Origin: Nitrospirota bacterium
GTDB taxonomy: Bacteria; Nitrospirota; UBA9217
DNA: 64,000 nt
Direction of reading: 5' to 3'
Assembly (NCBI GenBank): GCA_035516965.1
Contig: DATIZR010000021.1
Location: forward strand, 1 to 64,000
Shown here: positions 1 through 64,000 of the stretch, piece after piece
Numbering within the stretch: position 1 is the stretch's first letter
Layout of the letters: every line of letters begins with the position of its first letter
Translations under genes and position numbers: made by a program
The notes under the pieces: model-generated
Database searches by the model: none
What the model saw: only the letters and a program-made list of their open reading frames with translations
What the model was told of the DNA's origin: nothing

Positions 1-67
1 GCACCCCGGCATCTGCTTCTTTGAGGATCGCGATGATCTGTGTTTCGGTGAATCTCGAGCTTTTCAT
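1..67 (-). CDS. IS3-family transposase OrfA, N-terminus only (runs off the window)
   Basis: Reading leftward from the ATG at 67 the protein begins MKSSRFTETQIIAILKEADA, the usual opening of the OrfA helix-turn-helix protein of IS3-family elements, which binds the element's ends and is made as a frameshift fusion with the DDE OrfB. A good ribosome site (CAGGAGG) lies 7 nt upstream of the ATG. Only 22 codons are inside the window, so completeness cannot be judged. The IS end should lie between about 68 and 190, but I could not delimit its inverted repeat. Confidence 0.85.
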   Translation of the reverse strand, partial: MKSSRFTETQIIAILKEADAGV

Positions 68-183
68 GAGAACCTCCTGGCGTCCATATAATGCCAGAAA
101 GCTCTACTTTTAGCATGTCTCTTTTTTAGGGAAGCTTACGATAGGGGTTGGATACCCTGGGAGCACAAAAAGGGGAGCAGGCC

Positions 184-219
184 AAAGAAAAGGGGCTACA
201 GCAATTGCTGTAACCCCTT
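184..219 (-). terminator. Rho-independent terminator downstream of the tRNA fragment
   Basis: A near-perfect inverted repeat (192-217, GGGG...CCCC stem continuing through CTACAG/CTGTAA) is followed on the minus strand by CCCCTTTTCTTT. It stands where a tRNA terminator would, just beyond the CCA end of the tRNA-fMet fragment, so it was probably carried along with it. Confidence 0.7.
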
Positions 220-227
220 GAGTTGAT

Positions 228-273
228 TGGTAGCGGGGGCCGGATTTGAACCGACGACCTTCGGGTTATGAGC
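228..273 (-). other. 3' fragment of a tRNA-fMet gene (integration-site scar)
   Basis: On the minus strand these 46 nt read from the anticodon region (GCTCATAACCC, anticodon CAT) through the T-arm (GGTTCAAATCC) to the acceptor 3' end with encoded CCA, matching the 3' half of initiator tRNA-Met. Upstream of GCTCATAAC the sequence (ATGGCTTTATGCCG) no longer resembles the D-arm or 5' acceptor strand, so it is not a functional tRNA. Such truncated 3' halves are typical att sites left by tyrosine-recombinase elements that target tRNA genes. No integrase is visible nearby. Confidence 0.8.
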
Positions 274-804
274 GGCATAAAGCCATTTTTTAGAGACCGT
301 TGATAAAAGCTTGGTTTCCCGTTTTGCTTTCATAATCGAGGCTTTATCAGCTGCATATTGTATGTGTCTATTGCGTCTATCTTGCCCCTTAGGATATTTT
401 TTATCACATTTTTATCACACGAAAAAAGGCCGTGACCTTCGAGTTTTCAACACGAAGGTCGCATTTAATCAAGCGGAAAGCACCGACACCTGTCCTGTCT
501 TAGGCAGGGTAAACGGGTCTTCTCCCTGCCGCTTAGACTGCGATAGTAATTATCATTAAATAGGTTTTCTGGAGAGGGTAAGATTCGATATGTAATGGAA
601 CACTAGCACGCTCAAGCCGCTGTGGCAGAGTCGACGAGATGCCGGGGTGAGCTGAAAAGCGCGAATAGGGTCATCGGGATGAGAATGGTGTAAAGGCCCG
701 TGACGACCGGGGTATACCCGAGATTTTTATGTAAACGATCACATCGGGAATGGCGAGAGCAGCCGGATCGCCGCTTATCCGCCTGATCAAACATCGGATC
801 GACG
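274..804. other. Region without a supportable gene
   Basis: The open frames here (82 aa at 311-559 plus strand, 60 aa at 612-794 minus strand) have no recognisable family and no good ribosome site. The 60-aa minus-strand frame ends in a hydrophobic stretch (about GLYTILIPMTLFALF) that could be the tail of a decayed membrane protein. The stretch also contains one copy of a dispersed repeat (see 420-502). Confidence 0.5.
420..502 (+). repeat. Dispersed repeat, copy 1
   Basis: About 80 bp that align with 2800-2880 at roughly 75% identity by eye. Shared blocks are AAAAAAGGC, GACCTT/AACCTT, TTTTCAACAC/TTTTAACACAA, GTCGCA.TTAATCA and AAAGCACCGAC.C followed by CCTGTCTTA. Neither copy lies in a convincing gene. 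A third, weaker match may lie on the minus strand near 27700-27790. Confidence 0.5.
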
Positions 805-1048
805 CTAATGCTTCGTCATTCGGAAATCGGAAACTTTGCTGATGTCGCCCGAGACGGCTTCATTTCTTGGTACTTTCTTGTACGTCCTGCAGTCAGGATA
901 TCTCGAGCACCTGAAACGCATAGTATTTTCGTCATACATAATTGTATAGATACATGATGCTACCGCAGGCATCGCATAATGGTCTCTTCTGGACTCTCGT
1001 ACGATAACAATCGGTAAACTGCACACCACACATCAAGCAGAGATAGCG
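805..1048 (-). pseudogene. Frameshifted remnant of a double zinc-ribbon protein
   Basis: From 1048 leftward one frame reads RYLCLMCGVQFTD, then KRPLCDACGSIMYLY and stops. A second frame continues with MRFRCSRYPDCRTYKKV. The intact gene at 4051-4326 has the same segments in the same order (RFLCLMCGMQFTD, ERPLCPECGSPMHLY, IRFRCSRYPVCKTY). This is therefore a diverged paralogue broken by at least one frameshift, with its first zinc ribbon lost. The ORF that can be opened here starts in the wrong frame and is not a true gene. Confidence 0.8.
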
Positions 1049-1057
1049 TGGAGATGA

Positions 1058-1097
1058 TGTAATCAAAATGTAACAATGCTGTCATACCCGTGTAACG
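1058..1097 (+). promoter_or_regulatory. Candidate Pho box: four 11-bp repeats
   Basis: TGTAAT (1058), TGTAAC (1069), TGTCAT (1080) and TGTAAC (1091) recur exactly every 11 bp. A PhoB operator is a direct repeat of a 7-bp unit (CTGTCAT-like) with 4-bp spacers, that is an 11-bp period, and four consecutive units make a strong case. It precedes the small gene at 1200 by about 100 bp. Binding is inferred from pattern alone. Confidence 0.65.
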
Positions 1098-1199
1098 GGT
1101 CATCTGTATCATTCTCAGAAGTTAACGGTCAGGATTTACGTGCCTTTAGATGAAAAATAGCGGAGACTTACCAATTGGTTCAGTCATATTGACGTTCAT

Positions 1200-1484
1200 A
1201 TGAACAATATTATTATAAAGATAAAAAATGGGTTTGTCGCGGATGTTTATTGCACTGCATCTGCCAATGTGATCGTTGTCGATTGCGATACCATCAAGGA
1301 CGGAGAAACGTTTGAGGAACGCATGTTAAAAGCGGTCATCATGATGATCGAGCAGCATGTCGTACCCGAGGAAATCGGTAGTCTGGTGCGGTCGCTGGTG
1401 CTTGAGCGAGGAAAATTGGCAGATGGGATTCATGAGGAGTGTGCTGCTCCGGCTCAGACTGCGGAGAGAGTTTTCGAATCCTAA
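1200..1484 (+). CDS. Small conserved-type hypothetical protein, probably Pho-regulated
   Basis: 94 aa, beginning MNNIIIKIKNGFVADVYC. The N-terminal half (residues 1-35) has alternating hydrophobic beta-type segments with the VIVVDCDTIKDGE pattern seen in many small uncharacterised proteins. The C-terminal half is helical and ends in a low-complexity tail. No catalytic motif or signal peptide is visible. The ribosome site is poor (GACGTTCAT before ATG), which lowers confidence in the start. The four-unit Pho-box array lies about 100 bp upstream in the right orientation, suggesting induction under phosphate limitation. Function unknown. Confidence 0.55.
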   Translation: MNNIIIKIKNGFVADVYCTASANVIVVDCDTIKDGETFEERMLKAVIMMIEQHVVPEEIGSLVRSLVLERGKLADGIHEECAAPAQTAERVFES

Positions 1485-1644
1485 GACGTCGAGCCCCGCT
1501 TCGATCTGGGGTTATGGGATCGCATTCCGCTCCTATGTGCTTTATTATGATGACTTGTCTTTTGCGGGATCTGAACTGCATAAATAAATAGGATTCATGA
1601 AATCAAGATTGCATTATTCTTATTTCAATTGAGAGGTGCATCGA

Positions 1645-1743
1645 ATGAAAATTAGCGTCCTGAAAGTAATTCAATATGTTCTGACGACTGCAGGACTTCT
1701 AATCGCCCTTCTCTTTACCATTCTTATTATTCGTACCATGTGA
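1645..1743 (+). CDS. 32-aa single-pass membrane miniprotein
   Basis: A short frame starting MKISVLKVIQYVLTTAG and continuing with one hydrophobic helix (about residues 12-29) before RTM and a stop. A reasonable ribosome site (GAGAGGTG) lies 6 nt before the ATG. It resembles the many small stress-type membrane proteins in basic N-terminus plus one helix architecture, but no family was recognised. It could be the second gene of a unit starting at 1200, since only 160 bp separate them and both may be driven from the Pho-box array. Confidence 0.45.
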   Translation: MKISVLKVIQYVLTTAGLLIALLFTILIIRTM

Positions 1744-1986
1744 AAACAGCAAGAAATGCCATCAACCGTAAAATGATTTGCAGCTCGCCTGGTTGATTAC
1801 GTCTCTCCAAGCCTGTCTGCAGCTTGGTCAACTACTAAATAACTTTTAGTTTATAAAAAGAGCCTTTGATATATCTTTATCAAGTTGATCCTTTCGCAAC
1901 AGCATGTCTATGTTAAGATCGGCTCAGCATTGTACCAGCGTTAAACAAGTACGTGATTTGACCCACCATACAGAAGGAGTTACCGT
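1744..1986. other. Intergenic stretch, nothing recognised
   Basis: About 240 bp without a gene; it contains an AT-rich part (1830-1880) that could hold the promoter of the 1987 gene. No repeat, hairpin with T-run or operator array was seen. Confidence 0.4.
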
Positions 1987-2172
1987 TTGCTAAAACGTAT
2001 GACAAGCCTGTTGGCTATTATAATTGACATGCTAAAGAGCCTTGCATTGCTGGAGTATCCGGATGATATCCTTGAATTGATCGAAGAAACCAAGGACGGA
2101 ATTAATTCCTCTGATAATGTTACAGTATGGGCACGAGCAACACAAAATCATTTCTCCAGCAAAAAAGCATGA
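1987..2172 (+). CDS. Hypothetical 61-aa protein
   Basis: Starts at a TTG (1987) that is well placed behind AGGAG at 1975-1979. The sequence opens with a hydrophobic helix (MTSLLAIIIDMLKSLALL) and continues with an acidic helix (DDILELIEETKDG). No family recognised. Its 3' end overlaps the 3' end of the convergent methyltransferase by 25 bp. Confidence 0.45.
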   Translation: MLKRMTSLLAIIIDMLKSLALLEYPDDILELIEETKDGINSSDNVTVWARATQNHFSSKKA

Positions 2173-2762
2173 TATATCAGGTCGTCTTTCAACGTGATGA
2201 CCCGCGCATCCTTGATTTTAAAGACCGACCCTAATATTCTCTGATAATCCTCAAACATATAGAATGCAAAGAATCTTTCTTCGTCATTATAGTCGGTCCA
2301 TCTGAGTTTTCCCTCATAATCCCTGTCCCCATAGACCCCCAGGTAAAACAGACCTCCCGTCCGCAAGATCCTACGTGCGCCATAGAGTACCTTTGGCAGG
2401 TCTTTTTTAGGAACATGCAGAAAGCAATTTATCGAGTAAATGCCATCAAAATAAGCATCCTCGAATTTCATCTCATAAACGTCCATAGTTATGGCATGGA
2501 CGTCCTTTTCTATGCAACAGCTCACATGCTCCTCTGAAAGGTCAATCGCAGTCACATCAAGACTATTCTCCTTAAAGAAGAGACTATCCTGGCCGGTGCC
2601 GGCTCCGATTTCCAAAATTCTCCCTGAATTGTTCCGGATAAAGGCGTCAAGAGCATACTGCCGTTCACGGATTTTCCATGAAGGACGGTCAGCATTATCT
2701 CTCGTCCGGGCATAGCGGTCGTAAATGTCCCTGAGTTCATTTTTTATTATTTCACTCATCAA
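2148..2762 (-). CDS. Class I SAM-dependent methyltransferase
   Basis: 204 aa with a Rossmann methyltransferase core. Motif I is EIGAGTG at residues 51-57, the acidic end of strand beta2 that contacts the SAM ribose is the TAIDLS segment near 73, and a motif-II-like aromatic stretch (FDGIYSINCFLHVP) follows. The N-terminal 45 residues form a helical cap (YDRYARTRDNADRP) common in UbiE/small-molecule methyltransferases of the Methyltransf_11/25 type. The substrate cannot be told. It is a monocistronic gene convergent with the small gene at 1987. Confidence 0.85.
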   Translation of the reverse strand: MMSEIIKNELRDIYDRYARTRDNADRPSWKIRERQYALDAFIRNNSGRILEIGAGTGQDSLFFKENSLDVTAIDLSEEHVSCCIEKDVHAITMDVYEMKFEDAYFDGIYSINCFLHVPKKDLPKVLYGARRILRTGGLFYLGVYGDRDYEGKLRWTDYNDEERFFAFYMFEDYQRILGSVFKIKDARVITLKDDLIYHAFLLEK

Positions 2763-2799
2763 AGTATCTCACCAAGATTATGCAGCAGGTTGCTACACA

Positions 2800-2880
2800 C
2801 AAAAAAGGCAGAACCTTTGCACTTTTAACACAATAGTCGCAGTTAATCAGACGAAAAGCACCGACCCATGGCCTGTCTTA
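2800..2880 (+). repeat. Dispersed repeat, copy 2
   Basis: Aligns with 420-502 (shared blocks listed there). It lies in the 170-bp gap between the methyltransferase start and the metallophosphoesterase stop and is not part of a recognised gene. Confidence 0.5.
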
Positions 2881-2933
2881 CGAGAATAAAAAAACGGCTT
2901 GACGACGATCTTTTCGAAGATGAGCAGACGCGC

Positions 2934-3650
2934 CTATTCCCCTTTTTTAAGCCTTTCCGCATAGTACGGAGGCAACCCGCTCGTAATGATCGCTGTGGAG
3001 ATTTTTTGAACATCGTATTTGACTCTGATGAAGTCGGCTGTTACTGTCCCGGATGTTATTTTTATAACAGCAATACATGCTCTTGGGTCATGGTCCTTCG
3101 GCTTTCCTACACTTCCTGCGTTTATAAATGTTTTACCGCTGACACGTCTTGTGTAGGGTTTATGCGTATGCCCATAGACCAGGATGTCGGCATCGGCCTT
3201 GTCGGCCATTTCCTGAAAGAATTTCCCTGGCCGGTCTTCATACCAGTAGAGATTGTTCTTGTGTGGTGTGGCATGGAAGAGCTTCATTCTTTTCCCGTTA
3301 CTTGTGAGCGATAGTTCCGTCGGTAATTTTTTCATATACTCTTTACTGTCGTGTGAAGTATGCTTTTTTGTCCACTCAAAGGACATCTGCGCCATTTCTG
3401 CCTGTAAAGGGTCTTCATATTTGCACCCGCAGTGTTCGCGGTCATTCGCCACCGCCTCGTCATAATTACCCTGAACGCCTTCGATATTGTGTTCTACAAG
3501 AAAGTCCACGACCTCGTTCACGAACGGAGCATATCCTCCCAGGTCCCCAAGATGGTATATGGCATCAGCTTTGATAAGTCGTGCCTCGTGGTAGGCAGCC
3601 TTGACGGCCTCGATATTTCCATGGATATCACCGAATACTGCTATCAGCAT
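2934..3650 (-). CDS. Calcineurin-like metallophosphoesterase (YfcE/MJ0936-type)
   Basis: 238 aa with all metal-binding motifs of a cytoplasmic binuclear phosphodiesterase/phosphatase: GDIHGN (7-12), GDLGGY (35-40), GNYD (61-64), HATPH (126-130) and GHTHKP (160-165). There is no signal peptide, so it should act in the cytoplasm. Start chosen at the ATG 3650 behind GCAGGAG. A three-unit 11-bp repeat resembling a Pho box (3738-3766) sits about 90 bp upstream on the same strand, suggesting that the gene belongs to the phosphate-starvation response. The exact substrate (cyclic nucleotide, phosphoprotein or nucleotide) cannot be inferred. Confidence 0.9.
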   Translation of the reverse strand: MLIAVFGDIHGNIEAVKAAYHEARLIKADAIYHLGDLGGYAPFVNEVVDFLVEHNIEGVQGNYDEAVANDREHCGCKYEDPLQAEMAQMSFEWTKKHTSHDSKEYMKKLPTELSLTSNGKRMKLFHATPHKNNLYWYEDRPGKFFQEMADKADADILVYGHTHKPYTRRVSGKTFINAGSVGKPKDHDPRACIAVIKITSGTVTADFIRVKYDVQKISTAIITSGLPPYYAERLKKGE

Positions 3651-3737
3651 CTCATATCTCCTGCAACCGGTACTTGTTTCGATTTCTGATCTATGTAAAT
3701 TCTTCGATATCTTTCGCTAAAACTATATATCTGTTAT

Positions 3738-3766
3738 GTTACAAATTTATTACAAAATATTAACAG
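3738..3766 (-). promoter_or_regulatory. Candidate Pho box upstream of the metallophosphoesterase
   Basis: On the minus strand TGTTAA (3765), TGTAAT (3754) and TGTAAC (3743) recur every 11 bp in an AT-rich context, ending about 90 bp before the start of the metallophosphoesterase. Same unit and period as the arrays at 1058 and 3862. Confidence 0.6.
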
Positions 3767-3861
3767 AGAAGTCGAATGGCAGACGGCGATCTCAAGAAAA
3801 TGCATCTCTTTGCAACTACCATGATAATCGCATCGTTTCGCCATTCGAGACTACCTGGATT

Positions 3862-3893
3862 CTGTAATATTACTGTAACAATTAAAATGTAAC
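3862..3893 (+). promoter_or_regulatory. Candidate Pho box upstream of the zinc-ribbon/response-regulator pair
   Basis: CTGTAATATTACTGTAAC (3862-3879) differs from the enteric Pho-box consensus mainly by A for C within each CTGTCA unit; the units are 11 bp apart. A further TGTAAC at 3888 is out of phase. It faces the gene at 4051 and, 49 bp further, the PhoB-like regulator, so the regulator may control itself. Confidence 0.6.
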
Positions 3894-4050
3894 ATTATGT
3901 CTAACAGCCAAGGCACGGGGTACTTCGGGGTGAGCATTGAAACGGGAACCTATTATCAGATAGTTCAAGGCCACGACAATACGGGCACACATCGCAGAAG
4001 AGCCTTTCAATTGTAATATTTATCATCTTCCCGTTGTTGTAAGGATGGTT

Positions 4051-4326
4051 ATGTCTAAAGATACTTTCGAACCAGTATGCTGCCCAAGGTGCTCATCGGT
4101 TGCGTTAAACAGAGATGGAAAGGCACGAACAGGGAAACAGCGCTTTCTCTGTTTAATGTGCGGGATGCAGTTTACCGATTCACAGCGATCCAAGGTCAGC
4201 GAAAGACCGTTGTGTCCGGAGTGCGGCAGCCCCATGCATCTGTATAGGCGCGAGCCCGCGGGCATACGTTTCAGGTGTTCACGGTATCCGGTCTGCAAGA
4301 CTTACAGAATGATCCTGCACGTATGA
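4051..4326 (+). CDS. Double zinc-ribbon protein
   Basis: 91 aa with two C4 zinc ribbons. The first (CCPRCSS...FLCLMCGMQF, residues about 8-40) resembles the InsA/transposase-type ribbon. The second (CPECGSPM...RCSRYPVCKTY, about 55-87) resembles the zf-C4 ribbon of topoisomerase I. The protein has nothing else, so it is probably a small nucleic-acid-binding or regulatory protein. The ATG at 4051 fits AAGGATG better than the ATG at 4045. It lies 49 bp before the response regulator in the same direction and behind a candidate Pho box. A broken paralogue lies at 805-1048. Confidence 0.75.
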   Translation: MSKDTFEPVCCPRCSSVALNRDGKARTGKQRFLCLMCGMQFTDSQRSKVSERPLCPECGSPMHLYRREPAGIRFRCSRYPVCKTYRMILHV

Positions 4327-4375
4327 TGGAAGGGCACCTGCTGAAGGACATTCATGTTAAGGTCACTTTATACGA

Positions 4376-5086
4376 ATGATGAAGCCTACTAACATACAAA
4401 CAAGAATACTCATCGTTGATGATGAACACGATCTTGTCGAACTGGTCACGTATAATCTGACCAAGGCGGGATTTAAGATCTCTTCAGCTTTCAGCGGTCT
4501 GGAGGCTCTCGATAAAATCAATAGAACTGCCTTCAATCTCATCATTCTCGATCTAATGCTTCCTGACCTTCAGGGGACCGAACTCTGCCGGATCATCAGA
4601 AATAACCCGAAAACGGCGGCCATCCCCATAATCATGCTGACGGCCATGAGTGATGTCGCTGACAGGATACGGGGCATTGAAACCGGCGCCGATGATTACT
4701 TGACCAAGCCCTTCATACCTCGAGAACTGATCGCTCGCGTAAATGCCGTCCTCCGAAGAACGGGCGGTAGAACATCTCACGAAGCCGTCGTCAGGATTGG
4801 CAGCCTGTATATCAACAAGGATCAACACCTTGCGAGCAAGGAAAATATCCAACTGACCCTGAGCGCCACAGAATTCAAACTTCTTCTCTATCTTGTGGAA
4901 CGAAAAGGAAGAGTGCTGAGCCGCGAGCAGTTACTGGAAGCCATATGGGGAAATAACACGGTTGTGGAGCCGAGGACCGTCGATGTGCATATACGGCGAT
5001 TGAGAATGCAAATCGAGGAAGACGCGTCCCAACCCGAATATATAAAGACACGGCGGGGAGCCGGATATTACGTAGATGGTGAATGA
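4376..5086 (+). CDS. OmpR/PhoB-family response regulator (orphan)
   Basis: 236 aa. Receiver domain: acidic pair DD at 15-16, phospho-acceptor Asp59 (LDLMLPD), switch Thr89 (MLTA) and Lys111 (TKPF). The DDRVRG-like DRIRGIETGADDYLTKP stretch is especially close to PhoB. The winged-helix DNA-binding domain covers about residues 135-236 (ATEFKLLLYL, SREQLLEAIWG, RTVDVHIRRLR, TRRGAGYY). No histidine kinase is encoded nearby, so its partner must lie elsewhere. Pho-box-like repeats around it and the phosphatase cluster downstream fit a PhoB role, but this is inference; the fold alone does not prove it. Confidence 0.88.
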   Translation: MMKPTNIQTRILIVDDEHDLVELVTYNLTKAGFKISSAFSGLEALDKINRTAFNLIILDLMLPDLQGTELCRIIRNNPKTAAIPIIMLTAMSDVADRIRGIETGADDYLTKPFIPRELIARVNAVLRRTGGRTSHEAVVRIGSLYINKDQHLASKENIQLTLSATEFKLLLYLVERKGRVLSREQLLEAIWGNNTVVEPRTVDVHIRRLRMQIEEDASQPEYIKTRRGAGYYVDGE

Positions 5087-5114
5087 TATTGGAGGCTCTT
5101 TTTTCTCGATTGCT

Positions 5115-6434
5115 TTAACACTTCTTCTGCACATTCGTTCCCCATCCGTGCAAAAAGCCCGTTCCAAGGTGCTCGGTAATATCGCGGTAGCAGAGATCAA
5201 GCTCGCGTTGCAGTTGCGGATTATGAGCGTTCTTTATTTCCTGGAGGAGAAGAACTACTTTGGGGCTGATTTTCCCTCGATGCTTTTTCATGCAATAAGT
5301 AGGGAGGTAAGAAATCGAATGCAGATCGAACATGCCGTCATTCCAGGAGAAGTCAAGATTGAAGATGCAGGATTGAAGACATTCCCGGGTATACATGGCA
5401 GACACAAAATTGCCGAGTGAATAGACAATCACCGCCTTTCTGGCCCCTGGCCTTTCACGGTCCTCAATGTTGTCAAAACCGAACGGTCTGTCTGCATTTA
5501 CATCGATCAGCTCAAAGGGATGAAGAACATGGGGGTGATGCCCCATAATAACGTCCACGCCGAGAGCTATCAGGTCCCTGGCAACATTCATCATAGGGTA
5601 GGTCGGGAACATCTCAAATTCGTAGCCCCAGTGCAGGGAACAAATGACCAGATCGACATTATCTTCACGCGCTCTGCGCATATGTTCCTTTACCCGGGAA
5701 TAATCGATCGGTTTTAATGGATCGGAGATTTCCAGGATGTTAAGAGAAGCTGCATGCCATGCATCAGATTTTTTTACATTGTTCAGACCCCAGGTATAGG
5801 CCAGTAACGCGATACGGCATCCCCTCTTCCGGATAACGACGTATTCCCGTCCCCGGCCGTAGGCGCCTGCACCGGCGTGTAGAATATTCCTTGCATCAAG
5901 TTCAGAGATTGTATTCAACAAGCCGTTGACGCCTTTATCGAGACAATGGTTGTTGATAATTGATACAGCCGTGAAGCATTGAGCAAGCTGATCAAGCATT
6001 GCCGGCGGGCTGTTGAATGTAAACAAGTCCGGCAGATCTTCGATGACCCGGTGATCGGCCGAGACCGGGGTTTCCAGGTTCCCGAGCACGACATCTCGAC
6101 CTTGTAAAAAGGACACGACCTCTTCTGATAAATATTCTTTCCAGCCTTTTCTCATCCACATAATATCGCCCACCATACTGACCTGCAAATCACCTTTGCG
6201 TGCATGCTTTCCCCTATGAAGACCGTCATCGCTGCTTCCGAATAAATCAATGTTCTTGAGTGTAAAATGTCTGAGGAGGTATTGATTGACAGAGTATTTC
6301 TTTCTTCTATACTTTCGTAGGTAATGGATGGCGGATCTGAGATCGTAGAGAGGAAACCGGCTTATTTCGTATCTCACCCGTTCATAGGAGCGCTCAAACA
6401 CTTCCTGCGACATCTGCTCATTGCAGTCAATCAT
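5115..6434 (-). CDS. CapA-family (PGA_cap) metallophosphatase-like protein
   Basis: 439 aa. From about residue 85 it carries the PGA_cap fold: MVGDIMW, GNLETPV, NNHCLDKG, SLHWGYEF and the metal-binding GHHPHVLHPFE. Members take part in poly-gamma-glutamate capsule synthesis or act as surface-polymer-modifying calcineurin-like enzymes. The N-terminal 80 residues are charged and lack a signal peptide or membrane helix, unlike capsule CapA proteins, so a cytoplasmic role is likely. Start at the ATG behind GGGAGG. The gene ends tail to tail with the response regulator, 28 bp apart. No capB or capC is near. Confidence 0.85.
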   Translation of the reverse strand: MIDCNEQMSQEVFERSYERVRYEISRFPLYDLRSAIHYLRKYRRKKYSVNQYLLRHFTLKNIDLFGSSDDGLHRGKHARKGDLQVSMVGDIMWMRKGWKEYLSEEVVSFLQGRDVVLGNLETPVSADHRVIEDLPDLFTFNSPPAMLDQLAQCFTAVSIINNHCLDKGVNGLLNTISELDARNILHAGAGAYGRGREYVVIRKRGCRIALLAYTWGLNNVKKSDAWHAASLNILEISDPLKPIDYSRVKEHMRRAREDNVDLVICSLHWGYEFEMFPTYPMMNVARDLIALGVDVIMGHHPHVLHPFELIDVNADRPFGFDNIEDRERPGARKAVIVYSLGNFVSAMYTRECLQSCIFNLDFSWNDGMFDLHSISYLPTYCMKKHRGKISPKVVLLLQEIKNAHNPQLQRELDLCYRDITEHLGTGFLHGWGTNVQKKC

Positions 6435-6612
6435 TCCGCCTCCCTGCCTCGGTTGGTCTTTGACAAACAGTTTTGAGGGCGAGATCGCACCTTCAGTATA
6501 GCGGCGATGATACCAGAAAGGCGTTACAGGAGTATGAATAGCTGCGTCTGCGGAATAAATAAAATCATTACTTCCCTATTATCAAACTTCAACAGCCAGG
6601 AAGGCCGTCAAT

Positions 6613-8850
6613 ATGTGCTATCATAGTCAAGTAATGATGCCGTTCATGCTCAACAGAGATTTGCGAACGCCCAGGAAGCATACTCTGAAAGGCCGATCTT
6701 TCCTGGTGTTGTTCTTCAGTTACGCCCTGATAAGTGCTGTTTTCTCCTTGACTCCCGCTGCCGTTTTCGCGTTTTGCGACTCCCCTCCTTTGCACACCAT
6801 CAGCATCAACGCTCCCAAGGGCATTCTCATAAATCCTCTTACCCGGATAACGATTGACGATGTGATGCGGCTGTTCATAAAAGGGTTTCCAAAGGCTTCG
6901 ATACATCTCAATGATTCCACGGCGGATGTCCAGATTGTCCTGCCTGAAATTAGACCAGATCGCCAGGCAAAACAATCCGCAATCACATTCCCCCGGCCGT
7001 ATCATAAGCTTTCTTATCCTGACCACGCGTATGAGTGGCGCTCTTTTGTCAAGGACGGCAGAACGATTCTCAAACTCGACACGTCATCGTATCAAGGCGT
7101 GAGCTTCGGACTTTACGGGCTGCTGCAGGAACGACTGGGGTTCAGATTCTATCACCCGAAGCAAACCATCATCCCATCGCACATTGTTTGGCCGCTGGCC
7201 GCCGTCTTTCGATGGAAGGCGATTCCCCGCTTCGATAAAAAGGGGTTCCATATTCATACGCTGCATCCCATCGAGCTGACCGAGCAGATTGAGAATGCAG
7301 ACTACCCTCATGCGATCGAAGACGTCAGGGAGTACCTCGACTGGCTCGCCAGGAACCAGCAGAACCTGTTCCAGTTCTTTCTGCTCCGCGACGTGGACCG
7401 CTCGCGATGGATCAGCCATGCAAAAGCATTCACGGATTACGCCCACTCGCGGGGCATTCTCGTCGGAGTCGAGGTATCTCTTTCCATGCTTCAACAGAAG
7501 GCCTTTCAGCTTGTGAAGCTCCTTCGACCTTGGCCTTACCAACGACAGGCCGAATCCGCCCTTGCGTGGCTCATGCCCGTTCCCTGGGACTTCGTGACCG
7601 TTGATTTCTCCATGGGCGAATATCAGCCCGACCTCGGCACGAGCATGCCGGGTCTGCGGGACTCTGTCGTGCGGGAAATCGCGGAGCGATACAACAGGAA
7701 GATCATGCTTACGACCCACGTGATTCGTGGCGACGACCACCAGGTCAATGTCATGCCGGACGTGCGGGCCGGCATGCTCATACATACCGTCATGTGCTAT
7801 TCCGTCGACGAACCCCTTGCACCGGTCTACGGCAACGCAAATCAGCGCCACATGCTGGCGCGGGCGAAGGAAGAGGTGCAAAAGCGAGAGACATGGTACT
7901 GGCCTGAATCTGCTTACTGGGTCGCTTTTGACAACTCCGTGCCGCTCCTGCTCCTGCCCTATCTCGACGCCCGATGGTCGGACATGAGAACCATGGAACA
8001 GGTCGGTGTGCAAGGGCACCTCACCTTCTCTTCAGGCTGGGAATGGGGTTATTGGCTGATCGACTGGAGCATAGCAAGGTGGTCCTGGGACTACGAGGAA
8101 AACGGCGTCTTAAAACCGAGCGATCCCATGACGAGAATTCGCGATCTCTTCCCCGAAGGAAGCACGGCAAGACTGTTGGCACAGGCATTGTCGCTTCAAA
8201 ATATTTATTTGAAGGAAAAGGGGCTTATGCCCTTCCTCGCAGCTGCAGACCCCTCCGCCGAACTCTTCTGGCCATTCAATGTCCCCTTTGCTCCGCGAAT
8301 TCCATTCACGTACCAATGGCTTCTGGACAAGGCCACGGAAAAAGAGGTGGACGCTGTACTGCGCGGCCCGTTGGCTTTGCTCGAAGAATACAGCCGCGCC
8401 ATGAATAAGCTCGTAGCGCAACTCCGGGACCGGACCGGCGCGTACCATGGCAAACAGAAAGCGCTCGTGCAGGAGTTGACTGATGCGCTGGAGATCACTG
8501 CCATGAGGGCACAGCACCGAAGTCTGACGCTCCGTGCGCTGATCTCCTCGAGAAAGGGAAGCCTGGCCGGCCAGGACAGGGAATCTAACCTTGCCGCGGC
8601 CGCGGTTGTGCGAGGACAGGCAAGGGACATCGTGATGCGACGGGAGCAGGGCTATCGCTATCCCGTGGACCTGATCGCCCGGAAACGAAAGGACTTCACA
8701 GCCTACCACCTCGGCTATCTCTATCCCGTGAGAGACCTTCATTTTTGGCAGCGCGAAGAAGAGCAGGTGAAGAAACAGCGCTTCGACGCCTTCTTTATGA
8801 ATATCTGGAACTTCCGGAGGATCGTGGGGATCGAGAGTCTTGCGTGGTGA
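6613..8850 (+). CDS. Secreted glycoside-hydrolase-like protein (TIM-barrel type)
   Basis: 745 aa, start at the ATG behind AGGAAGG. A signal peptide is evident (hydrophobic stretch about residues 30-52 ending VFA). Residues 60-200 look like the alpha/beta domain that precedes the barrel in GH20/GH67-type enzymes (YQGVSFGLYGLLQERLGFRF). The following 400 residues have barrel-like segments: FDKKGFHIH, NLFQFFLLRDV, SRGILVGVEV and DFVTVDFSMGEYQP. The C-terminus is helical with many charged residues. I cannot name catalytic residues, so the glycosidase assignment is by architecture only. The gene is followed after 75 bp by a membrane protein gene in the same direction. Confidence 0.55.
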   Translation: MCYHSQVMMPFMLNRDLRTPRKHTLKGRSFLVLFFSYALISAVFSLTPAAVFAFCDSPPLHTISINAPKGILINPLTRITIDDVMRLFIKGFPKASIHLNDSTADVQIVLPEIRPDRQAKQSAITFPRPYHKLSYPDHAYEWRSFVKDGRTILKLDTSSYQGVSFGLYGLLQERLGFRFYHPKQTIIPSHIVWPLAAVFRWKAIPRFDKKGFHIHTLHPIELTEQIENADYPHAIEDVREYLDWLARNQQNLFQFFLLRDVDRSRWISHAKAFTDYAHSRGILVGVEVSLSMLQQKAFQLVKLLRPWPYQRQAESALAWLMPVPWDFVTVDFSMGEYQPDLGTSMPGLRDSVVREIAERYNRKIMLTTHVIRGDDHQVNVMPDVRAGMLIHTVMCYSVDEPLAPVYGNANQRHMLARAKEEVQKRETWYWPESAYWVAFDNSVPLLLLPYLDARWSDMRTMEQVGVQGHLTFSSGWEWGYWLIDWSIARWSWDYEENGVLKPSDPMTRIRDLFPEGSTARLLAQALSLQNIYLKEKGLMPFLAAADPSAELFWPFNVPFAPRIPFTYQWLLDKATEKEVDAVLRGPLALLEEYSRAMNKLVAQLRDRTGAYHGKQKALVQELTDALEITAMRAQHRSLTLRALISSRKGSLAGQDRESNLAAAAVVRGQARDIVMRREQGYRYPVDLIARKRKDFTAYHLGYLYPVRDLHFWQREEEQVKKQRFDAFFMNIWNFRRIVGIESLAW

Positions 8851-8925
8851 TCCTTGACAAGGCACATCTTATAGTTTGATAATATGAGCAGGCAGGTTTG
8901 ACGGAATTGCATTGCCTGCCCACGG

Positions 8926-9630
8926 GTGACCATGGAATTCGCTTTTCCATTCAGCCTTGCGATCGCCAAGCTGCTGGCCTCAGACTATGTTTCCAGCCGC
9001 ATACAGGTCAAGACAGAATATGAGTCCGTGAGACGGATTCTCAAAATGTTCAGCGGGCAGATCGTCAGGATCGTGGTGAACGTGCTCCTCCTGCTGGTTG
9101 CCGTTTATGGCGCCGATTGGATCCTCAGTCGCAGAACGAGCGTCCTCGTCATTTGCTCCGTGTACATGGCGTCGGTCGTCGAAAGCCTTGTGCGGCTGCT
9201 CCGCGGACTGCCCGACCTCTTCTCGCTCCTCTTCGTACACCACGGCAATCCCCGCTCTTTTATCAGTGGGAGAGTGCATCGGGAGGTGTACCAGCGGCTC
9301 GTCGAGGCTGATGCACGCAGTTCAATGTTCAGGCGGCTGTTCAAACAGCTGCTGCTCCGCCCGAACGAAGAGATCGCGCTCAAGGTGGCGCACAAGGCCA
9401 CAGCCGCGATCTGGAGCCGGGTGGTTGGACGGTTCACAGCCACGGCGACGGCCCTTGTCGCCTATGTCGTCTTTTTCCGGTTCCTCGTCGCGCCCTATCT
9501 CATCACCGGACACACCAAGCTCACGGTCTGGCAGGCGCTGCTCTATCCGGTTGCCTACGCATCGGACCACTTTTTCGGCACATCCTTTGTAAAACATGTT
9601 CACTCTATCCGGTTTCGGCTGTTCCACTAG
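8926..9630 (+). CDS. Integral membrane protein of unknown function
   Basis: About 232-234 aa; the start may be GTG 8926 or ATG 8932, and no strong ribosome site decides. At least three or four membrane helices are visible: about residues 45-65 (IVVNVLLLLVAVYGADWIL), 70-90, 170-190 (ATATALVAYVVFFRFLVAPY) and around 200-215. The loop between them is long and basic. No family recognised. It may be cotranscribed with the upstream secreted hydrolase-like gene. Confidence 0.6.
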   Translation: MTMEFAFPFSLAIAKLLASDYVSSRIQVKTEYESVRRILKMFSGQIVRIVVNVLLLLVAVYGADWILSRRTSVLVICSVYMASVVESLVRLLRGLPDLFSLLFVHHGNPRSFISGRVHREVYQRLVEADARSSMFRRLFKQLLLRPNEEIALKVAHKATAAIWSRVVGRFTATATALVAYVVFFRFLVAPYLITGHTKLTVWQALLYPVAYASDHFFGTSFVKHVHSIRFRLFH

Positions 9631-9657
9631 AACGAAACAAGGAGCTCTTCTTTTATG

Positions 9658-9780
9658 TCACCACACGAAGGGCACAAGCCGGTAGTGCACCTTCTCCGTG
9701 TAGTCCGCGTATCCCTGCAGGTTCTTAAGCAGGAATTTATCCCTCATCGAGTAGCCGCGAATCCCAGTATAGTTCTTCTT
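9658..9780 (-). pseudogene. C-terminal fragment of an isoprenylcysteine-methyltransferase-like protein
   Basis: On the minus strand an open frame reads RGYSMRDKFLLKNLQGYADY followed by TEKVHYRLVPFVW and a stop. This is the characteristic tail of ICMT/PEMT-type membrane methyltransferases (GY..Y...VRYRLIPG.W). The remaining membrane-spanning part is not present upstream, where the unrelated gene at 9896 lies in another frame. It is therefore a remnant of a deleted gene. Confidence 0.55.
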
Positions 9781-9895
9781 GCCAGATTGCTCATGCTTAA
9801 GAAGTTATGTGACCTCCGCATCCCTTTAGAAAAGCGGTTCCTGAATAAACGGAACATTGGGGCCGCGCCTACCAAGAATCCTAATTTTTCGTATT

Positions 9896-10456
9896 CTACC
9901 TTAAGATTGTAGGAGCTTCCGCTATTATTGTTCCCAATACCGCGGCCTCTATCTTGCTCATCTCGCCCAAACTGCCGCGTCGTTCTGTCATGCGCCGGAA
10001 GCGGGTGAAGTCCGTCGGCAGACCTTCGGTATCCACAAGATAAGCAATCTTTTGGATGATCATCCTGATATCTTCCGGATGTTTTATCCTGCCTTTTATC
10101 TTGGGAAAATAGCTCACCTTCATCCGGCCTCTGGAGCTGTCGAAATCGACATCCGTCACCCGATGCATTGCGAGAATGACATAATCGCCGAGCGACTGCC
10201 AAAAGATCTCGTCGTGATCTTTCCAGGACGGCAGGTGAAAACGCAATAAGGCGGGCTGTTTTTTCCCATTCGGCATAATGCTCTTATAAAGAAAGACCGG
10301 ACAATCATCCGCTTCATTCGCCTTGATCTGTTCGAGCTTTTCGAACAGATTGATCCTTTGCTGCTTACGAAAGATCTTATCGACCTGCTCTAGAACGCTG
10401 CCTTGTCCAAGACCGTGCTGAACTTTCTCGATTACCGTTGTTAATGTGTCTGTCAT
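9896..10456 (-). CDS. Hypothetical protein
   Basis: 186 aa, start ATG at 10456 behind GGGGGAG. Soluble, with no signal peptide or membrane helix. The N-terminus is helical (VEQVDKIFRKQQRINLFEKLEQIKA by composition, charged and leucine-rich). A central beta-rich part has the segments CPVFLYKS, LLRFHLPSW, DVDFDSSRGRMKVSYF. The C-terminus is mixed. I do not recognise the family. It stands alone on its strand between the ICMT remnant and the HMA-like gene. Confidence 0.65.
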   Translation of the reverse strand: MTDTLTTVIEKVQHGLGQGSVLEQVDKIFRKQQRINLFEKLEQIKANEADDCPVFLYKSIMPNGKKQPALLRFHLPSWKDHDEIFWQSLGDYVILAMHRVTDVDFDSSRGRMKVSYFPKIKGRIKHPEDIRMIIQKIAYLVDTEGLPTDFTRFRRMTERRGSLGEMSKIEAAVLGTIIAEAPTILR

Positions 10457-10806
10457 GGTTCGACTCCCCCTCCCCGCAGCCTTCGCGCCATCAACAATAC
10501 ATTCGACCGCAGGCTTTGACTTCCGTCGTAGCTATCTCAATTGCTTCATCCCAATTCGAGGAAGCCGTTGGGAAACCATTATTATTATCTTACCATAAGC
10601 TCAAGTAGTAATAATAGTGCAGCAGTCATTAAATCCCTGTCGGGAAAATCATTTGGAATTGTGGCAATATTTTCAATTTGATCGCAGGCTTATCGTACCG
10701 CGGCTCCGGCACGATTTGCCTTCCGGGACTGTTCTCATCATCGGAGGCGGCATCTTCGAACGAAACCGTTTATCCCTTCTTCTCAGATAATCGCTCCATT
10801 CCGCCT
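10457..10806. other. 350-bp gap, no gene
   Basis: Contains an AT-rich imperfect inverted repeat around 10577-10618 (ATTATTATTATC ... TAGTAATAAT) that has no T-run and is not a clear terminator. No coding signal was seen. The start of this gap presumably holds the promoter of the 9896-10456 gene. Confidence 0.4.
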
Positions 10807-11106
10807 TCAACCGAGCCGACTAAGTACCTTTTCCGCGGCCTGCTCTATAACTTCATCGGCCGTTTTTGCCTTCGCCAGAATAAAATAATCCTGCTTTTCG
10901 AGAAAGGCGATGAGCTGCTCTTCTTTGATCTTATTTTCATCAAAATGAATCAATGCGCTGCCGGTAAGAGGATTAGTTTCTACCGACGTTATCCCTTCCA
11001 GACCCCGTATATTTTTTTTAAAGATTGCCGCATTCTGAGGATTACCATGGACGAACGGCGTCTGAATCCTTAATCTGCCGGGCACATAATGATAATAATA
11101 ATCCAT
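10807..11106 (-). CDS. HMA_2-type heavy-metal-associated-fold protein
   Basis: 99 aa beginning MDYYYHYVPGRLRIQTP. The VPGRLRI opening and the EGITSVETNPLTGSALIHFD segment are typical of HMA_2 domains (ferredoxin-like fold found alone or at the N-terminus of P-type ATPases). The CxxC metal-binding motif of classical HMA domains is absent. The C-terminal helix (ADEVIEQAAEKVLSRLG) is amphipathic. The longer reading frame to 11214 is rejected because AAAGGAG stands 6 nt before the ATG at 11106. It lies 120 bp downstream of the CPBP protease on the same strand. Confidence 0.75.
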   Translation of the reverse strand: MDYYYHYVPGRLRIQTPFVHGNPQNAAIFKKNIRGLEGITSVETNPLTGSALIHFDENKIKEEQLIAFLEKQDYFILAKAKTADEVIEQAAEKVLSRLG

Positions 11107-11226
11107 ACAATACAATGCTCCTTTCAAAATGCAAGATGCACACCACACTGAATCATGGTGTGAACCGGATCCCTGAACGGATGACAAAAAGTGCCTGCCG
11201 CAGCGCTGCTGCAACGATTCTCCAGG

Positions 11227-11856
11227 TCAAAAGTCCGGAGAATAAAAATAATACCCGATGCCAAGCGTAAACGCAAAATTGCCGTAAAGGGCGTGCTCAA
11301 TCGAAACTACCAGGATCGATCTGCTCCCCAAATAGGTCGTCGCCCATAGAAGCCCGGCAGCGAACGACACGATAACGGCGACCCAGTTTCTGAAAAGAAT
11401 ATGGGCGAATGCAAAGAGAGCTGCGTTTGCCACGATACTTATACGCTCATGAGCAAACAGTGCGCCGTACCGGTGAAAAAAGAACGCACGATAAATGATC
11501 TCCTGCGGCACAACCGAGAGGGCAGGATAGACGATCATGATGAGCGCCCAGAGCGCAGGCTTGTGACGAAGGATCGCCAGAGCGTTGCCCGGCTCGACGA
11601 GGACCATATACAGTACGAGGCCACCCGCAATGATCGCGAAGCGCATGGACATCGTGGACCAGTTGCGGAAGCCGTTCAGTCCGAGTCGGCCTCGATCGAA
11701 GGTCTTGTCGCGCAAAAGCAGGACCAAGCATGTGATGCAGACGGCCAGGAGTGCGATGATCTTGGGACGGGGGATGAGATCTCCCAAGAGGAGAAGCGGC
11801 ACTCCAAGGAAAATCCCGGCCATCTCGATCCATCTCACCAGTTTCATCGGCATCAT
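11227..11856 (-). CDS. CPBP-family intramembrane metalloprotease-like protein
   Basis: 209 aa with six or seven membrane helices. It carries the ABI/CPBP (Rce1-like) signature regions: motif 1 PQEIIYRAFFFHRY (about 115-128), motif 2 FAFAHILF (about 148-155) and motif 3 EHALYGN (about 186-192). The first Glu of the canonical EExxxR is Gln here, while the second Glu, the Arg and both His are kept. That Q variant occurs in part of the family, so activity is uncertain. Start ATG behind GAGGGAAC. Confidence 0.85.
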   Translation of the reverse strand: MMPMKLVRWIEMAGIFLGVPLLLLGDLIPRPKIIALLAVCITCLVLLLRDKTFDRGRLGLNGFRNWSTMSMRFAIIAGGLVLYMVLVEPGNALAILRHKPALWALIMIVYPALSVVPQEIIYRAFFFHRYGALFAHERISIVANAALFAFAHILFRNWVAVIVSFAAGLLWATTYLGSRSILVVSIEHALYGNFAFTLGIGYYFYSPDF

Positions 11857-12031
11857 GTTCCCTCTGATCGTTCAAATAAAGCGGCACCTGTCCGAACCGA
11901 TCTCAGTTAGTATTTTCAAGCCATTCTGCCCGAACCGTCCTGCCTCTGCTTGCTGCCGCACTTATCTCGGAGAGTGCAGTCGCTGCTGGATCCCGGGAAG
12001 CGTTCCTCATCATCGTTTCAAGCAGTCTTGA

Positions 12032-12481
12032 TTACCCCCGCACGCACAGGGTCCATTCGGCTGTCATAGGATCAGTGGGATGATTGAAATTATCCGGATA
12101 GAAACTATCATTCATCATTGCGCAGACGATCCAGCCCATGCTGTCCCGATTGTTCGTGATCTTGAAGGGGCCGGGACCATATGCTGCGCCGACAAATTGA
12201 CCATCCTCGGTAAGTACAAGTGTGAGCGCGGACCATTTAGGTGCCCCGTTAAATATCGTATGAGAATCACCGGCAGGCCCCCAATAGGGACGGGTTTTCC
12301 CGGGCGACCACTGACCGTGAATGCTGATGGTTCTGCAAGTCCCGGAAAAGATCGTACCTACATAGGTTAGCCCCGTGGGATCCAAGACCTTCGTATCAAG
12401 GATGACTTTAGGTGATGTGCCCAATAGTTTCGTTATATCAAGATCGGGTGCATTCAGTTCAAGTTCTTGCTTTGCAGTCAT
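12032..12481 (-). CDS. Hypothetical beta-rich protein
   Basis: 149 aa. The ATG at 12481 follows AAGGGGG and is preferred to the longer frame starting at 12547. No signal peptide. The sequence alternates short strands (KVILDTKVLDP, TLVLTEDGQFVGAAYG, WTLCVRG) with glycine/proline turns and contains four Cys. No family recognised. It is a single gene separated from the hydrolase gene upstream by 120 bp. Confidence 0.6.
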   Translation of the reverse strand: MTAKQELELNAPDLDITKLLGTSPKVILDTKVLDPTGLTYVGTIFSGTCRTISIHGQWSPGKTRPYWGPAGDSHTIFNGAPKWSALTLVLTEDGQFVGAAYGPGPFKITNNRDSMGWIVCAMMNDSFYPDNFNHPTDPMTAEWTLCVRG

Positions 12482-12604
12482 GGATACCCCCTTTGTTTTG
12501 CCGGTTTGCCGCCCTTTCAAAGAAATATGCAGCAACCAACCGTTCAAGGTTTGACCTATTGTTTTGTATGCGATTGCACTGTTTCAAACCACGCCCTGCC
12601 CCGA

Positions 12605-13261
12605 TCACTTCGTCCCGCCGTGATCAAACCTGCCGTGCCTGAGAAAATGAGCGACTTGCCGCATCACCAGCGGATCTCTCATGATAAACGTGTGGGTGTT
12701 GGGGACGACGATGAAGTCTCGCATCTCCGGGAGCATGGCGCTCTTCACCGAGACCATACCGTCGTCAGGCCCGTTCAGGAAAGCGGAGAACACCAGATTG
12801 ATGCTCAGGTTGCCTGCGATCACCCCGACGTCGATCCCGACCGGCTTCAAGCGGCTGACCGCCGACTCCGGTCCCGTGCCTATCTCCTGGCCGGCAGGGC
12901 CGGTGATCCATCGGTAGAGGGGGACCTTCATGAGCAGATCGACAAGCTCGCTCCCCTGGTTCGGCGGGGAGAGCATGACAAGCCTGCTGTCTGCGGGCAC
13001 CGAATGCCGCTGAAGGTACTGACGGACGATGATGCCACCCAGGGAATGGCCGACGAAATGGATTTTTTCCGCTCTCTGCGCTTCACAGACCTGTACGGCG
13101 CGCGCAAGATGCGTTTCGGCGATCGTCTCGATCGATTTGGTTGTTGAGGGATAGGCAAGGTTGACGGTCGAATAGCCGAGGCTTTTCAGGTGTTGCTCGA
13201 GTTTTCGCATGGACTGTCTGTAGCGGCCCAGGCCGTGTAGGAGTATCACCCATGCATTCAT
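12605..13261 (-). CDS. Alpha/beta-hydrolase, lipase/acyltransferase type
   Basis: 218 aa from the ATG at 13261 (MNAWVILLHGLGR); a GTG 30 nt upstream (13291) is an alternative. Oxyanion-hole motif LLHGLGR (6-12), nucleophile elbow GHSLGG (about 73-78), a likely acid in the NGPDDGMV segment, and catalytic His in VVPNTHTFIM. The HGLGR and GHSLGG arrangement matches the LipA/PGAP1-like hydrolases. No signal peptide in the chosen frame; the longer frame to 13471 adds an arginine-rich, non-conserved leader that I reject. Confidence 0.8.
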   Translation of the reverse strand: MNAWVILLHGLGRYRQSMRKLEQHLKSLGYSTVNLAYPSTTKSIETIAETHLARAVQVCEAQRAEKIHFVGHSLGGIIVRQYLQRHSVPADSRLVMLSPPNQGSELVDLLMKVPLYRWITGPAGQEIGTGPESAVSRLKPVGIDVGVIAGNLSINLVFSAFLNGPDDGMVSVKSAMLPEMRDFIVVPNTHTFIMRDPLVMRQVAHFLRHGRFDHGGTK

Positions 13262-13602
13262 CTCATCCTTTGCCTGATTCTCTTTGTTCACGTCGAGGTT
13301 TTTTCTCCACCCCTGTATGACCTCACCCGGTCGAGGAAAAACCGTAAGGCGGCGATGATGGTAAGGTCTTGCTGTGAAATTCCACGGTAAGCACTCTGAG
13401 TTGGCCGGAGAATTGCCCTTCTTGACGCACCGGCCCTTCTCTCCATTATTATACAATAGCATAAGAGGCAAGAGTATGCCTGGTACCTGTTTTGTGAGGA
13501 TGGATACTTGGTATGGGATGCGGGGGTAAAGCTCTGCCGAAGAAAGGAGGACGTCGTTCGGCTTGAAGAGAATAAAAGGATATCGAAGGCGCAGAGGCCG
13601 TA
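13262..13602. other. 340-bp gap, no gene recognised
   Basis: Lies between the hydrolase start and the stop of the B12-radical SAM gene. The upstream extension of the hydrolase reading frame (to 13471) is open but shows no coding character. Nothing else was seen. Confidence 0.4.
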
Positions 13603-15105
13603 CTATGCGCCCAGGGAACGGACCTTTTCGTGACGTTTGAGGACCCGCCGGAAATGGTACCCGTAGATCGAGTACGTGATGGCAAGGGGGAGAAGCCGCG
13701 GCCGCATGAAGAGCGACCAGATAAAGAGCTTCCAGTATTGAAAACGTTCTCTCCCGATGACGCCGAGCCTCACGATAGACTTGAGCGCGGCCATGAGGTG
13801 AGAAAGCGACAGACGGTTCCGCCGTACTTCGACGGGCCGGTACTCAATGAGAAATTTCTTTACCCGGGCATAGTAGTGTTTCGGCGAGTAGATCGTATGC
13901 AGGATAGAGCGGTAGCCGGCAAGGAGTGATTCTGAACTCATCTTCGGGATAAAATTGATCGAGAAGTCCGTATTGTCGCCCGTCAATGTCTTCAAGAGCC
14001 TTCCTTCCTGCTTCATACGGCGGTACAGCTTGGTGCCCTGCGGCGCGTTGAGGAGCCCCACCATAGCCGTAACAATCCCGCTTTCCTGGATGAACCCGAT
14101 AAGCCTCTCGAAGATCGTATCCGGGTCCTTGTCAAACCCCACGATAAACCCCGCCTGCACTTCGAACCCTGCCTGCTGGATTTTCCTGACACAAGCGATA
14201 AGATCGCGGTTCCGGTTCTGGAGCTTGCTGCATTCGACGAGGCTTTCTTCATTCGGCGATTCGATTCCGACAAACACCTGGTCGAACCCGGCCCTGATCA
14301 TGAGGTTCATCAGTTCCTCGTCGTCGGACAGGTTGATGGAAACTTCGGTGTAGAGAATGAAGGGATGCTCTCGTCTGTCCATCCACTCGATGATGGCCGG
14401 TAAAATTTCTTTCTTGAGTTTGCCCTTGTTACCGATGAAGTTGTCGTCTACTATGAACACGCCGCCGCGCCAGCCCTGGTTATACAGCGCATCGAACTCG
14501 GCAAGGATCTGCTCCGTATCCTTCGTCCTCGGCACACGGCCGAAGAGCACGGTGATGTTGCAGAAGTCACAGTCGAATGGGCACCCCCGAGAATACTGGA
14601 CGCTCATGGAGGCGTACTTCCTTTTGTCCAGGAGGTCGAAGCGCGGTATGGGTGTGGAAGAGAGGTTGGCCCACTGAGGAGAGGTGTAGACGTGCCGGGC
14701 CCTTCCCTGCATCAGGTCCTCGAGAAAGAGCGGGAGCGTTATCTCGGCCTCGTTCAGGACCAGATGGTCCACGCTGCTGAACTCTTCAGGAACTGACGTG
14801 AACAGGGGGCCGCCGGCGATCATTTTCACCCCGAGCGCCTTGCACCTGCTGATTACCGATTCGGTCGACCCCCTTTGAATGGACATGGCACTCAAAAACA
14901 CATAATCGGCCCAGCGCAGGTCGGCATCCGTGAGCGATTTTACATTCTTATCGATAAGACGCAGTTCCCAATCGGCAGGGAGCATTGCTGCCACCGTCAG
15001 AAGTCCAAGCGGAGGCAGGTTTGCTTTCTTGGATATGAATTTCAGGGCGTATGTGAAGCTCCAGAAGGTCTCCGGGTATTTGGGGTACACGAGCAGGATC
15101 TTCAA
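13603..15105 (-). CDS. B12-binding radical SAM protein (DUF4070 / HpnP-like group)
   Basis: 500 aa. Residues 1-135 form a cobalamin-binding Rossmann domain (KILLVYPKYP, PPLGLLTVAAMLP, AGGPLFT). The radical SAM domain carries the cluster cysteines C175, C179 and C182 (CPFDCDFC). A C-terminal DUF4070-like region follows (residues about 330-500, with YSPKHYYARV). The group includes the hopanoid C-2 methylase HpnP and many uncharacterised methylases, so a B12-dependent methyl transfer to an unactivated carbon is plausible. No hopanoid gene is nearby. The start is TTG behind CTGAGG. Confidence 0.85.
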   Translation of the reverse strand: MKILLVYPKYPETFWSFTYALKFISKKANLPPLGLLTVAAMLPADWELRLIDKNVKSLTDADLRWADYVFLSAMSIQRGSTESVISRCKALGVKMIAGGPLFTSVPEEFSSVDHLVLNEAEITLPLFLEDLMQGRARHVYTSPQWANLSSTPIPRFDLLDKRKYASMSVQYSRGCPFDCDFCNITVLFGRVPRTKDTEQILAEFDALYNQGWRGGVFIVDDNFIGNKGKLKKEILPAIIEWMDRREHPFILYTEVSINLSDDEELMNLMIRAGFDQVFVGIESPNEESLVECSKLQNRNRDLIACVRKIQQAGFEVQAGFIVGFDKDPDTIFERLIGFIQESGIVTAMVGLLNAPQGTKLYRRMKQEGRLLKTLTGDNTDFSINFIPKMSSESLLAGYRSILHTIYSPKHYYARVKKFLIEYRPVEVRRNRLSLSHLMAALKSIVRLGVIGRERFQYWKLFIWSLFMRPRLLPLAITYSIYGYHFRRVLKRHEKVRSLGA

Positions 15106-15254
15106 AAGAGCCTCAGGATTCCTTAGTATTAAAATTAGTCATGCTGCCGGGCGAACATCCGGATCGGGTACTCAGTCAATAGGTTGTCTACATGATCGGC
15201 CGGCATATTCCGGGAGACGCAAGCCATGGCGGTCATTCGTGGCCTTGCTGCGTA

Positions 15255-15857
15255 TCATGCCCTCTTTTCTTTCGGCAAGGCACTACGGCTGATATCCTTC
15301 GCACCTTCTACAACGCCGACTAGCATATCCTTGACCGCCTTGACGGCCGTGTTGCCGATCGAAGATGCCGCATCAATCGCGCCAGTCACGGCAACCTTTG
15401 CCACTTCCTCGGCATTTCCCCCGACCTCCTTCGTGGCCTCGATCACGCCGTCCACAGCCCGCCTGGCCACCATGGCCACATCCGCGCCGATCGTTGCAGC
15501 GCCCTTGACAGCGCCCCTCACCGTCTGACCCGAAACGAAAATGATGTCTCCGCCGACGTCACTAACGCCCATGACGACCCCTTTTGCCACGCTTTTCGTG
15601 CTCAGGATGAGCCCTGTGCCGACCTCTTCCGTGGCCTGGATCGCGCCCATTATCACGTCCTTGGTCAAGCCGACCGTTTCGCCTGCAACTAAACTTGTTG
15701 CGCGAAGCGTGTTGGATACGGTGTTTCTGACGAGGCTGACGATTTCAGCCTCGATCTCGTTGATCCCCCTGAGACTGCTGATGACACCCTGCTTGACCAC
15801 AAAACCTGCCTGCCCGATGGTCTGGTCTGTCTCTTTCCCCTCGGAAGTTTCCGTCAT
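15255..15857 (-). CDS. Repetitive amphipathic-helix protein of unknown function
   Basis: 200 aa, start ATG behind GAGGGGG. Residues 40-190 are an irregular tandem array of Gly/Ala/Val-rich amphipathic helices with recurrent units such as VAKGVVMGVSDVGGD, VRGAVKGAATIGADV, VDGVIEATKEVGGNA, VTGAIDAASSIGNTA and VKDMLVGVVEGAKD. There are no Cys or Trp residues and no signal peptide. The pattern recalls phasin- or apolipoprotein-like surface-binding helices. It lies between two radical SAM genes on the same strand. Function unknown. Confidence 0.7.
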   Translation of the reverse strand: MTETSEGKETDQTIGQAGFVVKQGVISSLRGINEIEAEIVSLVRNTVSNTLRATSLVAGETVGLTKDVIMGAIQATEEVGTGLILSTKSVAKGVVMGVSDVGGDIIFVSGQTVRGAVKGAATIGADVAMVARRAVDGVIEATKEVGGNAEEVAKVAVTGAIDAASSIGNTAVKAVKDMLVGVVEGAKDISRSALPKEKRA

Positions 15858-15959
15858 GAGCGGCCCCCTCTTTTTTATCGATTTTCATGCTATGCTTTGT
15901 GGTACTGATAACAGAAAGAACGGCTTTTTCTGGTTCACCGTTCCGAATATCCTGCCCTC

Positions 15960-17273
15960 CTAGCCGATCGGAACCTCTTGTTGACAGCCGAAAGAAGCGA
16001 GTTTTTCTAAGTCCGGCGCCTTGCTGCAGTCGAAAAAGTCACAGGCCCAGTAATATTTAAGGTCCTCGAGCCACAGTTTTCGGAATTGTTCGTCCCGCAG
16101 GATCTTGCTGTAGAACAGGTGCGGCGACGTAAAAAGCGATATCAGGGGACCGATCATCTCCGAGGGGTCCCGGAAACACTCCCAATCGCATTTTTTGCAT
16201 GACGGCCGGTGGTCGATCTGTGCCGGGCCGAGTTCCCAGAACTTGCCGAGGTTTTCATTCCCCCGGTAGCCGCAGGGATACGTATTCCCGTCCCGGGCGT
16301 CAATGAAGAAATAATCAGTCCCTCCCCTGCAGGGATGACCGGTATGATCCCCGCCACGATGCTGCCGCATGAGGGAGAAAAGAGAGCTTCTCGGTGAAAA
16401 AATTCGTATGCGATGTCTGAATTCAGGGATGGTGTGAAAGAGCGCTTTGAAAACAAGTTCCTTTTCAGCCGGCGTATAGTGCGTGATCCCTCCGGCGGCG
16501 GTCGCTCCGTAAACGGCCTGCAGTCCGCTCCCGTCGTTCTCTTCTATACTCATCGGATAGCAGACATTGGCGATCGTAAAGCCCAGATCAACGACCAAGT
16601 TGTAGAATTTCCGAAATGCCGTCCGATAAAACGCATAGAGTTCCTCGGGGGCCGACAAAGGAGGCTGTGACAGTCCTCCGATTTTTTTATTGATCCCGAG
16701 GTTTGCTGAAGGGTACATCCCGTGGGAGTGAAAGATCGGGAGCGCCATCTCAATGCCGTCTATTACCCCGGGCAGGCCTCTCATCTGCTCATGGACGCCG
16801 GGTTCCGCGGAGTCAATGCTGATCCAGAACGTATACAGGCCGCTCTCCGCAAGCTTCTCCACAGTTTCTGTTACCCGGTTCAGGTAATCGGGTCTATCGG
16901 GGTTGGCAAAGAGGTACCCATTGGTGCCGGTCCTCGTGAACTTGATCCCCGCGGCCTTGGCATGCTTCAGCAAGTCGACGATCTCGTCAAGGTAGAGCAG
17001 GGGCTCTCCGCCGGTGAAGGAGAGCGCTTTGACCCCTCGCTGTGCGGCGGCATCGATGATCCGCTTCGCGGAATCGCGGTCCAGCTTTGACCGCCTGAAA
17101 AGCTCCGTTACCCGCATGGAGCACTGCGGGCAGCGGGCATTGCATGCATCGGTATATTGAAGAACGAGCTGCCCCGGCCCCCGGCCTTTCAGGAGCGGAA
17201 AGAACGCGGTAAATGATGCTGTTCGATCTGCCCTCTTCAGCACGTTGGCTGCGGGTCCTTTCCCGGTGATCAC
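15960..17273 (-). CDS. Radical SAM protein (SPASM-like C-terminus)
   Basis: 437 aa from a GTG start behind AGGAGG; the GTGA overlaps the stop of the PHP-glycosyltransferase gene by 4 bp, indicating translational coupling. Cluster cysteines are C44, C48 and C51 (CNARCPQC), followed by FTGGEP, the SAM-binding glycine motif. The C-terminal third has further cysteines (HPCRGG, YPCGYR, CKKCDWEC) like an auxiliary-cluster region. Chemistry unknown; pairing with a glycosyltransferase suggests modification of a sugar or lipid-linked product. Confidence 0.88.
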   Translation of the reverse strand: MITGKGPAANVLKRADRTASFTAFFPLLKGRGPGQLVLQYTDACNARCPQCSMRVTELFRRSKLDRDSAKRIIDAAAQRGVKALSFTGGEPLLYLDEIVDLLKHAKAAGIKFTRTGTNGYLFANPDRPDYLNRVTETVEKLAESGLYTFWISIDSAEPGVHEQMRGLPGVIDGIEMALPIFHSHGMYPSANLGINKKIGGLSQPPLSAPEELYAFYRTAFRKFYNLVVDLGFTIANVCYPMSIEENDGSGLQAVYGATAAGGITHYTPAEKELVFKALFHTIPEFRHRIRIFSPRSSLFSLMRQHRGGDHTGHPCRGGTDYFFIDARDGNTYPCGYRGNENLGKFWELGPAQIDHRPSCKKCDWECFRDPSEMIGPLISLFTSPHLFYSKILRDEQFRKLWLEDLKYYWACDFFDCSKAPDLEKLASFGCQQEVPIG

Positions 17274-19684
17274 GGTGAAACCTCCTGGAGGTCATGATGA
17301 AGTATGGTCGAGTATACCTCGTTTGCCTGGGGACTATTGGATTCGATGAACTCTCTTGCATGACTTCCCATGATGGAAGCAGCATGGCTGTCCGTTATGA
17401 AGCGGCGCATAGCGTCGACCAGCGCAGCCGTGTTGTCGCCTTTGATAATGAAACCGGTTTTGCCGTCATCGAGCAGCTCCTTCGGTCCGCCCTGGTCGGA
17501 AACGATGACCGGAAGGCCCGACGCCTGCGCCTCAAGGACAACGTTGCCGAAGGTGTCCGTGGTGCTCGGGAAGACAAAAACATCGGCGGAGGCATAGGCC
17601 CGGGAAAGCTCCTCGCCGGACAGAAACCCCGTAAACAGGACGGGATATCCCTTCAGCTTGTCCTCGAGCTCCTTCCGATACGGGCCATCGCCGACCAGAA
17701 CAAGATTGCCCGGGTCGCCGGAGTCTGCCAGGGAAAGGAACGCATTCGCGAGGAGTTCCAAATTCTTTTCCCTGGACAGCCGGCCAACGTACAGGAACTT
17801 GATCGCGCCGTCCAGCCCGTAACGGAGCCAGAGATTGGGGTCTCTTTTCCCCGGCGAAAACGCATCCGAATCGACCCATCGCGGCAGCGGCTTCACTTTG
17901 CCGGAAGCGAGCCCTTTCTCGATGAGCTGCGTGCGCGTGCTTGAGGATGGCACCATCACCTCGTCCATTGCGTTGTAGAACCATATCATGTAATTCCAGG
18001 CGGCATCCTCGAGAAAGGTATCGCCGGTCAGGCTCTTCACGTATTGGGGAATGTCGGTATGATAGGTGCCGGAGACCGGAATGTCCATGAGCTTGGCGAT
18101 GAACAGGGAAAGAAGTCCCATCGTACCGGGCGTGCTTGAGTGGATTCTCGTAAAGCCCTGGCGATCGAAATAGTCGATGATGTCGAGTACCGGGGGGAAA
18201 TGGAGCTTCAAATCGGGGTACTCGGGAAGGGAAAATTCCCCGATCGACTTGAAGTTCATTACGCCATTGCTGAAACCGGTATCCCGCTCGCTTGCGGTAA
18301 TGACCACGAGTTCTATTTCCCGTGCTTTCGCCGTTTCGATGAGGCGCTTGATGGTGATAGCAACCCCGTTAATCTCATGCAGGGTATCGGTGAAGAGGGC
18401 GATCTTCTGGCGGCCGTTGTTGCTTGCAGGCAGAGCGAACCGCGTCGTAAGCGCCCGTACCAGGGCCTTGCTTCTGTGCTGGTGGTGGTATGCGACGTAA
18501 TAGGGCGAGGCCAGAAAGTGAACGAGCCCGATGGTCCCGAGAGAATTCGCGAGCTCCAGGATGTTTATGGCCGGATATTCCCTGGTGAGACGCTCGGTAT
18601 AGATAAAAAGCAGCCTGTTGACGAGATAGCTCGTCACGGCAAAGACCTTTCTGTTGACATCTTCCGAACTGATGGTCTGGAGAAACCTCGTATCGTTGAG
18701 AAGCCTCTTCGCTTCCCGGTCGAGGATCTGTTCTAACGATTTTCCATCGTGTCCGTCATATACCTCGGGGATGTTCTTTTTGATAAAGAGATTGATCTTG
18801 TCGAACAGGGATGATTTATCGCTATTGGCCCCGAACACCCGGTTCAAAAGGGCGCTGATAAAGGGGAACTGGTTTTTCTGCCGAGGTTCGATCTTTTCCT
18901 TGAAGAACCGGTATCCGATGCCGTAGATGCTGTGCGACAAGGTGAGCGCATCGCCGTCTTCGCCATCCGCCCAGACGCTTCGTTCGCGGATGGAGTTTAT
19001 GAAGTCCTTGAGCGTCGCACCCTGCAGGGAGGATGTATATGCCCTGCCGATAAAGAAACCGCTATGATCATCGGACCCGCCGACAACAGCCTTTATCCAC
19101 GGTTCCCTGCCCACGGGATTGATGCCATGCTTGACAGCCAGACGTTCCAACTGTTGAGGGGTAAGGGAGGTTACCAGGTCGCTGATAAGTCTGTTGTACC
19201 TTCCCGACCGCGAACCGTTTTTCACCTCAAAGGTATCGAACAGGAGAAGTGTCTTTTCGATCGTTTCAAGGGTAAGCCGCCCGTTCATGTCATACAGAAG
19301 ATGGGCGAGAAAGTGGGCAATGTTGTTCTTCTGAAGATACCCGACGAGCTCATAGATATTGTTCCGGAGGTGCATGATGTCGCCGAACATGCTCTCGGTA
19401 ATATCGAGCGTCACGACGTGCAGTTTGCAACCGTTGTCAGGGACAATGGTCGTTACTTCGGTGCTGATGAAGGTTCCGGGAAGGTGAGCGATCTCAAGGG
19501 CGCCGTTGATCGAGTTGTGATCACTGATGGTGACGTAATCCATGCCTTTTTTCAGGGCACTGTGGTAAATGAAATCGGGCCTCGTATAGCTTTCGGGGCA
19601 ATTGAACTTGCGCAGGGTCCAACTGGTGGGCTTGTTCGAATAGCTAGAATGGACATGCAGGTCGACTTTATAAGCTCTTGACAT
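17270..19684 (-). CDS. PHP-domain / GT4 glycosyltransferase fusion
   Basis: About 804 aa from the ATG at 19684; upstream in-frame ATGs exist and no clear ribosome site settles the start. The N-terminal PHP metallohydrolase-type domain begins VDLHVHSSYS and has the later motifs ISDHNSI, FISTEVT, FLAHLLYDMNG and GGSDDH (residues about 5-260). A mainly helical linker (about 270-430) precedes a complete GT4 transferase (about 440-804): FTDTLHEINGVA, TYHTDIPQY, YVGRLSREKN and FPSTTDTFGNVVLEAQ. This fusion occurs in some bacteria with DHH/PHP-GT proteins. It is coupled to the downstream radical SAM gene. The donor and acceptor are unknown. Confidence 0.88.
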   Translation of the reverse strand: MSRAYKVDLHVHSSYSNKPTSWTLRKFNCPESYTRPDFIYHSALKKGMDYVTISDHNSINGALEIAHLPGTFISTEVTTIVPDNGCKLHVVTLDITESMFGDIMHLRNNIYELVGYLQKNNIAHFLAHLLYDMNGRLTLETIEKTLLLFDTFEVKNGSRSGRYNRLISDLVTSLTPQQLERLAVKHGINPVGREPWIKAVVGGSDDHSGFFIGRAYTSSLQGATLKDFINSIRERSVWADGEDGDALTLSHSIYGIGYRFFKEKIEPRQKNQFPFISALLNRVFGANSDKSSLFDKINLFIKKNIPEVYDGHDGKSLEQILDREAKRLLNDTRFLQTISSEDVNRKVFAVTSYLVNRLLFIYTERLTREYPAINILELANSLGTIGLVHFLASPYYVAYHHQHRSKALVRALTTRFALPASNNGRQKIALFTDTLHEINGVAITIKRLIETAKAREIELVVITASERDTGFSNGVMNFKSIGEFSLPEYPDLKLHFPPVLDIIDYFDRQGFTRIHSSTPGTMGLLSLFIAKLMDIPVSGTYHTDIPQYVKSLTGDTFLEDAAWNYMIWFYNAMDEVMVPSSSTRTQLIEKGLASGKVKPLPRWVDSDAFSPGKRDPNLWLRYGLDGAIKFLYVGRLSREKNLELLANAFLSLADSGDPGNLVLVGDGPYRKELEDKLKGYPVLFTGFLSGEELSRAYASADVFVFPSTTDTFGNVVLEAQASGLPVIVSDQGGPKELLDDGKTGFIIKGDNTAALVDAMRRFITDSHAASIMGSHAREFIESNSPQANEVYSTILHHDLQEVSP

Positions 19685-19837
19685 GCTAACACAATATCGC
19701 ATGAATATTACATGATCATTACTTTTCCATGAACATTTGATTAAAATGGTGTCTGTGCTTTCATCACCCAAATCGGGTCCACTATGCTAAAATGGTGGCA
19801 TCGTAAGAATGAGCATTTTAAGCCAACAGGAGGTCGT

Positions 19838-20221
19838 ATGGGCTATCTGGAGAGCTTCAACTGGGACGCGATAAAGAAAGACCTGCAGGAGGGGCTGGAG
19901 AAAAGCATGGCCGTCGTGAAGCAAGGCGCCTTCGAGGTACAGAAGAAGGCCGGGGAACTCACGGAAGAAGGGAAACGACAATACAACGTATTAAGAATCA
20001 AAGCGAGGATCCACGAAGCGATCACCGACCTCGGCGCAAAGACGTATGTGCTCCTGAGCGGTGCCAGGGCCAAAAACCCCGCTCTCGACACAGGAGTGAA
20101 GGAGATCATGGCCCGGATCCAGGACCTTGAAGCGCAGGTCGGGATACTTGAAGGCAAAAGCAGTGAAGTACGTGCCAAGACCCGCCCCAGGCCGCGCAAA
20201 AAAGCACTTAAGAAGAAATAA
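19838..20221 (+). CDS. Coiled-coil cytoplasmic hypothetical protein
   Basis: 127 aa; ATG at 19838 follows AGGAGG, so the longer frame from 19784 is rejected. Almost entirely helical: an amphipathic N-terminal half (WDAIKKDLQEGLEKSMAVVK, then EVQKKAGELTEEGKRQY), a coiled coil near residues 85-105 (IMARIQDLEAQVGILEGK) and a strongly basic Lys/Arg-rich tail (RPRPRKKALKKK). No signal peptide. The general layout resembles small membrane-stress or nucleoid-type proteins but no family was recognised. It is divergent from the PHP-GT gene. Confidence 0.65.
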   Translation: MGYLESFNWDAIKKDLQEGLEKSMAVVKQGAFEVQKKAGELTEEGKRQYNVLRIKARIHEAITDLGAKTYVLLSGARAKNPALDTGVKEIMARIQDLEAQVGILEGKSSEVRAKTRPRPRKKALKKK

Positions 20222-20347
20222 AGCAAAAAGAATTTCCAGCCCCAGGATCCGCCGCGTGCGCTCCGCCATTTGATAGTTTGGCTGATACCACCGTCGACGA
20301 GGTATCTACAGCAGTGAGTGATGGCTGCTCGTTAGGATGGTTGCAGT

Positions 20348-20575
20348 TCACTTTTGCTGCAACCGCGCTTTTACTCCCTTGCTCGCCAGGATAGGCAAAA
20401 ACGCCTTCACCTTGGCATCCTTTTTCAGCTCGTCCAGTATCTCCCGATAGGACCGATTGACTTCTTCTGCGGGAATCCCGAGCTCATAGGCCAGTCTGTC
20501 AATTGCATGGACATGCTGATCATTATTTTTATCGTAGAATTGCCGGTTCGTCCGCGGTGTTATCTGGTTCTGCAT
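20348..20575 (-). CDS. DUF3562-like small protein
   Basis: 75 aa, start ATG behind GAGGAGG. The central part (IDRLAYELGIPAEEVNRSY ... DAKVKAFLPILASKGVKARL) fits the short DUF3562 helical pattern. Soluble and charged. It lies just downstream of the decayed lipoprotein gene on the same strand. Function unknown. Confidence 0.6.
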   Translation of the reverse strand: MQNQITPRTNRQFYDKNNDQHVHAIDRLAYELGIPAEEVNRSYREILDELKKDAKVKAFLPILASKGVKARLQQK

Positions 20576-20579
20576 ATTC

Positions 20580-21059
20580 CCTCCTCTTTGCGCAGGGCTG
20601 CCTTTGGCGGCTCCACGGCTGCAGTCGTCATAGGCGTGAAACTGCCGTCCTCACTGATGGCGTATTGTAAGACACTGTTGATGCTGCAACTCTCCAAATG
20701 ATGCGTGGAATGGACATGTGACAGTCAACGGTTACGTTTGAAACGTCTGCGCCTGAAACGGTCCCGCTGCCTTGTGTCACCAGACAAAGCTGGCTGGGGT
20801 TCTTCGGCTGTGATTTGACCTCGACTTCGTAACGACCTTCGTCAGCGACCTTCGAAGCGAACGTGAACGTGCCGTTTGTGGAGACAGCAAGATTATCCCC
20901 GCTATTGACCTGTAGCACAAGTCCTGTGCCGGACAGACCCGAGACTGTTCCGCTAATTGAATAGCCTACATTTACACTGCTACCATCCCCTCCGCCGCAG
21001 GCGGCGAGAACAACCGACATGGAAAATAGAACGATGAGAGATGCAATCATCCTCTGCAT
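20580..21059 (-). pseudogene. Truncated lipoprotein, remnant of a beta-propeller surface protein
   Basis: The first 115 codons encode a lipoprotein: signal peptide, lipobox LAAC, then GGGDGSS and an Ig/carboxypeptidase-regulatory-like module (YSISGTVSGLSGTGLVLQ ... VTVDC) ending near 20710. The frame then runs out in unrelated residues at 20628. In a neighbouring frame, 20690-20590 reads SVLQYAISEDGSFTPMTTAAV, the typical repeat of YVTN/lactonase-like beta-propellers that follows this module in full-length relatives. The gene therefore appears to have lost an internal segment and shifted frame. Confidence 0.6.
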
Positions 21060-21205
21060 ATGCAGCTATCTCCTGTTAATTATGAATGATAGTCGTCTAA
21101 AGATTACTTCAATGAAATATGCTCAGCTAAAGCCCGCGGTTTCTGATAAAAGGAACAGACGATTCGACTTTCGCTCGTGCCGTTCAAGGAGACGATGGAT
21201 ATTGG

Positions 21206-21385
21206 TTACCGGTTTACCGAGACATCCCTGTCTTGGTGCCAGCCCTTTCCCCGGGACTGATAGCGCCTCAGCCACTTATAAAACCATTGCTTCGATCGAT
21301 TGAGGCTAATATAGATTGTCTTCGGCGATTCCCCCTGCAGAATGTAGCGCCGAACCGCTGCTTTTCTGATTTTTTCTTCCATCAT
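21206..21385 (-). pseudogene. Transposase N-terminal helix-turn-helix, truncated
   Basis: A 59-codon frame from the ATG at 21385 (behind AGGAG) reads MMEEKIRKAAVRRYILQGES followed by PKTIYISLNRSKQWFYKWLRRYQ and a short unrelated tail. This is the N-terminal HTH of IS481/ISNCY-type transposases (ESPK.IY..L.RSK.WF.KWL.RY). The rest of the transposase is absent, and the sequence after WHQDR diverges at once, so this is an IS fragment. Confidence 0.75.
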
Positions 21386-21459
21386 TCACTCCTGGGAACG
21401 TTCCGTCCGCTTTCCGCGAACGGCCGGCCGTTTCCAACTGCCTCACCCGCTCGGGACCC

Positions 21460-22323
21460 TCATGACCCTGAAGAAGCCGCCGTCCCTGTCGTTTTCGATG
21501 CGAGAAAGTCCTCTATCTTCTTGGTATCGGCACCGGTCACCTGTTTCTTGTTGACCCACATAATTGGGGTTCCTTCCACTCCCATGGTTCCGGCAACCGC
21601 CTTGTATTGGGAAAGAACCTTTTCGATGTCCTTATCCCTGCTGCCACAGCCTTTCAGCGCCGCCTTGTCGAATCCGCCGTCCATAGCGGTTGCGTAGGCC
21701 ATGGCCGGGTCCTTTGCGCAGAGCACCTCCCTGGATTTCGCCGCAGACCTCGGGTGAATCTGGTCAAGCGGCAGCAGAAAGACATATCGGGTGATGTCAT
21801 TCCGGTTCTTGAAGAACTCCTCCACTTTCCGGCAATAGGGGCAATCGATATCGGTGAATTCGACGACGACGTTTCTCCCGTGTCCGATCTTGATGGCTTT
21901 GTCCAGAGGCAGGATGTCGATCAGCTTCGCGGTTTCCGCCTCTTGCAACGCGCGCAATGTCTCGCGCTTTTCAGCGGTTACGTTCAAACCGCCGGCATCG
22001 AACAAATCACCTGCAATGACTTTGTGGGCAGCTGGAGCGTAATACACGATATTCGTTCCCGAGATTACTTCGTAGAGCCCCTCGATCCCGGATTCCAGGA
22101 CCCTGCTGAAATTGACGCTCGGAAAGTCCTGTTTGAACGAGTCTGCAGCGGCTCTCGACTTCTCTGAGGAGCTGTCCCCGGCAGCGGCCGGTGTCTGTTC
22201 TGGTCCCCCCGTTTCTAATGCACGGCACGGCTCGGCTGCGAATCCTGCTAACAGAGCGGCCACGGCGAGCGCAGCTATCATGAACAGGCATGCTCTCCTA
22301 ATCATGGATGACCTGCATGACAT
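21460..22323 (-). CDS. dsbC: DsbC/DsbG-like periplasmic disulfide isomerase
   Basis: 287 aa. N-terminal signal peptide (hydrophobic residues about 12-30), a dimerisation-type domain (about 60-130: GLYEVISGTNIVYYAP) and a thioredoxin fold with the active site CPYC at 161-164, followed by a second cysteine pair (about Cys198 and Cys223) and the cis-Pro loop GTPIMWVN. The CPYC motif is typical of DsbC/thiol:disulfide isomerases that correct disulfides in the periplasm. Start at the ATG behind AAGGAG. Several secreted enzymes in the window contain multiple cysteines. No dsbD is near. Confidence 0.88.
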   Translation of the reverse strand: MSCRSSMIRRACLFMIAALAVAALLAGFAAEPCRALETGGPEQTPAAAGDSSSEKSRAAADSFKQDFPSVNFSRVLESGIEGLYEVISGTNIVYYAPAAHKVIAGDLFDAGGLNVTAEKRETLRALQEAETAKLIDILPLDKAIKIGHGRNVVVEFTDIDCPYCRKVEEFFKNRNDITRYVFLLPLDQIHPRSAAKSREVLCAKDPAMAYATAMDGGFDKAALKGCGSRDKDIEKVLSQYKAVAGTMGVEGTPIMWVNKKQVTGADTKKIEDFLASKTTGTAASSGS

Positions 22324-22603
22324 GATGATATCTCCTTCTCCTTTTTTTTACACCTGCGGACTAAACGTAACGCTTCAGATACTCATCGTCACAGCAGAAG
22401 ATACAGAGCATGCCGTGTATAACACTGAACCAGACCCTATTCCTCGAACCGTTTGACACTATTATGCTGGAAGCGTATTACGAAATGATGATGACCGCGT
22501 TACATTCAGGTTAAAACCCTTATTAGCTTTTATCTGGCCTTCATTTTTCCATGGCCATGATGTTGCTGACAAGGCCGAAGCGGTTATCGGGCCCATGCTG
22601 TTC

Positions 22604-23968
22604 TTATATCGGCAGAAATTTCATATTAAATCCCCGTTCGATAAGCCAGGTAAAACCCAGAAGAAAAATAGCCAGGGACGTGGCGGTCGTGACTTTTCTG
22701 AATTCAATCTTATTTTTCAGAAAAGATAATACAGGCAGCATGACGAGGAATATCATAACCTGTCCGAGCTCCACGCCAATATTAAAGGAGACCACCGAGA
22801 CGAGCAGGTTCGCTTTCCCGGCTATCAGCTCCTGCAACACGCTAGCGAAGCCGAATCCATGCACGAGTCCGAATCCAAAGGTAATCAGCCAGCGGTAATC
22901 GGCTTTATTCTTAAACAGGTTTTCGAGCGCGACATAGCAAATGGAAAAAGCGATGACCGACTCAACTAGCCTGGCATTTAGGCTGACTATTTGCAGCGCC
23001 GCGAGCAGCAGCGTGATGCTGTGCGCAACGGTAAAAGCCGTGATGATCTTCAAAACTTCCCTGATCGACAGTCCGATGACAATCAGGGCCAGGAGAAACG
23101 CGATGTGGTCATAACCGGTCAGAATATGCTCGATGCCGAGCAGTACGAATTGGCCGATGCTGACCCATACTCTCTTCCTTCCGGAACTTGCCGGACCCCC
23201 TGACTCCTTTTTGCCTTTTCCATCGATGGCCTGACGTAGAACGGTTCCGTTATTATCCGGACTCCGCCCGCCTTGTGCGCGTGCAGGCGTTACTGAAGCT
23301 TTTCGTGACGCGGATGCGCCGGTTGCTATGTCTTTTTGATGTACGGAGATATTCTTCGCGTCTGAACGATCATTCGAACCGAAGTTGGTGATTGTGCCAG
23401 GGATGGTCACTTCCCAGACGGGAGCTTTGAAATCAATCGTGGTCTGGAATGCGGGTGGAGTGAAATCAAATACGCTTTGCAGGGCATCTCCCGTGGCATC
23501 GGACAAGTATCCATAGGCGAGGTTCACATGCGTGTTGTTCGTTTCTTCGAACAGTAAGGTGTAGCCGATCCTGACCTGGTTTACCGGGTCATTGAAACTG
23601 ATATTTTCTATGGTGAGCCAGATTGTATAAATATTTCCGCTTCTGACCATCCTCGTAACCTTTACCGGATAGGTCTTGCTACCGACAGATAGGGAAAGCC
23701 TCTTGTTTATATAAGGTTGCAGGATATCCGTTGCGATCTGCTGCAGCTGCTCGTCGGAACTTGAATCAAGATCGTAATGTCCTGCCTTGATTTCTTTTAT
23801 TTCTGCCAGCAGAGACGGGCTGAGATCTATGTTGGCAACAATTTTGTCTTTGCCAAAACACCATCTCGAGCCCCCCATAGGCAGGTTATGGGCGGAAGCG
23901 AATGTAAAAAGGAACAATACCGCCGCACCGGATAAAAATATTTTTCTCAATAGCACATGCATATACAT
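22604..23968 (-). CDS. HupE/UreJ_2-family membrane protein with secreted N-terminal domain
   Basis: 454 aa. Signal peptide (about 10-26, ending ASA), an approximately 170-residue periplasmic beta-rich domain, a low-complexity linker (about 205-255) and six or seven C-terminal helices with the HupE/UreJ_2 signatures LGIEHILTGYDHIAFLLAL and FGLVHGFGFASVLQE. Members of HupE/UreJ are linked to nickel/cobalt permeation, but the UreJ_2 branch is functionally uncharacterised. The gene follows the transport cluster (24086-31398) on the same strand after a 117-bp gap and may belong to it. Confidence 0.8.
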   Translation of the reverse strand: MYMHVLLRKIFLSGAAVLFLFTFASAHNLPMGGSRWCFGKDKIVANIDLSPSLLAEIKEIKAGHYDLDSSSDEQLQQIATDILQPYINKRLSLSVGSKTYPVKVTRMVRSGNIYTIWLTIENISFNDPVNQVRIGYTLLFEETNNTHVNLAYGYLSDATGDALQSVFDFTPPAFQTTIDFKAPVWEVTIPGTITNFGSNDRSDAKNISVHQKDIATGASASRKASVTPARAQGGRSPDNNGTVLRQAIDGKGKKESGGPASSGRKRVWVSIGQFVLLGIEHILTGYDHIAFLLALIVIGLSIREVLKIITAFTVAHSITLLLAALQIVSLNARLVESVIAFSICYVALENLFKNKADYRWLITFGFGLVHGFGFASVLQELIAGKANLLVSVVSFNIGVELGQVMIFLVMLPVLSFLKNKIEFRKVTTATSLAIFLLGFTWLIERGFNMKFLPI

Positions 23969-24085
23969 TCCCCCTGGATAACGGCTGCCGCATGGTACAC
24001 GGATACTTTGATAAAAATTTAGAATGCCGATGAAGTTACTCTCTCCGTGAACGCTGCGGTCAGATGATGATCCTGCTCTTACAAC

Positions 24086-24703
24086 CTACGCGTCTACTTC
24101 GGAGGGAAGGACACGCCCTTCCTCGGATGTTGGGGAAACGTGCCTCTCTTTGGCCCGCAGGTACACTGTCAGGCTGGATATCACGAGAAGAAAGCTCAGC
24201 AGGGTGATGGGCGGCATGCCTCCGTTCCACTTTTCGACATGCAGCCAGCCGTCGAAGCCCATGGCAAAAAGGTGGACCGCCACGAGGGTACACGCAAGGA
24301 GAGTCAGCGTCCGCTGAAGGGCCGGCTTTATTGCGGCTGCCTTCAGGCGCCAGAAACAATAGGCGGCCAACGCTCCCATGAGCAGCACTACTTCACCTGT
24401 CAGGCTCATCTTGTCACCCTCAAAGTAACTTGCGAAATATCCCTTCGTAAGAATGCCGAGCGACAATAAGATGTGGACGAATACTAACTGTGAGCATGCA
24501 TCAGTCCAGAAACGGACCGCGTCCTTCTCCGAGCGCATGAGGCCGAGGGCCGCCATAAACAGGGCCTCCACAGCTGTCATGGAGATAGATTTGTTCATGA
24601 TATAGACGGGTACGTGAATCAGGGAAACATGACCGAACCCGGCATACCGAATGACTGCATAAGCTGTCGTAAACAGGAACGCTGTCAGAAATTGGTTGGC
24701 CAT
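24086..24703 (-). CDS. Multi-spanning membrane protein next to a radical SAM gene
   Basis: 205 aa, start ATG behind AAGGAGAATG. Five helices are visible, roughly residues 3-22, 40-56, 70-90, 103-118, 130-150 and possibly 168-185. Conserved-looking polar residues include several His. The C-terminal 25 residues are cytoplasmic and charged. No family recognised. It follows the radical SAM/SPASM gene by 51 bp on the same strand, so it may export, anchor or receive that enzyme's product. Confidence 0.65.
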   Translation of the reverse strand: MANQFLTAFLFTTAYAVIRYAGFGHVSLIHVPVYIMNKSISMTAVEALFMAALGLMRSEKDAVRFWTDACSQLVFVHILLSLGILTKGYFASYFEGDKMSLTGEVVLLMGALAAYCFWRLKAAAIKPALQRTLTLLACTLVAVHLFAMGFDGWLHVEKWNGGMPPITLLSFLLVISSLTVYLRAKERHVSPTSEEGRVLPSEVDA

Positions 24704-24754
24704 TTTTCATTCTCCTTTGTCGGTAGTTTCATGAAAGTCCCCTCTATGATAAAT

Positions 24755-25903
24755 TCACTTCACCGCGCCAACGAAAGGGCACTCCGGGTCGGGAGCGAAT
24801 CTGTCGCCGGAGACAAACCCGGCCACGGCGCGGCACCCTCCCTTGCAGATCTCGAGATAGTCACACGAGCGACAGGGCTCCGGGGCCCGGTCGACCCAGG
24901 TACGCAGGCGCGTGAGATGTTCCGAACCGCTCCAGAGCCGGGGCAATTCAAGAATGCTGTCCTCGTTCGTTAAAAAGGAGCAGCCTGCAAACCTGCCGTC
25001 TGAGCGGACTCCCAGCAGGACGTTGCCGGCCTCGCAGCCGTAAACCGAGAACTGCTCCATCATCGCTTTGTCCGGCCGGTGCCAGCAGAACATCGGGACG
25101 AAAGAGCAGTCGATCTTCGCCGGGATTCCGAATTGCAGGGAGAGGCCTTTGATCATTGGATGGAACCCCCGGTTCTGGGCCGGCGTTAATCGTCTTTCGA
25201 AATAGTCCAACTTTCCCCGACCCGAGGGCTTTAAGCGAAGGAGCTCCACATCAGAAAGGCCCCGCTCTTCGGCAAAGGCGAACACATCAGCCAGTTGATC
25301 TAAATTCCGGCGGGTCACGACGCAATTCACACCGACCTTGACACCCGCCTCAAGAAGCATATCCACGCCTTGCATTGCCGCTGTAAGAGCAAGAGGGTTC
25401 CGGCTTGCTTTCTCGAAACTCGCTGTGCCATCGATGCTGACATTTACCTGGCCGAACATCCGGCAATTTGCAGCGCTTTCTCTGGTCATCAAGACCCCGT
25501 TGGTAGTCAGGTTGGGGACAATGCCGCGGGAGCGCACGTAGGAAGCCAGTTCAAAAAAATCGAGTCGCTCCAGCGCTTCTCCACCACCCAGGGCCATATG
25601 GAACACGCCCATCCCGGCCAGCAGGTCGACTGCTTTGCGGAAACTTTCAGCCGACAGCTCTCCTGCATCCCTTGTTCCCGAATCCATGTAGCAGTGATTG
25701 CACTGCTGGGAACAGGCGTTCGTGACCGAAAAATGCACTTCCAGGGGGGCGGAGAGAACACGGGTTTCCGGCCCTTCCCATAGCGGACTGTGACCATAAC
25801 CCAGTCCTTGCATGAAGTCCCGGTCCACATGCACCAGCGTCGGGGGATTTTCCAGGGCCAGTATCCCTCCAAACGACTCAAACCGATGCTTCACACTGCT
25901 CAT
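24755..25903 (-). CDS. Radical SAM/SPASM maturase-type protein
   Basis: 382 aa. Radical SAM cysteines C64, C68 and C71 (CSQQCNHC), glycine motif LGGGEALERLDFFEL, and a SPASM domain with cysteines in YGCEAG, FAGCSF, PCRSCDYLEICKGGCR and DPECPF. SPASM proteins modify ribosomal peptides or act as sulfatase/quinohemoprotein maturases. It lies between TonB (108 bp upstream) and a membrane protein, in an operon-like run with a TonB-dependent receptor and a 65-aa peptide gene. A peptide substrate is plausible but unproven. Confidence 0.9.
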   Translation of the reverse strand: MSSVKHRFESFGGILALENPPTLVHVDRDFMQGLGYGHSPLWEGPETRVLSAPLEVHFSVTNACSQQCNHCYMDSGTRDAGELSAESFRKAVDLLAGMGVFHMALGGGEALERLDFFELASYVRSRGIVPNLTTNGVLMTRESAANCRMFGQVNVSIDGTASFEKASRNPLALTAAMQGVDMLLEAGVKVGVNCVVTRRNLDQLADVFAFAEERGLSDVELLRLKPSGRGKLDYFERRLTPAQNRGFHPMIKGLSLQFGIPAKIDCSFVPMFCWHRPDKAMMEQFSVYGCEAGNVLLGVRSDGRFAGCSFLTNEDSILELPRLWSGSEHLTRLRTWVDRAPEPCRSCDYLEICKGGCRAVAGFVSGDRFAPDPECPFVGAVK

Positions 25904-26010
25904 ACCTTCTCCTTCCCGTGACCGAGTACGGGCGCTTCAGTGGCTATCATTACGATAAAGCAATGGAACAGACCATTTGTTGATCACTGAGGGTCTTATT
26001 GTCAAAGGCT

Positions 26011-26745
26011 TCAATCAAGAAGCCGAAAACGAAGCGGTATGTCGACCCAGGCTGATATGATTTTGTTCCCTTCCCGGGCGGGCACGAACGACCAGTTTTG
26101 CACCGCCGTCAAAGCGGCTTGGTCCAGCATTGACGACCCCGAGCTTTTCTCAAGGCGAACGTTTTCCGGCTTTCCATTGGAATTTACGAGCACCTGTACG
26201 ACGACCGTTCCCTCCACCTTCATTCGTCGGGCGACTGGCGGATACAGAGGCTTTGGATTATTGAGATAAGCGGCGTTAAAGAGGGGTCCGACCACTGCCG
26301 AGGCATTGCTGCCAGACACGGCCTCGCCTGCAATGAATGGTTCATTTGCTGTTTTCTGACCGGATGTTTCTCCTTCCCGCCCCAATACCGGTTTTTCCGC
26401 TGCGGCTGACTCAGCGGACGCTTCTTTCTTATGTAACTCCGGCGCGGATGTTTCTCCTTCCGGCTTCAATGTTGGCTTCTCCGCCAAGGCTGCCTCAGCG
26501 CGCGCTTCTTTCTGTAGTACCACCGGTGTCGCAACTTTATTTCTATTCTCCGGTCTTGCTAATTGAGGAACGACTTTTCCCTGCGAGTTGTTTTTTGCGC
26601 CATCCGCCCCCCCGGTAAGAATGCCGATCTCGATGGCAACGGGCCTACCCGGAATCGCGTACAATTGACTGACGCCGAATATGAGCGCGAACATTGCAGC
26701 ATGAATAAATAAAGAAAGTTTTAGGCCGGTGAGTTGATGGTTCAT
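26011..26745 (-). CDS. tonB: TonB energy-transducing protein
   Basis: 244 aa. One N-terminal membrane anchor (about 8-30), a periplasmic linker rich in Glu, Ala and Lys with an internal repeat (EKPTLKPEGETSAPE / EKPVLGREGETSGQK) instead of the usual Pro-Lys rich spacer, and a canonical TonB C-terminal domain (about 165-244: YPPVARRMKVEGTVVVQVLV, SSMLDQAALTAVQNWSFVPA). It couples the proton motive force through ExbBD to the outer-membrane receptor encoded at 27792. The start overlaps the exbD stop by 4 bp. Confidence 0.95.
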   Translation of the reverse strand: MNHQLTGLKLSLFIHAAMFALIFGVSQLYAIPGRPVAIEIGILTGGADGAKNNSQGKVVPQLARPENRNKVATPVVLQKEARAEAALAEKPTLKPEGETSAPELHKKEASAESAAAEKPVLGREGETSGQKTANEPFIAGEAVSGSNASAVVGPLFNAAYLNNPKPLYPPVARRMKVEGTVVVQVLVNSNGKPENVRLEKSSGSSMLDQAALTAVQNWSFVPAREGNKIISAWVDIPLRFRLLD

Positions 26746-27122
26746 TTTATCTCTTCTGTCTGCAAACTGGCCCTTTTGAAATCAAGGTTCTTTACGACAT
26801 CGAGAACGTCAACAAAGGCCTGGAGATGGCTGTTTCTGTCGGCCCTGATGAGAATCGGCGTATCTTTCTGCCTCGCTTTCAGCGAATCTTTTAACCGCTC
26901 CAGGGAGACCTGTTGAGAGTTCAGATATATGTTCCCGCTGACGTCGATCTCGATGGACAGCGTTTTTACGGTCTCCGCCAGGCTCTTCGCTGCCTTGGGA
27001 AGGGCGACCGGCAGCGCACCCGTTGCGATAAAAGTGGACGTCGTCAGCACGATGGTGAGAAGCACAAGCATTACATCAACAAGCGGAATGACATTGATGT
27101 AATCAAACTCTTTCTCGTCCAT
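26742..27122 (-). CDS. exbD: ExbD/TolR-family protein
   Basis: 126 aa. Single membrane helix near the N-terminus preceded by the conserved Asp-containing motif INVIPLVDVMLVLLTIVL (Asp at about residue 16), then a periplasmic domain ending VLDVVKNLDFKRASLQTE. The proton-conducting Asp is present. It overlaps exbB by 20 bp and tonB by 4 bp, so these three genes are translationally coupled. Confidence 0.95.
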   Translation of the reverse strand: MDEKEFDYINVIPLVDVMLVLLTIVLTTSTFIATGALPVALPKAAKSLAETVKTLSIEIDVSGNIYLNSQQVSLERLKDSLKARQKDTPILIRADRNSHLQAFVDVLDVVKNLDFKRASLQTEEIK

Positions 27123-27537
27123 TTTGTATCTCCCATTGCATCATAAGGACTTTTGCCCTTCTCACCAGAAGGTTATAAAGCACGACGGAGGGGATGGCGA
27201 CAAGCAGGCCCGCTGCGGTGGCCTTCAGGGCTACGGAAAGACCAACCATGATCTTCCCGGAATCCATGAGTCCCTCTTTCCCCATGGTATAAAAGGTGAG
27301 CATGATGCCAAGCACCGTGCCGAGCAGCCCGACGTAGGGAGCATTGCTTCCTATGGTTGCAATAAAGTGAAGCTTCTCGGTAAGCACTAGTTCCAGGCTC
27401 TTGATATCGCGGTACTGGCCTATTTTCACCTTCTTGAATACCATATGCCTTTCAATAGCTATTGCGACGGCAATAACACTGAGAAGCACCATTAACCCAA
27501 TGATTCCATAATCTATAGTGACCCTGAGCCATTCCAT
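27103..27537 (-). CDS. exbB: ExbB/TolQ/MotA-family proton channel (short form)
   Basis: 144 aa, start behind GGGGGAG. It has an N-terminal helix (about 12-28), then the MotA/ExbB core with two helices: IATIGSNAPYVGLLGTVLGIM (about 58-82) and ALKATAAGLLVAIPSVVLYNLL (about 103-125). Shorter than E. coli ExbB because the large cytoplasmic loop is reduced, as in many Geobacter-type TonB clusters. First gene of the exbB-exbD-tonB unit. Confidence 0.93.
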   Translation of the reverse strand: MEWLRVTIDYGIIGLMVLLSVIAVAIAIERHMVFKKVKIGQYRDIKSLELVLTEKLHFIATIGSNAPYVGLLGTVLGIMLTFYTMGKEGLMDSGKIMVGLSVALKATAAGLLVAIPSVVLYNLLVRRAKVLMMQWEIQNGRERV

Positions 27538-27791
27538 TTTTTTTCACACTCCCCCGCGAACTTTTCAGCAAAATCATCAATAATGGCGGCATAGGTGGAT
27601 GGGATCACGAGCGCCCCCAAAATTGGCTTTTCATCTATCCGGTCCCGGTGCAGATTCTTAAAACACCAGTGTCATAGAGAGCTTGACGGAGCGCGGCTCC
27701 CGCCTTCAGTGCATAAAATCAGCGACCGCTGCCGAGTTGAAAACTCCAAAGGTCATCCGCTTTCAACACGCCTTTGCGTGGACACAGACCG
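27538..27791. other. 254-bp gap between the receptor and exbB
   Basis: No intact gene. On the minus strand a short frame (about 27655-27540, lacking a start codon) reads LGALVIPSTYAAIIDDFAEK and runs into the exbB start; it may be the tail of a lost small gene. The part near 27700-27790 on the minus strand (GACCTTTGGAGTTTTCAACT) weakly resembles the dispersed repeat at 420 and 2800. Confidence 0.35.
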
Positions 27792-29972
27792 CTAGATGTT
27801 TTTTGAGATCCCCACATAAATTGCGCGCCGGGGCAGATACTGGGGCGCAAACACCCCAATCCCGTCCCCGTCCCGGATTTCATACTTAAGATCCGTTACG
27901 TTGGTCACATCAAGCCTGCATTTAAGATCATTGCCGGGGCTCAGTTTAAAGATGTGAGTCATGCCCACGTTGAACGTTGTATAGCCCGGAAGTTCAGTTT
28001 CGTTGGCGAAGCCGCTGTAGAGTCCGCTGCCGTAAAGTGCATCGGCATACACCTTGGTACTGCCCCACTTATAGGACCCTCCGGCCGATGCAGTCCAATC
28101 CTGGTCGTGATCGAGATGGTACCAGTTGCTTTGCATATAAGCGACTTCCTCCGGACTGAACTGCCATTGCCCGGATGTCAGGCCTTTCGCCGTGGCCTGG
28201 CTCCGCGCGGCATTGCCCCAAAGAGCAAAACCGCCTTTTTCGTAGGAAGCGGTCACCTCGACGCCTCGGACGAGGGCTTTATCTCCGTTATAGGGCGAAA
28301 AGATCATTGCCGGACCGAACTGCCCCTCGTCGAGCACATTTTTCTTTATCTTGTAGTAGGCATCCACTCCGACGTGGAGATCGGGCGTGATGTCCTGATT
28401 GACGCCAATATCAAAGTAATGATAACGCTCACTTTTCACCGGGATCGCCGCGGTAACCTCCAAGGACGGGTCCACGGCGTTTGTCGTGCCGTCGAATTTC
28501 GCCACGTCGCCGGCCTGGATGAATTCCAGGGGAGGGGGCGTGAAATAGCGGCCGTAGCCCGCGTGCAGGGTCGTGGGCGATACCGGCTTGTAGACGAAAT
28601 TGACGCGCGGACTGAGTTGCGATTCAGTGATGTAGGCGTCCCATAAATCAGCCCTCAAACCGTAGTTGACCGTCAGTTCCTGAGTGATGCGCCATTCATC
28701 CTGCAGGTACGCACCATACAGCCCGGCCGTTTTCTCATAGTTATCGACAATCTGGAATGGGTCCCCGAAGCCGTTCACCGTGACGGGCAGCACCGTATTC
28801 GTGGTGTTTACCGCCGCGTGCTGCACACTTAACGAGAAACCGCCCCGCACGGTATGCCGGTCGTTGATGCGGTCACTGACGTCGCATTGCAGATTGTTGG
28901 AGATGAGCTGATGGTCGGTATCCGAAGCGATCCCGTTGAAGATCACGTCACCCACCGGGTCTGGCTTGAAGGAAACATCGCTAAAACGCATCGATTGGGT
29001 CAGTTGCAGGTCGATGTTCCCCAGGATCTTCTGGTATCCCAGGATTTCGTAGTATGCCTGCTCGTACTGGTTCTCATTCAGTTTGGAGGAATCGAATGTG
29101 GTAATCGGCCCATAGGGGAATTGCGGCTCCTGACCGGCTATCGTGGGGATCTCAAAAGTGCCGTATGCGCCGCTTAGTATCAATGTCAGCCGGCTTGTGT
29201 CGTCAATCAGATACGAAAAGTTGCCGAACCCCTTGTATTGATTCGTATCATCGTGTGTCGGCCGGTAAGTAGGAGCGGGATTGGCCATGCCGAGGCTGCT
29301 GTGCAGGTAGCTGACCATCCCGTACCCGGAGAACGGGCCGCTGCTGCCACCGTATTCGACTATCGGCATGAAAGTATTGTAATCGCCGCCGTATACCGAA
29401 ACAGTGCCGCCATGCAGGTTCCGGCCGCTCTTCGTCTGAATGTCGACGATCCCCGCGGTGCGGTTACCGTACTGGGCGGGCAGTATGCCGGTAATGAGCG
29501 ATACGGAGTCGAGGAATGTTGTGGAAAGTTCCTGGCTGAACCCGGAAAGCCCATCCGGAAGAAGCAGACCATTGATGCGATATTGCAGGTTGGCCTCCTC
29601 GCCCCGCACGTGAAGGCGCTTGTCGAGTTCGTCCTGCGCCACGCCGGGAAAGCGATAGAATGTCTGGTCGAAAGATGCGAATTCCCCCTGTGATTGGGAA
29701 TCGATCTTCTCGCTGTCAAGCGTATACGTGGTGGCCCCGAGACTGGGGGAAATCTGGGCCCGGGCGTTGTCCAGGGCCTTCTCCTGCACCGTCACCATGG
29801 GTAGCGTGACGATGCCGGCCGACGTATTCTGTCCGGTCAGGTCCCCGGCCGAAACTCTGACGCCCCACAGCAGGCATCCCATTCCCACCGACAGGCAGAC
29901 GAGCCGGCAGGCCCGGAGGCCGGTTCCGCATCGCAAGAACCAGGCGAGGACATGGCAGAAAAAGTCACTCAT
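27792..29972 (-). CDS. TonB-dependent outer-membrane receptor
   Basis: 726 aa. An N-terminal signal sequence (hydrophobic stretch around residues 23-40, ending SAG), a plug domain (about 70-190; FPGVAQDELDKRLHVRGEEA, DSVSLITGILPAQYGNRTAG) and a long beta-barrel with aromatic strand ends to the C-terminus (YVGISKNI). The barrel motifs YGRYFTPPP and YHYFDIGVNQ are typical. There is no N-terminal signalling domain. The ligand is unknown; the operon partners (ExbBD, TonB, radical SAM protein, HupE-like protein) do not name it, although metals or metallophores are one option. Confidence 0.92.
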   Translation of the reverse strand: MSDFFCHVLAWFLRCGTGLRACRLVCLSVGMGCLLWGVRVSAGDLTGQNTSAGIVTLPMVTVQEKALDNARAQISPSLGATTYTLDSEKIDSQSQGEFASFDQTFYRFPGVAQDELDKRLHVRGEEANLQYRINGLLLPDGLSGFSQELSTTFLDSVSLITGILPAQYGNRTAGIVDIQTKSGRNLHGGTVSVYGGDYNTFMPIVEYGGSSGPFSGYGMVSYLHSSLGMANPAPTYRPTHDDTNQYKGFGNFSYLIDDTSRLTLILSGAYGTFEIPTIAGQEPQFPYGPITTFDSSKLNENQYEQAYYEILGYQKILGNIDLQLTQSMRFSDVSFKPDPVGDVIFNGIASDTDHQLISNNLQCDVSDRINDRHTVRGGFSLSVQHAAVNTTNTVLPVTVNGFGDPFQIVDNYEKTAGLYGAYLQDEWRITQELTVNYGLRADLWDAYITESQLSPRVNFVYKPVSPTTLHAGYGRYFTPPPLEFIQAGDVAKFDGTTNAVDPSLEVTAAIPVKSERYHYFDIGVNQDITPDLHVGVDAYYKIKKNVLDEGQFGPAMIFSPYNGDKALVRGVEVTASYEKGGFALWGNAARSQATAKGLTSGQWQFSPEEVAYMQSNWYHLDHDQDWTASAGGSYKWGSTKVYADALYGSGLYSGFANETELPGYTTFNVGMTHIFKLSPGNDLKCRLDVTNVTDLKYEIRDGDGIGVFAPQYLPRRAIYVGISKNI

Positions 29973-29987
29973 CCTTGCTGCTCTTGC

Positions 29988-30185
29988 CTACGAAGCGGGG
30001 GTGGGTTCATGCGACTCTTCAGGCACCGCGCGTTCCTTGGCCTTCGCCGAACAGATAATCGCGGCCATCGTGTTGAAAAGGACCGTCATGGCCGCTCCAG
30101 CAGTGAAGAAGACCACCATATCCACGCCGATACTGCTTGAGTTCGGATTGTATCCGGTCTTGATCTTCAGGATTCGTCCTTTCAT
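29988..30185 (-). CDS. 65-aa small membrane peptide, candidate conserved partner of the receptor
   Basis: Starts at the ATG behind AGGAAGG. The N-terminus is MKGRILKIKTGYNPNSSSIG, then one hydrophobic helix (about 23-46: MVVFFTAGAAMTVLFNTMAA) and a charged tail (AKERAVPEESHEPTPAS). The NPNSSSIG stretch looks like a conserved motif, not random coding. It ends 15 bp before the receptor gene. Its size, position and the radical SAM/SPASM enzyme in the same run make a peptide substrate or small receptor-associated protein possible, but there is no direct evidence. Confidence 0.65.
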   Translation of the reverse strand: MKGRILKIKTGYNPNSSSIGVDMVVFFTAGAAMTVLFNTMAAIICSAKAKERAVPEESHEPTPAS

Positions 30186-30279
30186 TTTCCACGCCTTCCT
30201 TCTTTGATTCTCTCTCTGTTGCAGGCAGCTCGGCGGGTCATTTACCTCGTTCTCCGCTCATCATTCGTCCCTTGGTCCG

Positions 30280-31398
30280 TCACAGAAGCCCCAACTTGTA
30301 ATGGAACGTCTCGGCAAAAACGTCTATGATCTCAGGTCCATTCGGCTGGTATATAAAGAACAGGTAGAGGAACGCCGCAGTCATCAGCAGCGTGAGGACA
30401 GGGCTGAGCCAGCGCAGTGCCCGGGGCCGGGTCTGCCAGCACTCCCCCCTGGTCAAAAGCAGCAGCCAGAAAAGGACCGTCAGGTTGAGTCCTGCCAGCA
30501 TATAGACCACCGTATCAGGTATGACGATCGGATAGCCCCCGGTCTCCAGGGAATAGAAGGTCGGCATCCTGACCGCGTTCAGCAGCAGCCATAAAACAGG
30601 CCAGATCAGAAACATTCTGATCGATTTCCAGGTAAGCCGCTTCCAGGGCTTCATCAGCAGGACCGCGGCCCAGAGCATGACGATGACTGCCCACGCAACC
30701 CATGCCCAGGCCGTTGTCTCTTTCCAGTGGCGGCTGGCCGTTTCGTAGGCAAGCTGGTCGCTCGTGGATAGTTTTTTTTTGCCGTTCCCGGCAAGGGCCT
30801 GAAAAGCAAGATAACTTTGCCTGTCATTGTCCAGGCGGTCATAGGCAAATCCCAATTCACTCAGTACTTTGTCCTTTAAAATAAAGTCGGGGTGTTCCTG
30901 CAGCAACTCCTCGAACTTCTTCACCATGATTTCATCGCCCTGATCACCGGACCGAATGGATTGATAGGTCTTGAAAGCCTCCTCTTGGCTCCCCAGCTTT
31001 TCCAGAGAGACCAGTTTCTCCTTATAAAAAAAAACCTGACGGGGGTCGGCATATTTCTTCAGGAATTCCCGGTCCCACTTAATGGCCTTCTTTATATCCA
31101 CTAGGTTGTTTTCATACAGGGTACCCAGCATCTGTACGGCATAGCGGCGAGCCTCGCTTTCAGGATGCTTCCCGGCGATCTCCAGGTTGAAGGCTGCGGC
31201 CTCGGCATAGCGGCCGTTGATATACGCGTGCTGGGCCTTCTGTTTCAGCTCGTTCACTGCAGGGCTGTCCTGAGCCGCAAATCCGGCGAGTGGCAGTAGG
31301 AACAGGCTCACGAGGAGCGTCAGAATAGAGAATGGAATAAGCTTCATGCATCTCATGATGACCGTCTTCAGCGGCTGCATATCCGCTCTTGTTGTCAT
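30280..31398 (-). CDS. Secreted-N/TPR membrane protein heading the transport cluster
   Basis: 372 aa; the ATG at 31398 has AGAGG 8 nt upstream, though internal ATGs at 31356 or 31347 would give a more classical signal peptide (LIPFSILTLLVSLFLLPLAGFA). Residues about 45-225 are helical and TPR-like (AQHAYINGRYAEAAAFNLEI, ESEARRYAVQMLGTLY, SEDQLAYETASRH region). Four C-terminal helices follow (about 230-250, 258-275, 290-312, 335-355). It is the first gene of the leftward run to 24086. A scaffold or sensing role is possible. Confidence 0.65.
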   Translation of the reverse strand: MTTRADMQPLKTVIMRCMKLIPFSILTLLVSLFLLPLAGFAAQDSPAVNELKQKAQHAYINGRYAEAAAFNLEIAGKHPESEARRYAVQMLGTLYENNLVDIKKAIKWDREFLKKYADPRQVFFYKEKLVSLEKLGSQEEAFKTYQSIRSGDQGDEIMVKKFEELLQEHPDFILKDKVLSELGFAYDRLDNDRQSYLAFQALAGNGKKKLSTSDQLAYETASRHWKETTAWAWVAWAVIVMLWAAVLLMKPWKRLTWKSIRMFLIWPVLWLLLNAVRMPTFYSLETGGYPIVIPDTVVYMLAGLNLTVLFWLLLLTRGECWQTRPRALRWLSPVLTLLMTAAFLYLFFIYQPNGPEIIDVFAETFHYKLGLL

Positions 31399-31444
31399 TT
31401 ATCGACCTCTACAGTTTTTTAGAACCTGATGCTAGTCCTCTTTT

Positions 31445-31483
31445 ATTACAATATTATTAAAATTAAATTTCTTTTCTGTTACA
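31445..31483 (-). promoter_or_regulatory. Possible Pho-box-like half sites upstream of the transport cluster
   Basis: On the minus strand TGTAAC (31483) and TGTAAT (31450) are 33 bp apart, three 11-bp periods, with AT-rich intervening units that keep only TAAT-like character. It lies 47 bp upstream of the 31398 start. Weaker than the arrays at 1058, 3738 and 3862. Confidence 0.25.
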
Positions 31484-31489
31484 GCCAGG

Positions 31490-31531
31490 TAAAAATGTCG
31501 CGTCTGCCACTTTAATAAACGCAGACGCGAC
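31490..31531 (-). terminator. Rho-independent terminator of the 5'-nucleotidase gene
   Basis: A perfect 11-bp inverted repeat (GTCGCGTCTGC at 31497-31507 with its complement at 31521-31531, 13-nt loop) is followed on the minus strand by ATTTTTACC. It lies 38 bp past the 5'-nucleotidase stop and separates it from the transport cluster. Confidence 0.85.
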
Positions 31532-31568
31532 GACCGACGATCTTTACGCATACGCCATGCCTCTTCTG

Positions 31569-34500
31569 TCAGAATCGCTGGTAAACAACGGGCGCAAAGT
31601 TGATTCTCACGTTCGACGGGTTGCTGAACTGAAGCGGGATGCTGATCGACTGCCCGGGGGCTAGCGACTGGCCGGTCGTGCCGATGTACGGAAAACCGTT
31701 GTACATGCCGGCTCCGTTTGCCAGTATGACACCGGAGGTCAGGTTGTTCAGCACCACGTTCAGCGGGACGGACACGGTCGATGAACTGATATTGGTGACG
31801 GTCATGGTGCCCGTGGACACCCGTGCCGCGCGGCTGTAGCTGAACCCTGTGGTGGTCACGCTGAACTGCGAAGATACATCGACGGGCGAGTTGATGGTCA
31901 TGGTACTGGATGCGCTTCCATGATAGTCGACATCGTTTATGAAGGCTGCGACCGAGTACGTACCCGGAGCGACAGGAGCGGTCGTTGAACCGTTGTAGGT
32001 TACCGTGATGGGAAGCCCTGCCGGGTCGGTCGCGACCGTGACGCTCCTGGGCGCGCCATTATAGCTAAAGTCCATGCTCCCGAAGAGAACAGTGGCCTCC
32101 GCTTTGGCAACGGTCAGGGTGCCGCTGGCCAGTACCGTATTCCCGGTCTGAGCTGCCTTTGCCTCTACCGCATACGTCCCGGCCGAGATCGGCCCGGCGG
32201 AGTCTCCGTTGTAGGTCACGCTTACCGGAATGCCGTCCGGAATGGTGAAGACGGTGACCTGCTTCGGCGAAGCATCGAATTTCTGATACACCCCTTCGAG
32301 CGAGACGATCGGGTAATAGGCGGGAGTGTCGGTATAGTGCGTTGCTGCCGGGGCCGCGGCCGGAGCGGGTTCGACATTGTTGTTGCTGTCCGTGGCTAAG
32401 CTGTAGAACTCGTAGTAGCCCGAGCCTTGCGGGAAGCCGAAGGCCGCCGTGTACGGAGCTGCCGTGGCAGTGGAGACCGGTGTCCACGCGCCCCAGGATG
32501 CGTTGTCCGTTGAATAGCGGTAGAAGAACTGCACCTGCGTGACCGACGTTCCGCCCGATTGCATCGTCACCTGGAGCACCGGAGCGTTGCTCCCATACTC
32601 CTTTGAGTCGAACCCGTAGCTCGGCGCCGTTGCGTCAGCCGCCCCCTCGGTGACCGGTTTGACGACGAGCGAGACCAGTTTGTTGGCGGCCCATTTCCCC
32701 TGGACGAAGGGGGTGACGTTCCAGTTGTACCAAAGGTTGGCGGTGGCTGCCGCAAGGGTCTGCGTATCGAGCGCCGCAGCGCCTAAAGCCGGCTGGGTGT
32801 TCCAGGTGATGCCGGTCTCCGTCCAGGTGTCATCGCTGCCGCCCCGCACCTCGGCCGGCAGTGCCGCTCCCGTGGCCTTCCAGTCCCAGAGCTGAAGGGA
32901 AGCGCCGGATATCGTTGCTCCGCTCGGGATGCCGGAGAGGTCGAATTTCAGCCAGGCCCGCTCGTTCCCATAGGAATTCATGCTGCTGCTCTGTATGTAG
33001 AGGTTGGTTGTGTTGTAGTTCGTTGTCGGTTTGCCGCTGGCCACCTGTGCGTCGGCGACCGGTGCGAGGTAGTACGTTCCATTGGTGACGGAGGCGGTGG
33101 CGCTCAGGGTAAGAGACGATCCGGTCGTCCCGGCCGGTATCGGATCGAGGCGGGACGAAACAGCGGAGACCGACGGCAGCTGAGCTGTGGTGGTCGCGGC
33201 GCTGTCGCAGCGGAAGCGCAGCCCGTAGCTCTCCATGGTGGGCACGCCCGAGATGAGGAGCGTGTCGCCCACGTTCCCCGGGAGGGTCTTTGCGGCATAG
33301 CCGGTCACGTCCATGATCGAAAGAGTCTGCCCGTTCTGATCGGTCACCGTGCCCGGTCCCGCCTTTTTCGCCAGGAACTGCACATAGTGGTTCTTGTAAG
33401 AGTCATTCCAGAACGCGCCGATGGACGACAGGAAGGCAGGCTTAGCGAGGCTTTCGTCGTGGCCTGCGATCCTGAACTCGACGCCGTCGGCATAGATCCC
33501 CTCCTGGTCCACGAATTCGGGATTGCCGCCGTAGAAGCTCCCCTTTCCCCAGGTCTCGATGATGTCACCCGGCCTGAGGGCGCCGGTCTTGAACCCGAGG
33601 TAGCTGCGGTAAAGCTCCTGCTCGGCCAGGCGGTTGGCGGCGTTTATGGTGCCGTCTTCATTGACGAGGTCGGCAGGAACCTGATTGCTTCCGCGGCGCG
33701 CCAGGGTCTCCGGGGTGGCGCTGAGGAGGCGGATGAATGCGTACTCATAAACCGGTTTGGTATCGTTGTCGTTCATCATCGTGACCACGGCGCGGTATCC
33801 GCCGGAGAACTCGGTGTTCAGATGGTAGCGCGGACCGCCGACACGGTAGGGGTTGCCGGCGGTGAACTGCCGCATGTAGTCCACAATGCCGTCGCGGCAG
33901 AGGACGCTTGAGGAAAGCGGGGCCGTGTCCGACCAGGTCCAGCCGGTTGGTGGATGAGCGTACATGTAGTTATTGATGGCCACCGTATAGGTGTGGTTCA
34001 GGTCGATAGGCTGGCCGTTGAACTTGACCGAGGTCGGGATGCCGTCAAAAGCAGTCACGTCCAAAGCGCTTGAGAACCCGGCATCCATGGTGGTTGCTTT
34101 CAGGAAATTGATGATCTCCTGGCCGGTCATGTTGACCCGGGTGAACGTATCGTCGTTCCAGGGGAACGTTTCGTAGATCTGCATATAGGTCACCGGGCCG
34201 GCAGGAATATCGGCGCGCACGCCGCCCCCCGCCTCCATGGCGAGGTCACACTGGCCGAATAGCTGCTCAGCCTTCCATTGCATGGCGTCGCAGATCCACT
34301 GGCCGGCGGTGTTGTTGCCGCTCCAGGGATACTCGTCGGCCGACCACCATTTCATGGTGTTATCCAGCATCAGGTTGTCCGCAGTGTAGCCGATCACTTC
34401 GTCGACCGGGTGACCGGGATGCGCAGTATTGTATTGCGCGGTCAGGCCTTCGATCAGGGTCTGCGTATCAGGATCGGGGGTAAGATCGGCGTCTCGAATC

Positions 34501-36791
34501 ACATGCTGGGCCGATCCGGCGTAGCTGCCCGTGTCGGTCAATCGCAGCTCGCCGATGTACTTCATATAGCTGGCCGACTCCGTGAAGATCGTCTTGTAGT
34601 TGAGCATTGACGGCTGCCACACGGTGTCGGCCCAGCTGTGCCAGTGCCCGGTCACGACCGCTTCCGGAAGCTTTGCCGCGCCGTCATCGACGAGCAGCGG
34701 CGCTGCCGGATCGACGAGCGCGCTGTGGCCTATGTGAGCGGCGAGAATCACAATATTACACCCCTGATTATTGCGCAGTTCGTTCACGTAGTCGGCCAGA
34801 TGGATCTTGGTGGCGTCGGTGCTGCTCCAATCGCAGGCGTCTACCTCAAGCGTGTTGGACAGCGAGGCCCCCACCTCGGATTCGGAGGTGGTATACCCGA
34901 GAATGCCGACCTTCGTGCCGCCGATGGTTACGATGTTGTACGGGGGGAAGAAGGGCTGGTGCGTCATCACGTCCCTGACGTTCACGGAAATCACCGGCAC
35001 CCCCGAATTTTGGAGAGCGACCATGTTACTAATGTAAGACGCGTCTCGGACGTCGTGATTGCCGACGACCACCGCATCCATGCCGCGACCGCGCTGTTTC
35101 TGAAGTTTTGCCGAGAGCATGGTATAGAACTGCGTCATGGCGCCGTTGCCGTTCATGTCGCCGATCGGGTTCCCCTCGGAGATATCCCCCGCGTCGATCA
35201 CGAGAGAATTGGGCTGCTCAGCCGTGAGCTGCAGCATCTCGGAGGCCAGGTACGCTGCGCCGCCTACATCTTCGAATGCAGGTGGATTGGTACCGTGCTC
35301 GGTCACGATCCATTTGTGAGGCGTGACGCGCGCGTGAGTATCGTTCACATGGAAGATGGTGAAACTTCCGGTAAAGTTGGCCGTGACGGTCTGGCTGACG
35401 GCGATGCCGGTTACAGTGAGAGGATTTGCCGCGCTCGTCACGAACCCGTTGGTCCCGGTCCAGTTGGTGAAGAAGTAGCTGCTGTTTGCCTTCGCGGTTA
35501 CGGGAGACGCCGATGCGCCGTAATCGACGGTCTGCGTCGCGGACCCGGTGAGCGTGCCGTGGCCGTCCGTCGTAAAGGTTACGGTATAGGTCTGGATCGC
35601 GGCCGAACAGCTCGCTGCGTTCCCGCCGTTGCTCCCTGTGCATGTCCAGCTCCAGGGATGGCCGCTTCCGACGACAGCCGAAGGAGAGCCGATTGAGCAG
35701 AGGTTAGCCGGGGCCGTAGCCGCCAGAGTCTGGCCGTTGTCCGCGCCGCAGGCGCCGTTGATTGGCGTGGCGGTGAAGTTTGCAGTGATGGTCTGGCTGG
35801 TTGTGACATTGCTTACCGTCAGCGGGTTTGACGTTGAAGTGACGAAGCCGTTGGTCCCGGTCCAGTTCAGGAAGGAATACCCGCCGTTGCCCGATGCCGT
35901 GACCGGTACGGTGGAACCGCCGTAGTCAATGGTCTGCGAAGTCGTCCCACTTACGGTGCCATGGCCGTCGGTGCCGAAGGTGAGGGTGTAGGTCTGGATC
36001 GTGGCCAAACAAGCAGCAGTGCTGCCGCCGTACAGCCCGCTGCAGTTCCAGGTCCAGGGGTGGCCGTTGCCGCTGATTGCCGAGGCATTTCCTGCGGAGC
36101 AGAGGTTGACCGGTGCTGTTGCCGCCAGGCTCTGGTTGTTGTCCGTGCCGCAGACGCCGTTGACCGGCGCCACACAATAGGTATACGCCGATGCACTATT
36201 GCGAGGATTCGGCGCTCCTGCTGTGAAGTCGGCATTGTTGTTGTCCGTATCGCTGCAGCCGTTGCCCGCCCGCAGCACTGCTGTCGTGTTGCTGGGAGCC
36301 GGCGTCGGGCCGCTCCCCTCAAAATTGTTGGCTGTTGTACCAAAACCGACATAGTCCCGGACCGCAGCATTTGTGGCGCAGTTGCTGCCGCAGGAAAGAG
36401 CGGTCGTGCTGGTCACCAGCGCTACCTTGCCGGCAGTGGCGCTCATATTTATGATGCCTGTCGCGTCCGGAGCCGGCAGATTCACTGTCCCGCCGGTTCC
36501 TGCCGCTTCCTGAACCAAGTAATGCTGCCCCGGCTGAATAATGCCGCTGAGGTTGGTCACCTGCCAGCTCGTCCCCGTTGCCGACGCGTACTGGACAGAC
36601 CAGCCGTTGAGGCTGACCGGTAGCGAACCGAGATTGAACAGCTCGATGAAGTCATTTTTGTAAGTTGCCCCGCTGTTCCCGCCCCCGCCGTAAACCTGGC
36701 TGATGACGATGTCGGGCGAGGCGGAAAAACCGGCCACCGGGACGATAAAAGCGAAGAACAGCGTGACGATGAAGCCAAGTATCCTTTTCAT
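31569..36791 (-). CDS. Giant secreted 5'-nucleotidase with LTD, InlB-type, DNRLRE and MBG-type domains
   Basis: 1740 aa, start behind AGGAGG. Order: signal peptide (1-24); lamin-tail domain (about 25-150: DIVISQVYGGGGN, DFIELFN); two tandem repeats of a cysteine-containing plus InlB-type module (214-341, 348-474); 5'-nucleotidase catalytic domain from about 478 with the binuclear metal motifs HVNDTHA, DAGDISEGN, VVGNHDV, AAHIGHS and TGHWHSW; 5'-nucleotidase C-terminal domain (about 800-1000); a mixed region; a DNRLRE/CBM96-like domain (about 1240-1410); MBG-like repeats (about 1510-1640); and a C-terminal beta domain (1640-1740) shared with two other phosphatases here. Role: extracellular release of phosphate from nucleotides. 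No VPLPA tail. Confidence 0.9.
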   Translation of the reverse strand: MKRILGFIVTLFFAFIVPVAGFSASPDIVISQVYGGGGNSGATYKNDFIELFNLGSLPVSLNGWSVQYASATGTSWQVTNLSGIIQPGQHYLVQEAAGTGGTVNLPAPDATGIINMSATAGKVALVTSTTALSCGSNCATNAAVRDYVGFGTTANNFEGSGPTPAPSNTTAVLRAGNGCSDTDNNNADFTAGAPNPRNSASAYTYCVAPVNGVCGTDNNQSLAATAPVNLCSAGNASAISGNGHPWTWNCSGLYGGSTAACLATIQTYTLTFGTDGHGTVSGTTSQTIDYGGSTVPVTASGNGGYSFLNWTGTNGFVTSTSNPLTVSNVTTSQTITANFTATPINGACGADNGQTLAATAPANLCSIGSPSAVVGSGHPWSWTCTGSNGGNAASCSAAIQTYTVTFTTDGHGTLTGSATQTVDYGASASPVTAKANSSYFFTNWTGTNGFVTSAANPLTVTGIAVSQTVTANFTGSFTIFHVNDTHARVTPHKWIVTEHGTNPPAFEDVGGAAYLASEMLQLTAEQPNSLVIDAGDISEGNPIGDMNGNGAMTQFYTMLSAKLQKQRGRGMDAVVVGNHDVRDASYISNMVALQNSGVPVISVNVRDVMTHQPFFPPYNIVTIGGTKVGILGYTTSESEVGASLSNTLEVDACDWSSTDATKIHLADYVNELRNNQGCNIVILAAHIGHSALVDPAAPLLVDDGAAKLPEAVVTGHWHSWADTVWQPSMLNYKTIFTESASYMKYIGELRLTDTGSYAGSAQHVIRDADLTPDPDTQTLIEGLTAQYNTAHPGHPVDEVIGYTADNLMLDNTMKWWSADEYPWSGNNTAGQWICDAMQWKAEQLFGQCDLAMEAGGGVRADIPAGPVTYMQIYETFPWNDDTFTRVNMTGQEIINFLKATTMDAGFSSALDVTAFDGIPTSVKFNGQPIDLNHTYTVAINNYMYAHPPTGWTWSDTAPLSSSVLCRDGIVDYMRQFTAGNPYRVGGPRYHLNTEFSGGYRAVVTMMNDNDTKPVYEYAFIRLLSATPETLARRGSNQVPADLVNEDGTINAANRLAEQELYRSYLGFKTGALRPGDIIETWGKGSFYGGNPEFVDQEGIYADGVEFRIAGHDESLAKPAFLSSIGAFWNDSYKNHYVQFLAKKAGPGTVTDQNGQTLSIMDVTGYAAKTLPGNVGDTLLISGVPTMESYGLRFRCDSAATTTAQLPSVSAVSSRLDPIPAGTTGSSLTLSATASVTNGTYYLAPVADAQVASGKPTTNYNTTNLYIQSSSMNSYGNERAWLKFDLSGIPSGATISGASLQLWDWKATGAALPAEVRGGSDDTWTETGITWNTQPALGAAALDTQTLAAATANLWYNWNVTPFVQGKWAANKLVSLVVKPVTEGAADATAPSYGFDSKEYGSNAPVLQVTMQSGGTSVTQVQFFYRYSTDNASWGAWTPVSTATAAPYTAAFGFPQGSGYYEFYSLATDSNNNVEPAPAAAPAATHYTDTPAYYPIVSLEGVYQKFDASPKQVTVFTIPDGIPVSVTYNGDSAGPISAGTYAVEAKAAQTGNTVLASGTLTVAKAEATVLFGSMDFSYNGAPRSVTVATDPAGLPITVTYNGSTTAPVAPGTYSVAAFINDVDYHGSASSTMTINSPVDVSSQFSVTTTGFSYSRAARVSTGTMTVTNISSSTVSVPLNVVLNNLTSGVILANGAGMYNGFPYIGTTGQSLAPGQSISIPLQFSNPSNVRINFAPVVYQRF
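35370..36152 (-). repeat. Tandem duplication of a 128-residue module within the 5'-nucleotidase gene
   Basis: Residues 214-341 and 348-474 align throughout (CGTDNNQSLAATAPVNLCS versus CGADNGQTLAATAPANLCS; GHPWTWNC versus GHPWSWTC; NWTGTNGFVTS in both). Each unit joins a four-Cys 'GHPW' segment to a divergent InlB-type segment. The DNA remains similar enough to suggest relatively recent duplication. Confidence 0.85.
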
Positions 36792-36944
36792 AATGCCTCC
36801 TGAAAATGGATGTATCCGTGAATTCTCATTAAGAGCAGAGGATCAGGGCGGGGGTAAAACGCGTTGATCGCAGAAGAACGCCGCTTCACCCGCCCCCTGG
36901 CCCCCTCTCACCGGTGAGGATTAATGGGACAGGGAAAACCTTAA

Positions 36945-36968
36945 AATACGGGGGGCCCGAAGGCCCCC
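36945..36968 (-). terminator. Hairpin after the broken VPLPA-CTERM gene
   Basis: GGGGGCC-CGAA-GGCCCCC stem-loop (36951-36968) 28 bp past the stop at 36996. On the minus strand it is followed by GTATTTT, a weak T-run. Likely intrinsic terminator or attenuator between the phosphatase operon and the 5'-nucleotidase gene. Confidence 0.55.
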
Positions 36969-36995
36969 AAAACTTCATCGTTCCTTATTCGCCAA

Positions 36996-37357
36996 TCATG
37001 CGGCCATCCTTCTGCGGATGCCCGCAAGGCCCATCAGCCCGGAGCCGAGCAGCCAGGCGACTGCCGGGATCGGGGTCGGGGTAACATTCGCCTGAGACGC
37101 CATGATATTCGTGGTTGCTGCCCCATTATCGCTCAAATCAACTGTGAAGAGCGTTCCATCCGCGGTCATCAGAGGGTTAATGCCCGAGTCGTCAGCGAAC
37201 AACCCGAGGGAAAAGTACTCGTGCCTGTGGACCCGCTGTTAGGCGTGTTCGCCAGAGCCAAGCTGAAGCTCAGGCTATTGCCGAAATGGATCGCTTGGTA
37301 GAACGCAACGGTCCCTACTCCTGCATTTCTGCCCGGCATGCGGAAGGAGAAGGTCAA
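36996..37357 (-). pseudogene. Frameshifted, 5'-truncated VPLPA-CTERM protein
   Basis: Two overlapping minus-strand frames together give the C-terminal half of a protein homologous to the intact one at 39488: VAFYQAIHFGNSLSFSLALA in one frame (to about 37215), then LFADDSGINPLMTADGTLFT and the tail TPIPAVAWLLGSGLMGLAG-IRRRMAA in the next. Restoring one T in the T-run near 37212-37215 would join them. The N-terminal half, including any signal peptide, is missing; the homologous part begins directly at the stop of the histidine phosphatase (37354). A sequencing error in the T-run cannot be excluded for the frameshift, but not for the missing 5' part. Confidence 0.75.
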
Positions 37358-39315
37358 TTTGAAACATGATTGTAGCAGGCCGTCAGCCTACCGTAGTCGT
37401 AGTAGTGGCTGCCGGGGGCATACCGGGCTTGATCGCAGTCAGCTTTGAAGTCGGCTTCCTTTTCGTTGTAAAGCATCTTGACCAACAGCGTTCCGGCCCC
37501 GTTGCTGTAAACATCCCACTGCACATTGGCAGCGTACGGCGAGACGATTGCTCCGCGCCAGGGATTGGTGTTGTAGCTGTAGTTGCTGGCGTTGGGGACC
37601 TGCACGAAAACGTTCTTCAGCCCCAGAATGGAAGCGAGGGGCATGATCTCTTCTCCGTGAGTGAAGCGGAGCTTGGCGCCGTGGGAGAAATCTCCCTTGG
37701 CGACGGCGTCCACCTCATTGAACAAGTCATTTATGAGGAGCTGCGCCATCCGGAAGGTGGAAGATCCGTCCTCAGCGATCCCGGGGCCCTTCTGATAGAA
37801 GCTCTGTACGTCGTCCAGATACGACAGGACGCTCGCCTGAGCGGCAGGGATGTACTTCGAAAAATCCATATTGTTGAGTTCGTTCTGCATCGCCGGTGCG
37901 GTGGCATAGAAAGAGTACAGCTCGTTTGCGGCGTCCGAGAGGCTCTGCACCGTTGTGCTGCCATCGCCTGAAACCGTCGTCGAGTAGCTGCCGTCGCTCG
38001 TGGTGAATATGTAGCTGCCGGAATTGGTGAAAGTGTAGGTTCCATTGTCGATCTTGTCCACGAAATCCTTTGTGAACAGCATTTCCAGCACGGCGCGTGC
38101 GTTGGCAGCTGCATCCGGATCAGTCAGAATGCTATTGACCTTGGCGACCATGTTCGCATTCTTGAGGTATGCCTGATAAGTCAGGCTGTCCTGGTAGGTC
38201 TGGTAATAAGGGTCACTGGCGCTGTTCACCAGGTCGGTTTTCGCAGCGAGCTTGTGAAAATAGAGCAGGAAACGGTTCACCCCTGCCGCCTGGGCCACCG
38301 GTTTGTTCGACGGATAGGCGGTAAGGGGAGCTGACTTCAAGATCAGAGGTCCCAGGGATGGATTGTTGGTCAAGAGGGACAGAGCGAAGAAACCTGCGCT
38401 GTCCGCTGCACGGTTCACTCCGGAATTGACCATGACGATCTGGCGATTGCTTGCGGGGAGCTGGGCGAAATAGGAGGGCAGCCTCTGCAGGAGCCGTGCT
38501 GCGATCTGCTGCTCTTCCATAATGCCGGTCTGGCTCAGATTGCCGTAGCCGGGAGCGGTAATCCCTGCAACGCCGACGTCTAAAAGCGCATTTGCCTGCA
38601 TCATGGTCATAACATCCGGACCGAGCTGGGCTCCGAGGGGAGTGAGGGCGCCATCTGCGGCTGCCTTAAGATACATGTTGTAAACAGTCCCGTCGAAACT
38701 GGATTGGCCGCGCGACCCGTGCCGCACCACCGCTTCGGTGAAGACAGGAGTGAAACCGGCCGGCTCTGCCTCGTAACTTGCCGCGTTTTGCTGCGGCTGG
38801 TAAGGAGTGGCGGTTGTCAGATAGGCGTTTGGCCCCACCTGGTAGATCAACGCAGAGAAGCCGATAAGCGCATTGGATGGGTTGCTGAACTGAAGGGGAA
38901 AGCTGATCGAACCACCAGACAAGAGTGACAGGTTTTGATAGACATAGGGGAATCCGTTGTATTGTCCGCTGGCATTGGACAGAGTTACGCCGGAGGAGAG
39001 ATTGTTCAGTGATACGGCTATCGGCCCGGTGATCGGATTCGTACCGGGGTTTGTGACGGTCATCGTGCCGGTGTACAGTTTGGATGCCCGGCTGTAAATG
39101 AACCCTGTCGTTGAAACGAGGACCTGTGGTGTAATGTCGGTTAGCTGGGACGCGGTGATGGCGGTTCCCGCAGGATTCAGATTCTGTGCATGGCCGTAAG
39201 GTTCGAAAAAGGCAACCTGAAAGGCAGTGCAGATTGAAAAGATTATTGCTACGAAAGCAACCCTGCTGACGGAGGGGTTGTCAGGCAACTTGCAGGTTTT
39301 TGTCAATGTATGCAT
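37354..39315 (-). CDS. Secreted histidine acid phosphatase (MINPP/phytase-like, branch 2)
   Basis: 653 aa, start behind CAGGAGAATAA. Signal peptide about residues 18-43. Residues 65-160 are the beta-rich domain shared with the 5'-nucleotidase C-terminus and the purple-acid-phosphatase-like protein. The catalytic domain follows: phosphate-binding RHGSR at 198-202, the second Arg region NSGVNRAADSAGFF (about 305-318) and the proton donor motif HGEEIMPLASILGL (about 583). The C-terminal Cys pair region (DCDQARY, YDYGRLTACY) matches MINPP-type ends, so the gene is complete. Expected to remove phosphate from inositol phosphates or other organic phosphates outside the cell. Confidence 0.85.
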   Translation of the reverse strand: MHTLTKTCKLPDNPSVSRVAFVAIIFSICTAFQVAFFEPYGHAQNLNPAGTAITASQLTDITPQVLVSTTGFIYSRASKLYTGTMTVTNPGTNPITGPIAVSLNNLSSGVTLSNASGQYNGFPYVYQNLSLLSGGSISFPLQFSNPSNALIGFSALIYQVGPNAYLTTATPYQPQQNAASYEAEPAGFTPVFTEAVVRHGSRGQSSFDGTVYNMYLKAAADGALTPLGAQLGPDVMTMMQANALLDVGVAGITAPGYGNLSQTGIMEEQQIAARLLQRLPSYFAQLPASNRQIVMVNSGVNRAADSAGFFALSLLTNNPSLGPLILKSAPLTAYPSNKPVAQAAGVNRFLLYFHKLAAKTDLVNSASDPYYQTYQDSLTYQAYLKNANMVAKVNSILTDPDAAANARAVLEMLFTKDFVDKIDNGTYTFTNSGSYIFTTSDGSYSTTVSGDGSTTVQSLSDAANELYSFYATAPAMQNELNNMDFSKYIPAAQASVLSYLDDVQSFYQKGPGIAEDGSSTFRMAQLLINDLFNEVDAVAKGDFSHGAKLRFTHGEEIMPLASILGLKNVFVQVPNASNYSYNTNPWRGAIVSPYAANVQWDVYSNGAGTLLVKMLYNEKEADFKADCDQARYAPGSHYYDYGRLTACYNHVSN

Positions 39316-39376
39316 TTATTCTCCTGAACGGGGTATGTTCGGAATGCCGGTTTTGTCTATTCACTTTTTTAAAAGG

Positions 39377-39415
39377 CCCCCTCTCCGGACAAGATGTACT
39401 CTGCCGGAGAGAGGG
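39377..39415 (-). terminator. Intercistronic hairpin, possible partial terminator
   Basis: CTCTCCGG ... CCGGAGAG stem (39381-39411) flanked by T-runs on both strands; it lies between the VPLPA-CTERM gene stop (39488) and the phosphatase start (39315). It could reduce readthrough between the two. Confidence 0.5.
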
Positions 39416-39487
39416 AAGATGTTTTTTCTCCTATGCCTTCACCTTTCTACGAAGGCCCCCAAAAGTTCACCGTTCCTTCTTCATCAA

Positions 39488-40075
39488 TTACGCGGCCATC
39501 CTTCTGCGGATGCCCGCAAGGCCCATCAGCCCGGAGCCAAGCAGCCAGGCGGCTGCCGGGATCGGGGTCGCAGCCACGGCAACCTGGCTGCTCAGGTTGT
39601 TCACAACAGCACCGTTTGCATTCAGGTCAACGGTGGTTGCGAAACCATTCGTCGAATCGTTCGTGAGCAGCGGCGTGAAGCCATCTGCTCCGTAAAAGGA
39701 CAGCGCGAACGAGTTATGAGCGCTTCCGGACAGATTGAGAGCAAACTGGACACTGCTGCCGAAGGTGATCTGCTGATAGTAGTCGTTCCATCCGGTGGTG
39801 TTGCTGATCGTTACCGCCCCGGGGAGCGCGCCTGTGACAGCGCCCGTTACTTGCTGGGAACCGGCGGCAAGCGTTGCATCGGAAGTGAAGTTTGAAATGA
39901 CGGCGCTGGCCACGCCCGGATTGAGCCCCGGGTTGAACTGGAGCTCCAGATACCCGGTTTGACCGGAAACGGACGATGTGTTCACGTCGAAATTGTAGGA
40001 ATAATCCGCGAAGGCCGACGTGGCTGCAAACATGATCACCGCAAAGACGAGAAGTTTGACAATATGACGTTTCAT
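39488..40075 (-). CDS. VPLPA-CTERM (PEP-CTERM-type) exported protein
   Basis: 195 aa from the ATG at 40075 behind TAGGAG. Signal peptide residues 1-23 (ending AFA), a beta-rich body without Cys, and the sorting tail: TPIPAAAW motif, hydrophobic helix LLGSGLMGLAG and basic end IRRRMAA. This is the VPLPA variant recognised by XrtD-type exosortases, and such an enzyme is encoded at 53744. The mature body should be cleaved and anchored or released at the surface. The ribosome site overlaps the stop of the upstream purple-acid-phosphatase-like gene, so the two are coupled. Confidence 0.92.
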   Translation of the reverse strand: MKRHIVKLLVFAVIMFAATSAFADYSYNFDVNTSSVSGQTGYLELQFNPGLNPGVASAVISNFTSDATLAAGSQQVTGAVTGALPGAVTISNTTGWNDYYQQITFGSSVQFALNLSGSAHNSFALSFYGADGFTPLLTNDSTNGFATTVDLNANGAVVNNLSSQVAVAATPIPAAAWLLGSGLMGLAGIRRRMAA

Positions 40076-40085
40076 TTTATTTCTC

Positions 40086-41798
40086 CTATTCCTGTAACAC
40101 GACAGGGTTAAATGTGATTGTGGCGTTAGCCGGGTTGCTGAACTGCAGCGGCACGGTGATCGAAGCTCCGGAAGCAAGACCGTTGGCCGAAACCTGTATC
40201 ATCGGTTCGCCGTTGTTCGAGCCCGTTGCATTGACCAGTGTGACATTCGCGATAAGGCCGGGATCACTGCTTCCTTTTCCCGTGGCCGGTTTATTGGCGA
40301 TTTTCGAAGTAAGTTTCGGGGTGGTCGTGCTGTACTGGTTATCTGCGTTGCCGATCCCCTGGAGGTTAAGGATGCCGTCCAGGACAACGTGGACGTTGCC
40401 GGTGAGGTCGGGGCCGTTATTGGTGATGGTCAGGTTGCCTGCATAAAGCTTGGTGGCACGGCTGTAAAGGAAACCGGTGCTTGTCGCGCTGACCTGCGGC
40501 GAGACGTTGGTGAAGTGGTTCAGGACGATCGTCTCGATCGGTGAAAGGGTCAACGTCGCTGCCGACTGAATAGCGGTCGTGCTCACGTTATTGACCTGGT
40601 AGGAAGTCATCGTGAGGGTTTTCCCCTCCACGTCGAAGGTCATGAATTCGAAAGCCGGCCAGGCCGTGATAACGTGCGGATAGCTCCCCGCATTTGTCAT
40701 ATCGGGCTGATACACAGGCGCGCCGCCGCCGCCGCTAGTGATGTGCGGCACGTTCAGGGCAATCTGGTCACCGTTTGCCTGGGCGAGGGTATAGGCCCCG
40801 GTGCGGGCATAGTTGTGGCTGTGTCCGCAGTAGATCAGGTCCACACCATACTGGGTGACGAGGGGTTCGAGCACCCTCACGTTGCTGTTGTCGCCATCGC
40901 TGCCCGCGGAATAGGCTGGTTCGTGGTAGATCATGATCTTCCACGGCTTTGTGGTTGAGGCGAGGTCATTGACGACCCAGTTGTACTGGGCGGAGCCAGC
41001 AGCAAGGTTCGAGTAGTTGTCAACAACGGTGAAGTGGACCGGGCCGTAATCAAATGACCAGTACAGGTTATTGTACGCCTGGACCGTAGCCGGGTCGAAA
41101 ACAGGGGTTGCGTTCTGATAAGGGAAGGGGAAATACTTGGGGAAGTAGGTGCTCTTCCCGTTGGGGTAGCTTCCGCTGTTGTCGTGGTTGCCTTTGCACC
41201 CATTGATGGGCGTATTCGCCGTGAACGCGACGACGTCAATCTTGGTCGGGTCGAACCACTGGGACGTCCAGTAGCTTTCTCCGTCGGTGCTCACCCAGTC
41301 CCCATTGTGAATAACCAAGCGCTGATAGTCTTCGTTGCCCGGCTGTGAATAAAAGCTCTTCATCGCCTGCATCAAGTTATCCAGGGCAAAGGGTTGGCTC
41401 CTTGAGTCCCCCATGCCGAGGAACCGTATCGCCGTTACGCTGTTGTCGGGCGCGGTGATGAATGATCCGGCTCCGTAGAGGCCGTTGGTCTGGTCAGCCA
41501 CCTGATAGTAGTATTTCGTATTCGGCGTCAGACCGGCGATCGTATAGGCGTGCTGATTGGCGCTTCCGTACTCGGGTACCGTTACTGTCCCCATGCTGTA
41601 GGTCGTGTCGGGGCCCCAGCTGAGCACGTTCGTTGCCTCGCTGGCGTTGTCCTGCCAGAGGATCTGCATCTGAGTATTCTGCCCCGGGTAGATCATATAG
41701 GGGTGTTTCAGAATGCCGGCGAAGGCCGCCGTGCTGAACACGGTAATGGCCAGCACGAAGACCAGGCCGGACAATGCCTTTTTCGTCATGGTATTCAT
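40086..41798 (-). CDS. Secreted purple-acid-phosphatase-like metallophosphoesterase
   Basis: 570 aa; the ATG at 41798 follows AAGGAGAAGAG and is preferred to 41849. Signal peptide residues 1-28. N-terminal fibronectin-III-like domain as in purple acid phosphatases (about 30-125), then the metallophosphatase domain with GMGDSR, HNGDWV, GCKGNHD, MIYHEPAYS and GHSHNYARTG. The last 140 residues form the beta domain shared with the two other phosphatases, here with an approximately 40-residue insertion (around ANKPATGKGSSDP). Some PAP tyrosine/histidine ligands differ, so the exact metal pair is uncertain. First gene of a unit with the VPLPA-CTERM gene. Confidence 0.88.
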   Translation of the reverse strand: MNTMTKKALSGLVFVLAITVFSTAAFAGILKHPYMIYPGQNTQMQILWQDNASEATNVLSWGPDTTYSMGTVTVPEYGSANQHAYTIAGLTPNTKYYYQVADQTNGLYGAGSFITAPDNSVTAIRFLGMGDSRSQPFALDNLMQAMKSFYSQPGNEDYQRLVIHNGDWVSTDGESYWTSQWFDPTKIDVVAFTANTPINGCKGNHDNSGSYPNGKSTYFPKYFPFPYQNATPVFDPATVQAYNNLYWSFDYGPVHFTVVDNYSNLAAGSAQYNWVVNDLASTTKPWKIMIYHEPAYSAGSDGDNSNVRVLEPLVTQYGVDLIYCGHSHNYARTGAYTLAQANGDQIALNVPHITSGGGGAPVYQPDMTNAGSYPHVITAWPAFEFMTFDVEGKTLTMTSYQVNNVSTTAIQSAATLTLSPIETIVLNHFTNVSPQVSATSTGFLYSRATKLYAGNLTITNNGPDLTGNVHVVLDGILNLQGIGNADNQYSTTTPKLTSKIANKPATGKGSSDPGLIANVTLVNATGSNNGEPMIQVSANGLASGASITVPLQFSNPANATITFNPVVLQE

Positions 41799-41940
41799 CT
41801 CTTCTCCTTTTTGTTTAAAAGTAATGCTGCCGGTTGTGACTCTTCTCACCCTTCTAAATTTCTTAATTAACTATTATTTCACCTCCTTTTCGCTTGCTGT
41901 CCAGCAGTTAAAGACAACTACCGCTGCTGAATGCATTGTT

Positions 41941-42483
41941 CTATTGATCCAGGTCTACCTGTTTTGCGTCCGTCAACAATGCGTTATCCAGGTTTGTCTC
42001 GCTCATGTCCGCCCCGTTCAGGTTCGCTCCGTCCAGGTTCGCCCAACTCAGGTTCGCCCCTTTCAGGTTTGCCTTGCTCAGGTTTGTCCCTTTCAGGTCT
42101 GCCTTGCTCAGGTCCACTCCACTAAGGTCCTGCCCCTCCAGATTCACTCCGCTCAGGTTCGTCCCGCTCAGGTTCGCCCCGCTCAGGTCCGTCCCGCTCA
42201 GGTTCGCCCCGCTCAGGTCCGTCCCATTCAGGTTTGCCCCGTCCACGTCCGCCCCTTTCAGGTTCGCCCCTTTCAGGTTCGCTTTGCTCAGGTCCGCCCC
42301 GTTCAGGTCCCGCCCCTCCAGGTTAATCCCGTTCAGGTCCGCCCCGCTCAGGTCGCACTGGGGACATTGATTGGTTGCCCTCAATCTATCCAGATCAGCC
42401 TGCTCGAAACCGTACACGACACCGCCCATTAGAAAAACGCAAAGGGTGGTCATCCCCAGCAGTGCTGCAGTCCTTCTCTTCAT
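41941..42483 (-). CDS. Exported pentapeptide-repeat protein
   Basis: 180 aa, start behind GAGGAG. Signal peptide about 1-24 (VVYG), a short segment with CPQC, then roughly 25 consecutive A(D/N)LXX pentapeptides (about 43-170; ADLNG, ANLKG, TDLSG, ANLSG) that should fold into a right-handed quadrilateral beta-helix. The central position is almost always Leu. Pentapeptide proteins in the cytoplasm mimic DNA or act in resistance; an exported one more likely serves as a structural rod or binding surface. It is the first gene after the c-di-GMP riboswitch leader (42634-42750), and the phosphatase genes follow 140 bp downstream. Confidence 0.92.
   Translation of the reverse strand: MKRRTAALLGMTTLCVFLMGGVVYGFEQADLDRLRATNQCPQCDLSGADLNGINLEGRDLNGADLSKANLKGANLKGADVDGANLNGTDLSGANLSGTDLSGANLSGTNLSGVNLEGQDLSGVDLSKADLKGTNLSKANLKGANLSWANLDGANLNGADMSETNLDNALLTDAKQVDLDQ
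42005..42350 (-). repeat. 15-bp tandem DNA repeats of the pentapeptide coding region
   Basis: On the plus strand the unit CAGGTTCGCCCCGCT recurs with period 15 and slight variation about 23 times. The sequence is so regular that blocks near 42155-42215 are almost identical. Prone to slippage. Confidence 0.9.
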
Positions 42484-42633
42484 TTTTCTGTCTCCTCATC
42501 GAATGGAATGACTGTTTTACTAAGAGATATTTAGTTGCATATTTGTACCGCACGAATTACATCACAGTTCCTGCCGCCCTCTATTTCACCCCCTTCTCTT
42601 TGGGATGCCGCTTAGCCCTCACGAAGCGAACAT

Positions 42634-42677
42634 AAAAAAAGCCGGGTGCTCTCTCCTGAGAGAAAGGGCAACCCGGC
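42634..42677 (-). terminator. Riboswitch expression-platform terminator
   Basis: Minus strand: GCCGGGTTGCCC...GAGAGCACCCGGC followed by TTTTTTT. Its 5' arm (42664-42677) is the 3' strand of the riboswitch aptamer, so the two structures exclude each other. Ligand binding would be expected to prevent termination. Confidence 0.8.
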
Positions 42678-42752
42678 TATCCTCATGGGACCCGTGGCTT
42701 TCCGTCCCCATCTTGCGATGGGTTTGGCTGTAACGGCCAAGCAGTTTGCTGT
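42664..42752 (-). promoter_or_regulatory. Cyclic-di-GMP-I (GEMM) riboswitch
   Basis: Reading leftward: AGCCAAACC, stem CCCATC-GCAA-GATGGG closed by a GNRA tetraloop, then GGACGGAAAGCC, ACGGGTCCC, and GGATAGCCGGGTTGCC. This is the order of the GEMM-I consensus (GCAAACC, GNRA loop stem, GGACGCAAAGCC, tetraloop-receptor arm, TAGCCGGGTTGCC). It leads into the terminator at 42634 and then the pentapeptide-repeat gene. One consensus position (C of ACGCAAAG) is G here. Predicted to turn transcription on when c-di-GMP is high. Confidence 0.85.
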
Positions 42753-42815
42753 GTTTGCAATCCGCTCAATATATTGACTATTTGTTTGCCGATCAGGCAA
42801 ACCTCAGATTTCCTG

Positions 42816-42854
42816 AAACAAAAAAAGCCCGCCACGAAAGGATTCGCGGCGGGC
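42816..42854 (-). terminator. Strong terminator upstream of the riboswitch
   Basis: GCCCGCC(GCGAATCCTTTCG)TGGCGGGC hairpin at 42827-42854 followed on the minus strand by TTTTTTTG. It lies 284 nt past the acid-phosphatase stop at 43138 and 100 nt ahead of the riboswitch. It ends either the acid-phosphatase transcript or a separate structured leader (42860-42960). Confidence 0.85.
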
Positions 42855-42965
42855 TTCAAGGTACCCCGATCAGGGGCCAAAAAGTACCCTACGATTACGT
42901 CAGGAATAACTGTCCGGATGGAGAGCGTTACTTCCAACCGGGCAAGAGTACCTCACGACGAAGAA
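42855..42965 (-). other. Structured leader-like RNA segment of unknown type
   Basis: Minus strand contains the stems GAGGTACTC, CCGGTTGGA/TCCATCCGG and GGCCCC-TGAT-CGGGG followed by the terminator at 42827. I find no match to the GEMM core or another riboswitch I know. No gene starts between it and the GEMM element, so with the terminators the two would form a tandem leader. Confidence 0.3.
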
Positions 42966-43006
42966 AGCGTACTATTTACTTCTTTTCACCACTTTATTAT
43001 TCGTAC

Positions 43007-43034
43007 GTTACAATTTGATGAAAGGATGGTTACT
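43007..43034 (-). promoter_or_regulatory. Possible Pho box upstream of the structured leader
   Basis: Minus strand AGTAAC (43034), TTTCAT (43023) and TGTAAC (43012) lie 11 bp apart each. Two of the three units deviate from TGTAAY. Position fits control of the pentapeptide/phosphatase transcript. Confidence 0.35.
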
Positions 43035-43137
43035 TTCCTGTGAATATTTGGTAATCGTCGCATCGTCAGGAAAAGGCTTCTCCAATATTTTCAATTACTC
43101 ATAAAAACATCACTGCACATGATTTGAGCTTTGCGTC

Positions 43138-44529
43138 TTAGCGTGCCGGCGACGACAGCGGAGCCGATGCCAGGTCGAGGGCATTAGTCAGGTCGTTTGC
43201 CGCTGCGTCGCGCGAGCCCAAGGGCATCAGATTCCATCGGCGTTCGATAAGCTTCAGAATAGATGTCGTGTCGTACTCTGTGTGATCGACAAACCCTTTC
43301 TTGGCAAAGGGAGATATGATGATTGCAGGCACTCTCGCGCCAGGTCCCCAACGGTCACTCTTCGGAGGGGCCACATGGTCCCACCGGCCGCCGTTCTCGT
43401 CATAGGTGATGATGATCACGCTGTCGTTCCAATAAGGGCTTTCCTGCACGGCCTTGACGAGTTCCGCCACGTGCTGCTGGCCGAAAAGGAGCGCGGCATA
43501 CCCGGGATGTTCGTTGTAGGAGCCGTTCGGCTTGATGAAGGTCACCGAGGCCAATGCGCCTTTTTTCAGGTCCGTGATAAATTCCTTCTCGTCCTTGAGA
43601 TGCGTTGCCTTGGCCGGTGTGTTGTCGGCGAAATTTGCGAAATAGGCAAAAGGCTGGTGATGGAACTGAAAATCTCCGGCCGGTTTTCCGGCGAGGGCGT
43701 CGTTCCATCCGCCGGAATACCATGTCCAGGAAACGCTCTTCGCCGATAGCAGGTCTCCGATTGTCGGCTGGGTCTGAAGGGGGACAAGGTCCTTTGCGCT
43801 GTCCGGGTGAGGCTGGTTTACGGAGTAGGCGGTATTGACCACGAAGCCGTCAGGCGTTACGGCGCCGTCTTTTTCAAGGACCCCCTTCAGATCGAGTTTT
43901 ACTCTCATCGAGGTCGGCGCGTCAGGCCAGACCGGTGTGCAGGCGCAGACAAGCCAAAAATGGTTTAAAAACGAGCCGCCGAAGGCCGCCTGAAAGAAAT
44001 TGTCGGCGATCGTGTATTGCTTAGCCAGCCTTCCCTCGGGCAGGTCGCTGGCATCAACATAGCTCATGACGAGTCCGGGATTGTCGCTCCAGGCCGCGAA
44101 CTTGTCCATTTTGCCTCCATCGATCTGGAGCTGATTCTGGTAGAAGCGATGCACGAGGTCCCCTGTTTTTTCGTTCCAGGGAACATATTGGGCCAGATCG
44201 TACGGCTTTGCCGGCATCTGCTCTGGAAAACGAAGGTCATCCACGGGAGGCTTCAGACTGGTGTCCAACGGCCGCTTGAGAGTTTTCAGCGGCTTGCCCT
44301 CCTTGTCCACCTGATTCACCGCATCTCCCGCATTCGCGAGACCGTTCGCGCCGGGAAACTTGCCGTAAAGGCCGTCAAAGCTCCAGTTCTCCTGGTAGAT
44401 GACGATGACATGATTGATTTTCGACTGGAGCGCATCCGTTTTTGGGTCCGCGGCTTGCACGAACCGTGTGCAAAAAATCAGCGCCGCAGACAATGCAATA
44501 ACCCTTGCGTAGCGATAGAAATTGGGCAT
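43138..44529 (-). CDS. Secreted acid phosphatase / phospholipase C-type phosphoesterase (AcpA-like)
   Basis: 463 aa, start behind AAGGAGGACGAG. Signal peptide 1-26 (VQA). Phosphoesterase family PF04185 signatures: NHVIVIYQENWSFDGLYG near residue 40 (the E-N pair that binds metal/nucleophile region), FGGSFLNHFWLVCACTP (about 190), and the C-terminal metal site TYDENGGRWDHVAPP followed by GPGARVPAIIISPFAKKG. Francisella AcpA and PlcC belong here; substrates range from phosphomonoesters to phospholipids. Fourth phosphohydrolase of the cluster, encoded upstream of the riboswitch in a separate transcription unit. Confidence 0.9.
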   Translation of the reverse strand: MPNFYRYARVIALSAALIFCTRFVQAADPKTDALQSKINHVIVIYQENWSFDGLYGKFPGANGLANAGDAVNQVDKEGKPLKTLKRPLDTSLKPPVDDLRFPEQMPAKPYDLAQYVPWNEKTGDLVHRFYQNQLQIDGGKMDKFAAWSDNPGLVMSYVDASDLPEGRLAKQYTIADNFFQAAFGGSFLNHFWLVCACTPVWPDAPTSMRVKLDLKGVLEKDGAVTPDGFVVNTAYSVNQPHPDSAKDLVPLQTQPTIGDLLSAKSVSWTWYSGGWNDALAGKPAGDFQFHHQPFAYFANFADNTPAKATHLKDEKEFITDLKKGALASVTFIKPNGSYNEHPGYAALLFGQQHVAELVKAVQESPYWNDSVIIITYDENGGRWDHVAPPKSDRWGPGARVPAIIISPFAKKGFVDHTEYDTTSILKLIERRWNLMPLGSRDAAANDLTNALDLASAPLSSPAR

Positions 44530-44671
44530 CTCGTCCTCCTTCGTATTAGTCGTTTTTTATAGAGCGATTAGAGTTCACTTGCGTCAATGGACGCCATGGA
44601 TTTGCGGCAGTTGAAGCGCCTGGCTGGCCGGCAGGACGTTACGAAGCTTTCTTCCCAACATCCGCCCCTTT

Positions 44672-45055
44672 TTATGGACATTGCTCCGTTGCTTCCATCA
44701 AATTATTCGAACCGCTGTACTGCTGGTAACATGCGGCTTGGCTCGCAGTCGCTGATCCGATGAAGCCCCCCGCAGATGATTTGTCCGGCGGGGTCTCACG
44801 CATGTACGAGCAGGAGATCGTTCCGCCGCAGAGCTGCCAGGCTCGGCTCCGTTCGACCCCGTTCTCATTGTTCGTTGCCACGCTCCAGGTCGAGACCGGC
44901 TCTCCCGATGACTCTCCGGATCCGCCGCAGCCGGCGAGCAGCGCGAGCACGACCAGGCCGAGAAAACAGAAGATCGCTCCTTTGACCGCGTCGTCGGCCC
45001 TTTCCCGCTGCCGCTGTTCCCTGATCGCCTTGCGCCATACCTTCCTCACGTTCAT
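44672..45055 (-). CDS. Small lipoprotein
   Basis: 127 aa from the ATG at 45055 behind AGGGAGGAG. Long basic N-terminus (VRKVWRKAIREQRQRERADD) followed by a hydrophobic segment ending in the lipobox LLAGC (about Cys42), then a Gly/Ser linker and a small domain with four more Cys (QLCGGTISCSY, AACYQQY, EQCP). The cysteine-rich end may form two disulfides. No family recognised. It follows the EPS operon terminator, so it has its own transcript or relies on readthrough. Confidence 0.65.
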   Translation of the reverse strand: MNVRKVWRKAIREQRQRERADDAVKGAIFCFLGLVVLALLAGCGGSGESSGEPVSTWSVATNNENGVERSRAWQLCGGTISCSYMRETPPDKSSAGGFIGSATASQAACYQQYSGSNNLMEATEQCP

Positions 45056-45092
45056 GACTTGTTCTCCTCCCTGGACACTCGCTGCCAGCTGT

Positions 45093-45142
45093 GAAAAAAA
45101 CGAGCCCGAAGTGAGAAGCGCGCGCATCTTCCCGCTTCGGGC
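45093..45142 (-). terminator. Terminator at the end of the EPS operon
   Basis: GCCCGAAG..GAAG / CTTC..CTTCGGGC stem (45104-45142) followed on the minus strand by TCGTTTTTTTC. It lies 27 bp past the 45-aa gene and closes the leftward EPS/exosortase gene run. Confidence 0.9.
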
Positions 45143-45169
45143 TTTCTGGCACCCGGCAAAGGACCTGTA

Positions 45170-45307
45170 TCATTTGTTCTTCAATATTTCTTCGAACTGC
45201 TCCACTCGCTCGACTGTCCCGCGGGTGAACTTGATCTTGATCGAACCCGTGAACTTCTTGTCCATGAGTATCTTGACGAAATTGATGATCTGAGTCAGTT
45301 TTTCCAT
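45170..45307 (-). CDS. 45-aa conserved-looking small protein at the end of the EPS operon
   Basis: Starts at the ATG 45307 behind GGTGGAG: MEKLTQIINFVKILMDKKFT, then GSIKIKFTRGTVERVEQFEE and ILKNK. One helix, a central pair of strands (GSIKIKF) and a C-terminal helix; no membrane segment. The period of hydrophobic residues and the good ribosome site argue for a real gene. It sits 33 bp after the kinase-like gene and just before the operon terminator. Function unknown. Confidence 0.65.
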   Translation of the reverse strand: MEKLTQIINFVKILMDKKFTGSIKIKFTRGTVERVEQFEEILKNK

Positions 45308-45339
45308 CGCTCCACCTTTTGCTTTTTTAGCAATTTCCG

Positions 45340-46143
45340 CTAGCAGCGGTTCAGGACCAGCCCCAGGATCTTCTCCTGCGGAAGATACTGGAGCGCCTTC
45401 CCGACGTCATCCATTGAGGTCTTGCCGGCCCGAACAACAATGAGGATCTTGTCGACGAGGGGCGCCATCGTCAGCACGTCTGCGCCGGTCAGGATGGGAG
45501 GCATGTCGAAAATGATATAGCGGTCGGGATAGCGCACCTTCATGCTGGGCACCAGTTCCCGCATGCGGGGAGAGCCGAGGATCTCGGCGCTTTCATGCAG
45601 CAGGCGGCCTCCGGAAATAAGCGTCATTTTCTCTATGCCGGCCCAGGTGATCAGTTCGGAAACGGGCGAGCTTCCGGCAAGGTAATCCATGAGCCCCTGT
45701 TCGCCGCCGCTGCCAAGGTATTTATGGATGCTTTGCTGTTTCAGATCGCCGTCGACGAGCATGACCGTATGCTGGAACTCCCGCGCGATCGCGATGGCGA
45801 GATTGATGGCGGTGATTGTTTTTCCCTCGCCCGGGAGCGCGCTGGTGACCATGATCGTGTTGGCACCCGACTCCCTGGTCCGCTGCAGTATCTGCGTTCG
45901 CAATATTCTGTAGGACTCCGCCTCCCTGGCGTCGTCCAGGTTCAGGAGACAACGGTTCCGGGCGAGGACCTGCGGATCCAGCTTGACCGACCGTGACTGG
46001 ACGTAGGCCGGTGATATCCATCCTGCCTGTTCCCTGTCCTGTTCTGAAGCATTGTCCCGGAAAGAAGGCTGCGACTTTTTCGGTCGCCCATTTCCGTTGT
46101 TTCGCCTGATCAGGGCAACTGTTTCCTTGATCCTGTGAATCAT
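45340..46143 (-). CDS. CpsD/CapB-type BY-kinase-like ATPase of EPS synthesis
   Basis: 267 aa from the ATG at 46143 behind AAAGGAG. P-loop ATPase with Walker A SALPGEGKT (101-109), Walker A' MLVDGDLKQ (about 128-136) and Walker B-type IIFDMPPIL. It should pair with the Wzc-type membrane protein encoded just upstream (46175-47746), which supplies the activating cytoplasmic segment. The C-terminus stops at LGLVLNRC without the tyrosine-rich tail that normally takes autophosphorylation, so kinase activity on itself is doubtful. Confidence 0.88.
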   Translation of the reverse strand: MIHRIKETVALIRRNNGNGRPKKSQPSFRDNASEQDREQAGWISPAYVQSRSVKLDPQVLARNRCLLNLDDAREAESYRILRTQILQRTRESGANTIMVTSALPGEGKTITAINLAIAIAREFQHTVMLVDGDLKQQSIHKYLGSGGEQGLMDYLAGSSPVSELITWAGIEKMTLISGGRLLHESAEILGSPRMRELVPSMKVRYPDRYIIFDMPPILTGADVLTMAPLVDKILIVVRAGKTSMDDVGKALQYLPQEKILGLVLNRC

Positions 46144-46174
46144 CGGTTCACTCCTTTGCGCCGTAGCGGCGTCG

Positions 46175-47746
46175 TTACATGGCAGTGTGTCGCATAACAC
46201 GGATCCAGAGGATATCCATATCCATCACAAAGAAATGGATAGCCAGGGCGATGATCACTATAAAGAGGAACGAAGAGACGGCGGCTATTTTCAACCGTTT
46301 CTTTTTTCGCAGTTCTTCCTCGATTGTTACGATCTCCGGGATTTCCGCCAGAACAGGGAAAGGGAATGTCCTGGCCAGATCCTCCGTCTTCCGGGCGGAC
46401 CGGTCGGATGCTTCCTGGAAGGACGCGGTCCCCGCTCCGGACCCTATGCCGAGAATGAGCCCGATCAGAAGAATGGCCGGACGGTTCGGGCGTACCGGTT
46501 TTTCGGGGAGCCTTGCCGGATCGATCAGCGTGAACCGTTCGCCCATCTGCTCCTTTTCCAGGCCATGGGCCACTTTGGATTCCATGTACTTCCTCATGAG
46601 ATCGTCATATTTGGCCTGGGTATTGTTCCTCTCGACCGTCAGCTTCTTGTACCCCTCCTCTACTTTGGGCGACGCTTCCAGCCTGCGCCGGTAATCCTCC
46701 TGCTTTCGGTCGAGGTCCTCGAGCTGAAGCTTGACGGACTTGATCTCGGCCCGGATGCTTGCCAGCTGAGAAGAGAGCGCGACGTATGCCGGATTGTCCG
46801 GCTTTTCCTGAACATCGGGTTCGCTCGCCCATTCCTGAAGTTTCTTCTCCAGAACAGCTATCTCGGCCTTGGTCTTGATAACGTCGGGGTATTCCTCGGA
46901 ATATCGCGCTTTGAGGGCGACAAGGGCGACACGCAGCTCCTTCAGCCGGTCTTTATTCTGGTTGATCGTGTCCGGCGCCATTGTGGCCAGTTCGGTCTGG
47001 TAATAGCCCTCCTTTTCCCTGAGCGACCGGAGCTGCTCATTCAACTGGTCCCGGTTCCGCTCGTTCCAGTCGAGGGACTGCAGGTTGAACTGGAGCAGTT
47101 CAGGCAGGGCCTGATTGTGCCGCTCTTTATAAACGGCGATTTTCCTTTCCAGGTCGCCCAGCGTAGCCTGAACGGATTTCATTTCCTCATCCAGAAACCT
47201 CGTTGTTCCCTCCGTCTGCTGCCCCACGACCTTCATGTTCTCCTCGAGATAGAGGGACGCGAGGACATTCGCCACCTGCTGGACCACCTGGGGATTGTTC
47301 CCCTCGTAGGAGACCGTAAACGCGATGGTAGCAGCCGTTTTCTGTCCCGTCCGCCGGTCAATGACGTCGGCCATGATTGTCTCGAACTTAATGTCCTTCT
47401 TCCGCATGTCCTCGATGATCTCCTCCGAAGTCATCTTGTCGCGCTTGTCCGCATACAGGTTGAAGCGGTTGATGATCTCGAGAAGCCGCGCAGCGCTCAT
47501 GATCCGCTGGTTGATGGTCTGCAGCCGCTGCTCTGCGTAGCTTGTCACGGCGGTCATCACATATTCCCGGGAAATCTCCTGTTCCTCGATAAGGATCGTG
47601 GACGTGGAGCGGTAGACGGGCTTCCAGATGATGAGGACCAGCACGGAAAGCAGAGGGACGCAGAGCATAGGGACGATGAGCGCCCAGCGCCGTCTTTTGA
47701 TGATCTTGACGACATCCTCGATAGTCGTTATTTTGGCTTTTTCCAT
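46175..47746 (-). CDS. Wzc/XrtA-type polysaccharide chain-length determinant (GNVR protein)
   Basis: 523 aa, start behind AGGAGCG. N-terminal helix (about 20-42), Wzz-type domain, a long periplasmic coiled coil (about 190-410), the GNVR-like proline motif IDPARLPEKPVRPNRP (about 435) and a last pair of helices (about 450-470 and 490-512). There is no P-loop, which is supplied by the next gene. It controls polymer length and links to the outer-membrane export protein. The strong GNVR-type layout matches exosortase-associated EPS clusters. Confidence 0.9.
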   Translation of the reverse strand: MEKAKITTIEDVVKIIKRRRWALIVPMLCVPLLSVLVLIIWKPVYRSTSTILIEEQEISREYVMTAVTSYAEQRLQTINQRIMSAARLLEIINRFNLYADKRDKMTSEEIIEDMRKKDIKFETIMADVIDRRTGQKTAATIAFTVSYEGNNPQVVQQVANVLASLYLEENMKVVGQQTEGTTRFLDEEMKSVQATLGDLERKIAVYKERHNQALPELLQFNLQSLDWNERNRDQLNEQLRSLREKEGYYQTELATMAPDTINQNKDRLKELRVALVALKARYSEEYPDVIKTKAEIAVLEKKLQEWASEPDVQEKPDNPAYVALSSQLASIRAEIKSVKLQLEDLDRKQEDYRRRLEASPKVEEGYKKLTVERNNTQAKYDDLMRKYMESKVAHGLEKEQMGERFTLIDPARLPEKPVRPNRPAILLIGLILGIGSGAGTASFQEASDRSARKTEDLARTFPFPVLAEIPEIVTIEEELRKKKRLKIAAVSSFLFIVIIALAIHFFVMDMDILWIRVMRHTAM

Positions 47747-47760
47747 AAACGCTCCTGTGG

Positions 47761-49152
47761 TTACTTGTACTGACTCGAACTGCAGTACGGGAAGCGGGCC
47801 GTCAGGCGGATGAAGTACAGATCCCTGTACGCCGTGCCCGATACCGTGTAGTCGATCCGCGCGTGCTCGTATGACGCTTCGAGTGCCAGGTCCCTTTCGC
47901 CGCTCATTTGGAAAAGGTCATACCGGATGAGCGGAGAGAGGTTGACGCTGGTCTGGGTAAGGACGTGCTCGGAAATGTATCTGGTGTACCCAGCCGTCAG
48001 ACTGACCGACAGTTCACGCGTCATCTGATGCCGGGCAGTGAACGACAAAGCTTCGCGCTCGGCCGGCGCCCTGTGACCCGAGGCAAGATAGGCCATGGTG
48101 AAATCCTGAACATAAGAAAGCCCGGCGCTCGTGTATTGCCCATTATAGTTCAGGGAAAAGTCGCCCGTTCCCGCCGTTTCGGTATTGTCCAGACGTTCCC
48201 TGACAACGATTAACTCAGTGCCGTTGGGAACCCCCTGGTTCACAAATGTTTCCGCGTCTGTACGGCGATAGCCGCCGTCCATGTGGGTACTCCAGGTCTC
48301 ACTGATGTCGTAGGAAAAACCGATGGTACCCGCGACATTGATGGTTCTCGAATCAGGCACGACATTCTGGCCGTAGATGAGATACTGGCTGTAACCCGTG
48401 TTAAGCATGCCTTTCACCCGGTGAAGATACGCGCCCAGATCGACGACAAGTCCGGCCTGCGCGTCATGGGTCGTGTCGCGATACTGCGGATTTTCGTAGG
48501 AGTCCCAGCCGTATTGGTACCCTGCCGTGAACGATGTTTGTTCCGTCAGCTGATATCCCGCGGACACCGAAGAGTTGATCCGCTGAAAAGGCGACGCTGC
48601 AAAAGGCAGTGTCGTCGCTGATGCAGACGTGCTTCCTCCGGCGGTATTCGAGCTGCCGGTCGGGCCTCCGCCGCCTGTACCGGTACCGCTTCCGCCACTG
48701 CCGGTACCGCCTCCGCTGCTGGTGTTTGAGAACACCATGCCAGGCTGCGGTCCGGGAAAGGCCGGCCCTGTATCCAGGCTCGGATTGAAAGTTTTTTGGT
48801 ATCCTGCGCCCGCGGAGATCGAAAGCAACGGAGTGGCTGCATATCGCACGCTGCCGCTGTACTGCTGATCGGTTGCATTGAGCTCATCGTTCCGGGAATA
48901 GAGATGCCGGTCCAGGCGGAGCGACAGCATGGGATCGAGCCGTTCAGTCCTGTCGGCCCACTCAAATCCGGGCGACAGGGTGGTGATATAATCCTTTCTG
49001 ACATAGTCCGCGTCAGTCGATAGCAGGATATTGCTGTTATATTCCTCCCTCACGGCCAGGGACGGAACAAAGCAGATCTCGGCTCCCCGGGCCATCGCCG
49101 TGAAGGCAAACAGGAGCAGGACCAGTGAGACGATGCGTCCGGCATTCATCAC
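47761..49152 (-). CDS. Outer-membrane beta-barrel protein of the EPS/exosortase cluster
   Basis: 463 aa with a signal peptide (about 1-23, ending ARG-A). The mature part is a series of 10-14-residue amphipathic strands with aromatic ends (LSLRLDRHLYSRND, TSFTAGYQYGWDSY, RELSVSLTAGYTRY, FIRLTARFPYC) interrupted by a Gly/Ser/Thr-rich insertion (about 150-180). It resembles the PEP-CTERM-system-associated barrel family (BBP2-like). Likely role: secretion or anchoring of the polysaccharide. It overlaps the upstream Wza-type gene stop by 4 bp. Confidence 0.82.
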   Translation of the reverse strand: MMNAGRIVSLVLLLFAFTAMARGAEICFVPSLAVREEYNSNILLSTDADYVRKDYITTLSPGFEWADRTERLDPMLSLRLDRHLYSRNDELNATDQQYSGSVRYAATPLLSISAGAGYQKTFNPSLDTGPAFPGPQPGMVFSNTSSGGGTGSGGSGTGTGGGGPTGSSNTAGGSTSASATTLPFAASPFQRINSSVSAGYQLTEQTSFTAGYQYGWDSYENPQYRDTTHDAQAGLVVDLGAYLHRVKGMLNTGYSQYLIYGQNVVPDSRTINVAGTIGFSYDISETWSTHMDGGYRRTDAETFVNQGVPNGTELIVVRERLDNTETAGTGDFSLNYNGQYTSAGLSYVQDFTMAYLASGHRAPAEREALSFTARHQMTRELSVSLTAGYTRYISEHVLTQTSVNLSPLIRYDLFQMSGERDLALEASYEHARIDYTVSGTAYRDLYFIRLTARFPYCSSSQYK

Positions 49153-49745
49153 GGTACGACGACTACGTCGCCTCGCTTGAGATGGATGTTCTGCTCCAGA
49201 TGCGTTCCGTCCACCACCTCATCGTAATCGAAGGGGAATATGGTGGTTTCGTTGCTACCGTGACGGAATATCCTGATCTTGCGCCCTTTGGCGAAAACGT
49301 TGAGCCCCCCGGCCGTGGCCAGGGCCTGCAGGACGTTCACGTCGACACCCAGCATGAACCGGCCCGGACTATTCACCTTGCCGATGACATAGATGATCAT
49401 GCTGTTGATCTGCTTTACGTCGATGGAAAGCACGACTTCCGGGACGAAGCGCTTCAGTTTTCCCTCCATCTCCGATTTCAGTTCGAACACGGTCTTGTCC
49501 GCGGTGGGGATATCTCCGATAAGCGGGAACGAGATGAACCCGTCCGGCCTGACCACGCAGGATCTTGTCAAGGCCTCGTCCTTCCAGACGGATATATCCA
49601 GTACATCTCCCGGACCGATAAGATAGCCCTGTTCCGCGATTCCCGCCGCCGGCGACGGAGTCGGTTCGCCCAATCCCGCGGCAAGGGCCGGAGACGAGAG
49701 GCCCAGCAGTCCTGCCATTACCAGCGCCAGTATTATTCGCACCAT
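49149..49745 (-). CDS. Wza/EpsA-type polysaccharide export protein
   Basis: 198 aa from the ATG at 49745 (AAGGAAA upstream). Signal peptide 1-23 (PALA). Poly_export domain: YLIGPGDVLDISVWKDEALT RSC region (about 42-65), then SLBB domain (about 120-190: IYVIGKVNSPGRFMLGVDVN, VLQALATAGGLNVFAKG). No lipobox Cys is present, unlike E. coli Wza. It forms the periplasmic/outer-membrane channel component of the EPS exporter. Confidence 0.92.
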   Translation of the reverse strand: MVRIILALVMAGLLGLSSPALAAGLGEPTPSPAAGIAEQGYLIGPGDVLDISVWKDEALTRSCVVRPDGFISFPLIGDIPTADKTVFELKSEMEGKLKRFVPEVVLSIDVKQINSMIIYVIGKVNSPGRFMLGVDVNVLQALATAGGLNVFAKGRKIRIFRHGSNETTIFPFDYDEVVDGTHLEQNIHLKRGDVVVVP

Positions 49746-49973
49746 TTTCCTTTGTTCCTCCTGACAATATTGAGAAGAGCTTAGACCGACATTAAATTCG
49801 ATATTATCCGCAGATGACACAGACTCAGCAGATTAATGCAAAATTCATTGCTCCTATTTTAAATCTGCCTGAATCTTCGTATTCAGCGAATAGGTCTGGC
49901 CTGGCCATGTCTGCTCTCGTTTGAGCGGAACCCCCCGGCATCAGCCGGGGGATTGCAAGTCGAGGGATTCAGA

Positions 49974-51971
49974 TTAGCGGAGCACTGCCGCAGTCTTCTG
50001 GGCCTCATCTTTCCCGGGGAACGACACGTTCGAAGCGAGGGCTATCTTCAGATACTCCTTCGCCTTTTCCTGATTGCCGAGCTTGCTGTAGGCCATGCCG
50101 AGATGGTAGCTGAAGACCGGGTTCCCGGTGCTCCTGGACTGCGCCTTTCCCAGCCACTCCACCGCCTTCTGCACATCGCCTTTCCGGTAGTTGACCCAGC
50201 CCAGGGTGTCAAACACGGACGGTTCATCGGGCTTCAGCAATCTGGCCTTCTCGGCGAGCACAAAGGCGCGGTCAAGGTCCTTATTCCCCTTGCCGTATTC
50301 GCTCAGAAGGTAGGCCAGGTCGTTGGTCGTGGTCCAAAGCTCCGGATTGGCCTGCACCGCATGCTCCAGTTCGTTTATGGCCTTGTCCCATTTCTTCTGC
50401 CTGCCATAAAGAGAGCTCATTTTCACATAGCCTGCGGGATTCTTCGGCGCCTGGCGTTTGATGTCCTGGTACTCCCCTTCTGCCCGCCGCACGTCTCCCG
50501 CAAGCAGCAACAGGTCTCCCAGGTCGGCACGCACGTCAAGGTCCCCGGGATTCGCGTTCAGCAGCTTGCGATATTGGGCCTCGGCGCTCTTGAAATCCTT
50601 CTGTGCGGCATAGACGCGGGCCATGGCGCGGATCACCTCACGGGAGTCCGGTGCTATCTTCAATGCGTTCTGAAGAGTGTCGAAGGCCAGATTGTACTCC
50701 TTGTTCAGGAGATGGGCGCCAGCCAGGCCGACATAACCGGGGATGAACTCCTGCTGCTCGTTTATGACCGTCCGGAAAGAAGACACTGCCTGCAGGGCCT
50801 CCTGCTTCCCGAGATGAATGGTGCCCTCGATGTAGTTGGCATCCACGTTCTTCGGGCTTTCCTTGATCACCTCATCGGCGTACTTTTTCGCCTTGTCCGG
50901 TTCCTGACGGGAAAGATAGTACCCGGCCAGCGCATTCTTGGTGTGCAGGATGTTGGGATTCGCGGCATCCCGTTCCAGCTCCAGGCATTCCTGCAGCACG
51001 GCAAGCCCCTGCTCCGGGCGATTGGACCCGAAATAGACGTTGCTCAGGGCGAAGCGGATCGGGAAGCTTTTTCCATTCTGCCGGATCCCTTCTTTCAACT
51101 GCTCCTCGCCGTCGCCCGGTTTGTTCCGCGCCATATAGAACTGGGCAGCCTGAATCCAGCGTTCCTCCTTTTTGGGATCAGCCTGGAGGAACGTTTTCAG
51201 AACATCCTTTGCCTGCTGTTCCCTGCCCGACTGCCAGTAGATTGCGGCCATGCTCAGGCGATGCTGGCTCACCTCCGGTTCTATCTCGATGACCTTCTGC
51301 AGCCGGCTTATCGCATCGTCGGTCCTTTTTGTCTTGACGTAGAGATCGGCAAGGCCGAGGTGCAGGGGGACGGCCTTCTGATTTTCCTTGATGCCGTCCA
51401 GCAGGACCCGCTCGACGTTCCTCGCGTCTTCTTTTTGCACGAAGATCGAGGTCAGGAGCAGGTAGCCTTCGGGTTTATGTACGTCACGGCCGAGCACTGA
51501 CTCGAAGAACCGGCGCGCCTCTTCCACCTCCTTTTTCTTCAGCAGCACCGCTCCCTTGAGGATGAGAGCGTCTTCGTTGGCTGCGTTGTTCTTCAGGACG
51601 AGTTCCGCCTTGTTCATGGCGTCATCGGTTTTGCCGCTGCCCAGGAGGAACCAGCCCAGCTGAGTCTGGGCTTCCCAGTGCCGGGGATCCAGCTCAACGG
51701 CCTTCGAGAGGCTGCCGTAGGCCCCGCGCGGGTCTCCGCTCTTCAAGGCGGTCATGCCCAGCATGTAATAGGCATCGGCATACTTGACATCGATCTGTAT
51801 CGCGTTTTTAAACTCCAGACCCGCCTTTACATAGTCCCCTTTTTCATACAGGGCTTTGCCCTTATTGTAGAACTTGGCCTTCTTCTGTTCGGGCCCTCCG
51901 CAAGATACCGTGATCATCAAGGCCAACAATGCAACGATTCCCAGCAACGATCTATTCTGTAAAATGTTCAT
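49974..51971 (-). CDS. PrsT-like PEP-CTERM-system TPR lipoprotein
   Basis: 665 aa from the ATG at 51971 behind GGGAGGCG. Signal peptide with lipobox (ITVSC, Cys about 24). The remainder is an array of about 17 TPRs (for example KFYNKGKALYEKGDYVKAGL, ADAYYMLGMTALKSGDPRGA, PSVFDTLGWVNYRKGDVQKA). The size and its place between WecA-like and Wza-type genes match PrsT of exosortase EPS clusters, though PrsT is usually longer (about 900 aa). Thought to scaffold export or sorting at the periplasmic face. Confidence 0.85.
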   Translation of the reverse strand: MNILQNRSLLGIVALLALMITVSCGGPEQKKAKFYNKGKALYEKGDYVKAGLEFKNAIQIDVKYADAYYMLGMTALKSGDPRGAYGSLSKAVELDPRHWEAQTQLGWFLLGSGKTDDAMNKAELVLKNNAANEDALILKGAVLLKKKEVEEARRFFESVLGRDVHKPEGYLLLTSIFVQKEDARNVERVLLDGIKENQKAVPLHLGLADLYVKTKRTDDAISRLQKVIEIEPEVSQHRLSMAAIYWQSGREQQAKDVLKTFLQADPKKEERWIQAAQFYMARNKPGDGEEQLKEGIRQNGKSFPIRFALSNVYFGSNRPEQGLAVLQECLELERDAANPNILHTKNALAGYYLSRQEPDKAKKYADEVIKESPKNVDANYIEGTIHLGKQEALQAVSSFRTVINEQQEFIPGYVGLAGAHLLNKEYNLAFDTLQNALKIAPDSREVIRAMARVYAAQKDFKSAEAQYRKLLNANPGDLDVRADLGDLLLLAGDVRRAEGEYQDIKRQAPKNPAGYVKMSSLYGRQKKWDKAINELEHAVQANPELWTTTNDLAYLLSEYGKGNKDLDRAFVLAEKARLLKPDEPSVFDTLGWVNYRKGDVQKAVEWLGKAQSRSTGNPVFSYHLGMAYSKLGNQEKAKEYLKIALASNVSFPGKDEAQKTAAVLR

Positions 51972-52099
51972 GTTCCACGCCTCCCTTTTTCCACGGCCGG
52001 GAACTAAGCCCCCTGCCATTGTTCACGATTATCGGCCCGGCTTCGCGCGAGCCGGACCGTATCACTCCCCGGAGAGGGCCCGCCTGCCGGAAGCCCTTC

Positions 52100-53743
52100 T
52101 CACACTCCCGCATATCCCCGCACGCTGAGGACGACCGTTGCCGCCAGCGTCGCCATCGCAAGGCCATCGAACTTTTCCCGCAGTTCATTGATCAGCACTT
52201 CGTAGCCGAAGAAGAACACGATGATCTCCACTGCCAGCAGGCCCAGGTTGAAATGCTGCGCCAGCTGGCCAGGCAAATTGGGTACGGTCACGGCAATGAA
52301 GATGATCAGAAAGTCCATGGTCGACATTCTGAAGCCTTTCGACCGTCTCGAGAACTTGACCGTGAGCATCACGAACACAGCAATGATGCCGAAGCACAGC
52401 CGGTACAGGAACAGCGCCTGTTCGCTCATCCAGGCAGCGCTCCCCTCCTCGATGCAATAGAGAACGAGAGGGACCGTCAGGTACAGCACCAGGCGCAGAC
52501 CCGTCCCCAGGTATTTCTTCCGTGCAAAAAAAACCCCAAGGATCAGCACGCTGAAGCAAAAGGCCGTGATCGAGACGTACGCCGGGATCCGTGCCGGAAT
52601 AAAGCAGGAGGCCACCAGGAGGAGGGGGATGAGCAGTTTCGATATGCCGAAGGAGCACCTGATGGTGTAGTTGTTTTCCCTGATCTTGCGCAGCCGGTCC
52701 CTGACCACGTTCTCCATGCCGGGAAAGCGCGGGAGCCGCAGGGCCTTGCGGTCCGCCGCGGCGAACAGGCCGACAACGGCTACGGAGAAGGCGCCGTAGC
52801 CGGCAATAAGAAGCCAGTCCGAATAATACTTGAAGAAGATGGCGGACAGGATCATCAGCGCCTGTATCACGTATATGACGAAAACCGCTTCGGAATGGGA
52901 TAGCCCGAAGTTGATCAGCCGGTGATGAAAATGGTTCTTGTCCGGTTTAAAAGGCGACCTGCCCCGGCTGATCCTGTGCACCATGACGGTCAGGGTGTCG
53001 AGCACGGGCAGCCCGAGGATGATGAGCGGCAGCACCGGGCTGAGGGGAGTATTGCCCTGCGTCGTCTTGACCGCCAGCACGACTGCGGAGAACCCCAGCA
53101 GCTGGCTTCCCGTATCGCCCATGAAGAGACTGGCGGGATGGGTGTTGAACCGGAGAAATCCGAATATCGCGCCCGCCACGGCCATGGTTATGGTCAGGAT
53201 CGTATTGCTGCCGTCAAGATAGGCCAGATATCCGATGCAGCAGAAGCTGAGCAGGGAGATCCCGCCCGCAAGTCCGTCAAGACCGTCGGCCAGATTCACC
53301 GCATTCGTGACGCCGACGATCGCCACCAGGGTGAGCGCGATCTTCAGCCATTCCGTCAACTGCATCTCTCCGGGCAACAGGCTGCCGAGGGAGCTGATTT
53401 TGAGCCCGCCGTAGAATATGATGACCAGGGCCGCGAGGATCTGTCCTCCGAACTTCGCCCGGTAACCGAGCCCTTTCATATCATCGATGAATCCGAAGAC
53501 GACCAGGATGCCCGTTGCCACGATGAAGGCCCGTACGAACTCGTCGGCCAAGGCCCAGAGAACGATGGGGATGAAGACACCAACGGCCATGGCCAGCCCC
53601 CCGATCCGCGGCACGGGGCGTACATGGACCTTCCGGGGGTTGGGAACGTCTACAACCTGGTATCTGTCCGCGAGCCTGATCATCATGGGTATCAGGCTGA
53701 CGGTGATGAATACCGAGAGAAGTAAAGCGGTTAAATATATCAT
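52100..53743 (-). CDS. WecA-like undecaprenyl-phosphate sugar-1-phosphate transferase
   Basis: 547 aa, about 15 membrane helices. The MraY/WecA signatures are all present: IDDMKGLGYRAKFGGQ, NLADGLDGLAGG, FMGDTGSQLLGF and the HFHHRLI motif, within the first 320 residues. It transfers a sugar-1-phosphate (probably GlcNAc- or similar) to the lipid carrier, starting the EPS repeat unit. The C-terminal 200 residues add further helices not found in short WecA. The start ATG directly abuts the exosortase stop (TAA-ATG), so the two are coupled. Confidence 0.93.
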   Translation of the reverse strand: MIYLTALLLSVFITVSLIPMMIRLADRYQVVDVPNPRKVHVRPVPRIGGLAMAVGVFIPIVLWALADEFVRAFIVATGILVVFGFIDDMKGLGYRAKFGGQILAALVIIFYGGLKISSLGSLLPGEMQLTEWLKIALTLVAIVGVTNAVNLADGLDGLAGGISLLSFCCIGYLAYLDGSNTILTITMAVAGAIFGFLRFNTHPASLFMGDTGSQLLGFSAVVLAVKTTQGNTPLSPVLPLIILGLPVLDTLTVMVHRISRGRSPFKPDKNHFHHRLINFGLSHSEAVFVIYVIQALMILSAIFFKYYSDWLLIAGYGAFSVAVVGLFAAADRKALRLPRFPGMENVVRDRLRKIRENNYTIRCSFGISKLLIPLLLVASCFIPARIPAYVSITAFCFSVLILGVFFARKKYLGTGLRLVLYLTVPLVLYCIEEGSAAWMSEQALFLYRLCFGIIAVFVMLTVKFSRRSKGFRMSTMDFLIIFIAVTVPNLPGQLAQHFNLGLLAVEIIVFFFGYEVLINELREKFDGLAMATLAATVVLSVRGYAGV

Positions 53744-55321
53744 TTATTGCTGCAAGCTCTTTCCCGGGATATACCCATCCAGCACCGGCACGATCTCCCT
53801 CGTGAACGACTGCAAACGATTCTCGGCATCCTCTAGCCGTTCAGATGGATACACTGGCGTTATCACCCGCACCAATGCCCCGTCCGCTCGCTGCTTTGTC
53901 AAAGAATCCCAGAATGCGTATAGTTTCAGCTGGTAAAGCTTCGTGAGAGTGCGCCCTCGCTGAGGGAACCAGTAATAGGCGAGCTCCCGCACTCCTGTTT
54001 TCTCTATAAATGCCCTGTTCACAGGCAGGGAGGATTTACCGTCAGCAAGGGAAACCGCAGCGTCGCCTTCCTCAATAAATGTCCAGCCTCCCATGGGAAG
54101 GCACGTTTCGGGCGAATGGATTGCCTCACCCTTGCGCTGATCCTGGTAATAGGCCACATAAAAATTTATAGACTTGCTCTGCGGATCGGTGAAGTTCGCA
54201 ATGATGTAGTCGCTGAACATCAATGCATCGCGGAACTGCTGTTCCATGTTTTCACGCGCTCCCTTCCATTCCCCCACCTGCAGGGGGAACTGGCTGAGGG
54301 GCTTGCCGATCGCAACGTGTTGCCGAAATTCTATGGCATGAGAAAGTCCGGCCGTAAGCAAGAGAACCGCCATACTCACTATCAATGGGGGCTGCAAAAA
54401 TGCTTTGTCATTCTTTGTCTTTTCAAACCGATCGGCATCTTCACCGGCAGACACCTGCGCGGCTCTTCCGCCCTTCTCTTTCGGCGGCAATTTTTTCAAC
54501 ACAAACATCTCGAGCAGAAAAACCGGTAAGGAAGCCATAAAAACAAGCCAGCCGGAAAAGCCGTGAAAAAAGCCTTCCGCTGCTGACGCCCCAAGCACGC
54601 TGTACAAAATGCCGGTTAGCGCGATTCTGAAACTGTTCAAGAGAATGGAGAGCGGCAGGGACGAAAGGAACAGTGCCGTTCTTTTCCAGATATGAGCTTT
54701 AAACCAGTAAGCAAGCAGGAGGCCGAAAAGCATCATCGGCAAGATATACCGCAGACCGCTGCAGGCGTCGACGACCTGAAGAAGGGTGAACCCGAGGTCG
54801 ATGATGTTTCCTTCGCGATATGCGGACATTCCAGCCATATGAAGCATCCAAACCCCTAATTGCGACGAAATCATTTTGGCCCAAACGGTGACCCGCGTGT
54901 AGATAAAATTAGGGAGGGGAAACATGGCCAGCATCACCATGAATGCGAACGCAATAATTCGCATCTTTCGCCAGCCGATATGGAGCCAGACGATACCGAT
55001 GATGACAAACCAGAGCGACAGATACAGAGTCGTGTATTCTCCGCCGAGTTCTCCCAACCAGTAAAACAGTACGCCCACGCCCAGCGGCGCCAGCCCCTGC
55101 CAGGAGGGGGCCGAGACAAGCCTGGCAAGCTCGACCCGTTTTTCCCAGATGATATAGAGCGCGACGAAAGGAATAAACCAGCAGTATGAGTACTCCTCGC
55201 CTGACCAAGCCGAGATCATTTGTTTGAATGTGGAATAATAAACGAGGAGGATAACAGAGGCATACAGTCCTGCTTTAAGCCAGCTCTCCGGTCTGATCGT
55301 GGTACCTTCAAAAACTTTCAA
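53744..55321 (-). CDS. xrtD: XrtD-type exosortase fused to EpsI
   Basis: 525 aa from a TTG at 55321, 9 nt after GGGGAGG; a TTG at 55339 has no ribosome site. The N-terminal 270 residues are the eight-helix exosortase with the catalytic Cys in VDACSGLRYILP (about 187), the Arg in LLNSFRIALTG (about 232) and the His in FFHGFSGW (about 253). A basic linker leads to a further helix and an EpsI domain with HSPETCLPMGGW. The fusion is the usual form of XrtD, which processes VPLPA-CTERM tails. Two such tails occur in this window. It lies upstream of the WecA-like gene inside the EPS operon. Confidence 0.92.
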   Translation of the reverse strand: MKVFEGTTIRPESWLKAGLYASVILLVYYSTFKQMISAWSGEEYSYCWFIPFVALYIIWEKRVELARLVSAPSWQGLAPLGVGVLFYWLGELGGEYTTLYLSLWFVIIGIVWLHIGWRKMRIIAFAFMVMLAMFPLPNFIYTRVTVWAKMISSQLGVWMLHMAGMSAYREGNIIDLGFTLLQVVDACSGLRYILPMMLFGLLLAYWFKAHIWKRTALFLSSLPLSILLNSFRIALTGILYSVLGASAAEGFFHGFSGWLVFMASLPVFLLEMFVLKKLPPKEKGGRAAQVSAGEDADRFEKTKNDKAFLQPPLIVSMAVLLLTAGLSHAIEFRQHVAIGKPLSQFPLQVGEWKGARENMEQQFRDALMFSDYIIANFTDPQSKSINFYVAYYQDQRKGEAIHSPETCLPMGGWTFIEEGDAAVSLADGKSSLPVNRAFIEKTGVRELAYYWFPQRGRTLTKLYQLKLYAFWDSLTKQRADGALVRVITPVYPSERLEDAENRLQSFTREIVPVLDGYIPGKSLQQ

Positions 55322-55491
55322 TGTTCCGTTCCTCCCCAAATGCGTCCTATTCTTGCTCAGCTCTCTCTCTGGACCATCCTGAGAGGAGGCGCTGGAGTCG
55401 TTCCCGCTTCTTGTTCAGCGCCTCTTCCTCCGTTATAACCTTTCAGCATCCGGCACTCCCCCGCCCTTTACGAGCAATAACATCTCCCTAG
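55322..55491. other. 170-bp gap between exosortase and glycosyltransferase genes
   Basis: On the minus strand an imperfect GAGGCGCTG/CAGCGCCTC inverted repeat (about 55386-55431) without a T-run; the same stretch can be read as a short charged helix (EEEALNKKRERLQRLLSG) but lacks a start codon. Probably a breakpoint between the conserved export block and the variable sugar-gene block. Confidence 0.35.
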
Positions 55492-56250
55492 TCAGAAGAA
55501 CTGCATGATTTTCGATAGCGGTTTGACGAACGTAGTCCAGAAATAAGGCTTCAGCTCATTGGCCTCCCAGGCATAGCGGTCCATTCGATTTGCCGTAAGC
55601 CTGTTCCTGAGCGACATATTGCTTATGCCACCTGAACGCATTCTGACAAGGATCTCCGGCAGGTAAGCCGTACTGATCTTGTGCTTGACCAGGAAACGAA
55701 GCATGAGCTCGTAATCCGCAGCGGAACCAAGAGACAGCTTGAAACCGCCATATTTCTCATACATGGACCGGCGGACAAAAAAAGTCGGATGGGGAGGCAT
55801 CCATCCCCAGTAGAATCTTCGTTCATGATAAGAGCCGGATATCCAGTTACGGACGATCCTCGTTTTGTCGACCGGATCGAAATAGAGCAGGTCGCCGTAA
55901 CAGGAATCTATTTCCCTGTTTTCGAACACCTTCATGACTCTTTCCAGTACTTGCGGATGGGCGTAGTAATCATCGGAGTTTAAAATGCCGATCACGTCGC
56001 CGGTTGCCAGAGCGATGCCTTTATTCATGGCATCGTAGATGCCATGGTCCGGCTCGGAAATGACCTCGGCGATGTGTGGATATGACCTGACGATGCTCAG
56101 CGTGTCGTCGGTTGACGCTCCGTCGATAATGATGTGTTCGGCTTGGTTCCCTTGATCTTCGACGCTGTCCAGGCAGTCTTTGATAGTGGAACCGCTGTTG
56201 AAGGAAGCCGTTATAATTGATATTTTTTTTCTCATCGTCATATGAGCCAC
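55492..56250 (-). CDS. Family 2 glycosyltransferase
   Basis: 252 aa. GT-A fold with SIITASFNSG, IIDGASTDDT and the metal-binding LNSDDYY (about 90-96), then GWMPPHPTFFVRR (acceptor region) and a C-terminal amphipathic part. The WcaA-like layout of colanic-acid-type transferases fits. The start may be GTG 56250 or ATG 56241/56235; no strong ribosome site. Sugar specificity cannot be read. Confidence 0.88.
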   Translation of the reverse strand: MAHMTMRKKISIITASFNSGSTIKDCLDSVEDQGNQAEHIIIDGASTDDTLSIVRSYPHIAEVISEPDHGIYDAMNKGIALATGDVIGILNSDDYYAHPQVLERVMKVFENREIDSCYGDLLYFDPVDKTRIVRNWISGSYHERRFYWGWMPPHPTFFVRRSMYEKYGGFKLSLGSAADYELMLRFLVKHKISTAYLPEILVRMRSGGISNMSLRNRLTANRMDRYAWEANELKPYFWTTFVKPLSKIMQFF

Positions 56251-56289
56251 AGTGCGATTCGAAACGGCAGGAAGCTTTAAGGAGCAGCA

Positions 56290-57483
56290 TTACGATTGAA
56301 TTTGGTTTAATTGACCGGCAGGCGTACCTTGTACGGCGTTATTAATAATTTTTATCTGGTAATGCGGGTTATAGTATTTATCTATTGAAGATCGACATGC
56401 ACTCCCGACCTCATCTCTTGGTCTATTTCTTTTAAGCCAGTTCTCTATTACTAACGCAAGATCATCAACATCATTGTATTGAAATAAATCCCCATTTTCA
56501 CCCGGTTTGATTGCCTCCCATTCCGGGCCTGAGCAATCAGGATTGTTATGTGTTATGACGGGCGTCCCGTAGACCAGGGAATGCATGCAGGTCAGGCCGA
56601 TATCGCCCGGAACCACGCATAAATCGGACAAACTTATCATGGCACCGATGTCCTCTTCCTTATAGCAGGCACCATAAAAATATACATTTTCGCTCATGTC
56701 GCGGGAGTCAACATACTGCTTAAGGGACTCCAATGCAGGTCCATCGCCAAGAATTAATACGTTTACATTGATTCCTCGCGATCGCAGCAGATAAGCCGCC
56801 TGAATCAACATGTCTACTCTCTTGTCTGAAGTGAGTCTGCCTATGTAAATTAATGTTGGGAAACGAGGGCGGGCAAATACGCGTTTGTATCCGGCAAGAA
56901 CTTCGTCTGATAGATCATTTCTGACAGCGCATTGTAAATCGTAATCCAGAGAATTATACACAACGTACAGCTTGTCGGGATCAAATCCGCGTTTCACGAG
57001 AATCTCTCTTGCGCGATTTCCATACAGCAGCAAACCGTCGCTTAATTTGTAAAATAGCGCTCTTATATGACCTTTAATTCCTTTTTCCTCCCGCAAAAAT
57101 CCATGTGTCCACATCAAAACGCGTTTGCCGGTGAGTTTCGCAATAAGAATGCTGACCCACGTAGAGAGATGATACATGACTCCCAGGTAAATAATTACAT
57201 CGACATTACGATTCACAGCCAGTTTCATGAGGCCGGTTTGCCACAGAAATATTTTGAAAAACCAGTAATTCTTAATAAATTTCCACCTCAGTCCGCCTCT
57301 ATCAGGGTCAATTTCCGCTGTCTTTGCATCGATGGTTTTGATAGGAATGTTGGTCCTGGTGCCGGCAACAAATGAATAATGAGGAAGCGGAAACCGTTGT
57401 CTGCACAACGCGTTATATATAGTCCTTCTATAATGGGCAAGAAAGTGGTGTGTAATGACAACATTCAGCCTCGTATCAGGCAT
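56290..57483 (-). CDS. Family 4 glycosyltransferase
   Basis: 397 aa from the ATG at 57483 (MPDTRLNVVITHHF), which overlaps the stop of the O-antigen-ligase gene by 8 bp. GT-B fold: N-terminal domain with YLGVMYHLSTWVSIL and WTHGFLREEKG, C-terminal domain with YIGRLTSDKRVDMLIQA, LGDGPALESL and PGDIGLTCMHSLVYGTPVI. The usual E-x7-E is replaced around DIGLTCMHSL. Cytoplasmic, adding one sugar to the lipid-linked repeat. Confidence 0.87.
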   Translation of the reverse strand: MPDTRLNVVITHHFLAHYRRTIYNALCRQRFPLPHYSFVAGTRTNIPIKTIDAKTAEIDPDRGGLRWKFIKNYWFFKIFLWQTGLMKLAVNRNVDVIIYLGVMYHLSTWVSILIAKLTGKRVLMWTHGFLREEKGIKGHIRALFYKLSDGLLLYGNRAREILVKRGFDPDKLYVVYNSLDYDLQCAVRNDLSDEVLAGYKRVFARPRFPTLIYIGRLTSDKRVDMLIQAAYLLRSRGINVNVLILGDGPALESLKQYVDSRDMSENVYFYGACYKEEDIGAMISLSDLCVVPGDIGLTCMHSLVYGTPVITHNNPDCSGPEWEAIKPGENGDLFQYNDVDDLALVIENWLKRNRPRDEVGSACRSSIDKYYNPHYQIKIINNAVQGTPAGQLNQIQS

Positions 57484-58768
57484 GGCGCATGATCTCTTCA
57501 AGTGCCGGCTCAGCCTGTGAGATATCTTCAACGTCCGACCGATACGCCATTATTCCCATGATGAATAACAGTGAAGTGGCATTTCCGAAATTGAACAAAT
57601 AGCGCTCAAAAAGGCCCAGAAATAAATAACCCATGCACATGCCAAAGAGAATGCCCTGCTGGTTTATAAGCTTACCGTTCTTTGCATTCTGCCATAGCAC
57701 CGCAATTCCGCTCAAAATTAGGTAAACAGCGCTGGAGAAACCCAGAAAGCCGGTTTCGGCCAGCAAGGCTAAATATCCATTATGGGATGAGGTGGCGCTC
57801 CTCATCAATCGTTCGTGGGCTCTGAAGCCGACGCCTGTTATGGGGCTGCCAAGAAACAACTCCCACGTTTCTCTCCAGGCATATTGACGACCTGTAGCAC
57901 CGGTGCCGACGCCGCGCCATTTGTCATGGACTGCAAAGAAGGTCTCCATATGCTGTAATATGCTTTCGTAATACACCGCTGCAACTATAAAAAATGTGAG
58001 AACAAAGCCAGCCAAAGCGATTTTACCCCGCGCGGACAGTGTCTTGATAGCAATTAACGAACTTATCGATAAACTAATGATCATGAACAGGGCGGACGCC
58101 CTGGATCCCGTGAGGTACAGTATCGTAATACCCGCTGCCATTATCGAGTAGCGCACTATTTTTGTGCGGAAAGTTATAGCGGTCAATATGGCCGACACGC
58201 TCATTACGGCAATTGCGTTGGAACCCATCGACTTTAATTCATCGCCAAGCCGCACGCCCGACTTAAAATAATAGACGGCATACAAGACAAGCAATAACGT
58301 CGACAGAAAGGAATAGAGCTTCAATCCCTGCGTAAATTGTGAATCCGTTAAATTGGTGTTGAATTGCAGTGTTATAAAAAAAGCGCTGAAGGTGATACAA
58401 AAATACGCGAATGATACCCAGGGTTCAGGGCTGACAGCAACAGACAAGGCCGCAAATACCATAAAAACATACATGGCAGCCAACCTGCTCTTACCCGGGG
58501 ATTTTGGTAAAAAATGATTTCTGCTGAAAGCAAAATAAGCCAGGGGCCATAAGACAGCTGCCGCCATGGAGACCTGGAAACTATCAAGTCCGTTTCCAAT
58601 GACCCGTGCGAGAACACCGGCACATACAACGCCGGAAAGCCAAAGACCGAATACGAGAACTAAGCCCTTGTTCGTCTTACGCTTCAAAACTTCCCGCCCT
58701 TTTAATCGTCTCTGGCTGTAGCATCCGATTCCCTGCAACATATTCGATAAGGCAATATTACTGTTCAA
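57476..58768 (-). CDS. O-antigen ligase / Wzy-type polymerase family protein
   Basis: 430 aa with about 12 membrane helices and one large periplasmic loop (about 285-330: VGTGATGRQYAWRETWELFL, ITGVGFRAHERLMRSATSSHNGYLALLAE). The ..GRQ...W and H(S)NGYL features match the Wzy_C/O-antigen ligase loop where polymer or ligand meets the lipid carrier. In an exosortase EPS cluster a Wzy polymerase role is most likely. It overlaps the next upstream gene by 11 bp. Confidence 0.88.
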   Translation of the reverse strand: MNSNIALSNMLQGIGCYSQRRLKGREVLKRKTNKGLVLVFGLWLSGVVCAGVLARVIGNGLDSFQVSMAAAVLWPLAYFAFSRNHFLPKSPGKSRLAAMYVFMVFAALSVAVSPEPWVSFAYFCITFSAFFITLQFNTNLTDSQFTQGLKLYSFLSTLLLVLYAVYYFKSGVRLGDELKSMGSNAIAVMSVSAILTAITFRTKIVRYSIMAAGITILYLTGSRASALFMIISLSISSLIAIKTLSARGKIALAGFVLTFFIVAAVYYESILQHMETFFAVHDKWRGVGTGATGRQYAWRETWELFLGSPITGVGFRAHERLMRSATSSHNGYLALLAETGFLGFSSAVYLILSGIAVLWQNAKNGKLINQQGILFGMCMGYLFLGLFERYLFNFGNATSLLFIMGIMAYRSDVEDISQAEPALEEIMRHA

Positions 58769-59876
58769 GGATTATCCGCTCAATGTTGCGACCGAATACG
58801 TTTTTCTGATATCGGTCCCTTGCTTCAGCCCTGTTGCCGTACGCAATATCTTTTAAACTGCGAATATCCAAAATGGCTTTCTCGAGTATTTCCGTCAAAT
58901 CAGTACCGCGCACTTCGTGATTATCACCCACGGCAAATCCATTTTTACCATCGCAGAATATATCTTTAATACCGCCGTTGTTTGTTGTAATAACACAGCA
59001 ACCTGCCGCATAGGCCTCAAGTATTGAAATAGGCTGGCCTTCGTACCGATACATCGTCGGCAGACAAAAGATATGAGCCTCCCACAACAAATTTCTTTTG
59101 ACTTCGCCTGCAACTGTGCCATGATAATAGATGTTTCGTTCGTTCTTCATCTTTTTAATAAGTTCTGTTTTGTCATGAAGAGAATATATTGCTCCTGCAA
59201 AATGCAGCTCTGCCTTATTTCTGATGTTCCGTCGAAGCGACAGAAACGAGCTTAACAGTATTTCGTAGCCTTTTTCTCTTATTAAATTACTCAGAAACAA
59301 GATCTTGATCTTTGCTGAAGATCCATATTTGACCTTGATGTTCTCTTCAGGGATCAAGAGGGCCGGCTCGTAATAATTTTTCACGATCTTTATTCTATCT
59401 CGCGGGACATATCCGTCAAAGATACCTTCAAACGTTGCACCAAGAACAATTGCGGCCTGCACGTCGCTGAATAGGCCTTTGTTTAAATAACGTATCCATT
59501 TCGGCGCCGATAACAGGCAGGTGTCATAATTTGCTCCATGAAGATGCACGACGCATTTTTTTCTGCGAGTTCTCCCCAAGACGGTTAATATAAACAGATC
59601 GCGCAGATTACCCCACCGCGTTGAAGATATTACGAAATATACATGATCGAGTTTCTTTATCAGACGTAATTTCATTACTGTTAGGCCGACCATCAGTATG
59701 CGCAGCGATTGCACGAAAGAGAACTTGCCGCTTATCAGATTTCCCCGTTGATAACCGATCACCGTTACATCATGATGTCCCTTGAGAGATTCAATAACAG
59801 TTTCTGAGGCCGCTGCTGCCCCGGTGATCGGCGGCGACAGGGGAACTAGACAGAGAATTTTATTTCGTATGATCAC
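58758..59876 (-). CDS. Family 4 glycosyltransferase
   Basis: 372 aa. GT-B fold: N-terminus ILCLVPLSPPITGAAAASET, RNA-like HLHGANYDTC segment, then FLSNLIREKGYEILLSSFL, YHGTVAGEVKR and LPTMYRYEGQPISILEAYAAGC with the conserved E-x7-E (EGQPISILE). Standard retaining transferase. It is clearly more A+T-rich than the export genes, as are its neighbours to the right, a common sign of exchanged surface-sugar genes. Confidence 0.9.
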   Translation of the reverse strand: MIIRNKILCLVPLSPPITGAAAASETVIESLKGHHDVTVIGYQRGNLISGKFSFVQSLRILMVGLTVMKLRLIKKLDHVYFVISSTRWGNLRDLFILTVLGRTRRKKCVVHLHGANYDTCLLSAPKWIRYLNKGLFSDVQAAIVLGATFEGIFDGYVPRDRIKIVKNYYEPALLIPEENIKVKYGSSAKIKILFLSNLIREKGYEILLSSFLSLRRNIRNKAELHFAGAIYSLHDKTELIKKMKNERNIYYHGTVAGEVKRNLLWEAHIFCLPTMYRYEGQPISILEAYAAGCCVITTNNGGIKDIFCDGKNGFAVGDNHEVRGTDLTEILEKAILDIRSLKDIAYGNRAEARDRYQKNVFGRNIERIILEQ

Positions 59877-59894
59877 AAATTGCCTCTCGGATCC

Positions 59895-60710
59895 CTATCG
59901 GTTCCGCGTCTGGATAAAATTGATAAAATTCCAATGCCCGTTGACTTTGGCGATAAAATCCTCCATGGAGTCAACGCCGTCTATCCTTATTCTGTGCAGG
60001 GCAAACATGCTCGTACTGTCATTGTCTGTCCCCCAGATTGTGGAGCAGGTTAGATCGAAGCCGTGCTTTTTTAATAAATTTATTATCGAGTCGTTAAAGG
60101 TCCCTGATTGACCGAGGGGATAGGCGAAGTGTGTTACCGGTTCCCCCAGTTTTTCCTCCAATACCTGCTTTGATTGAATGATTTCAGCAGCCGCCTTATC
60201 CAGGGGCAGCTCCGTAAGAATCGGGTGGCTATGGGTATGCGCGCCGAAATATATGCCATGCTCCCTCATTTCTTTTATATGCGACCACTCCAGATGGTCC
60301 AGGCCCCGATAGCTTTTACATTCCTTGGTAATATCGATCTCCCCATTTATAAACCCGGTGGTAAGAAAGATCGTAGCGGGCAGCCCCAGGTTTTTCAATA
60401 CGGGGAAAGCATACTCGTAATTATCTTTGTAACCGTCGTCGAAGGTTACCACGGCAATATTGCCGGGCGAATCTTTTGCCGTGGTCCTCATTGTATAAAA
60501 ATCCGAGAGTGAGATCACACTAAAATGAGTTTTCAGGTATCCCATCTGTCTCATAAAATCATCAGGCCGCGTCGATGTTTCATGGGATGGATGGATAGAG
60601 TGATAATTGAGTATAACCGACAAGCTTCCTGCGCGCTCATGGCTCAGCAAACCGTATGTTCCGGCAATGAATCTTTTGATCTTTTGCTTTGTCTGGATGG
60701 TCAGAAGCAT
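59895..60710 (-). CDS. Polysaccharide deacetylase (NodB domain)
   Basis: 271 aa. NodB homology: motif 1 VTFDDGYKDNY (about 90), motif 2 HTHSHPILTEL (about 152), motif 3-5 near YPLGQSG and RIRIDG. There is no signal peptide, though the first 25 residues contain a weak hydrophobic helix (IKRFIAGTYGLL). Such XrtA-cluster deacetylases remove acetyl from GlcNAc-type sugars of the EPS. It lies 18 bp before the GT4 gene. Confidence 0.9.
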   Translation of the reverse strand: MLLTIQTKQKIKRFIAGTYGLLSHERAGSLSVILNYHSIHPSHETSTRPDDFMRQMGYLKTHFSVISLSDFYTMRTTAKDSPGNIAVVTFDDGYKDNYEYAFPVLKNLGLPATIFLTTGFINGEIDITKECKSYRGLDHLEWSHIKEMREHGIYFGAHTHSHPILTELPLDKAAAEIIQSKQVLEEKLGEPVTHFAYPLGQSGTFNDSIINLLKKHGFDLTCSTIWGTDNDSTSMFALHRIRIDGVDSMEDFIAKVNGHWNFINFIQTRNR

Positions 60711-60740
60711 ATTTCACCGGCAATCAGTCGCTGTTGTACC

Positions 60741-61523
60741 TCAGATTTTATTTGATGCAATGAATTTTTGGGTAACGGCCCACCATATTGCGTCGTCTTT
60801 CCAATCTTCTGCTTTCCATGCTATCATGTCCCAACCGCCCCACATGACAATCCCATCCGCGTATTTGTAACATGTCTCAAGTTCCAGCCGCCAAAGGTCG
60901 CCGTTAATATAGCTGCCTTTCAATATGGTGCTGTCATGGTATTGAGGCCAGAGAAAAGGATACACTGGTTTGCCGTATATTTTTGCCTGCTTGATGTTTT
61001 CAATTGCATATTTTTCCCATTGTTCCGGAAACGGGTAAAAAGTGTATAAAGAAGGAAATAGGATATCTACTTCCTGAATGAGAGCAATGTATTGTTCATT
61101 TTTATTGACCCAGTCTTTGTATTGTTGCGAGCTCTTCTCTGCGAGGGATGCCCAATATTCTCTCAACGGGATACCGTAAAATCCTATCTGGGACTGCGGG
61201 GCATTTTTTTTTATCAGGACCGCCACCTCTTTTAATTTGTCCGCGCCTAGGTGCTCTATATCGATGCATACGATAGATGCCCGGGGTATCTTTTTCGCCG
61301 TTTCGACGATTTTCTTCCTATTTAACTCTTTTTTGTCTTCACCTTTGTCCCAAAAGGCATCGTCGTATAAAATAAGTATAGGCTTGATCCCGTATCTACT
61401 CATATCAGGCTTATGCTTATACACCACCCCGTCAAATATCTCGAAACCGTACGCGCAATGGCCCGCTAACTGCATAATTGCTGCAATGAGAACGACCTGC
61501 ATCTTTATAGAACTGAACCTCAT
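60741..61523 (-). CDS. Secreted TIM-barrel-like putative glycoside hydrolase of the EPS locus
   Basis: 260 aa with a signal peptide (about 1-26, ending AYG). The body has barrel-type segments: KPILILYDDAFWD, ASIVCIDIEHLGAD, SQIGFYGIPLREYW, VDILFPSLYTFYPFP, KPVYPFLWPQYHD, DGIVMWGGWDM. This order resembles hyaluronidase-like or GH-type plant/bacterial endo-hydrolases, with acidic residues (DIEH) where a catalytic pair may sit. I could not assign a family. It overlaps the upstream gene by 4 bp. It may trim or release the polymer. Confidence 0.6.
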   Translation of the reverse strand: MRFSSIKMQVVLIAAIMQLAGHCAYGFEIFDGVVYKHKPDMSRYGIKPILILYDDAFWDKGEDKKELNRKKIVETAKKIPRASIVCIDIEHLGADKLKEVAVLIKKNAPQSQIGFYGIPLREYWASLAEKSSQQYKDWVNKNEQYIALIQEVDILFPSLYTFYPFPEQWEKYAIENIKQAKIYGKPVYPFLWPQYHDSTILKGSYINGDLWRLELETCYKYADGIVMWGGWDMIAWKAEDWKDDAIWWAVTQKFIASNKI

Positions 61524-62551
61524 TTCATCACCTGCGGCGTCATGCTCTTAAGAATTTGATACACGGGACGTACCGCTTGTTTGATATAACGAGGAATTTT
61601 GGAGGGATACGCTTCTTCTATTCTATATGCCCGAGCAAAGTTTTTTATGGTCAATCTATATTCCCCATCTATTTTCCTGTATGATCTGAATACGTTTACA
61701 AAACCTCTTTTCTTTTCTACGGGCAGATGCCAAAAGACCAATTCGGATTCACTTCCATCAATTGTTGAATAAATACTTCTATCAGTCCATATTCGTTTAA
61801 TGAATCGATTAGCCGTATGCGTTTGATATCCGAGTAGATGGTATACATAGCTCAACAGATGGGCTTCTTCGTTAAATTTTTTTTGTTTCTTTTTGTGCCT
61901 TTCTAAAGAAACTAGATAGTTTCTACGCCCTGCATCAGCTATTCTTGATAGTTCGCTGCCCAAGCAACAAATAAATTCTCCGCCGGAATACGTGAATTCT
62001 TTTGCTGGAAAACCGACATCCATATGTTTGGCTACTTCTATGAGTTCCAAACGGGTCAATCCGTTTATATTGTGTTTATCATCGTAATCAATAGAATACA
62101 GCAGGGCCTTATGCTTATCCAGTGCCCTCAATAGATCATCGTCTATGGATTTATTGAATATAATATCGCTATCCAGGATAAAGATTTTATCATCATCTCT
62201 GACGACTTCCTTCAGCCTGTCCAGCACATCCAACACCATGAACTGAGTGTTCCATTCTCCATAATAATCAGATGGCGATTTTGTTATGGTTGTAAATTCA
62301 ATGAATTCAATCTTGTATTGTTGAACCAGTCTATTTATTTCTACGCCGTCTATTTCATTCGGAGGCCTCTTATTTATGAACAAAATATGACGTGCCCCGG
62401 GATTCAATCGAGCGCTGCTCTCAAAGAGCAAAAAAACACATCTCCAGTATATGTTCTGAACTCTTTGCGTCCCGGAAGCCGAACCCACCTGGGAGTGACA
62501 AATACTCTCGCCTTCGGGTGATGAATACATCCAAGTGACAATTACATTCAT
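61520..62551 (-). CDS. Putative GT-A-type glycosyltransferase
   Basis: 343 aa from the ATG at 62551, 7 nt after TTGGAG. Features: MNVIVTWMYSSPEG at the N-terminus, ARHILFINKRPPNE, DDDKIFILDSDIIFN (a D-x-D in a GT-A context, residues about 120-133), FTYSGGEFICC and EEAHLLSYVYHLLGY. The arrangement suits the GT8/GT77-like or nucleotide-diphospho-sugar transferase fold. The family is not certain. ATGA overlap with the downstream gene shows cotranscription. Confidence 0.6.
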   Translation of the reverse strand: MNVIVTWMYSSPEGESICHSQVGSASGTQRVQNIYWRCVFLLFESSARLNPGARHILFINKRPPNEIDGVEINRLVQQYKIEFIEFTTITKSPSDYYGEWNTQFMVLDVLDRLKEVVRDDDKIFILDSDIIFNKSIDDDLLRALDKHKALLYSIDYDDKHNINGLTRLELIEVAKHMDVGFPAKEFTYSGGEFICCLGSELSRIADAGRRNYLVSLERHKKKQKKFNEEAHLLSYVYHLLGYQTHTANRFIKRIWTDRSIYSTIDGSESELVFWHLPVEKKRGFVNVFRSYRKIDGEYRLTIKNFARAYRIEEAYPSKIPRYIKQAVRPVYQILKSMTPQVMK

Positions 62552-62563
62552 GTGCTTCTCCAA

Positions 62564-62715
62564 TTATGGATAACGATGAAGCGCACCAGCGGCAAGGGAA
62601 CGCCTTGCAATAGCATACGCTGCGCTTACGCGTCAGCGGGAATTACGGATGAAACAAATTTCTTCATTCGCAGCGGAGGCAGAACACTGTCTGTGGTAAC
62701 ACTGCCCAACCGACC
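62564..62715. other. 150-bp gap, nothing recognised
   Basis: Between the flippase stop and the transferase start. No hairpin with T-run and no small gene with a plausible ribosome site were found. Confidence 0.4.
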
Positions 62716-63999
62716 TTATAACTGATTCTTTATCAGTAGACTTAACGGCGGCATATCGTCCGTCAATTTTTTCTCAAGCAGTCTCTTCTGCCACACTAAA
62801 TAGAAACTAGCCACTGCCATGCTGACCATGACCGCATACGCCATGTTGACGATGTTCAGTCTGTTGATCATAATTAAACTCATCACAAACATCACATTTG
62901 CAAAGGACTGCACGACATAACTGATAAATATCTGATGGGTTTTCCCCATTCCGAGAAGGATATAAAATGCAGGTACGGCCAGCAGATTCATGAAAACCCC
63001 GATGAGCATGGCGCGAAATACGACGGGCAGTATTCCCACATATTTATTCTGCAACCACGTCGACAATATCGGCGCTGCAAACACCATCAATATGATCCAG
63101 AGAGGTGCCGCAATGATCAATATTGTTTTGAGGGATAGTTTATTGAGTTGCTGAATTCTCTTGATCGCATCGGGGGATATTACGGCGCTTACACGGCTCA
63201 CTTCGGGAGAAATGGCCTTGATGCCGGACTCTACTAAACTTCTGATATACATACAGCTGTTATACGTTATTTCATAAATGGGAACCGACGAGACTCCAAT
63301 AAATCGGGAAATCATTATCTTATTGAATGGACTGACCAATATGTTTATGAGAGAGCTGCCGAACATGCCGCTGCCGATTTTCAGCAGTTTAGTCACATAT
63401 TGTAAATTATAGTTCTTTGTTTGATAAAAAGAATAATCGCCCAATTGGTGTATCAGATATACATTGACACCGTGAATAATCGCATATGACAGCGCGCTCG
63501 CTATTAACATACTCCTTATATCCAACCCGAGGTACAACAGCATTAAGGACAAAACTGATATCAGAATACGGCCGCCTGCATCACTGTAGGTGGCGAGGTC
63601 CATGCGCCCCAGGCCTGACAGCGTTGCGGATGATACTTGGACAATAAAAACATATATGGTAAGCAGGCCCATATAGGGCAGCAATGATAAAGCAATCCTC
63701 GCGTTCTCATCTGTCAGTTTGAATAGATTAATAATCTGAATCCTGAAGAGGATGAGCATAATGAAAGCCATGCAGCCGCTGATAATCAGAATCGCTGTTG
63801 CCGATGATAACGTGCTTTGAATGCCGTGCGTATTTCGGCGACCATATTCTTCGGCAACTAATTTTACGACAGCCGGCGCCAATCCCAGATTGCTCAATTG
63901 CGCAATATTCATTATCGTAGATAATATGAGCCAGACGCCGTATTTTTCATATCCGAGAAAGTGCAAATAGAGTGGATAACTAATGGCTGTCACCGCCAC
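62716..63999 (-). CDS. Wzx-type polysaccharide flippase, partial (5' end beyond the window)
   Basis: At least 427 aa, open to the window edge, so the true start lies past 64000. About 11 helices of the MATE/MOP superfamily type; typical N-terminal region YLHFLGYEKYGVWLILSTIM and LSNLGLAPAVVKLVAEEYGR, and the C-terminal GVFMNLLAVPAFYILLGMG. It moves the lipid-linked repeat unit across the inner membrane for the Wzy-type polymerase at 57476. Confidence 0.88.
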   Translation of the reverse strand: MAVTAISYPLYLHFLGYEKYGVWLILSTIMNIAQLSNLGLAPAVVKLVAEEYGRRNTHGIQSTLSSATAILIISGCMAFIMLILFRIQIINLFKLTDENARIALSLLPYMGLLTIYVFIVQVSSATLSGLGRMDLATYSDAGGRILISVLSLMLLYLGLDIRSMLIASALSYAIIHGVNVYLIHQLGDYSFYQTKNYNLQYVTKLLKIGSGMFGSSLINILVSPFNKIMISRFIGVSSVPIYEITYNSCMYIRSLVESGIKAISPEVSRVSAVISPDAIKRIQQLNKLSLKTILIIAAPLWIILMVFAAPILSTWLQNKYVGILPVVFRAMLIGVFMNLLAVPAFYILLGMGKTHQIFISYVVQSFANVMFVMSLIMINRLNIVNMAYAVMVSMAVASFYLVWQKRLLEKKLTDDMPPLSLLIKNQL

Positions 64000-64000
64000 A

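What the first reader, a model, noticed from the sequence alone, without database searches (positions are those of the whole stretch)
31569..44529. A cluster of four secreted phosphohydrolases from four unrelated folds
In 13 kb on one strand lie a 5'-nucleotidase, a histidine acid phosphatase, a purple-acid-phosphatase-like enzyme and an AcpA/PLC-type phosphoesterase, all with signal peptides and recognisable catalytic motifs. They are mixed with VPLPA-CTERM proteins and a pentapeptide-repeat protein. This looks like a dedicated extracellular phosphorus-scavenging island, broader in substrate range than usual phoA/phoX loci. The catalytic motifs are seen; the joint role is inferred.
Basis: partly seen in the sequence, partly recalled or inferred. 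Interest (0 to 1): 0.85.

Follow-up and report, generated by a model that had tools for sequence, protein, structure and literature searches.

The report
Phosphatase tag paired with surface protein
Three of four neighbouring secreted phosphate-releasing enzymes carry the same unnamed 100-residue tag, and in several groups of bacteria genes with this tag sit right beside a gene for one particular surface-sorted protein, which suggests a shared way of holding such enzymes at the cell surface.

Summary
The four secreted phosphohydrolases are real, from three superfamilies (5'-nucleotidase and purple acid phosphatase are both calcineurin-like); the histidine phosphatase resembles phytases. Directly after the purple-acid-phosphatase gene lies an NF038129-family VPLPA-CTERM protein; its exosortase XrtD is 14 kb away. 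The pair recurs: starting from NF038129, 18 of 19 loci (Nitrospirota, Verrucomicrobiae, Geobacterales samples) have X in the adjacent gene; starting from X, 12 of 14 have NF038129 adjacent. Of 26 genes directly upstream of NF038129, 20 encode phosphoesterases (PhoA, PhoD, PhoX, AcpA, PAP, 5'-nucleotidase, calcineurin-like, nuclease). Around 44 other PEP-CTERM genes there is no X and no match to 11 such phosphatases. Most likely NF038129 is an exosortase-sorted partner holding X-tagged, mostly phosphate-releasing enzymes at the surface or in the matrix. Pairing and cargo bias are shown; binding is inferred, and a single-chain model gave no support for an interface. X-like domains also occur without NF038129 (19 of 27 X-positive Verrucomicrobiae genomes). 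Main rival: X is a divergent carbohydrate-binding module. No Pho box found; the AcpA gene lacks X.

The parts
31569..36791 (-). P0001: secreted 1740-aa multidomain 5'-nucleotidase (LTD, 2 InlB-like repeats, Metallophos + 5_nucleotid_C, CBM96, 2 MBG, C-terminal X)
   Evidence: 66% identical over 1724 aligned aa to a Geomesophilobacter protein
31572..31883 (-). X domain of P0001 (C-terminal)
36951..36968 (-). terminator-like hairpin between the NF remnant and P0001
   Evidence: consensus match only
36996..37381 (-). frame-broken remnant of a second NF038129 VPLPA-CTERM gene
   Evidence: 27.2 bits to NF038129, below cut-off
37354..39315 (-). P0002: histidine phosphatase of MINPP/phytase type with N-terminal X
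38836..39141 (-). X domain of P0002 (N-terminal, after the signal peptide)
   Evidence: AF2 model of this X, pLDDT 95.3
39488..40075 (-). NF038129-family VPLPA-CTERM protein (proposed surface partner)
   Evidence: NF038129 119.9 bits (cut-off 65), VPLPA-CTERM 27.4 bits (cut-off 25.35); starts 10 nt after P0003's stop
40086..41849 (-). P0003: purple acid phosphatase with C-terminal X (start perhaps the ATG at 41798; inference)
40089..40511 (-). X domain of P0003 (C-terminal, with a 39-column insertion)
41941..42483 (-). P0004: secreted pentapeptide-repeat protein; no link to the module shown
42824..42857 (-). terminator-like hairpin after P0005
   Evidence: consensus match only
43138..44529 (-). 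P0005: secreted AcpA-type acid phosphatase (TIGR03397), no X domain
   Evidence: X search of the genome finds only P0001-P0003
53744..55339 (-). VPLPA-CTERM-specific exosortase XrtD with EpsI-type C-terminus
   Evidence: TIGR04152 591.6 bits (cut-off 400); the only PF09721 match in this genome

Best explanation
The island carries a two-part surface-display module. Part 1 is domain X, a ~100-residue all-beta domain appended to exported enzymes, mostly phosphate-releasing ones from many unrelated families. Part 2 is an NF038129 PEP-CTERM protein encoded next to the X-tagged enzyme; it carries the sorting tail the enzymes lack, so exosortase (here XrtD) processes it towards the outer surface and exopolysaccharide. 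The proposed step is that X docks the enzyme onto NF038129 or onto the matrix it sits in, so several X-enzymes (here 5'-nucleotidase, phytase-like and purple acid phosphatase) are held at the surface and released phosphate stays near the cell. Shown: the domain, the gene pairing in several phyla, the cargo bias, the tail on NF and its absence on the enzymes, the matching exosortase. Inferred: the binding, the location, and use for phosphorus supply.
For: X is shared by three enzymes and found nowhere else in the genome at E<=1e-3. In one sample of 395 Nitrospirota genomes X is in 3 and NF038129 over its cut-off in the same 3. NF-first: 18 of 19 NF loci have X in the neighbouring gene: 3 of 3 (395 Nitrospirota genomes), 9 of 9 (286 genomes of the class of G398, an Akkermansiaceae bacterium), 6 of 7 (141 genomes of the order of G407, Geomesophilobacter). 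12 of the 13 loci from genomes not used to build the X profile A2 do. X-first: at 12 of 14 loci NF is adjacent, and 13 of 14 genomes have NF over cut-off; five genomes are in both sets. Over the 27 distinct NF loci, 25 have X adjacent. In 23 of 23 pairs measured the two genes share strand and NF starts -11 to 205 nt after the X gene; X ends 0-5 residues from the protein's end. Cargo: 20 of 26 genes directly upstream of NF encode phosphoesterases, 17 of 23 after collapsing three near-duplicate pairs; the one such NF without X (G700) follows a 5'-nucleotidase. Control: 44 loci (about 3 kb each) around other PEP-CTERM genes have 0 X and 0 matches to 11 cargo phosphatases. Tails: by eye, 24 of 25 NF proteins have a proline/hydrophobic/basic tail; none of 32 X proteins listed has a strongly hydrophobic C-terminus. 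Exosortase in 26 of 29 genomes with X or NF. X and NF distances correlate (rho 0.68, 24 loci, 0 of 5000 permutations; 0.64 among 258 pairs with different cargo), as linkage alone would also give.
Against: The single-chain X-linker-NF model gave pTM 0.53 with X well folded and NF moderately (block pLDDT about 70-89), so no support for an interface (shallow, unpaired alignment). X in the wider sense is often without NF: of 27 X-positive genomes (E<=1e-6) in the class sample, 19 have no NF at E<=1e-12, namely G580 (X at 1.1e-20, AcpA-like) and 18 with weaker X (5e-17 or worse); G408 has further X copies away from its NF. Two NF genes have no X beside them (G700; G403, whose X lies on another contig). 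One NF partner (L179) lacks a sorting tail. 6 of 26 cargos are not phosphoesterases (GH5, GH-like, MBG, LamG, subtilase, X alone). 3 of 29 genomes show no exosortase, and exosortase is common anyway (84 of 141 in the order of G407). One of the 44 control loci (L103) has an NF-like gene fragment (38 bits). No Pho box.
Confidence: 0.5

Rival explanations
1. X is a divergent carbohydrate-binding module that binds the exopolysaccharide directly; NF038129 is a separate matrix protein made alongside but not touching X.
For: The X model (pLDDT 95.3) is closest to CBM2-type and chitinase-borne modules: Z 9.0 and 8.8 over 91-92 residues; Foldseek TM 0.64, though no match reached E 0.001. The window's module lies near an exopolysaccharide/exosortase cluster.
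Against: No Pfam CBM hit for two X sequences at E<=1 and no CBM2 chain among PDB sequences matched by the X profile at E<=1; the tryptophans typical of CBM2 (recalled) are absent: 0-1 Trp in 17 X sequences. It does not explain why NF so rarely occurs without X beside it.
Confidence: 0.25
2. An ordinary phosphorus-scavenging cluster: independent enzymes brought together by a shared role; X is only a generic Ig-like spacer and NF an incidental neighbour.
For: Substrate range looks broad (nucleotides, phytate-like, phosphomonoesters). X-like domains also occur without NF, 8 of 14 such proteins viewed carrying them ahead of another C-terminal stretch.
Against: In the NF-paired genes X sits at the very C-terminus (0-5 residues from the end in 23 of 23 pairs), not between domains; X beside NF at 25 of 27 NF loci.
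Confidence: 0.15
3. X is an export or folding signal, and NF038129 a dedicated chaperone or carrier for X-tagged enzymes rather than a lasting anchor.
For: Tight gene order, and X at the extreme end of the protein, fit an export signal too.
Against: NF bears a sorting tail for exosortase; P0002 and L186 carry X at the N-terminus.
Confidence: 0.08

Closest known systems
PEP-CTERM/exosortase protein sorting (XrtD/VPLPA-CTERM)
   Same: The window has XrtD and a VPLPA-CTERM protein, both over curated cut-offs.
   Different: In the classical system the sorting tail is on the sorted protein itself; [quoted passage not shown] Here enzymes lack the tail and sit beside a protein that has it.
NF038129 family PEP-CTERM protein (NCBIfam)
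   Same: P0008 scores 119.9 bits, cut-off 65.
   Different: NCBIfam's description line gives no function; the link to X and to phosphatases comes from this work. No paper in the held library contains the name.
Cohesin-dockerin cellulosome (recalled)
   Same: Works-like analogy only: a small tag on many enzymes and a separate surface-attached partner.
   Different: X is a ~100-residue beta-sandwich, not a calcium-binding dockerin; binding untested; cargo mainly phosphatases.
CBM2 carbohydrate-binding modules
   Same: Similar all-beta fold.
   Different: No sequence match; no conserved tryptophans.

Membership tests
NF038129 PEP-CTERM family | score over curated cut-off (65 bits) | tested here: met
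   P0008 119.9 bits
VPLPA-CTERM / XrtD system | VPLPA-CTERM signal on the substrate | tested here: met
   TIGR03370 27.4 bits on P0008, cut-off 25.35
VPLPA-CTERM / XrtD system | XrtD exosortase in the genome | tested here: met
   TIGR04152 591.6 bits, cut-off 400
VPLPA-CTERM / XrtD system | sorting tail on the three X-enzymes themselves | tested here: not met
   no CTERM hit and no hydrophobic C-terminus
MINPP-type phytase (P0002) | sequence relationship to solved MINPPs | tested here: met
   E 9.9e-68 to 7zgf
MINPP-type phytase (P0002) | catalytic motifs RHGxRxP and HAE (recalled) | tested here: inconclusive
   P0002 reads RHGSRGQ and HGE at the aligned places, 7zgf RHGSRTP and HAE; His, Arg and Glu kept
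Purple acid phosphatase (P0003) | PAP N-terminal domain plus metallophosphoesterase core | tested here: met
   PF16656 and PF00149 over cut-off; GNHD and GHSH read in the sequence
AcpA-type acid phosphatase (P0005) | TIGR03397 over cut-off | tested here: met
   467.4 against 362.75 bits
Cohesin-dockerin-like system | tag binds partner | not testable with these tools
   single-chain model pTM 0.53, no interface shown
CBM2 | CBM2 sequence profile | tested here: not met
   no Pfam CBM hit at E<=1 for the two X sequences scanned
CBM2 | overall fold | tested here: inconclusive
   Z 8.7-9.0 to CBM2-type and chitinase-borne modules, little above what common arrangements reach
Pho regulon | Pho box upstream | tested here: not met
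   6 sites in the window, 4.6 expected; 0 of 25 upstream regions. Enterobacterial consensus only (recalled)

The most novel reading that the evidence does not exclude
An in-trans surface-display system for exosortase bacteria: X is a docking tag and NF038129 its sorted receptor, so several enzymes from many unrelated families, chiefly phosphatases, assemble as a surface phosphate-harvesting complex, in the manner of cohesins and dockerins, present in at least four phylum-level groups and spread partly by horizontal transfer.
Probability: 0.38. Interest if true: 0.85.

Novelty: new variant of a known kind. Interest (0 to 1): 0.7.

Why it matters
What most PEP-CTERM proteins do is not known (recalled; Haft 2006 found few with any Pfam match). 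If one family is a receptor for tagged phosphatases, that gives a function and a test: knock out one small gene and see where the phosphatase goes. It could also explain how such bacteria keep phosphatases at the cell surface, and X would be a ready marker for surface enzymes that annotation misses.

Tried and rejected
Pho-box and RpoN searches in the window gave nothing above chance, nor did the upstream regions of X genes. Two related-loci scans with the first X profile confirmed nothing; a hand-written DNA pattern then found 14 loci in genome contigs, and an earlier version none in viral contigs. Plasmid searches found one distant Methylomonas relative with X near the N-terminus. X against Pfam and NCBIfam: no named domain; against PDB sequences nothing convincing. 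Fold search of the two-domain model was not informative for the NF half. One-operon reading doubted (terminator-like sites).

Rows set aside before counting. NF038129 matches below cut-off in the Nitrospirota sample (125 of 395 genomes match at E<=0.001, 3 over cut-off) and in the 14 X-first genomes were not counted; those looked at cover mainly the C-terminal tail. One of the 9 class-sample NF loci (G571) is below cut-off but was counted. Weak X hits: of 27 X-positive genomes in the class sample 19 have no NF; of 14 such X-like proteins viewed (from this and other sets) 8 carry the domain ahead of another C-terminal stretch, and L128 (Pfam, as L185) and L129 (by eye) are AcpA-like. Left out of the cargo count: P0001, L159_48, L160_4 and L175_33 (X genes not the immediate upstream neighbour of an NF), P0002 (its downstream NF is broken), L172_24 (X gene broken by a stop), L053 (contig end), L180 and L185 (no NF), L186 (weak NF, upstream), and G403's NF (gene beside it not identified; counting it gives 20 of 27). 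Of the two Nitrospira nucleases only one was scanned with Pfam; the other is taken by its near-identity, and the scanned one is below the ExeM cut-off.
Full report
OBSERVATION. The four hydrolases are present as described. P0001 (31569-36791) is a 1740-residue protein with a lamin-tail domain, InlB-type repeats, a 5'-nucleotidase core, a CBM96/DNRLRE domain and MBG repeats. P0002 (37354-39315) is a histidine phosphatase closest among solved structures to multiple inositol-polyphosphate phosphatases, that is, phytase-like, though two motif residues differ. P0003 (40086-41849) is a purple acid phosphatase. P0005 (43138-44529) is an AcpA-type acid phosphatase. P0001 and P0003 share the calcineurin-like family PF00149, so there are three superfamilies rather than four.

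THE SHARED DOMAIN. Aligning the three central enzymes showed a common ~100-residue domain, here called X: C-terminal in P0001 and P0003, N-terminal in P0002. It matches no Pfam or NCBIfam model. In the genome it was found only in these three genes, and among 14 genomes of the window's family only in the window's own. X folds with confidence (pLDDT 95.3) as a beta-sandwich whose nearest solved relatives are CBM2-type and chitinase-borne modules, without their sequence profile or tryptophans.

THE PARTNER. Ten bases after P0003's stop starts a 195-residue protein that is a member of NF038129 and carries a VPLPA-CTERM sorting tail, both over cut-off. The matching exosortase XrtD is at 53744-55339. 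A frame-broken second NF copy follows P0002.

CO-OCCURRENCE. In 395 Nitrospirota genomes X occurs in 3 and NF over cut-off in the same 3, adjacent each time; two of the three are of one genus. The phylum was recognised because G192 shares contig length and place with Nitrospira UBA5698. A DNA pattern for X in genome contigs gave 14 loci, titled as Verrucomicrobia (6), Geobacterales (2), Nitrospirota (3), Nitrotoga (1) and Acidobacteria (2) (grouping partly recalled). At 12 of 14 an NF gene is adjacent (in Geomesophilobacter it lies upstream of the pattern-hit gene and downstream of a second X gene); G401 has a decayed X and no NF, and G403 has NF on another contig. Searching the other way, NF at E<=1e-12 was found in 8 of 286 genomes of the class of G398 (9 loci, 8 over cut-off) and in 7 of 141 genomes of the order of G407; X lies in the adjacent gene at 9 of 9 and 6 of 7. 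Class and order names (Verrucomicrobiae, Geobacterales) are my inference from the titles of the centre genomes. Five genomes are in both the X-first and NF-first sets; over the 27 distinct NF loci 25 have X adjacent. X at E<=1.1e-20 was found in 9 of the 286, 8 with NF; at the loose limit of 1e-6 in 27 of 286, 19 without NF. So NF predicts X almost always; X in its wider sense does not always predict NF.

CARGO. Of 26 genes directly upstream of NF, 20 encode phosphoesterases: PAP 3 (window, L159, L169), PhoA 1, PhoD 2, PhoD-AcpA double enzymes 3, PhoX-type 5 (four by 46-49% identity to the one with a Pfam hit), AcpA-like 1 (by 37% identity to a Pfam-hit protein), calcineurin-like 2, ExeM-like nuclease 2, and a 5'-nucleotidase without X 1. 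Six are not: GH5, a GH-like protein, MBG, LamG, subtilase, and X alone. Collapsing three near-duplicate pairs gives 17 of 23. Around 44 other PEP-CTERM genes there was no X and no match to 11 of these cargo phosphatases (those loci are about 3 kb each, and one, L103, holds an NF-like gene fragment). The loci were chosen by X or by NF, not by cargo.

SYNTENY. In Geomesophilobacter sediminis the order PAP-X, NF, 5'-nucleotidase-X matches the window (59%, 55% and 66% identity); the window has the phytase-like gene and the broken NF in between. With X absent from the other 13 family genomes searched this suggests horizontal transfer; no tree was made.

MECHANISM. X-enzymes have exported N-termini and no strongly hydrophobic C-terminus; 24 of 25 NF proteins have, by eye, a sorting tail. 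Exosortase was found in 26 of 29 genomes with X or NF, against 84 of 141 in the order of G407 at large, where 7 of the 8 X or NF genomes have it; this fits but does not prove dependence. I therefore favour in-trans anchoring: exosortase handles NF, NF or its matrix holds X. The binding step is inferred. A single-chain model joining X and NF gave pTM 0.53, so no interface evidence. X and NF distances correlate (rho 0.68), but physical linkage would give that too.

LITERATURE. Searches for NF038129 (0 papers), PEP-CTERM with alkaline phosphatase and exosortase (5 listed), VPLPA-CTERM (1 listed), PEP-CTERM with sorting, exopolysaccharide and Haft (15 of 43 listed) and PEP-CTERM with phosphatase, cell surface and anchor (3 listed) showed no such system in the titles and abstract openings listed; for these only listings were seen. 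[quoted passage not shown] Most subscription journals are not held.

VERDICT.

Noticed in passing
L163 5007-9305, L164 4961-9127, L172 7270-11172: Proteins that fuse two phosphatases, PhoD and AcpA type, in front of one X domain.
   Followed up: partly
L131, L132, L133, L134, L135, L136, L144, L148: X-like domains followed by another C-terminal stretch of about 95 residues with a recurring QWID-G-PKT...YR pattern; possibly a second, unnamed C-terminal domain.
   Followed up: no
window 26011-29972: TonB, ExbD, ExbB and a TonB-dependent receptor lie just downstream of the island.
   Followed up: no
window 30280-31398 and L169 9804-11000: The unknown membrane protein P0006 next to P0001 has a 49% identical relative near PAP-X/NF in a genome of the order of Geomesophilobacter.
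   Followed up: no
L182 5132-5314 (G401, UBA9159): Decayed remnant of a PAP-type X in an assembly titled Nitrospiraceae UBA9159, which has no NF and no exosortase found.
   Followed up: partly
L010 7185-10280 and window 31569-36791: The Nitrospira ExeM-like nuclease and P0001 share a similar N-terminal lamin-tail domain as well as X at the other end.
   Followed up: partly
window 52000-64000: G+C falls from about 58% to 43% across the exopolysaccharide/exosortase cluster.
   Followed up: no

Follow-up and report, generated by a model that had tools for sequence, protein, structure and literature searches.

The locus studied here raises the question of why three secreted phosphatases encoded close together in one bacterium carry the same small beta domain, and to what that domain might attach them. 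The window, meaning the whole stretch of 64,000 nucleotides analyzed, was taken from contig DATIZR010000021.1 of a Nitrospirota bacterium (GCA_035516965.1). The main result was a genetic pairing between this domain and a short PEP-CTERM protein whose gene had gone unmentioned in the first-pass annotation of the same DNA.

Domain Copies in the Window

The phosphatase genes and their domain copies were located as follows:

31569..36791, minus strand: 5'-nucleotidase gene (1740 aa; Pfam PF00149 and 5_nucleotid_C)
31572..31883, minus strand: domain copy at the C-terminus of the 5'-nucleotidase (genome profile search, E=3e-54)
37354..39315, minus strand: histidine phosphatase branch 2 gene (653 aa; PF00328; RHGxR motif present)
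38836..39141, minus strand: domain copy in the N-terminal part of the histidine phosphatase, residues 58-162 (profile E=6e-53)
40086..41798, minus strand: purple-acid-phosphatase-like (PAP-like) enzyme gene (Pfam Pur_ac_phosph_N and PF00149)
40089..40511, minus strand: domain copy at the C-terminus of the PAP-like enzyme (profile E=6e-49)

The 5'-nucleotidase was composed of a signal peptide, a lamin-tail domain, InlB-type repeats, the metallophosphoesterase and 5_nucleotid_C domains, CBM96, MBG repeats and the C-terminal domain copy, and its ortholog in the Geobacterales-type genome G321 was 66% identical. By inspection, the signal peptides of the window proteins were ordinary and N-terminal, and the phosphatases possessed no sorting tail of their own. 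In a three-way alignment, the copies showed pairwise identities of 46-54% and 37 invariant columns, TGF.YSRA and PLQFSNP among them, and the copy of the PAP-like enzyme had an insertion of about 40 residues in one loop. Chance was excluded because the profile search of the whole 3.8 Mb genome gave exactly three copies, all in window open reading frames (E = 3e-54 to 6e-49). These results bore out the first-pass annotation, which had described a beta domain of about 100 residues in three phosphatases, N-terminal in one and C-terminal in two; the three reading frames were present as described. Its view of the enzymes as otherwise unrelated applied to the histidine phosphatase, but not to the other two, each of which is a metallophosphoesterase of the calcineurin type (PF00149).

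Sequence and Predicted Fold of the Domain

The domain was about 105 residues in length. The stretch shared by the three window enzymes was left blank by Pfam and NCBIfam, and isolated copies gave nothing above cut-off in either collection, Ig-, CARDB- and DUF11-type domains included. In addition, a PDB sequence search returned no significant relative. The earlier suggestion of an undescribed family therefore held, as the domain fell within no sequence family of Pfam, NCBIfam or the PDB. The NCBIfam choice-of-anchor and the Pfam Ig-like, DUF11 and CARDB families are likewise extracellular beta domains on varied proteins; however, the present domain did not match them above cut-off, and its host proteins were without their own sorting tail.

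The AlphaFold2 model, for which window sequences and their relatives were aligned in 16 rows with one plasmid-record row left out, predicted an all-beta, eight-strand sandwich (mean pLDDT 96, pTM 0.85). Among solved structures, those closest in fold were the cellulose-binding domains of CBM2 and the carbohydrate-binding domains of chitinases (E about 1e-3, TM 0.55-0.65), followed by macroglobulin receptor-binding domains. Like CBM2 (PF00553), the domain has roughly 100 residues and is appended to secreted hydrolases, and by fold comparison its predicted beta-sandwich appears similar. Unlike CBM2, it had almost no tryptophan (0-1 per domain in the 16 sequences), and cysteine was absent from the core members. 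The CBM2 binding face is therefore missing. No member reached the cut-off of the CBM2 profile, and one of the 14 members matched it weakly (E 0.012). The domain, as modeled, appears to resemble CBM2 in fold; by sequence it is not a CBM2 member.

Other relationships were also considered. No dockerin or cohesin membership was found, one member having an E-value of 0.016 to Cohesin, under the cut-off. A C-terminal secretion domain of the T9SS type is unlikely, since such domains always lie at the extreme C-terminus and 11 copies here were N-terminal, including that of the window histidine phosphatase. Common ancestry of the domain and the NF038129 body, the PEP-CTERM family described below, was not supported by profile comparison (probability 0.6%), and for this reason the 0.04 match of one copy to NF038129 was attributed to chance. 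The NF038129 model itself had no reliable match in Foldseek.

Distribution of the Domain

A contig-scan profile built from three near-identical rows gave no matches, and a profile including the Nitrospira copy succeeded. The domain was absent from the single genome of the same genus and from the other genomes of the same family that were searched. Among 296 genomes of the phylum, one further carrier was found, Nitrospira sp. UBA5698 (G192, L042), in which an extracellular nuclease of the lamin-tail/NucH type ended in the domain; a second Nitrospira with the domain was L043. A Geobacteraceae bin (L044) carried it on an alkaline phosphatase and on a 1520-aa LamG/PKD protein. In Geobacterales-type genomes, the domain was found on an orthologous PAP and 5'-nucleotidase (G321/L073) and on an orthologous PAP (G413/L076), and genomes of this type also had it on double metallophosphoesterases (L074, L075), a LamG protein (L077) and a metallophosphoesterase with an N-terminal copy (L078). 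A further host was an Lcl/adhesin-type protein of a Methylomonas plasmid (L010), and distant members occurred on a lipase-like protein (L082) and on giant PKD-type proteins (L060-L064, L085). When plasmid records were searched with the domain, matches were confined to Methylomonas, Acaryochloris (weak) and, with a distant member, Calothrix. Several of the carriers are metagenome bins.

The module was therefore portable, as had been proposed: its hosts, from three phyla, fell into at least eight protein types that are not homologous to one another. The core enzymes bearing it were non-homologous, and the majority liberate phosphate or nucleotides. The domain was not confined to phosphatases, as the nuclease, LamG, Lcl-type and lipase-like proteins also bore it. 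Furthermore, an island of PAP, 5'-nucleotidase, radical-SAM and TonB-receptor genes was common to the window and Geobacterales-type genomes at about 48-77% identity, and this sequence similarity suggests transfer of the island between phyla.

Pairing with a Short PEP-CTERM Protein Gene

Two further genes lie among the phosphatase genes of the window:

39488..40075, minus strand: NF038129-family PEP-CTERM protein gene (195 aa; NF038129 E=2e-34, above cut-off)
36996..37320, minus strand: second NF038129-type PEP-CTERM gene, a remnant (frameshifted, 5'-truncated; matches 6e-6 and 1.5e-22)

The intact gene is flanked by those of the PAP-like enzyme and the histidine phosphatase, and its product had a signal peptide, a beta body and a VPLPA-type tail (TPIPAAAWLLGSGLMGLAGIRRR). 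It scored 119 bits to NF038129 (cut-off 65) and 27 bits to TIGR03370 (VPLPA-CTERM; cut-off 25.35), and the predicted model had a C-terminal helix. The remnant sits between the histidine phosphatase and the 5'-nucleotidase.

In all core loci, the domain gene adjoined a short NF038129 PEP-CTERM gene or shared a cluster with one. The two domain carriers among the 296 genomes of the phylum were the only two with NF038129 above cut-off, and the genes were adjacent in both. Among 141 Geobacterales-type genomes, the order of the Geobacteraceae bin, the domain (carriage threshold E<1e-15) occurred in 7, NF038129 in 7 and both in 6 (Fisher 5e-9), with adjacency in all six. In G372, which had the domain and no NF038129, a different VPLPA PEP-CTERM gene adjoined the domain gene, and in G305, which had NF038129 and no domain, the NF038129 gene adjoined a 5'-nucleotidase. 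When the NF038129 protein was compared with 72,556 plasmid records by tblastn, the one match was on the Methylomonas plasmid, side by side with the domain gene. In a Nitrospiraceae bin (L045), a broken domain was directly followed by a broken PEP-CTERM tail. As a control, loci of other PEP-CTERM proteins were inspected, and in none of the 28 was the domain present within 1.5 kb. Fusions of domain and partner were looked for and none were found. In distant subfamilies, the partner bodies were not all recognizable as NF038129.

Gene Order, Spacing and Co-divergence

The PEP-CTERM gene lay on the side of the host gene that encodes the domain, upstream of N-terminal copies and downstream of C-terminal ones, in 22 of 27 terminal copies; relatedness among several of the loci makes these counts less than fully independent. 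The 22 include the Nitrospiraceae remnant, the Methylomonas plasmid and locus L083, the last two with partners that match NF038129 but have no typical PEP-CTERM tail. The five exceptions were two 5'-nucleotidases with the partner on the opposite side, the 1520-aa protein of L044 with the partner one gene off, and both copies of L080, which had no PEP-CTERM neighbor. Internal copies in the giant proteins of the cyanobacteria Acaryochloris and Calothrix (L011, L087) had no PEP-CTERM partner. The carriers possessed 1-49 PEP-CTERM genes per genome; a neighbor by chance is therefore expected for about 1-2% at most per gene.

Spacing was tight at four loci (window, L044, L074 and L075), where the PEP-CTERM gene began 10-12 bp after a stop codon that abutted or overlapped its ribosome-binding site. 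In the window, the stop TAG of the PAP-like gene runs into the GGAG of the PEP-CTERM gene, and the ATG follows 10 bp on, at 40075. Such gaps are unusual, because PEP-CTERM genes have been described as mostly single-gene operons behind long intergenic regions (Haft et al. 2006, PMC1569441).

The distances among domains correlated with those among partners (r 0.84, 11 pairs, p 2e-4), as they did for 9 non-redundant pairs (Mantel r 0.73, p 4e-4) and for 6 core pairs (r 0.69, p 0.011), and the enzyme parts were non-homologous across these loci. The correlation was taken as supporting evidence only, since co-inheritance alone also yields it. At L083, the partner kept the NF038129 body (E 1e-11), and a cysteine-rich TIGR02232/DUF4215 repeat replaced the PEP-CTERM tail. 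This indicates that it is the body, not the tail, that stays with the domain.

Exosortase and Riboswitch Context

The surroundings of the phosphatase genes included:

41941-42483: pentapeptide-repeat gene, between the riboswitch and the PAP/PEP-CTERM genes
42663..42737, minus strand: c-di-GMP-I-GGC riboswitch (RF03167), located upstream of the genes for the pentapeptide-repeat, PAP-like and PEP-CTERM proteins
53744..55339, minus strand: exosortase (EpsH) fused to DUF3485 (EpsI type; PF09721 E=4e-66 at 54.5 kb)

The exosortase is the only one of the genome and lies inside an EPS locus at 45-63 kb. An exosortase was found in 12 of 15 carriers; the three with no match (G418, G456, G583) include incomplete bins. 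c-di-GMP-I riboswitches occurred in six clusters (window, L044, L077, L073, L076 and L079), counted as plain occurrences. The aptamer lay 137 bp before the domain-bearing alkaline phosphatase in L044 and about 260 bp before the domain-bearing LamG protein in L077. Some such aptamers in Geobacter are reported to sense cGAMP (PMC8835794). Scans for terminators and promoters did not rise above chance.

Compared with known PEP-CTERM/exosortase (EpsH) sorting, the partner gene is a member (NF038129, VPLPA tail), with an exosortase/EpsI-type gene on the same contig. The difference is that the phosphatases here bear a new domain instead of a sorting tail and cluster with the tagged protein.

Possible Role of the Domain

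We give about an even chance to the reading in which the domain is a docking tag that holds secreted enzymes on a co-encoded, exosortase-processed surface or matrix protein. Secreted enzymes with neither membrane nor wall anchor would bear the domain at one end, and the adjoining gene would provide a small protein, beta-rich and exported, whose tail is of the exosortase type (PEP-CTERM/VPLPA). Once the exosortase had processed this tail, the small protein would be found at the cell surface or within the EPS, where the domain of the enzyme would bind to the body of this protein. The enzymes, mostly phosphate-releasing, would be kept near the cell in this way, which may favor phosphorus capture in the biofilm. 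Two PEP-CTERM proteins have been described in this regard: PepA of Aquincola keeps polymer bound to cells (PMC9850573), and ZepA is a precedent for nutrient capture (PMC10957091). Cohesin-dockerin systems offer an analogy, in that one small module recurs on unrelated secreted enzymes and would attach them to an anchored protein encoded alongside, but the putative partner here is a short PEP-CTERM protein. Several observations were counted against docking, namely the lack of a fusion, L080 and the internal copies without a partner, the two 5'-nucleotidases with the partner opposite, the three carriers without an exosortase match, and the distant partner bodies that are not all NF038129-like.

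The first-pass annotation had proposed that the domain may anchor the enzymes to the EPS or the cell surface. A link to the surface or EPS is plausible, given the PEP-CTERM neighbor, the exosortase/EPS locus 14 kb off and the c-di-GMP riboswitch. Direct binding fared less well, as the evidence favors pairing with the co-encoded PEP-CTERM protein. Under direct binding, the domain would be a CBM2-like module attaching to the cell's own EPS, with the PEP-CTERM protein merely a co-regulated second matrix protein. The carbohydrate-binding domains at the top of the structural matches, the weak CBM_2 match of one member and the nearby EPS/exosortase locus agree with this, but 0-1 tryptophan per domain leaves no aromatic platform of the CBM2 kind, and the CBM2 match stays under the Pfam cut-off. 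Moreover, the adjacency of the PEP-CTERM gene to the domain end and the specific pairing with NF038129 would be left unexplained, and we consider direct binding unlikely. A cassette of domain and PEP-CTERM gene that moves by recombination or transfer, its adjacency inherited with little functional meaning, appeared similarly improbable. The islands that are orthologous between the window and Geobacterales-type genomes are consistent with it, as are the remnants in the window and L045, and the position rule is the trace expected from a moving unit. However, the pairing was kept at 30-40% identity across phyla, at both domain ends and with partners of different families, and the start sites were coupled, whereas neutral linkage should decay. 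Tight pairing with coupled translation, and a domain that sits at either end of its host as a targeting module might, would also suit a PEP-CTERM protein that acts as export helper or chaperone, the domain being its recognition signal and no lasting anchor being formed. This is very unlikely, because the window proteins already have ordinary signal peptides by inspection and PEP-CTERM proteins are themselves exported and retained (PMC9850573, PMC1569441).

The docking reading could be extended, more tentatively, to a general two-part display of Gram-negative bacteria. In it, secreted proteins would bear docking domains of one superfamily. Each subfamily would have a co-adaptor of its own kind, PEP-CTERM or otherwise tailed, encoded beside the domain end, and exosortase-anchored proteins would be receptors for untagged enzymes. 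This possibility is real, though it stands somewhat below an even chance.

Implications

To our knowledge, what most PEP-CTERM proteins do has had no settled answer since 2006, when the system was proposed. No description of the paired two-gene arrangement was found in the full-text literature searched, which takes in few of the subscription journals. The finding points to an undescribed domain family and to putatively matrix-bound, phosphorus-scavenging enzymes linked to c-di-GMP-type riboswitches. With a partner domain encoded next to them on enzymes whose activity is known, PEP-CTERM proteins may hold enzymes in the biofilm matrix. If true, the tag-and-receptor pair would be usable for enzyme display on Gram-negative cells, and a general two-part display would provide a function for many orphan PEP-CTERM proteins.

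Phosphatase Cluster of the Window

Window 36996-37320 (-): second gene of the NF038129 PEP-CTERM family, truncated and frameshifted
Window 42663-42737 (-): c-di-GMP-I-GGC riboswitch
Window 43138-44529 (-): PF04185 phosphoesterase of the phospholipase C/acid phosphatase type that lacks the domain

The PF04185 gene adjoins the cluster and, judged by its family, would encode a fourth phosphorus-releasing enzyme. The NF038129 remnant was flanked by the histidine phosphatase and 5'-nucleotidase genes, which suggests that the enzyme/PEP-CTERM unit was duplicated in tandem. The riboswitch precedes a gene for a pentapeptide-repeat protein as well as the PAP/PEP-CTERM genes, and aptamers of a similar kind were observed close to the tagged genes in L044 (Geobacteraceae bin) and L077 (Geobacterales-type).

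Variation of the Domain and Its Partner

L083, 163-930 (-): NF038129 body whose PEP-CTERM tail is replaced by a cysteine-rich repeat of myxobacterial type
L079, 7851-14694 (-): NF038129 gene whose neighbours are a 5'-nucleotidase lacking the tag and several further VPLPA PEP-CTERM genes
L045, 7095-7480 (+): broken domain, then immediately a stop codon and the likewise broken tail of a PEP-CTERM gene

In L083 the partner with the replaced tail still adjoined a domain gene and appears from its sequence to be an anchor swap. The partner was present without the domain in L079, where the listed segment was syntenic with part of L044. The broken pair of L045, a Nitrospiraceae bin locus, was situated in an otherwise unrelated region. 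Furthermore, the PAP-type copies (window 40089-40511, L073 and L076) shared a 38-50 residue insertion in one domain loop, which was missing from all other domain copies.

Island Common to Two Phyla

Window 22604-31398 and 31569-41849: island common to Geobacterales-type genomes G321 and G413

The island comprised HupE-like, radical SAM, TonB receptor (77% identity between the window and the Geobacterales-type genomes), 5'-nucleotidase (66%) and PAP (59%) genes. Its occurrence in the window, G321 and G413 indicates that it was likely moved between phyla by transfer.
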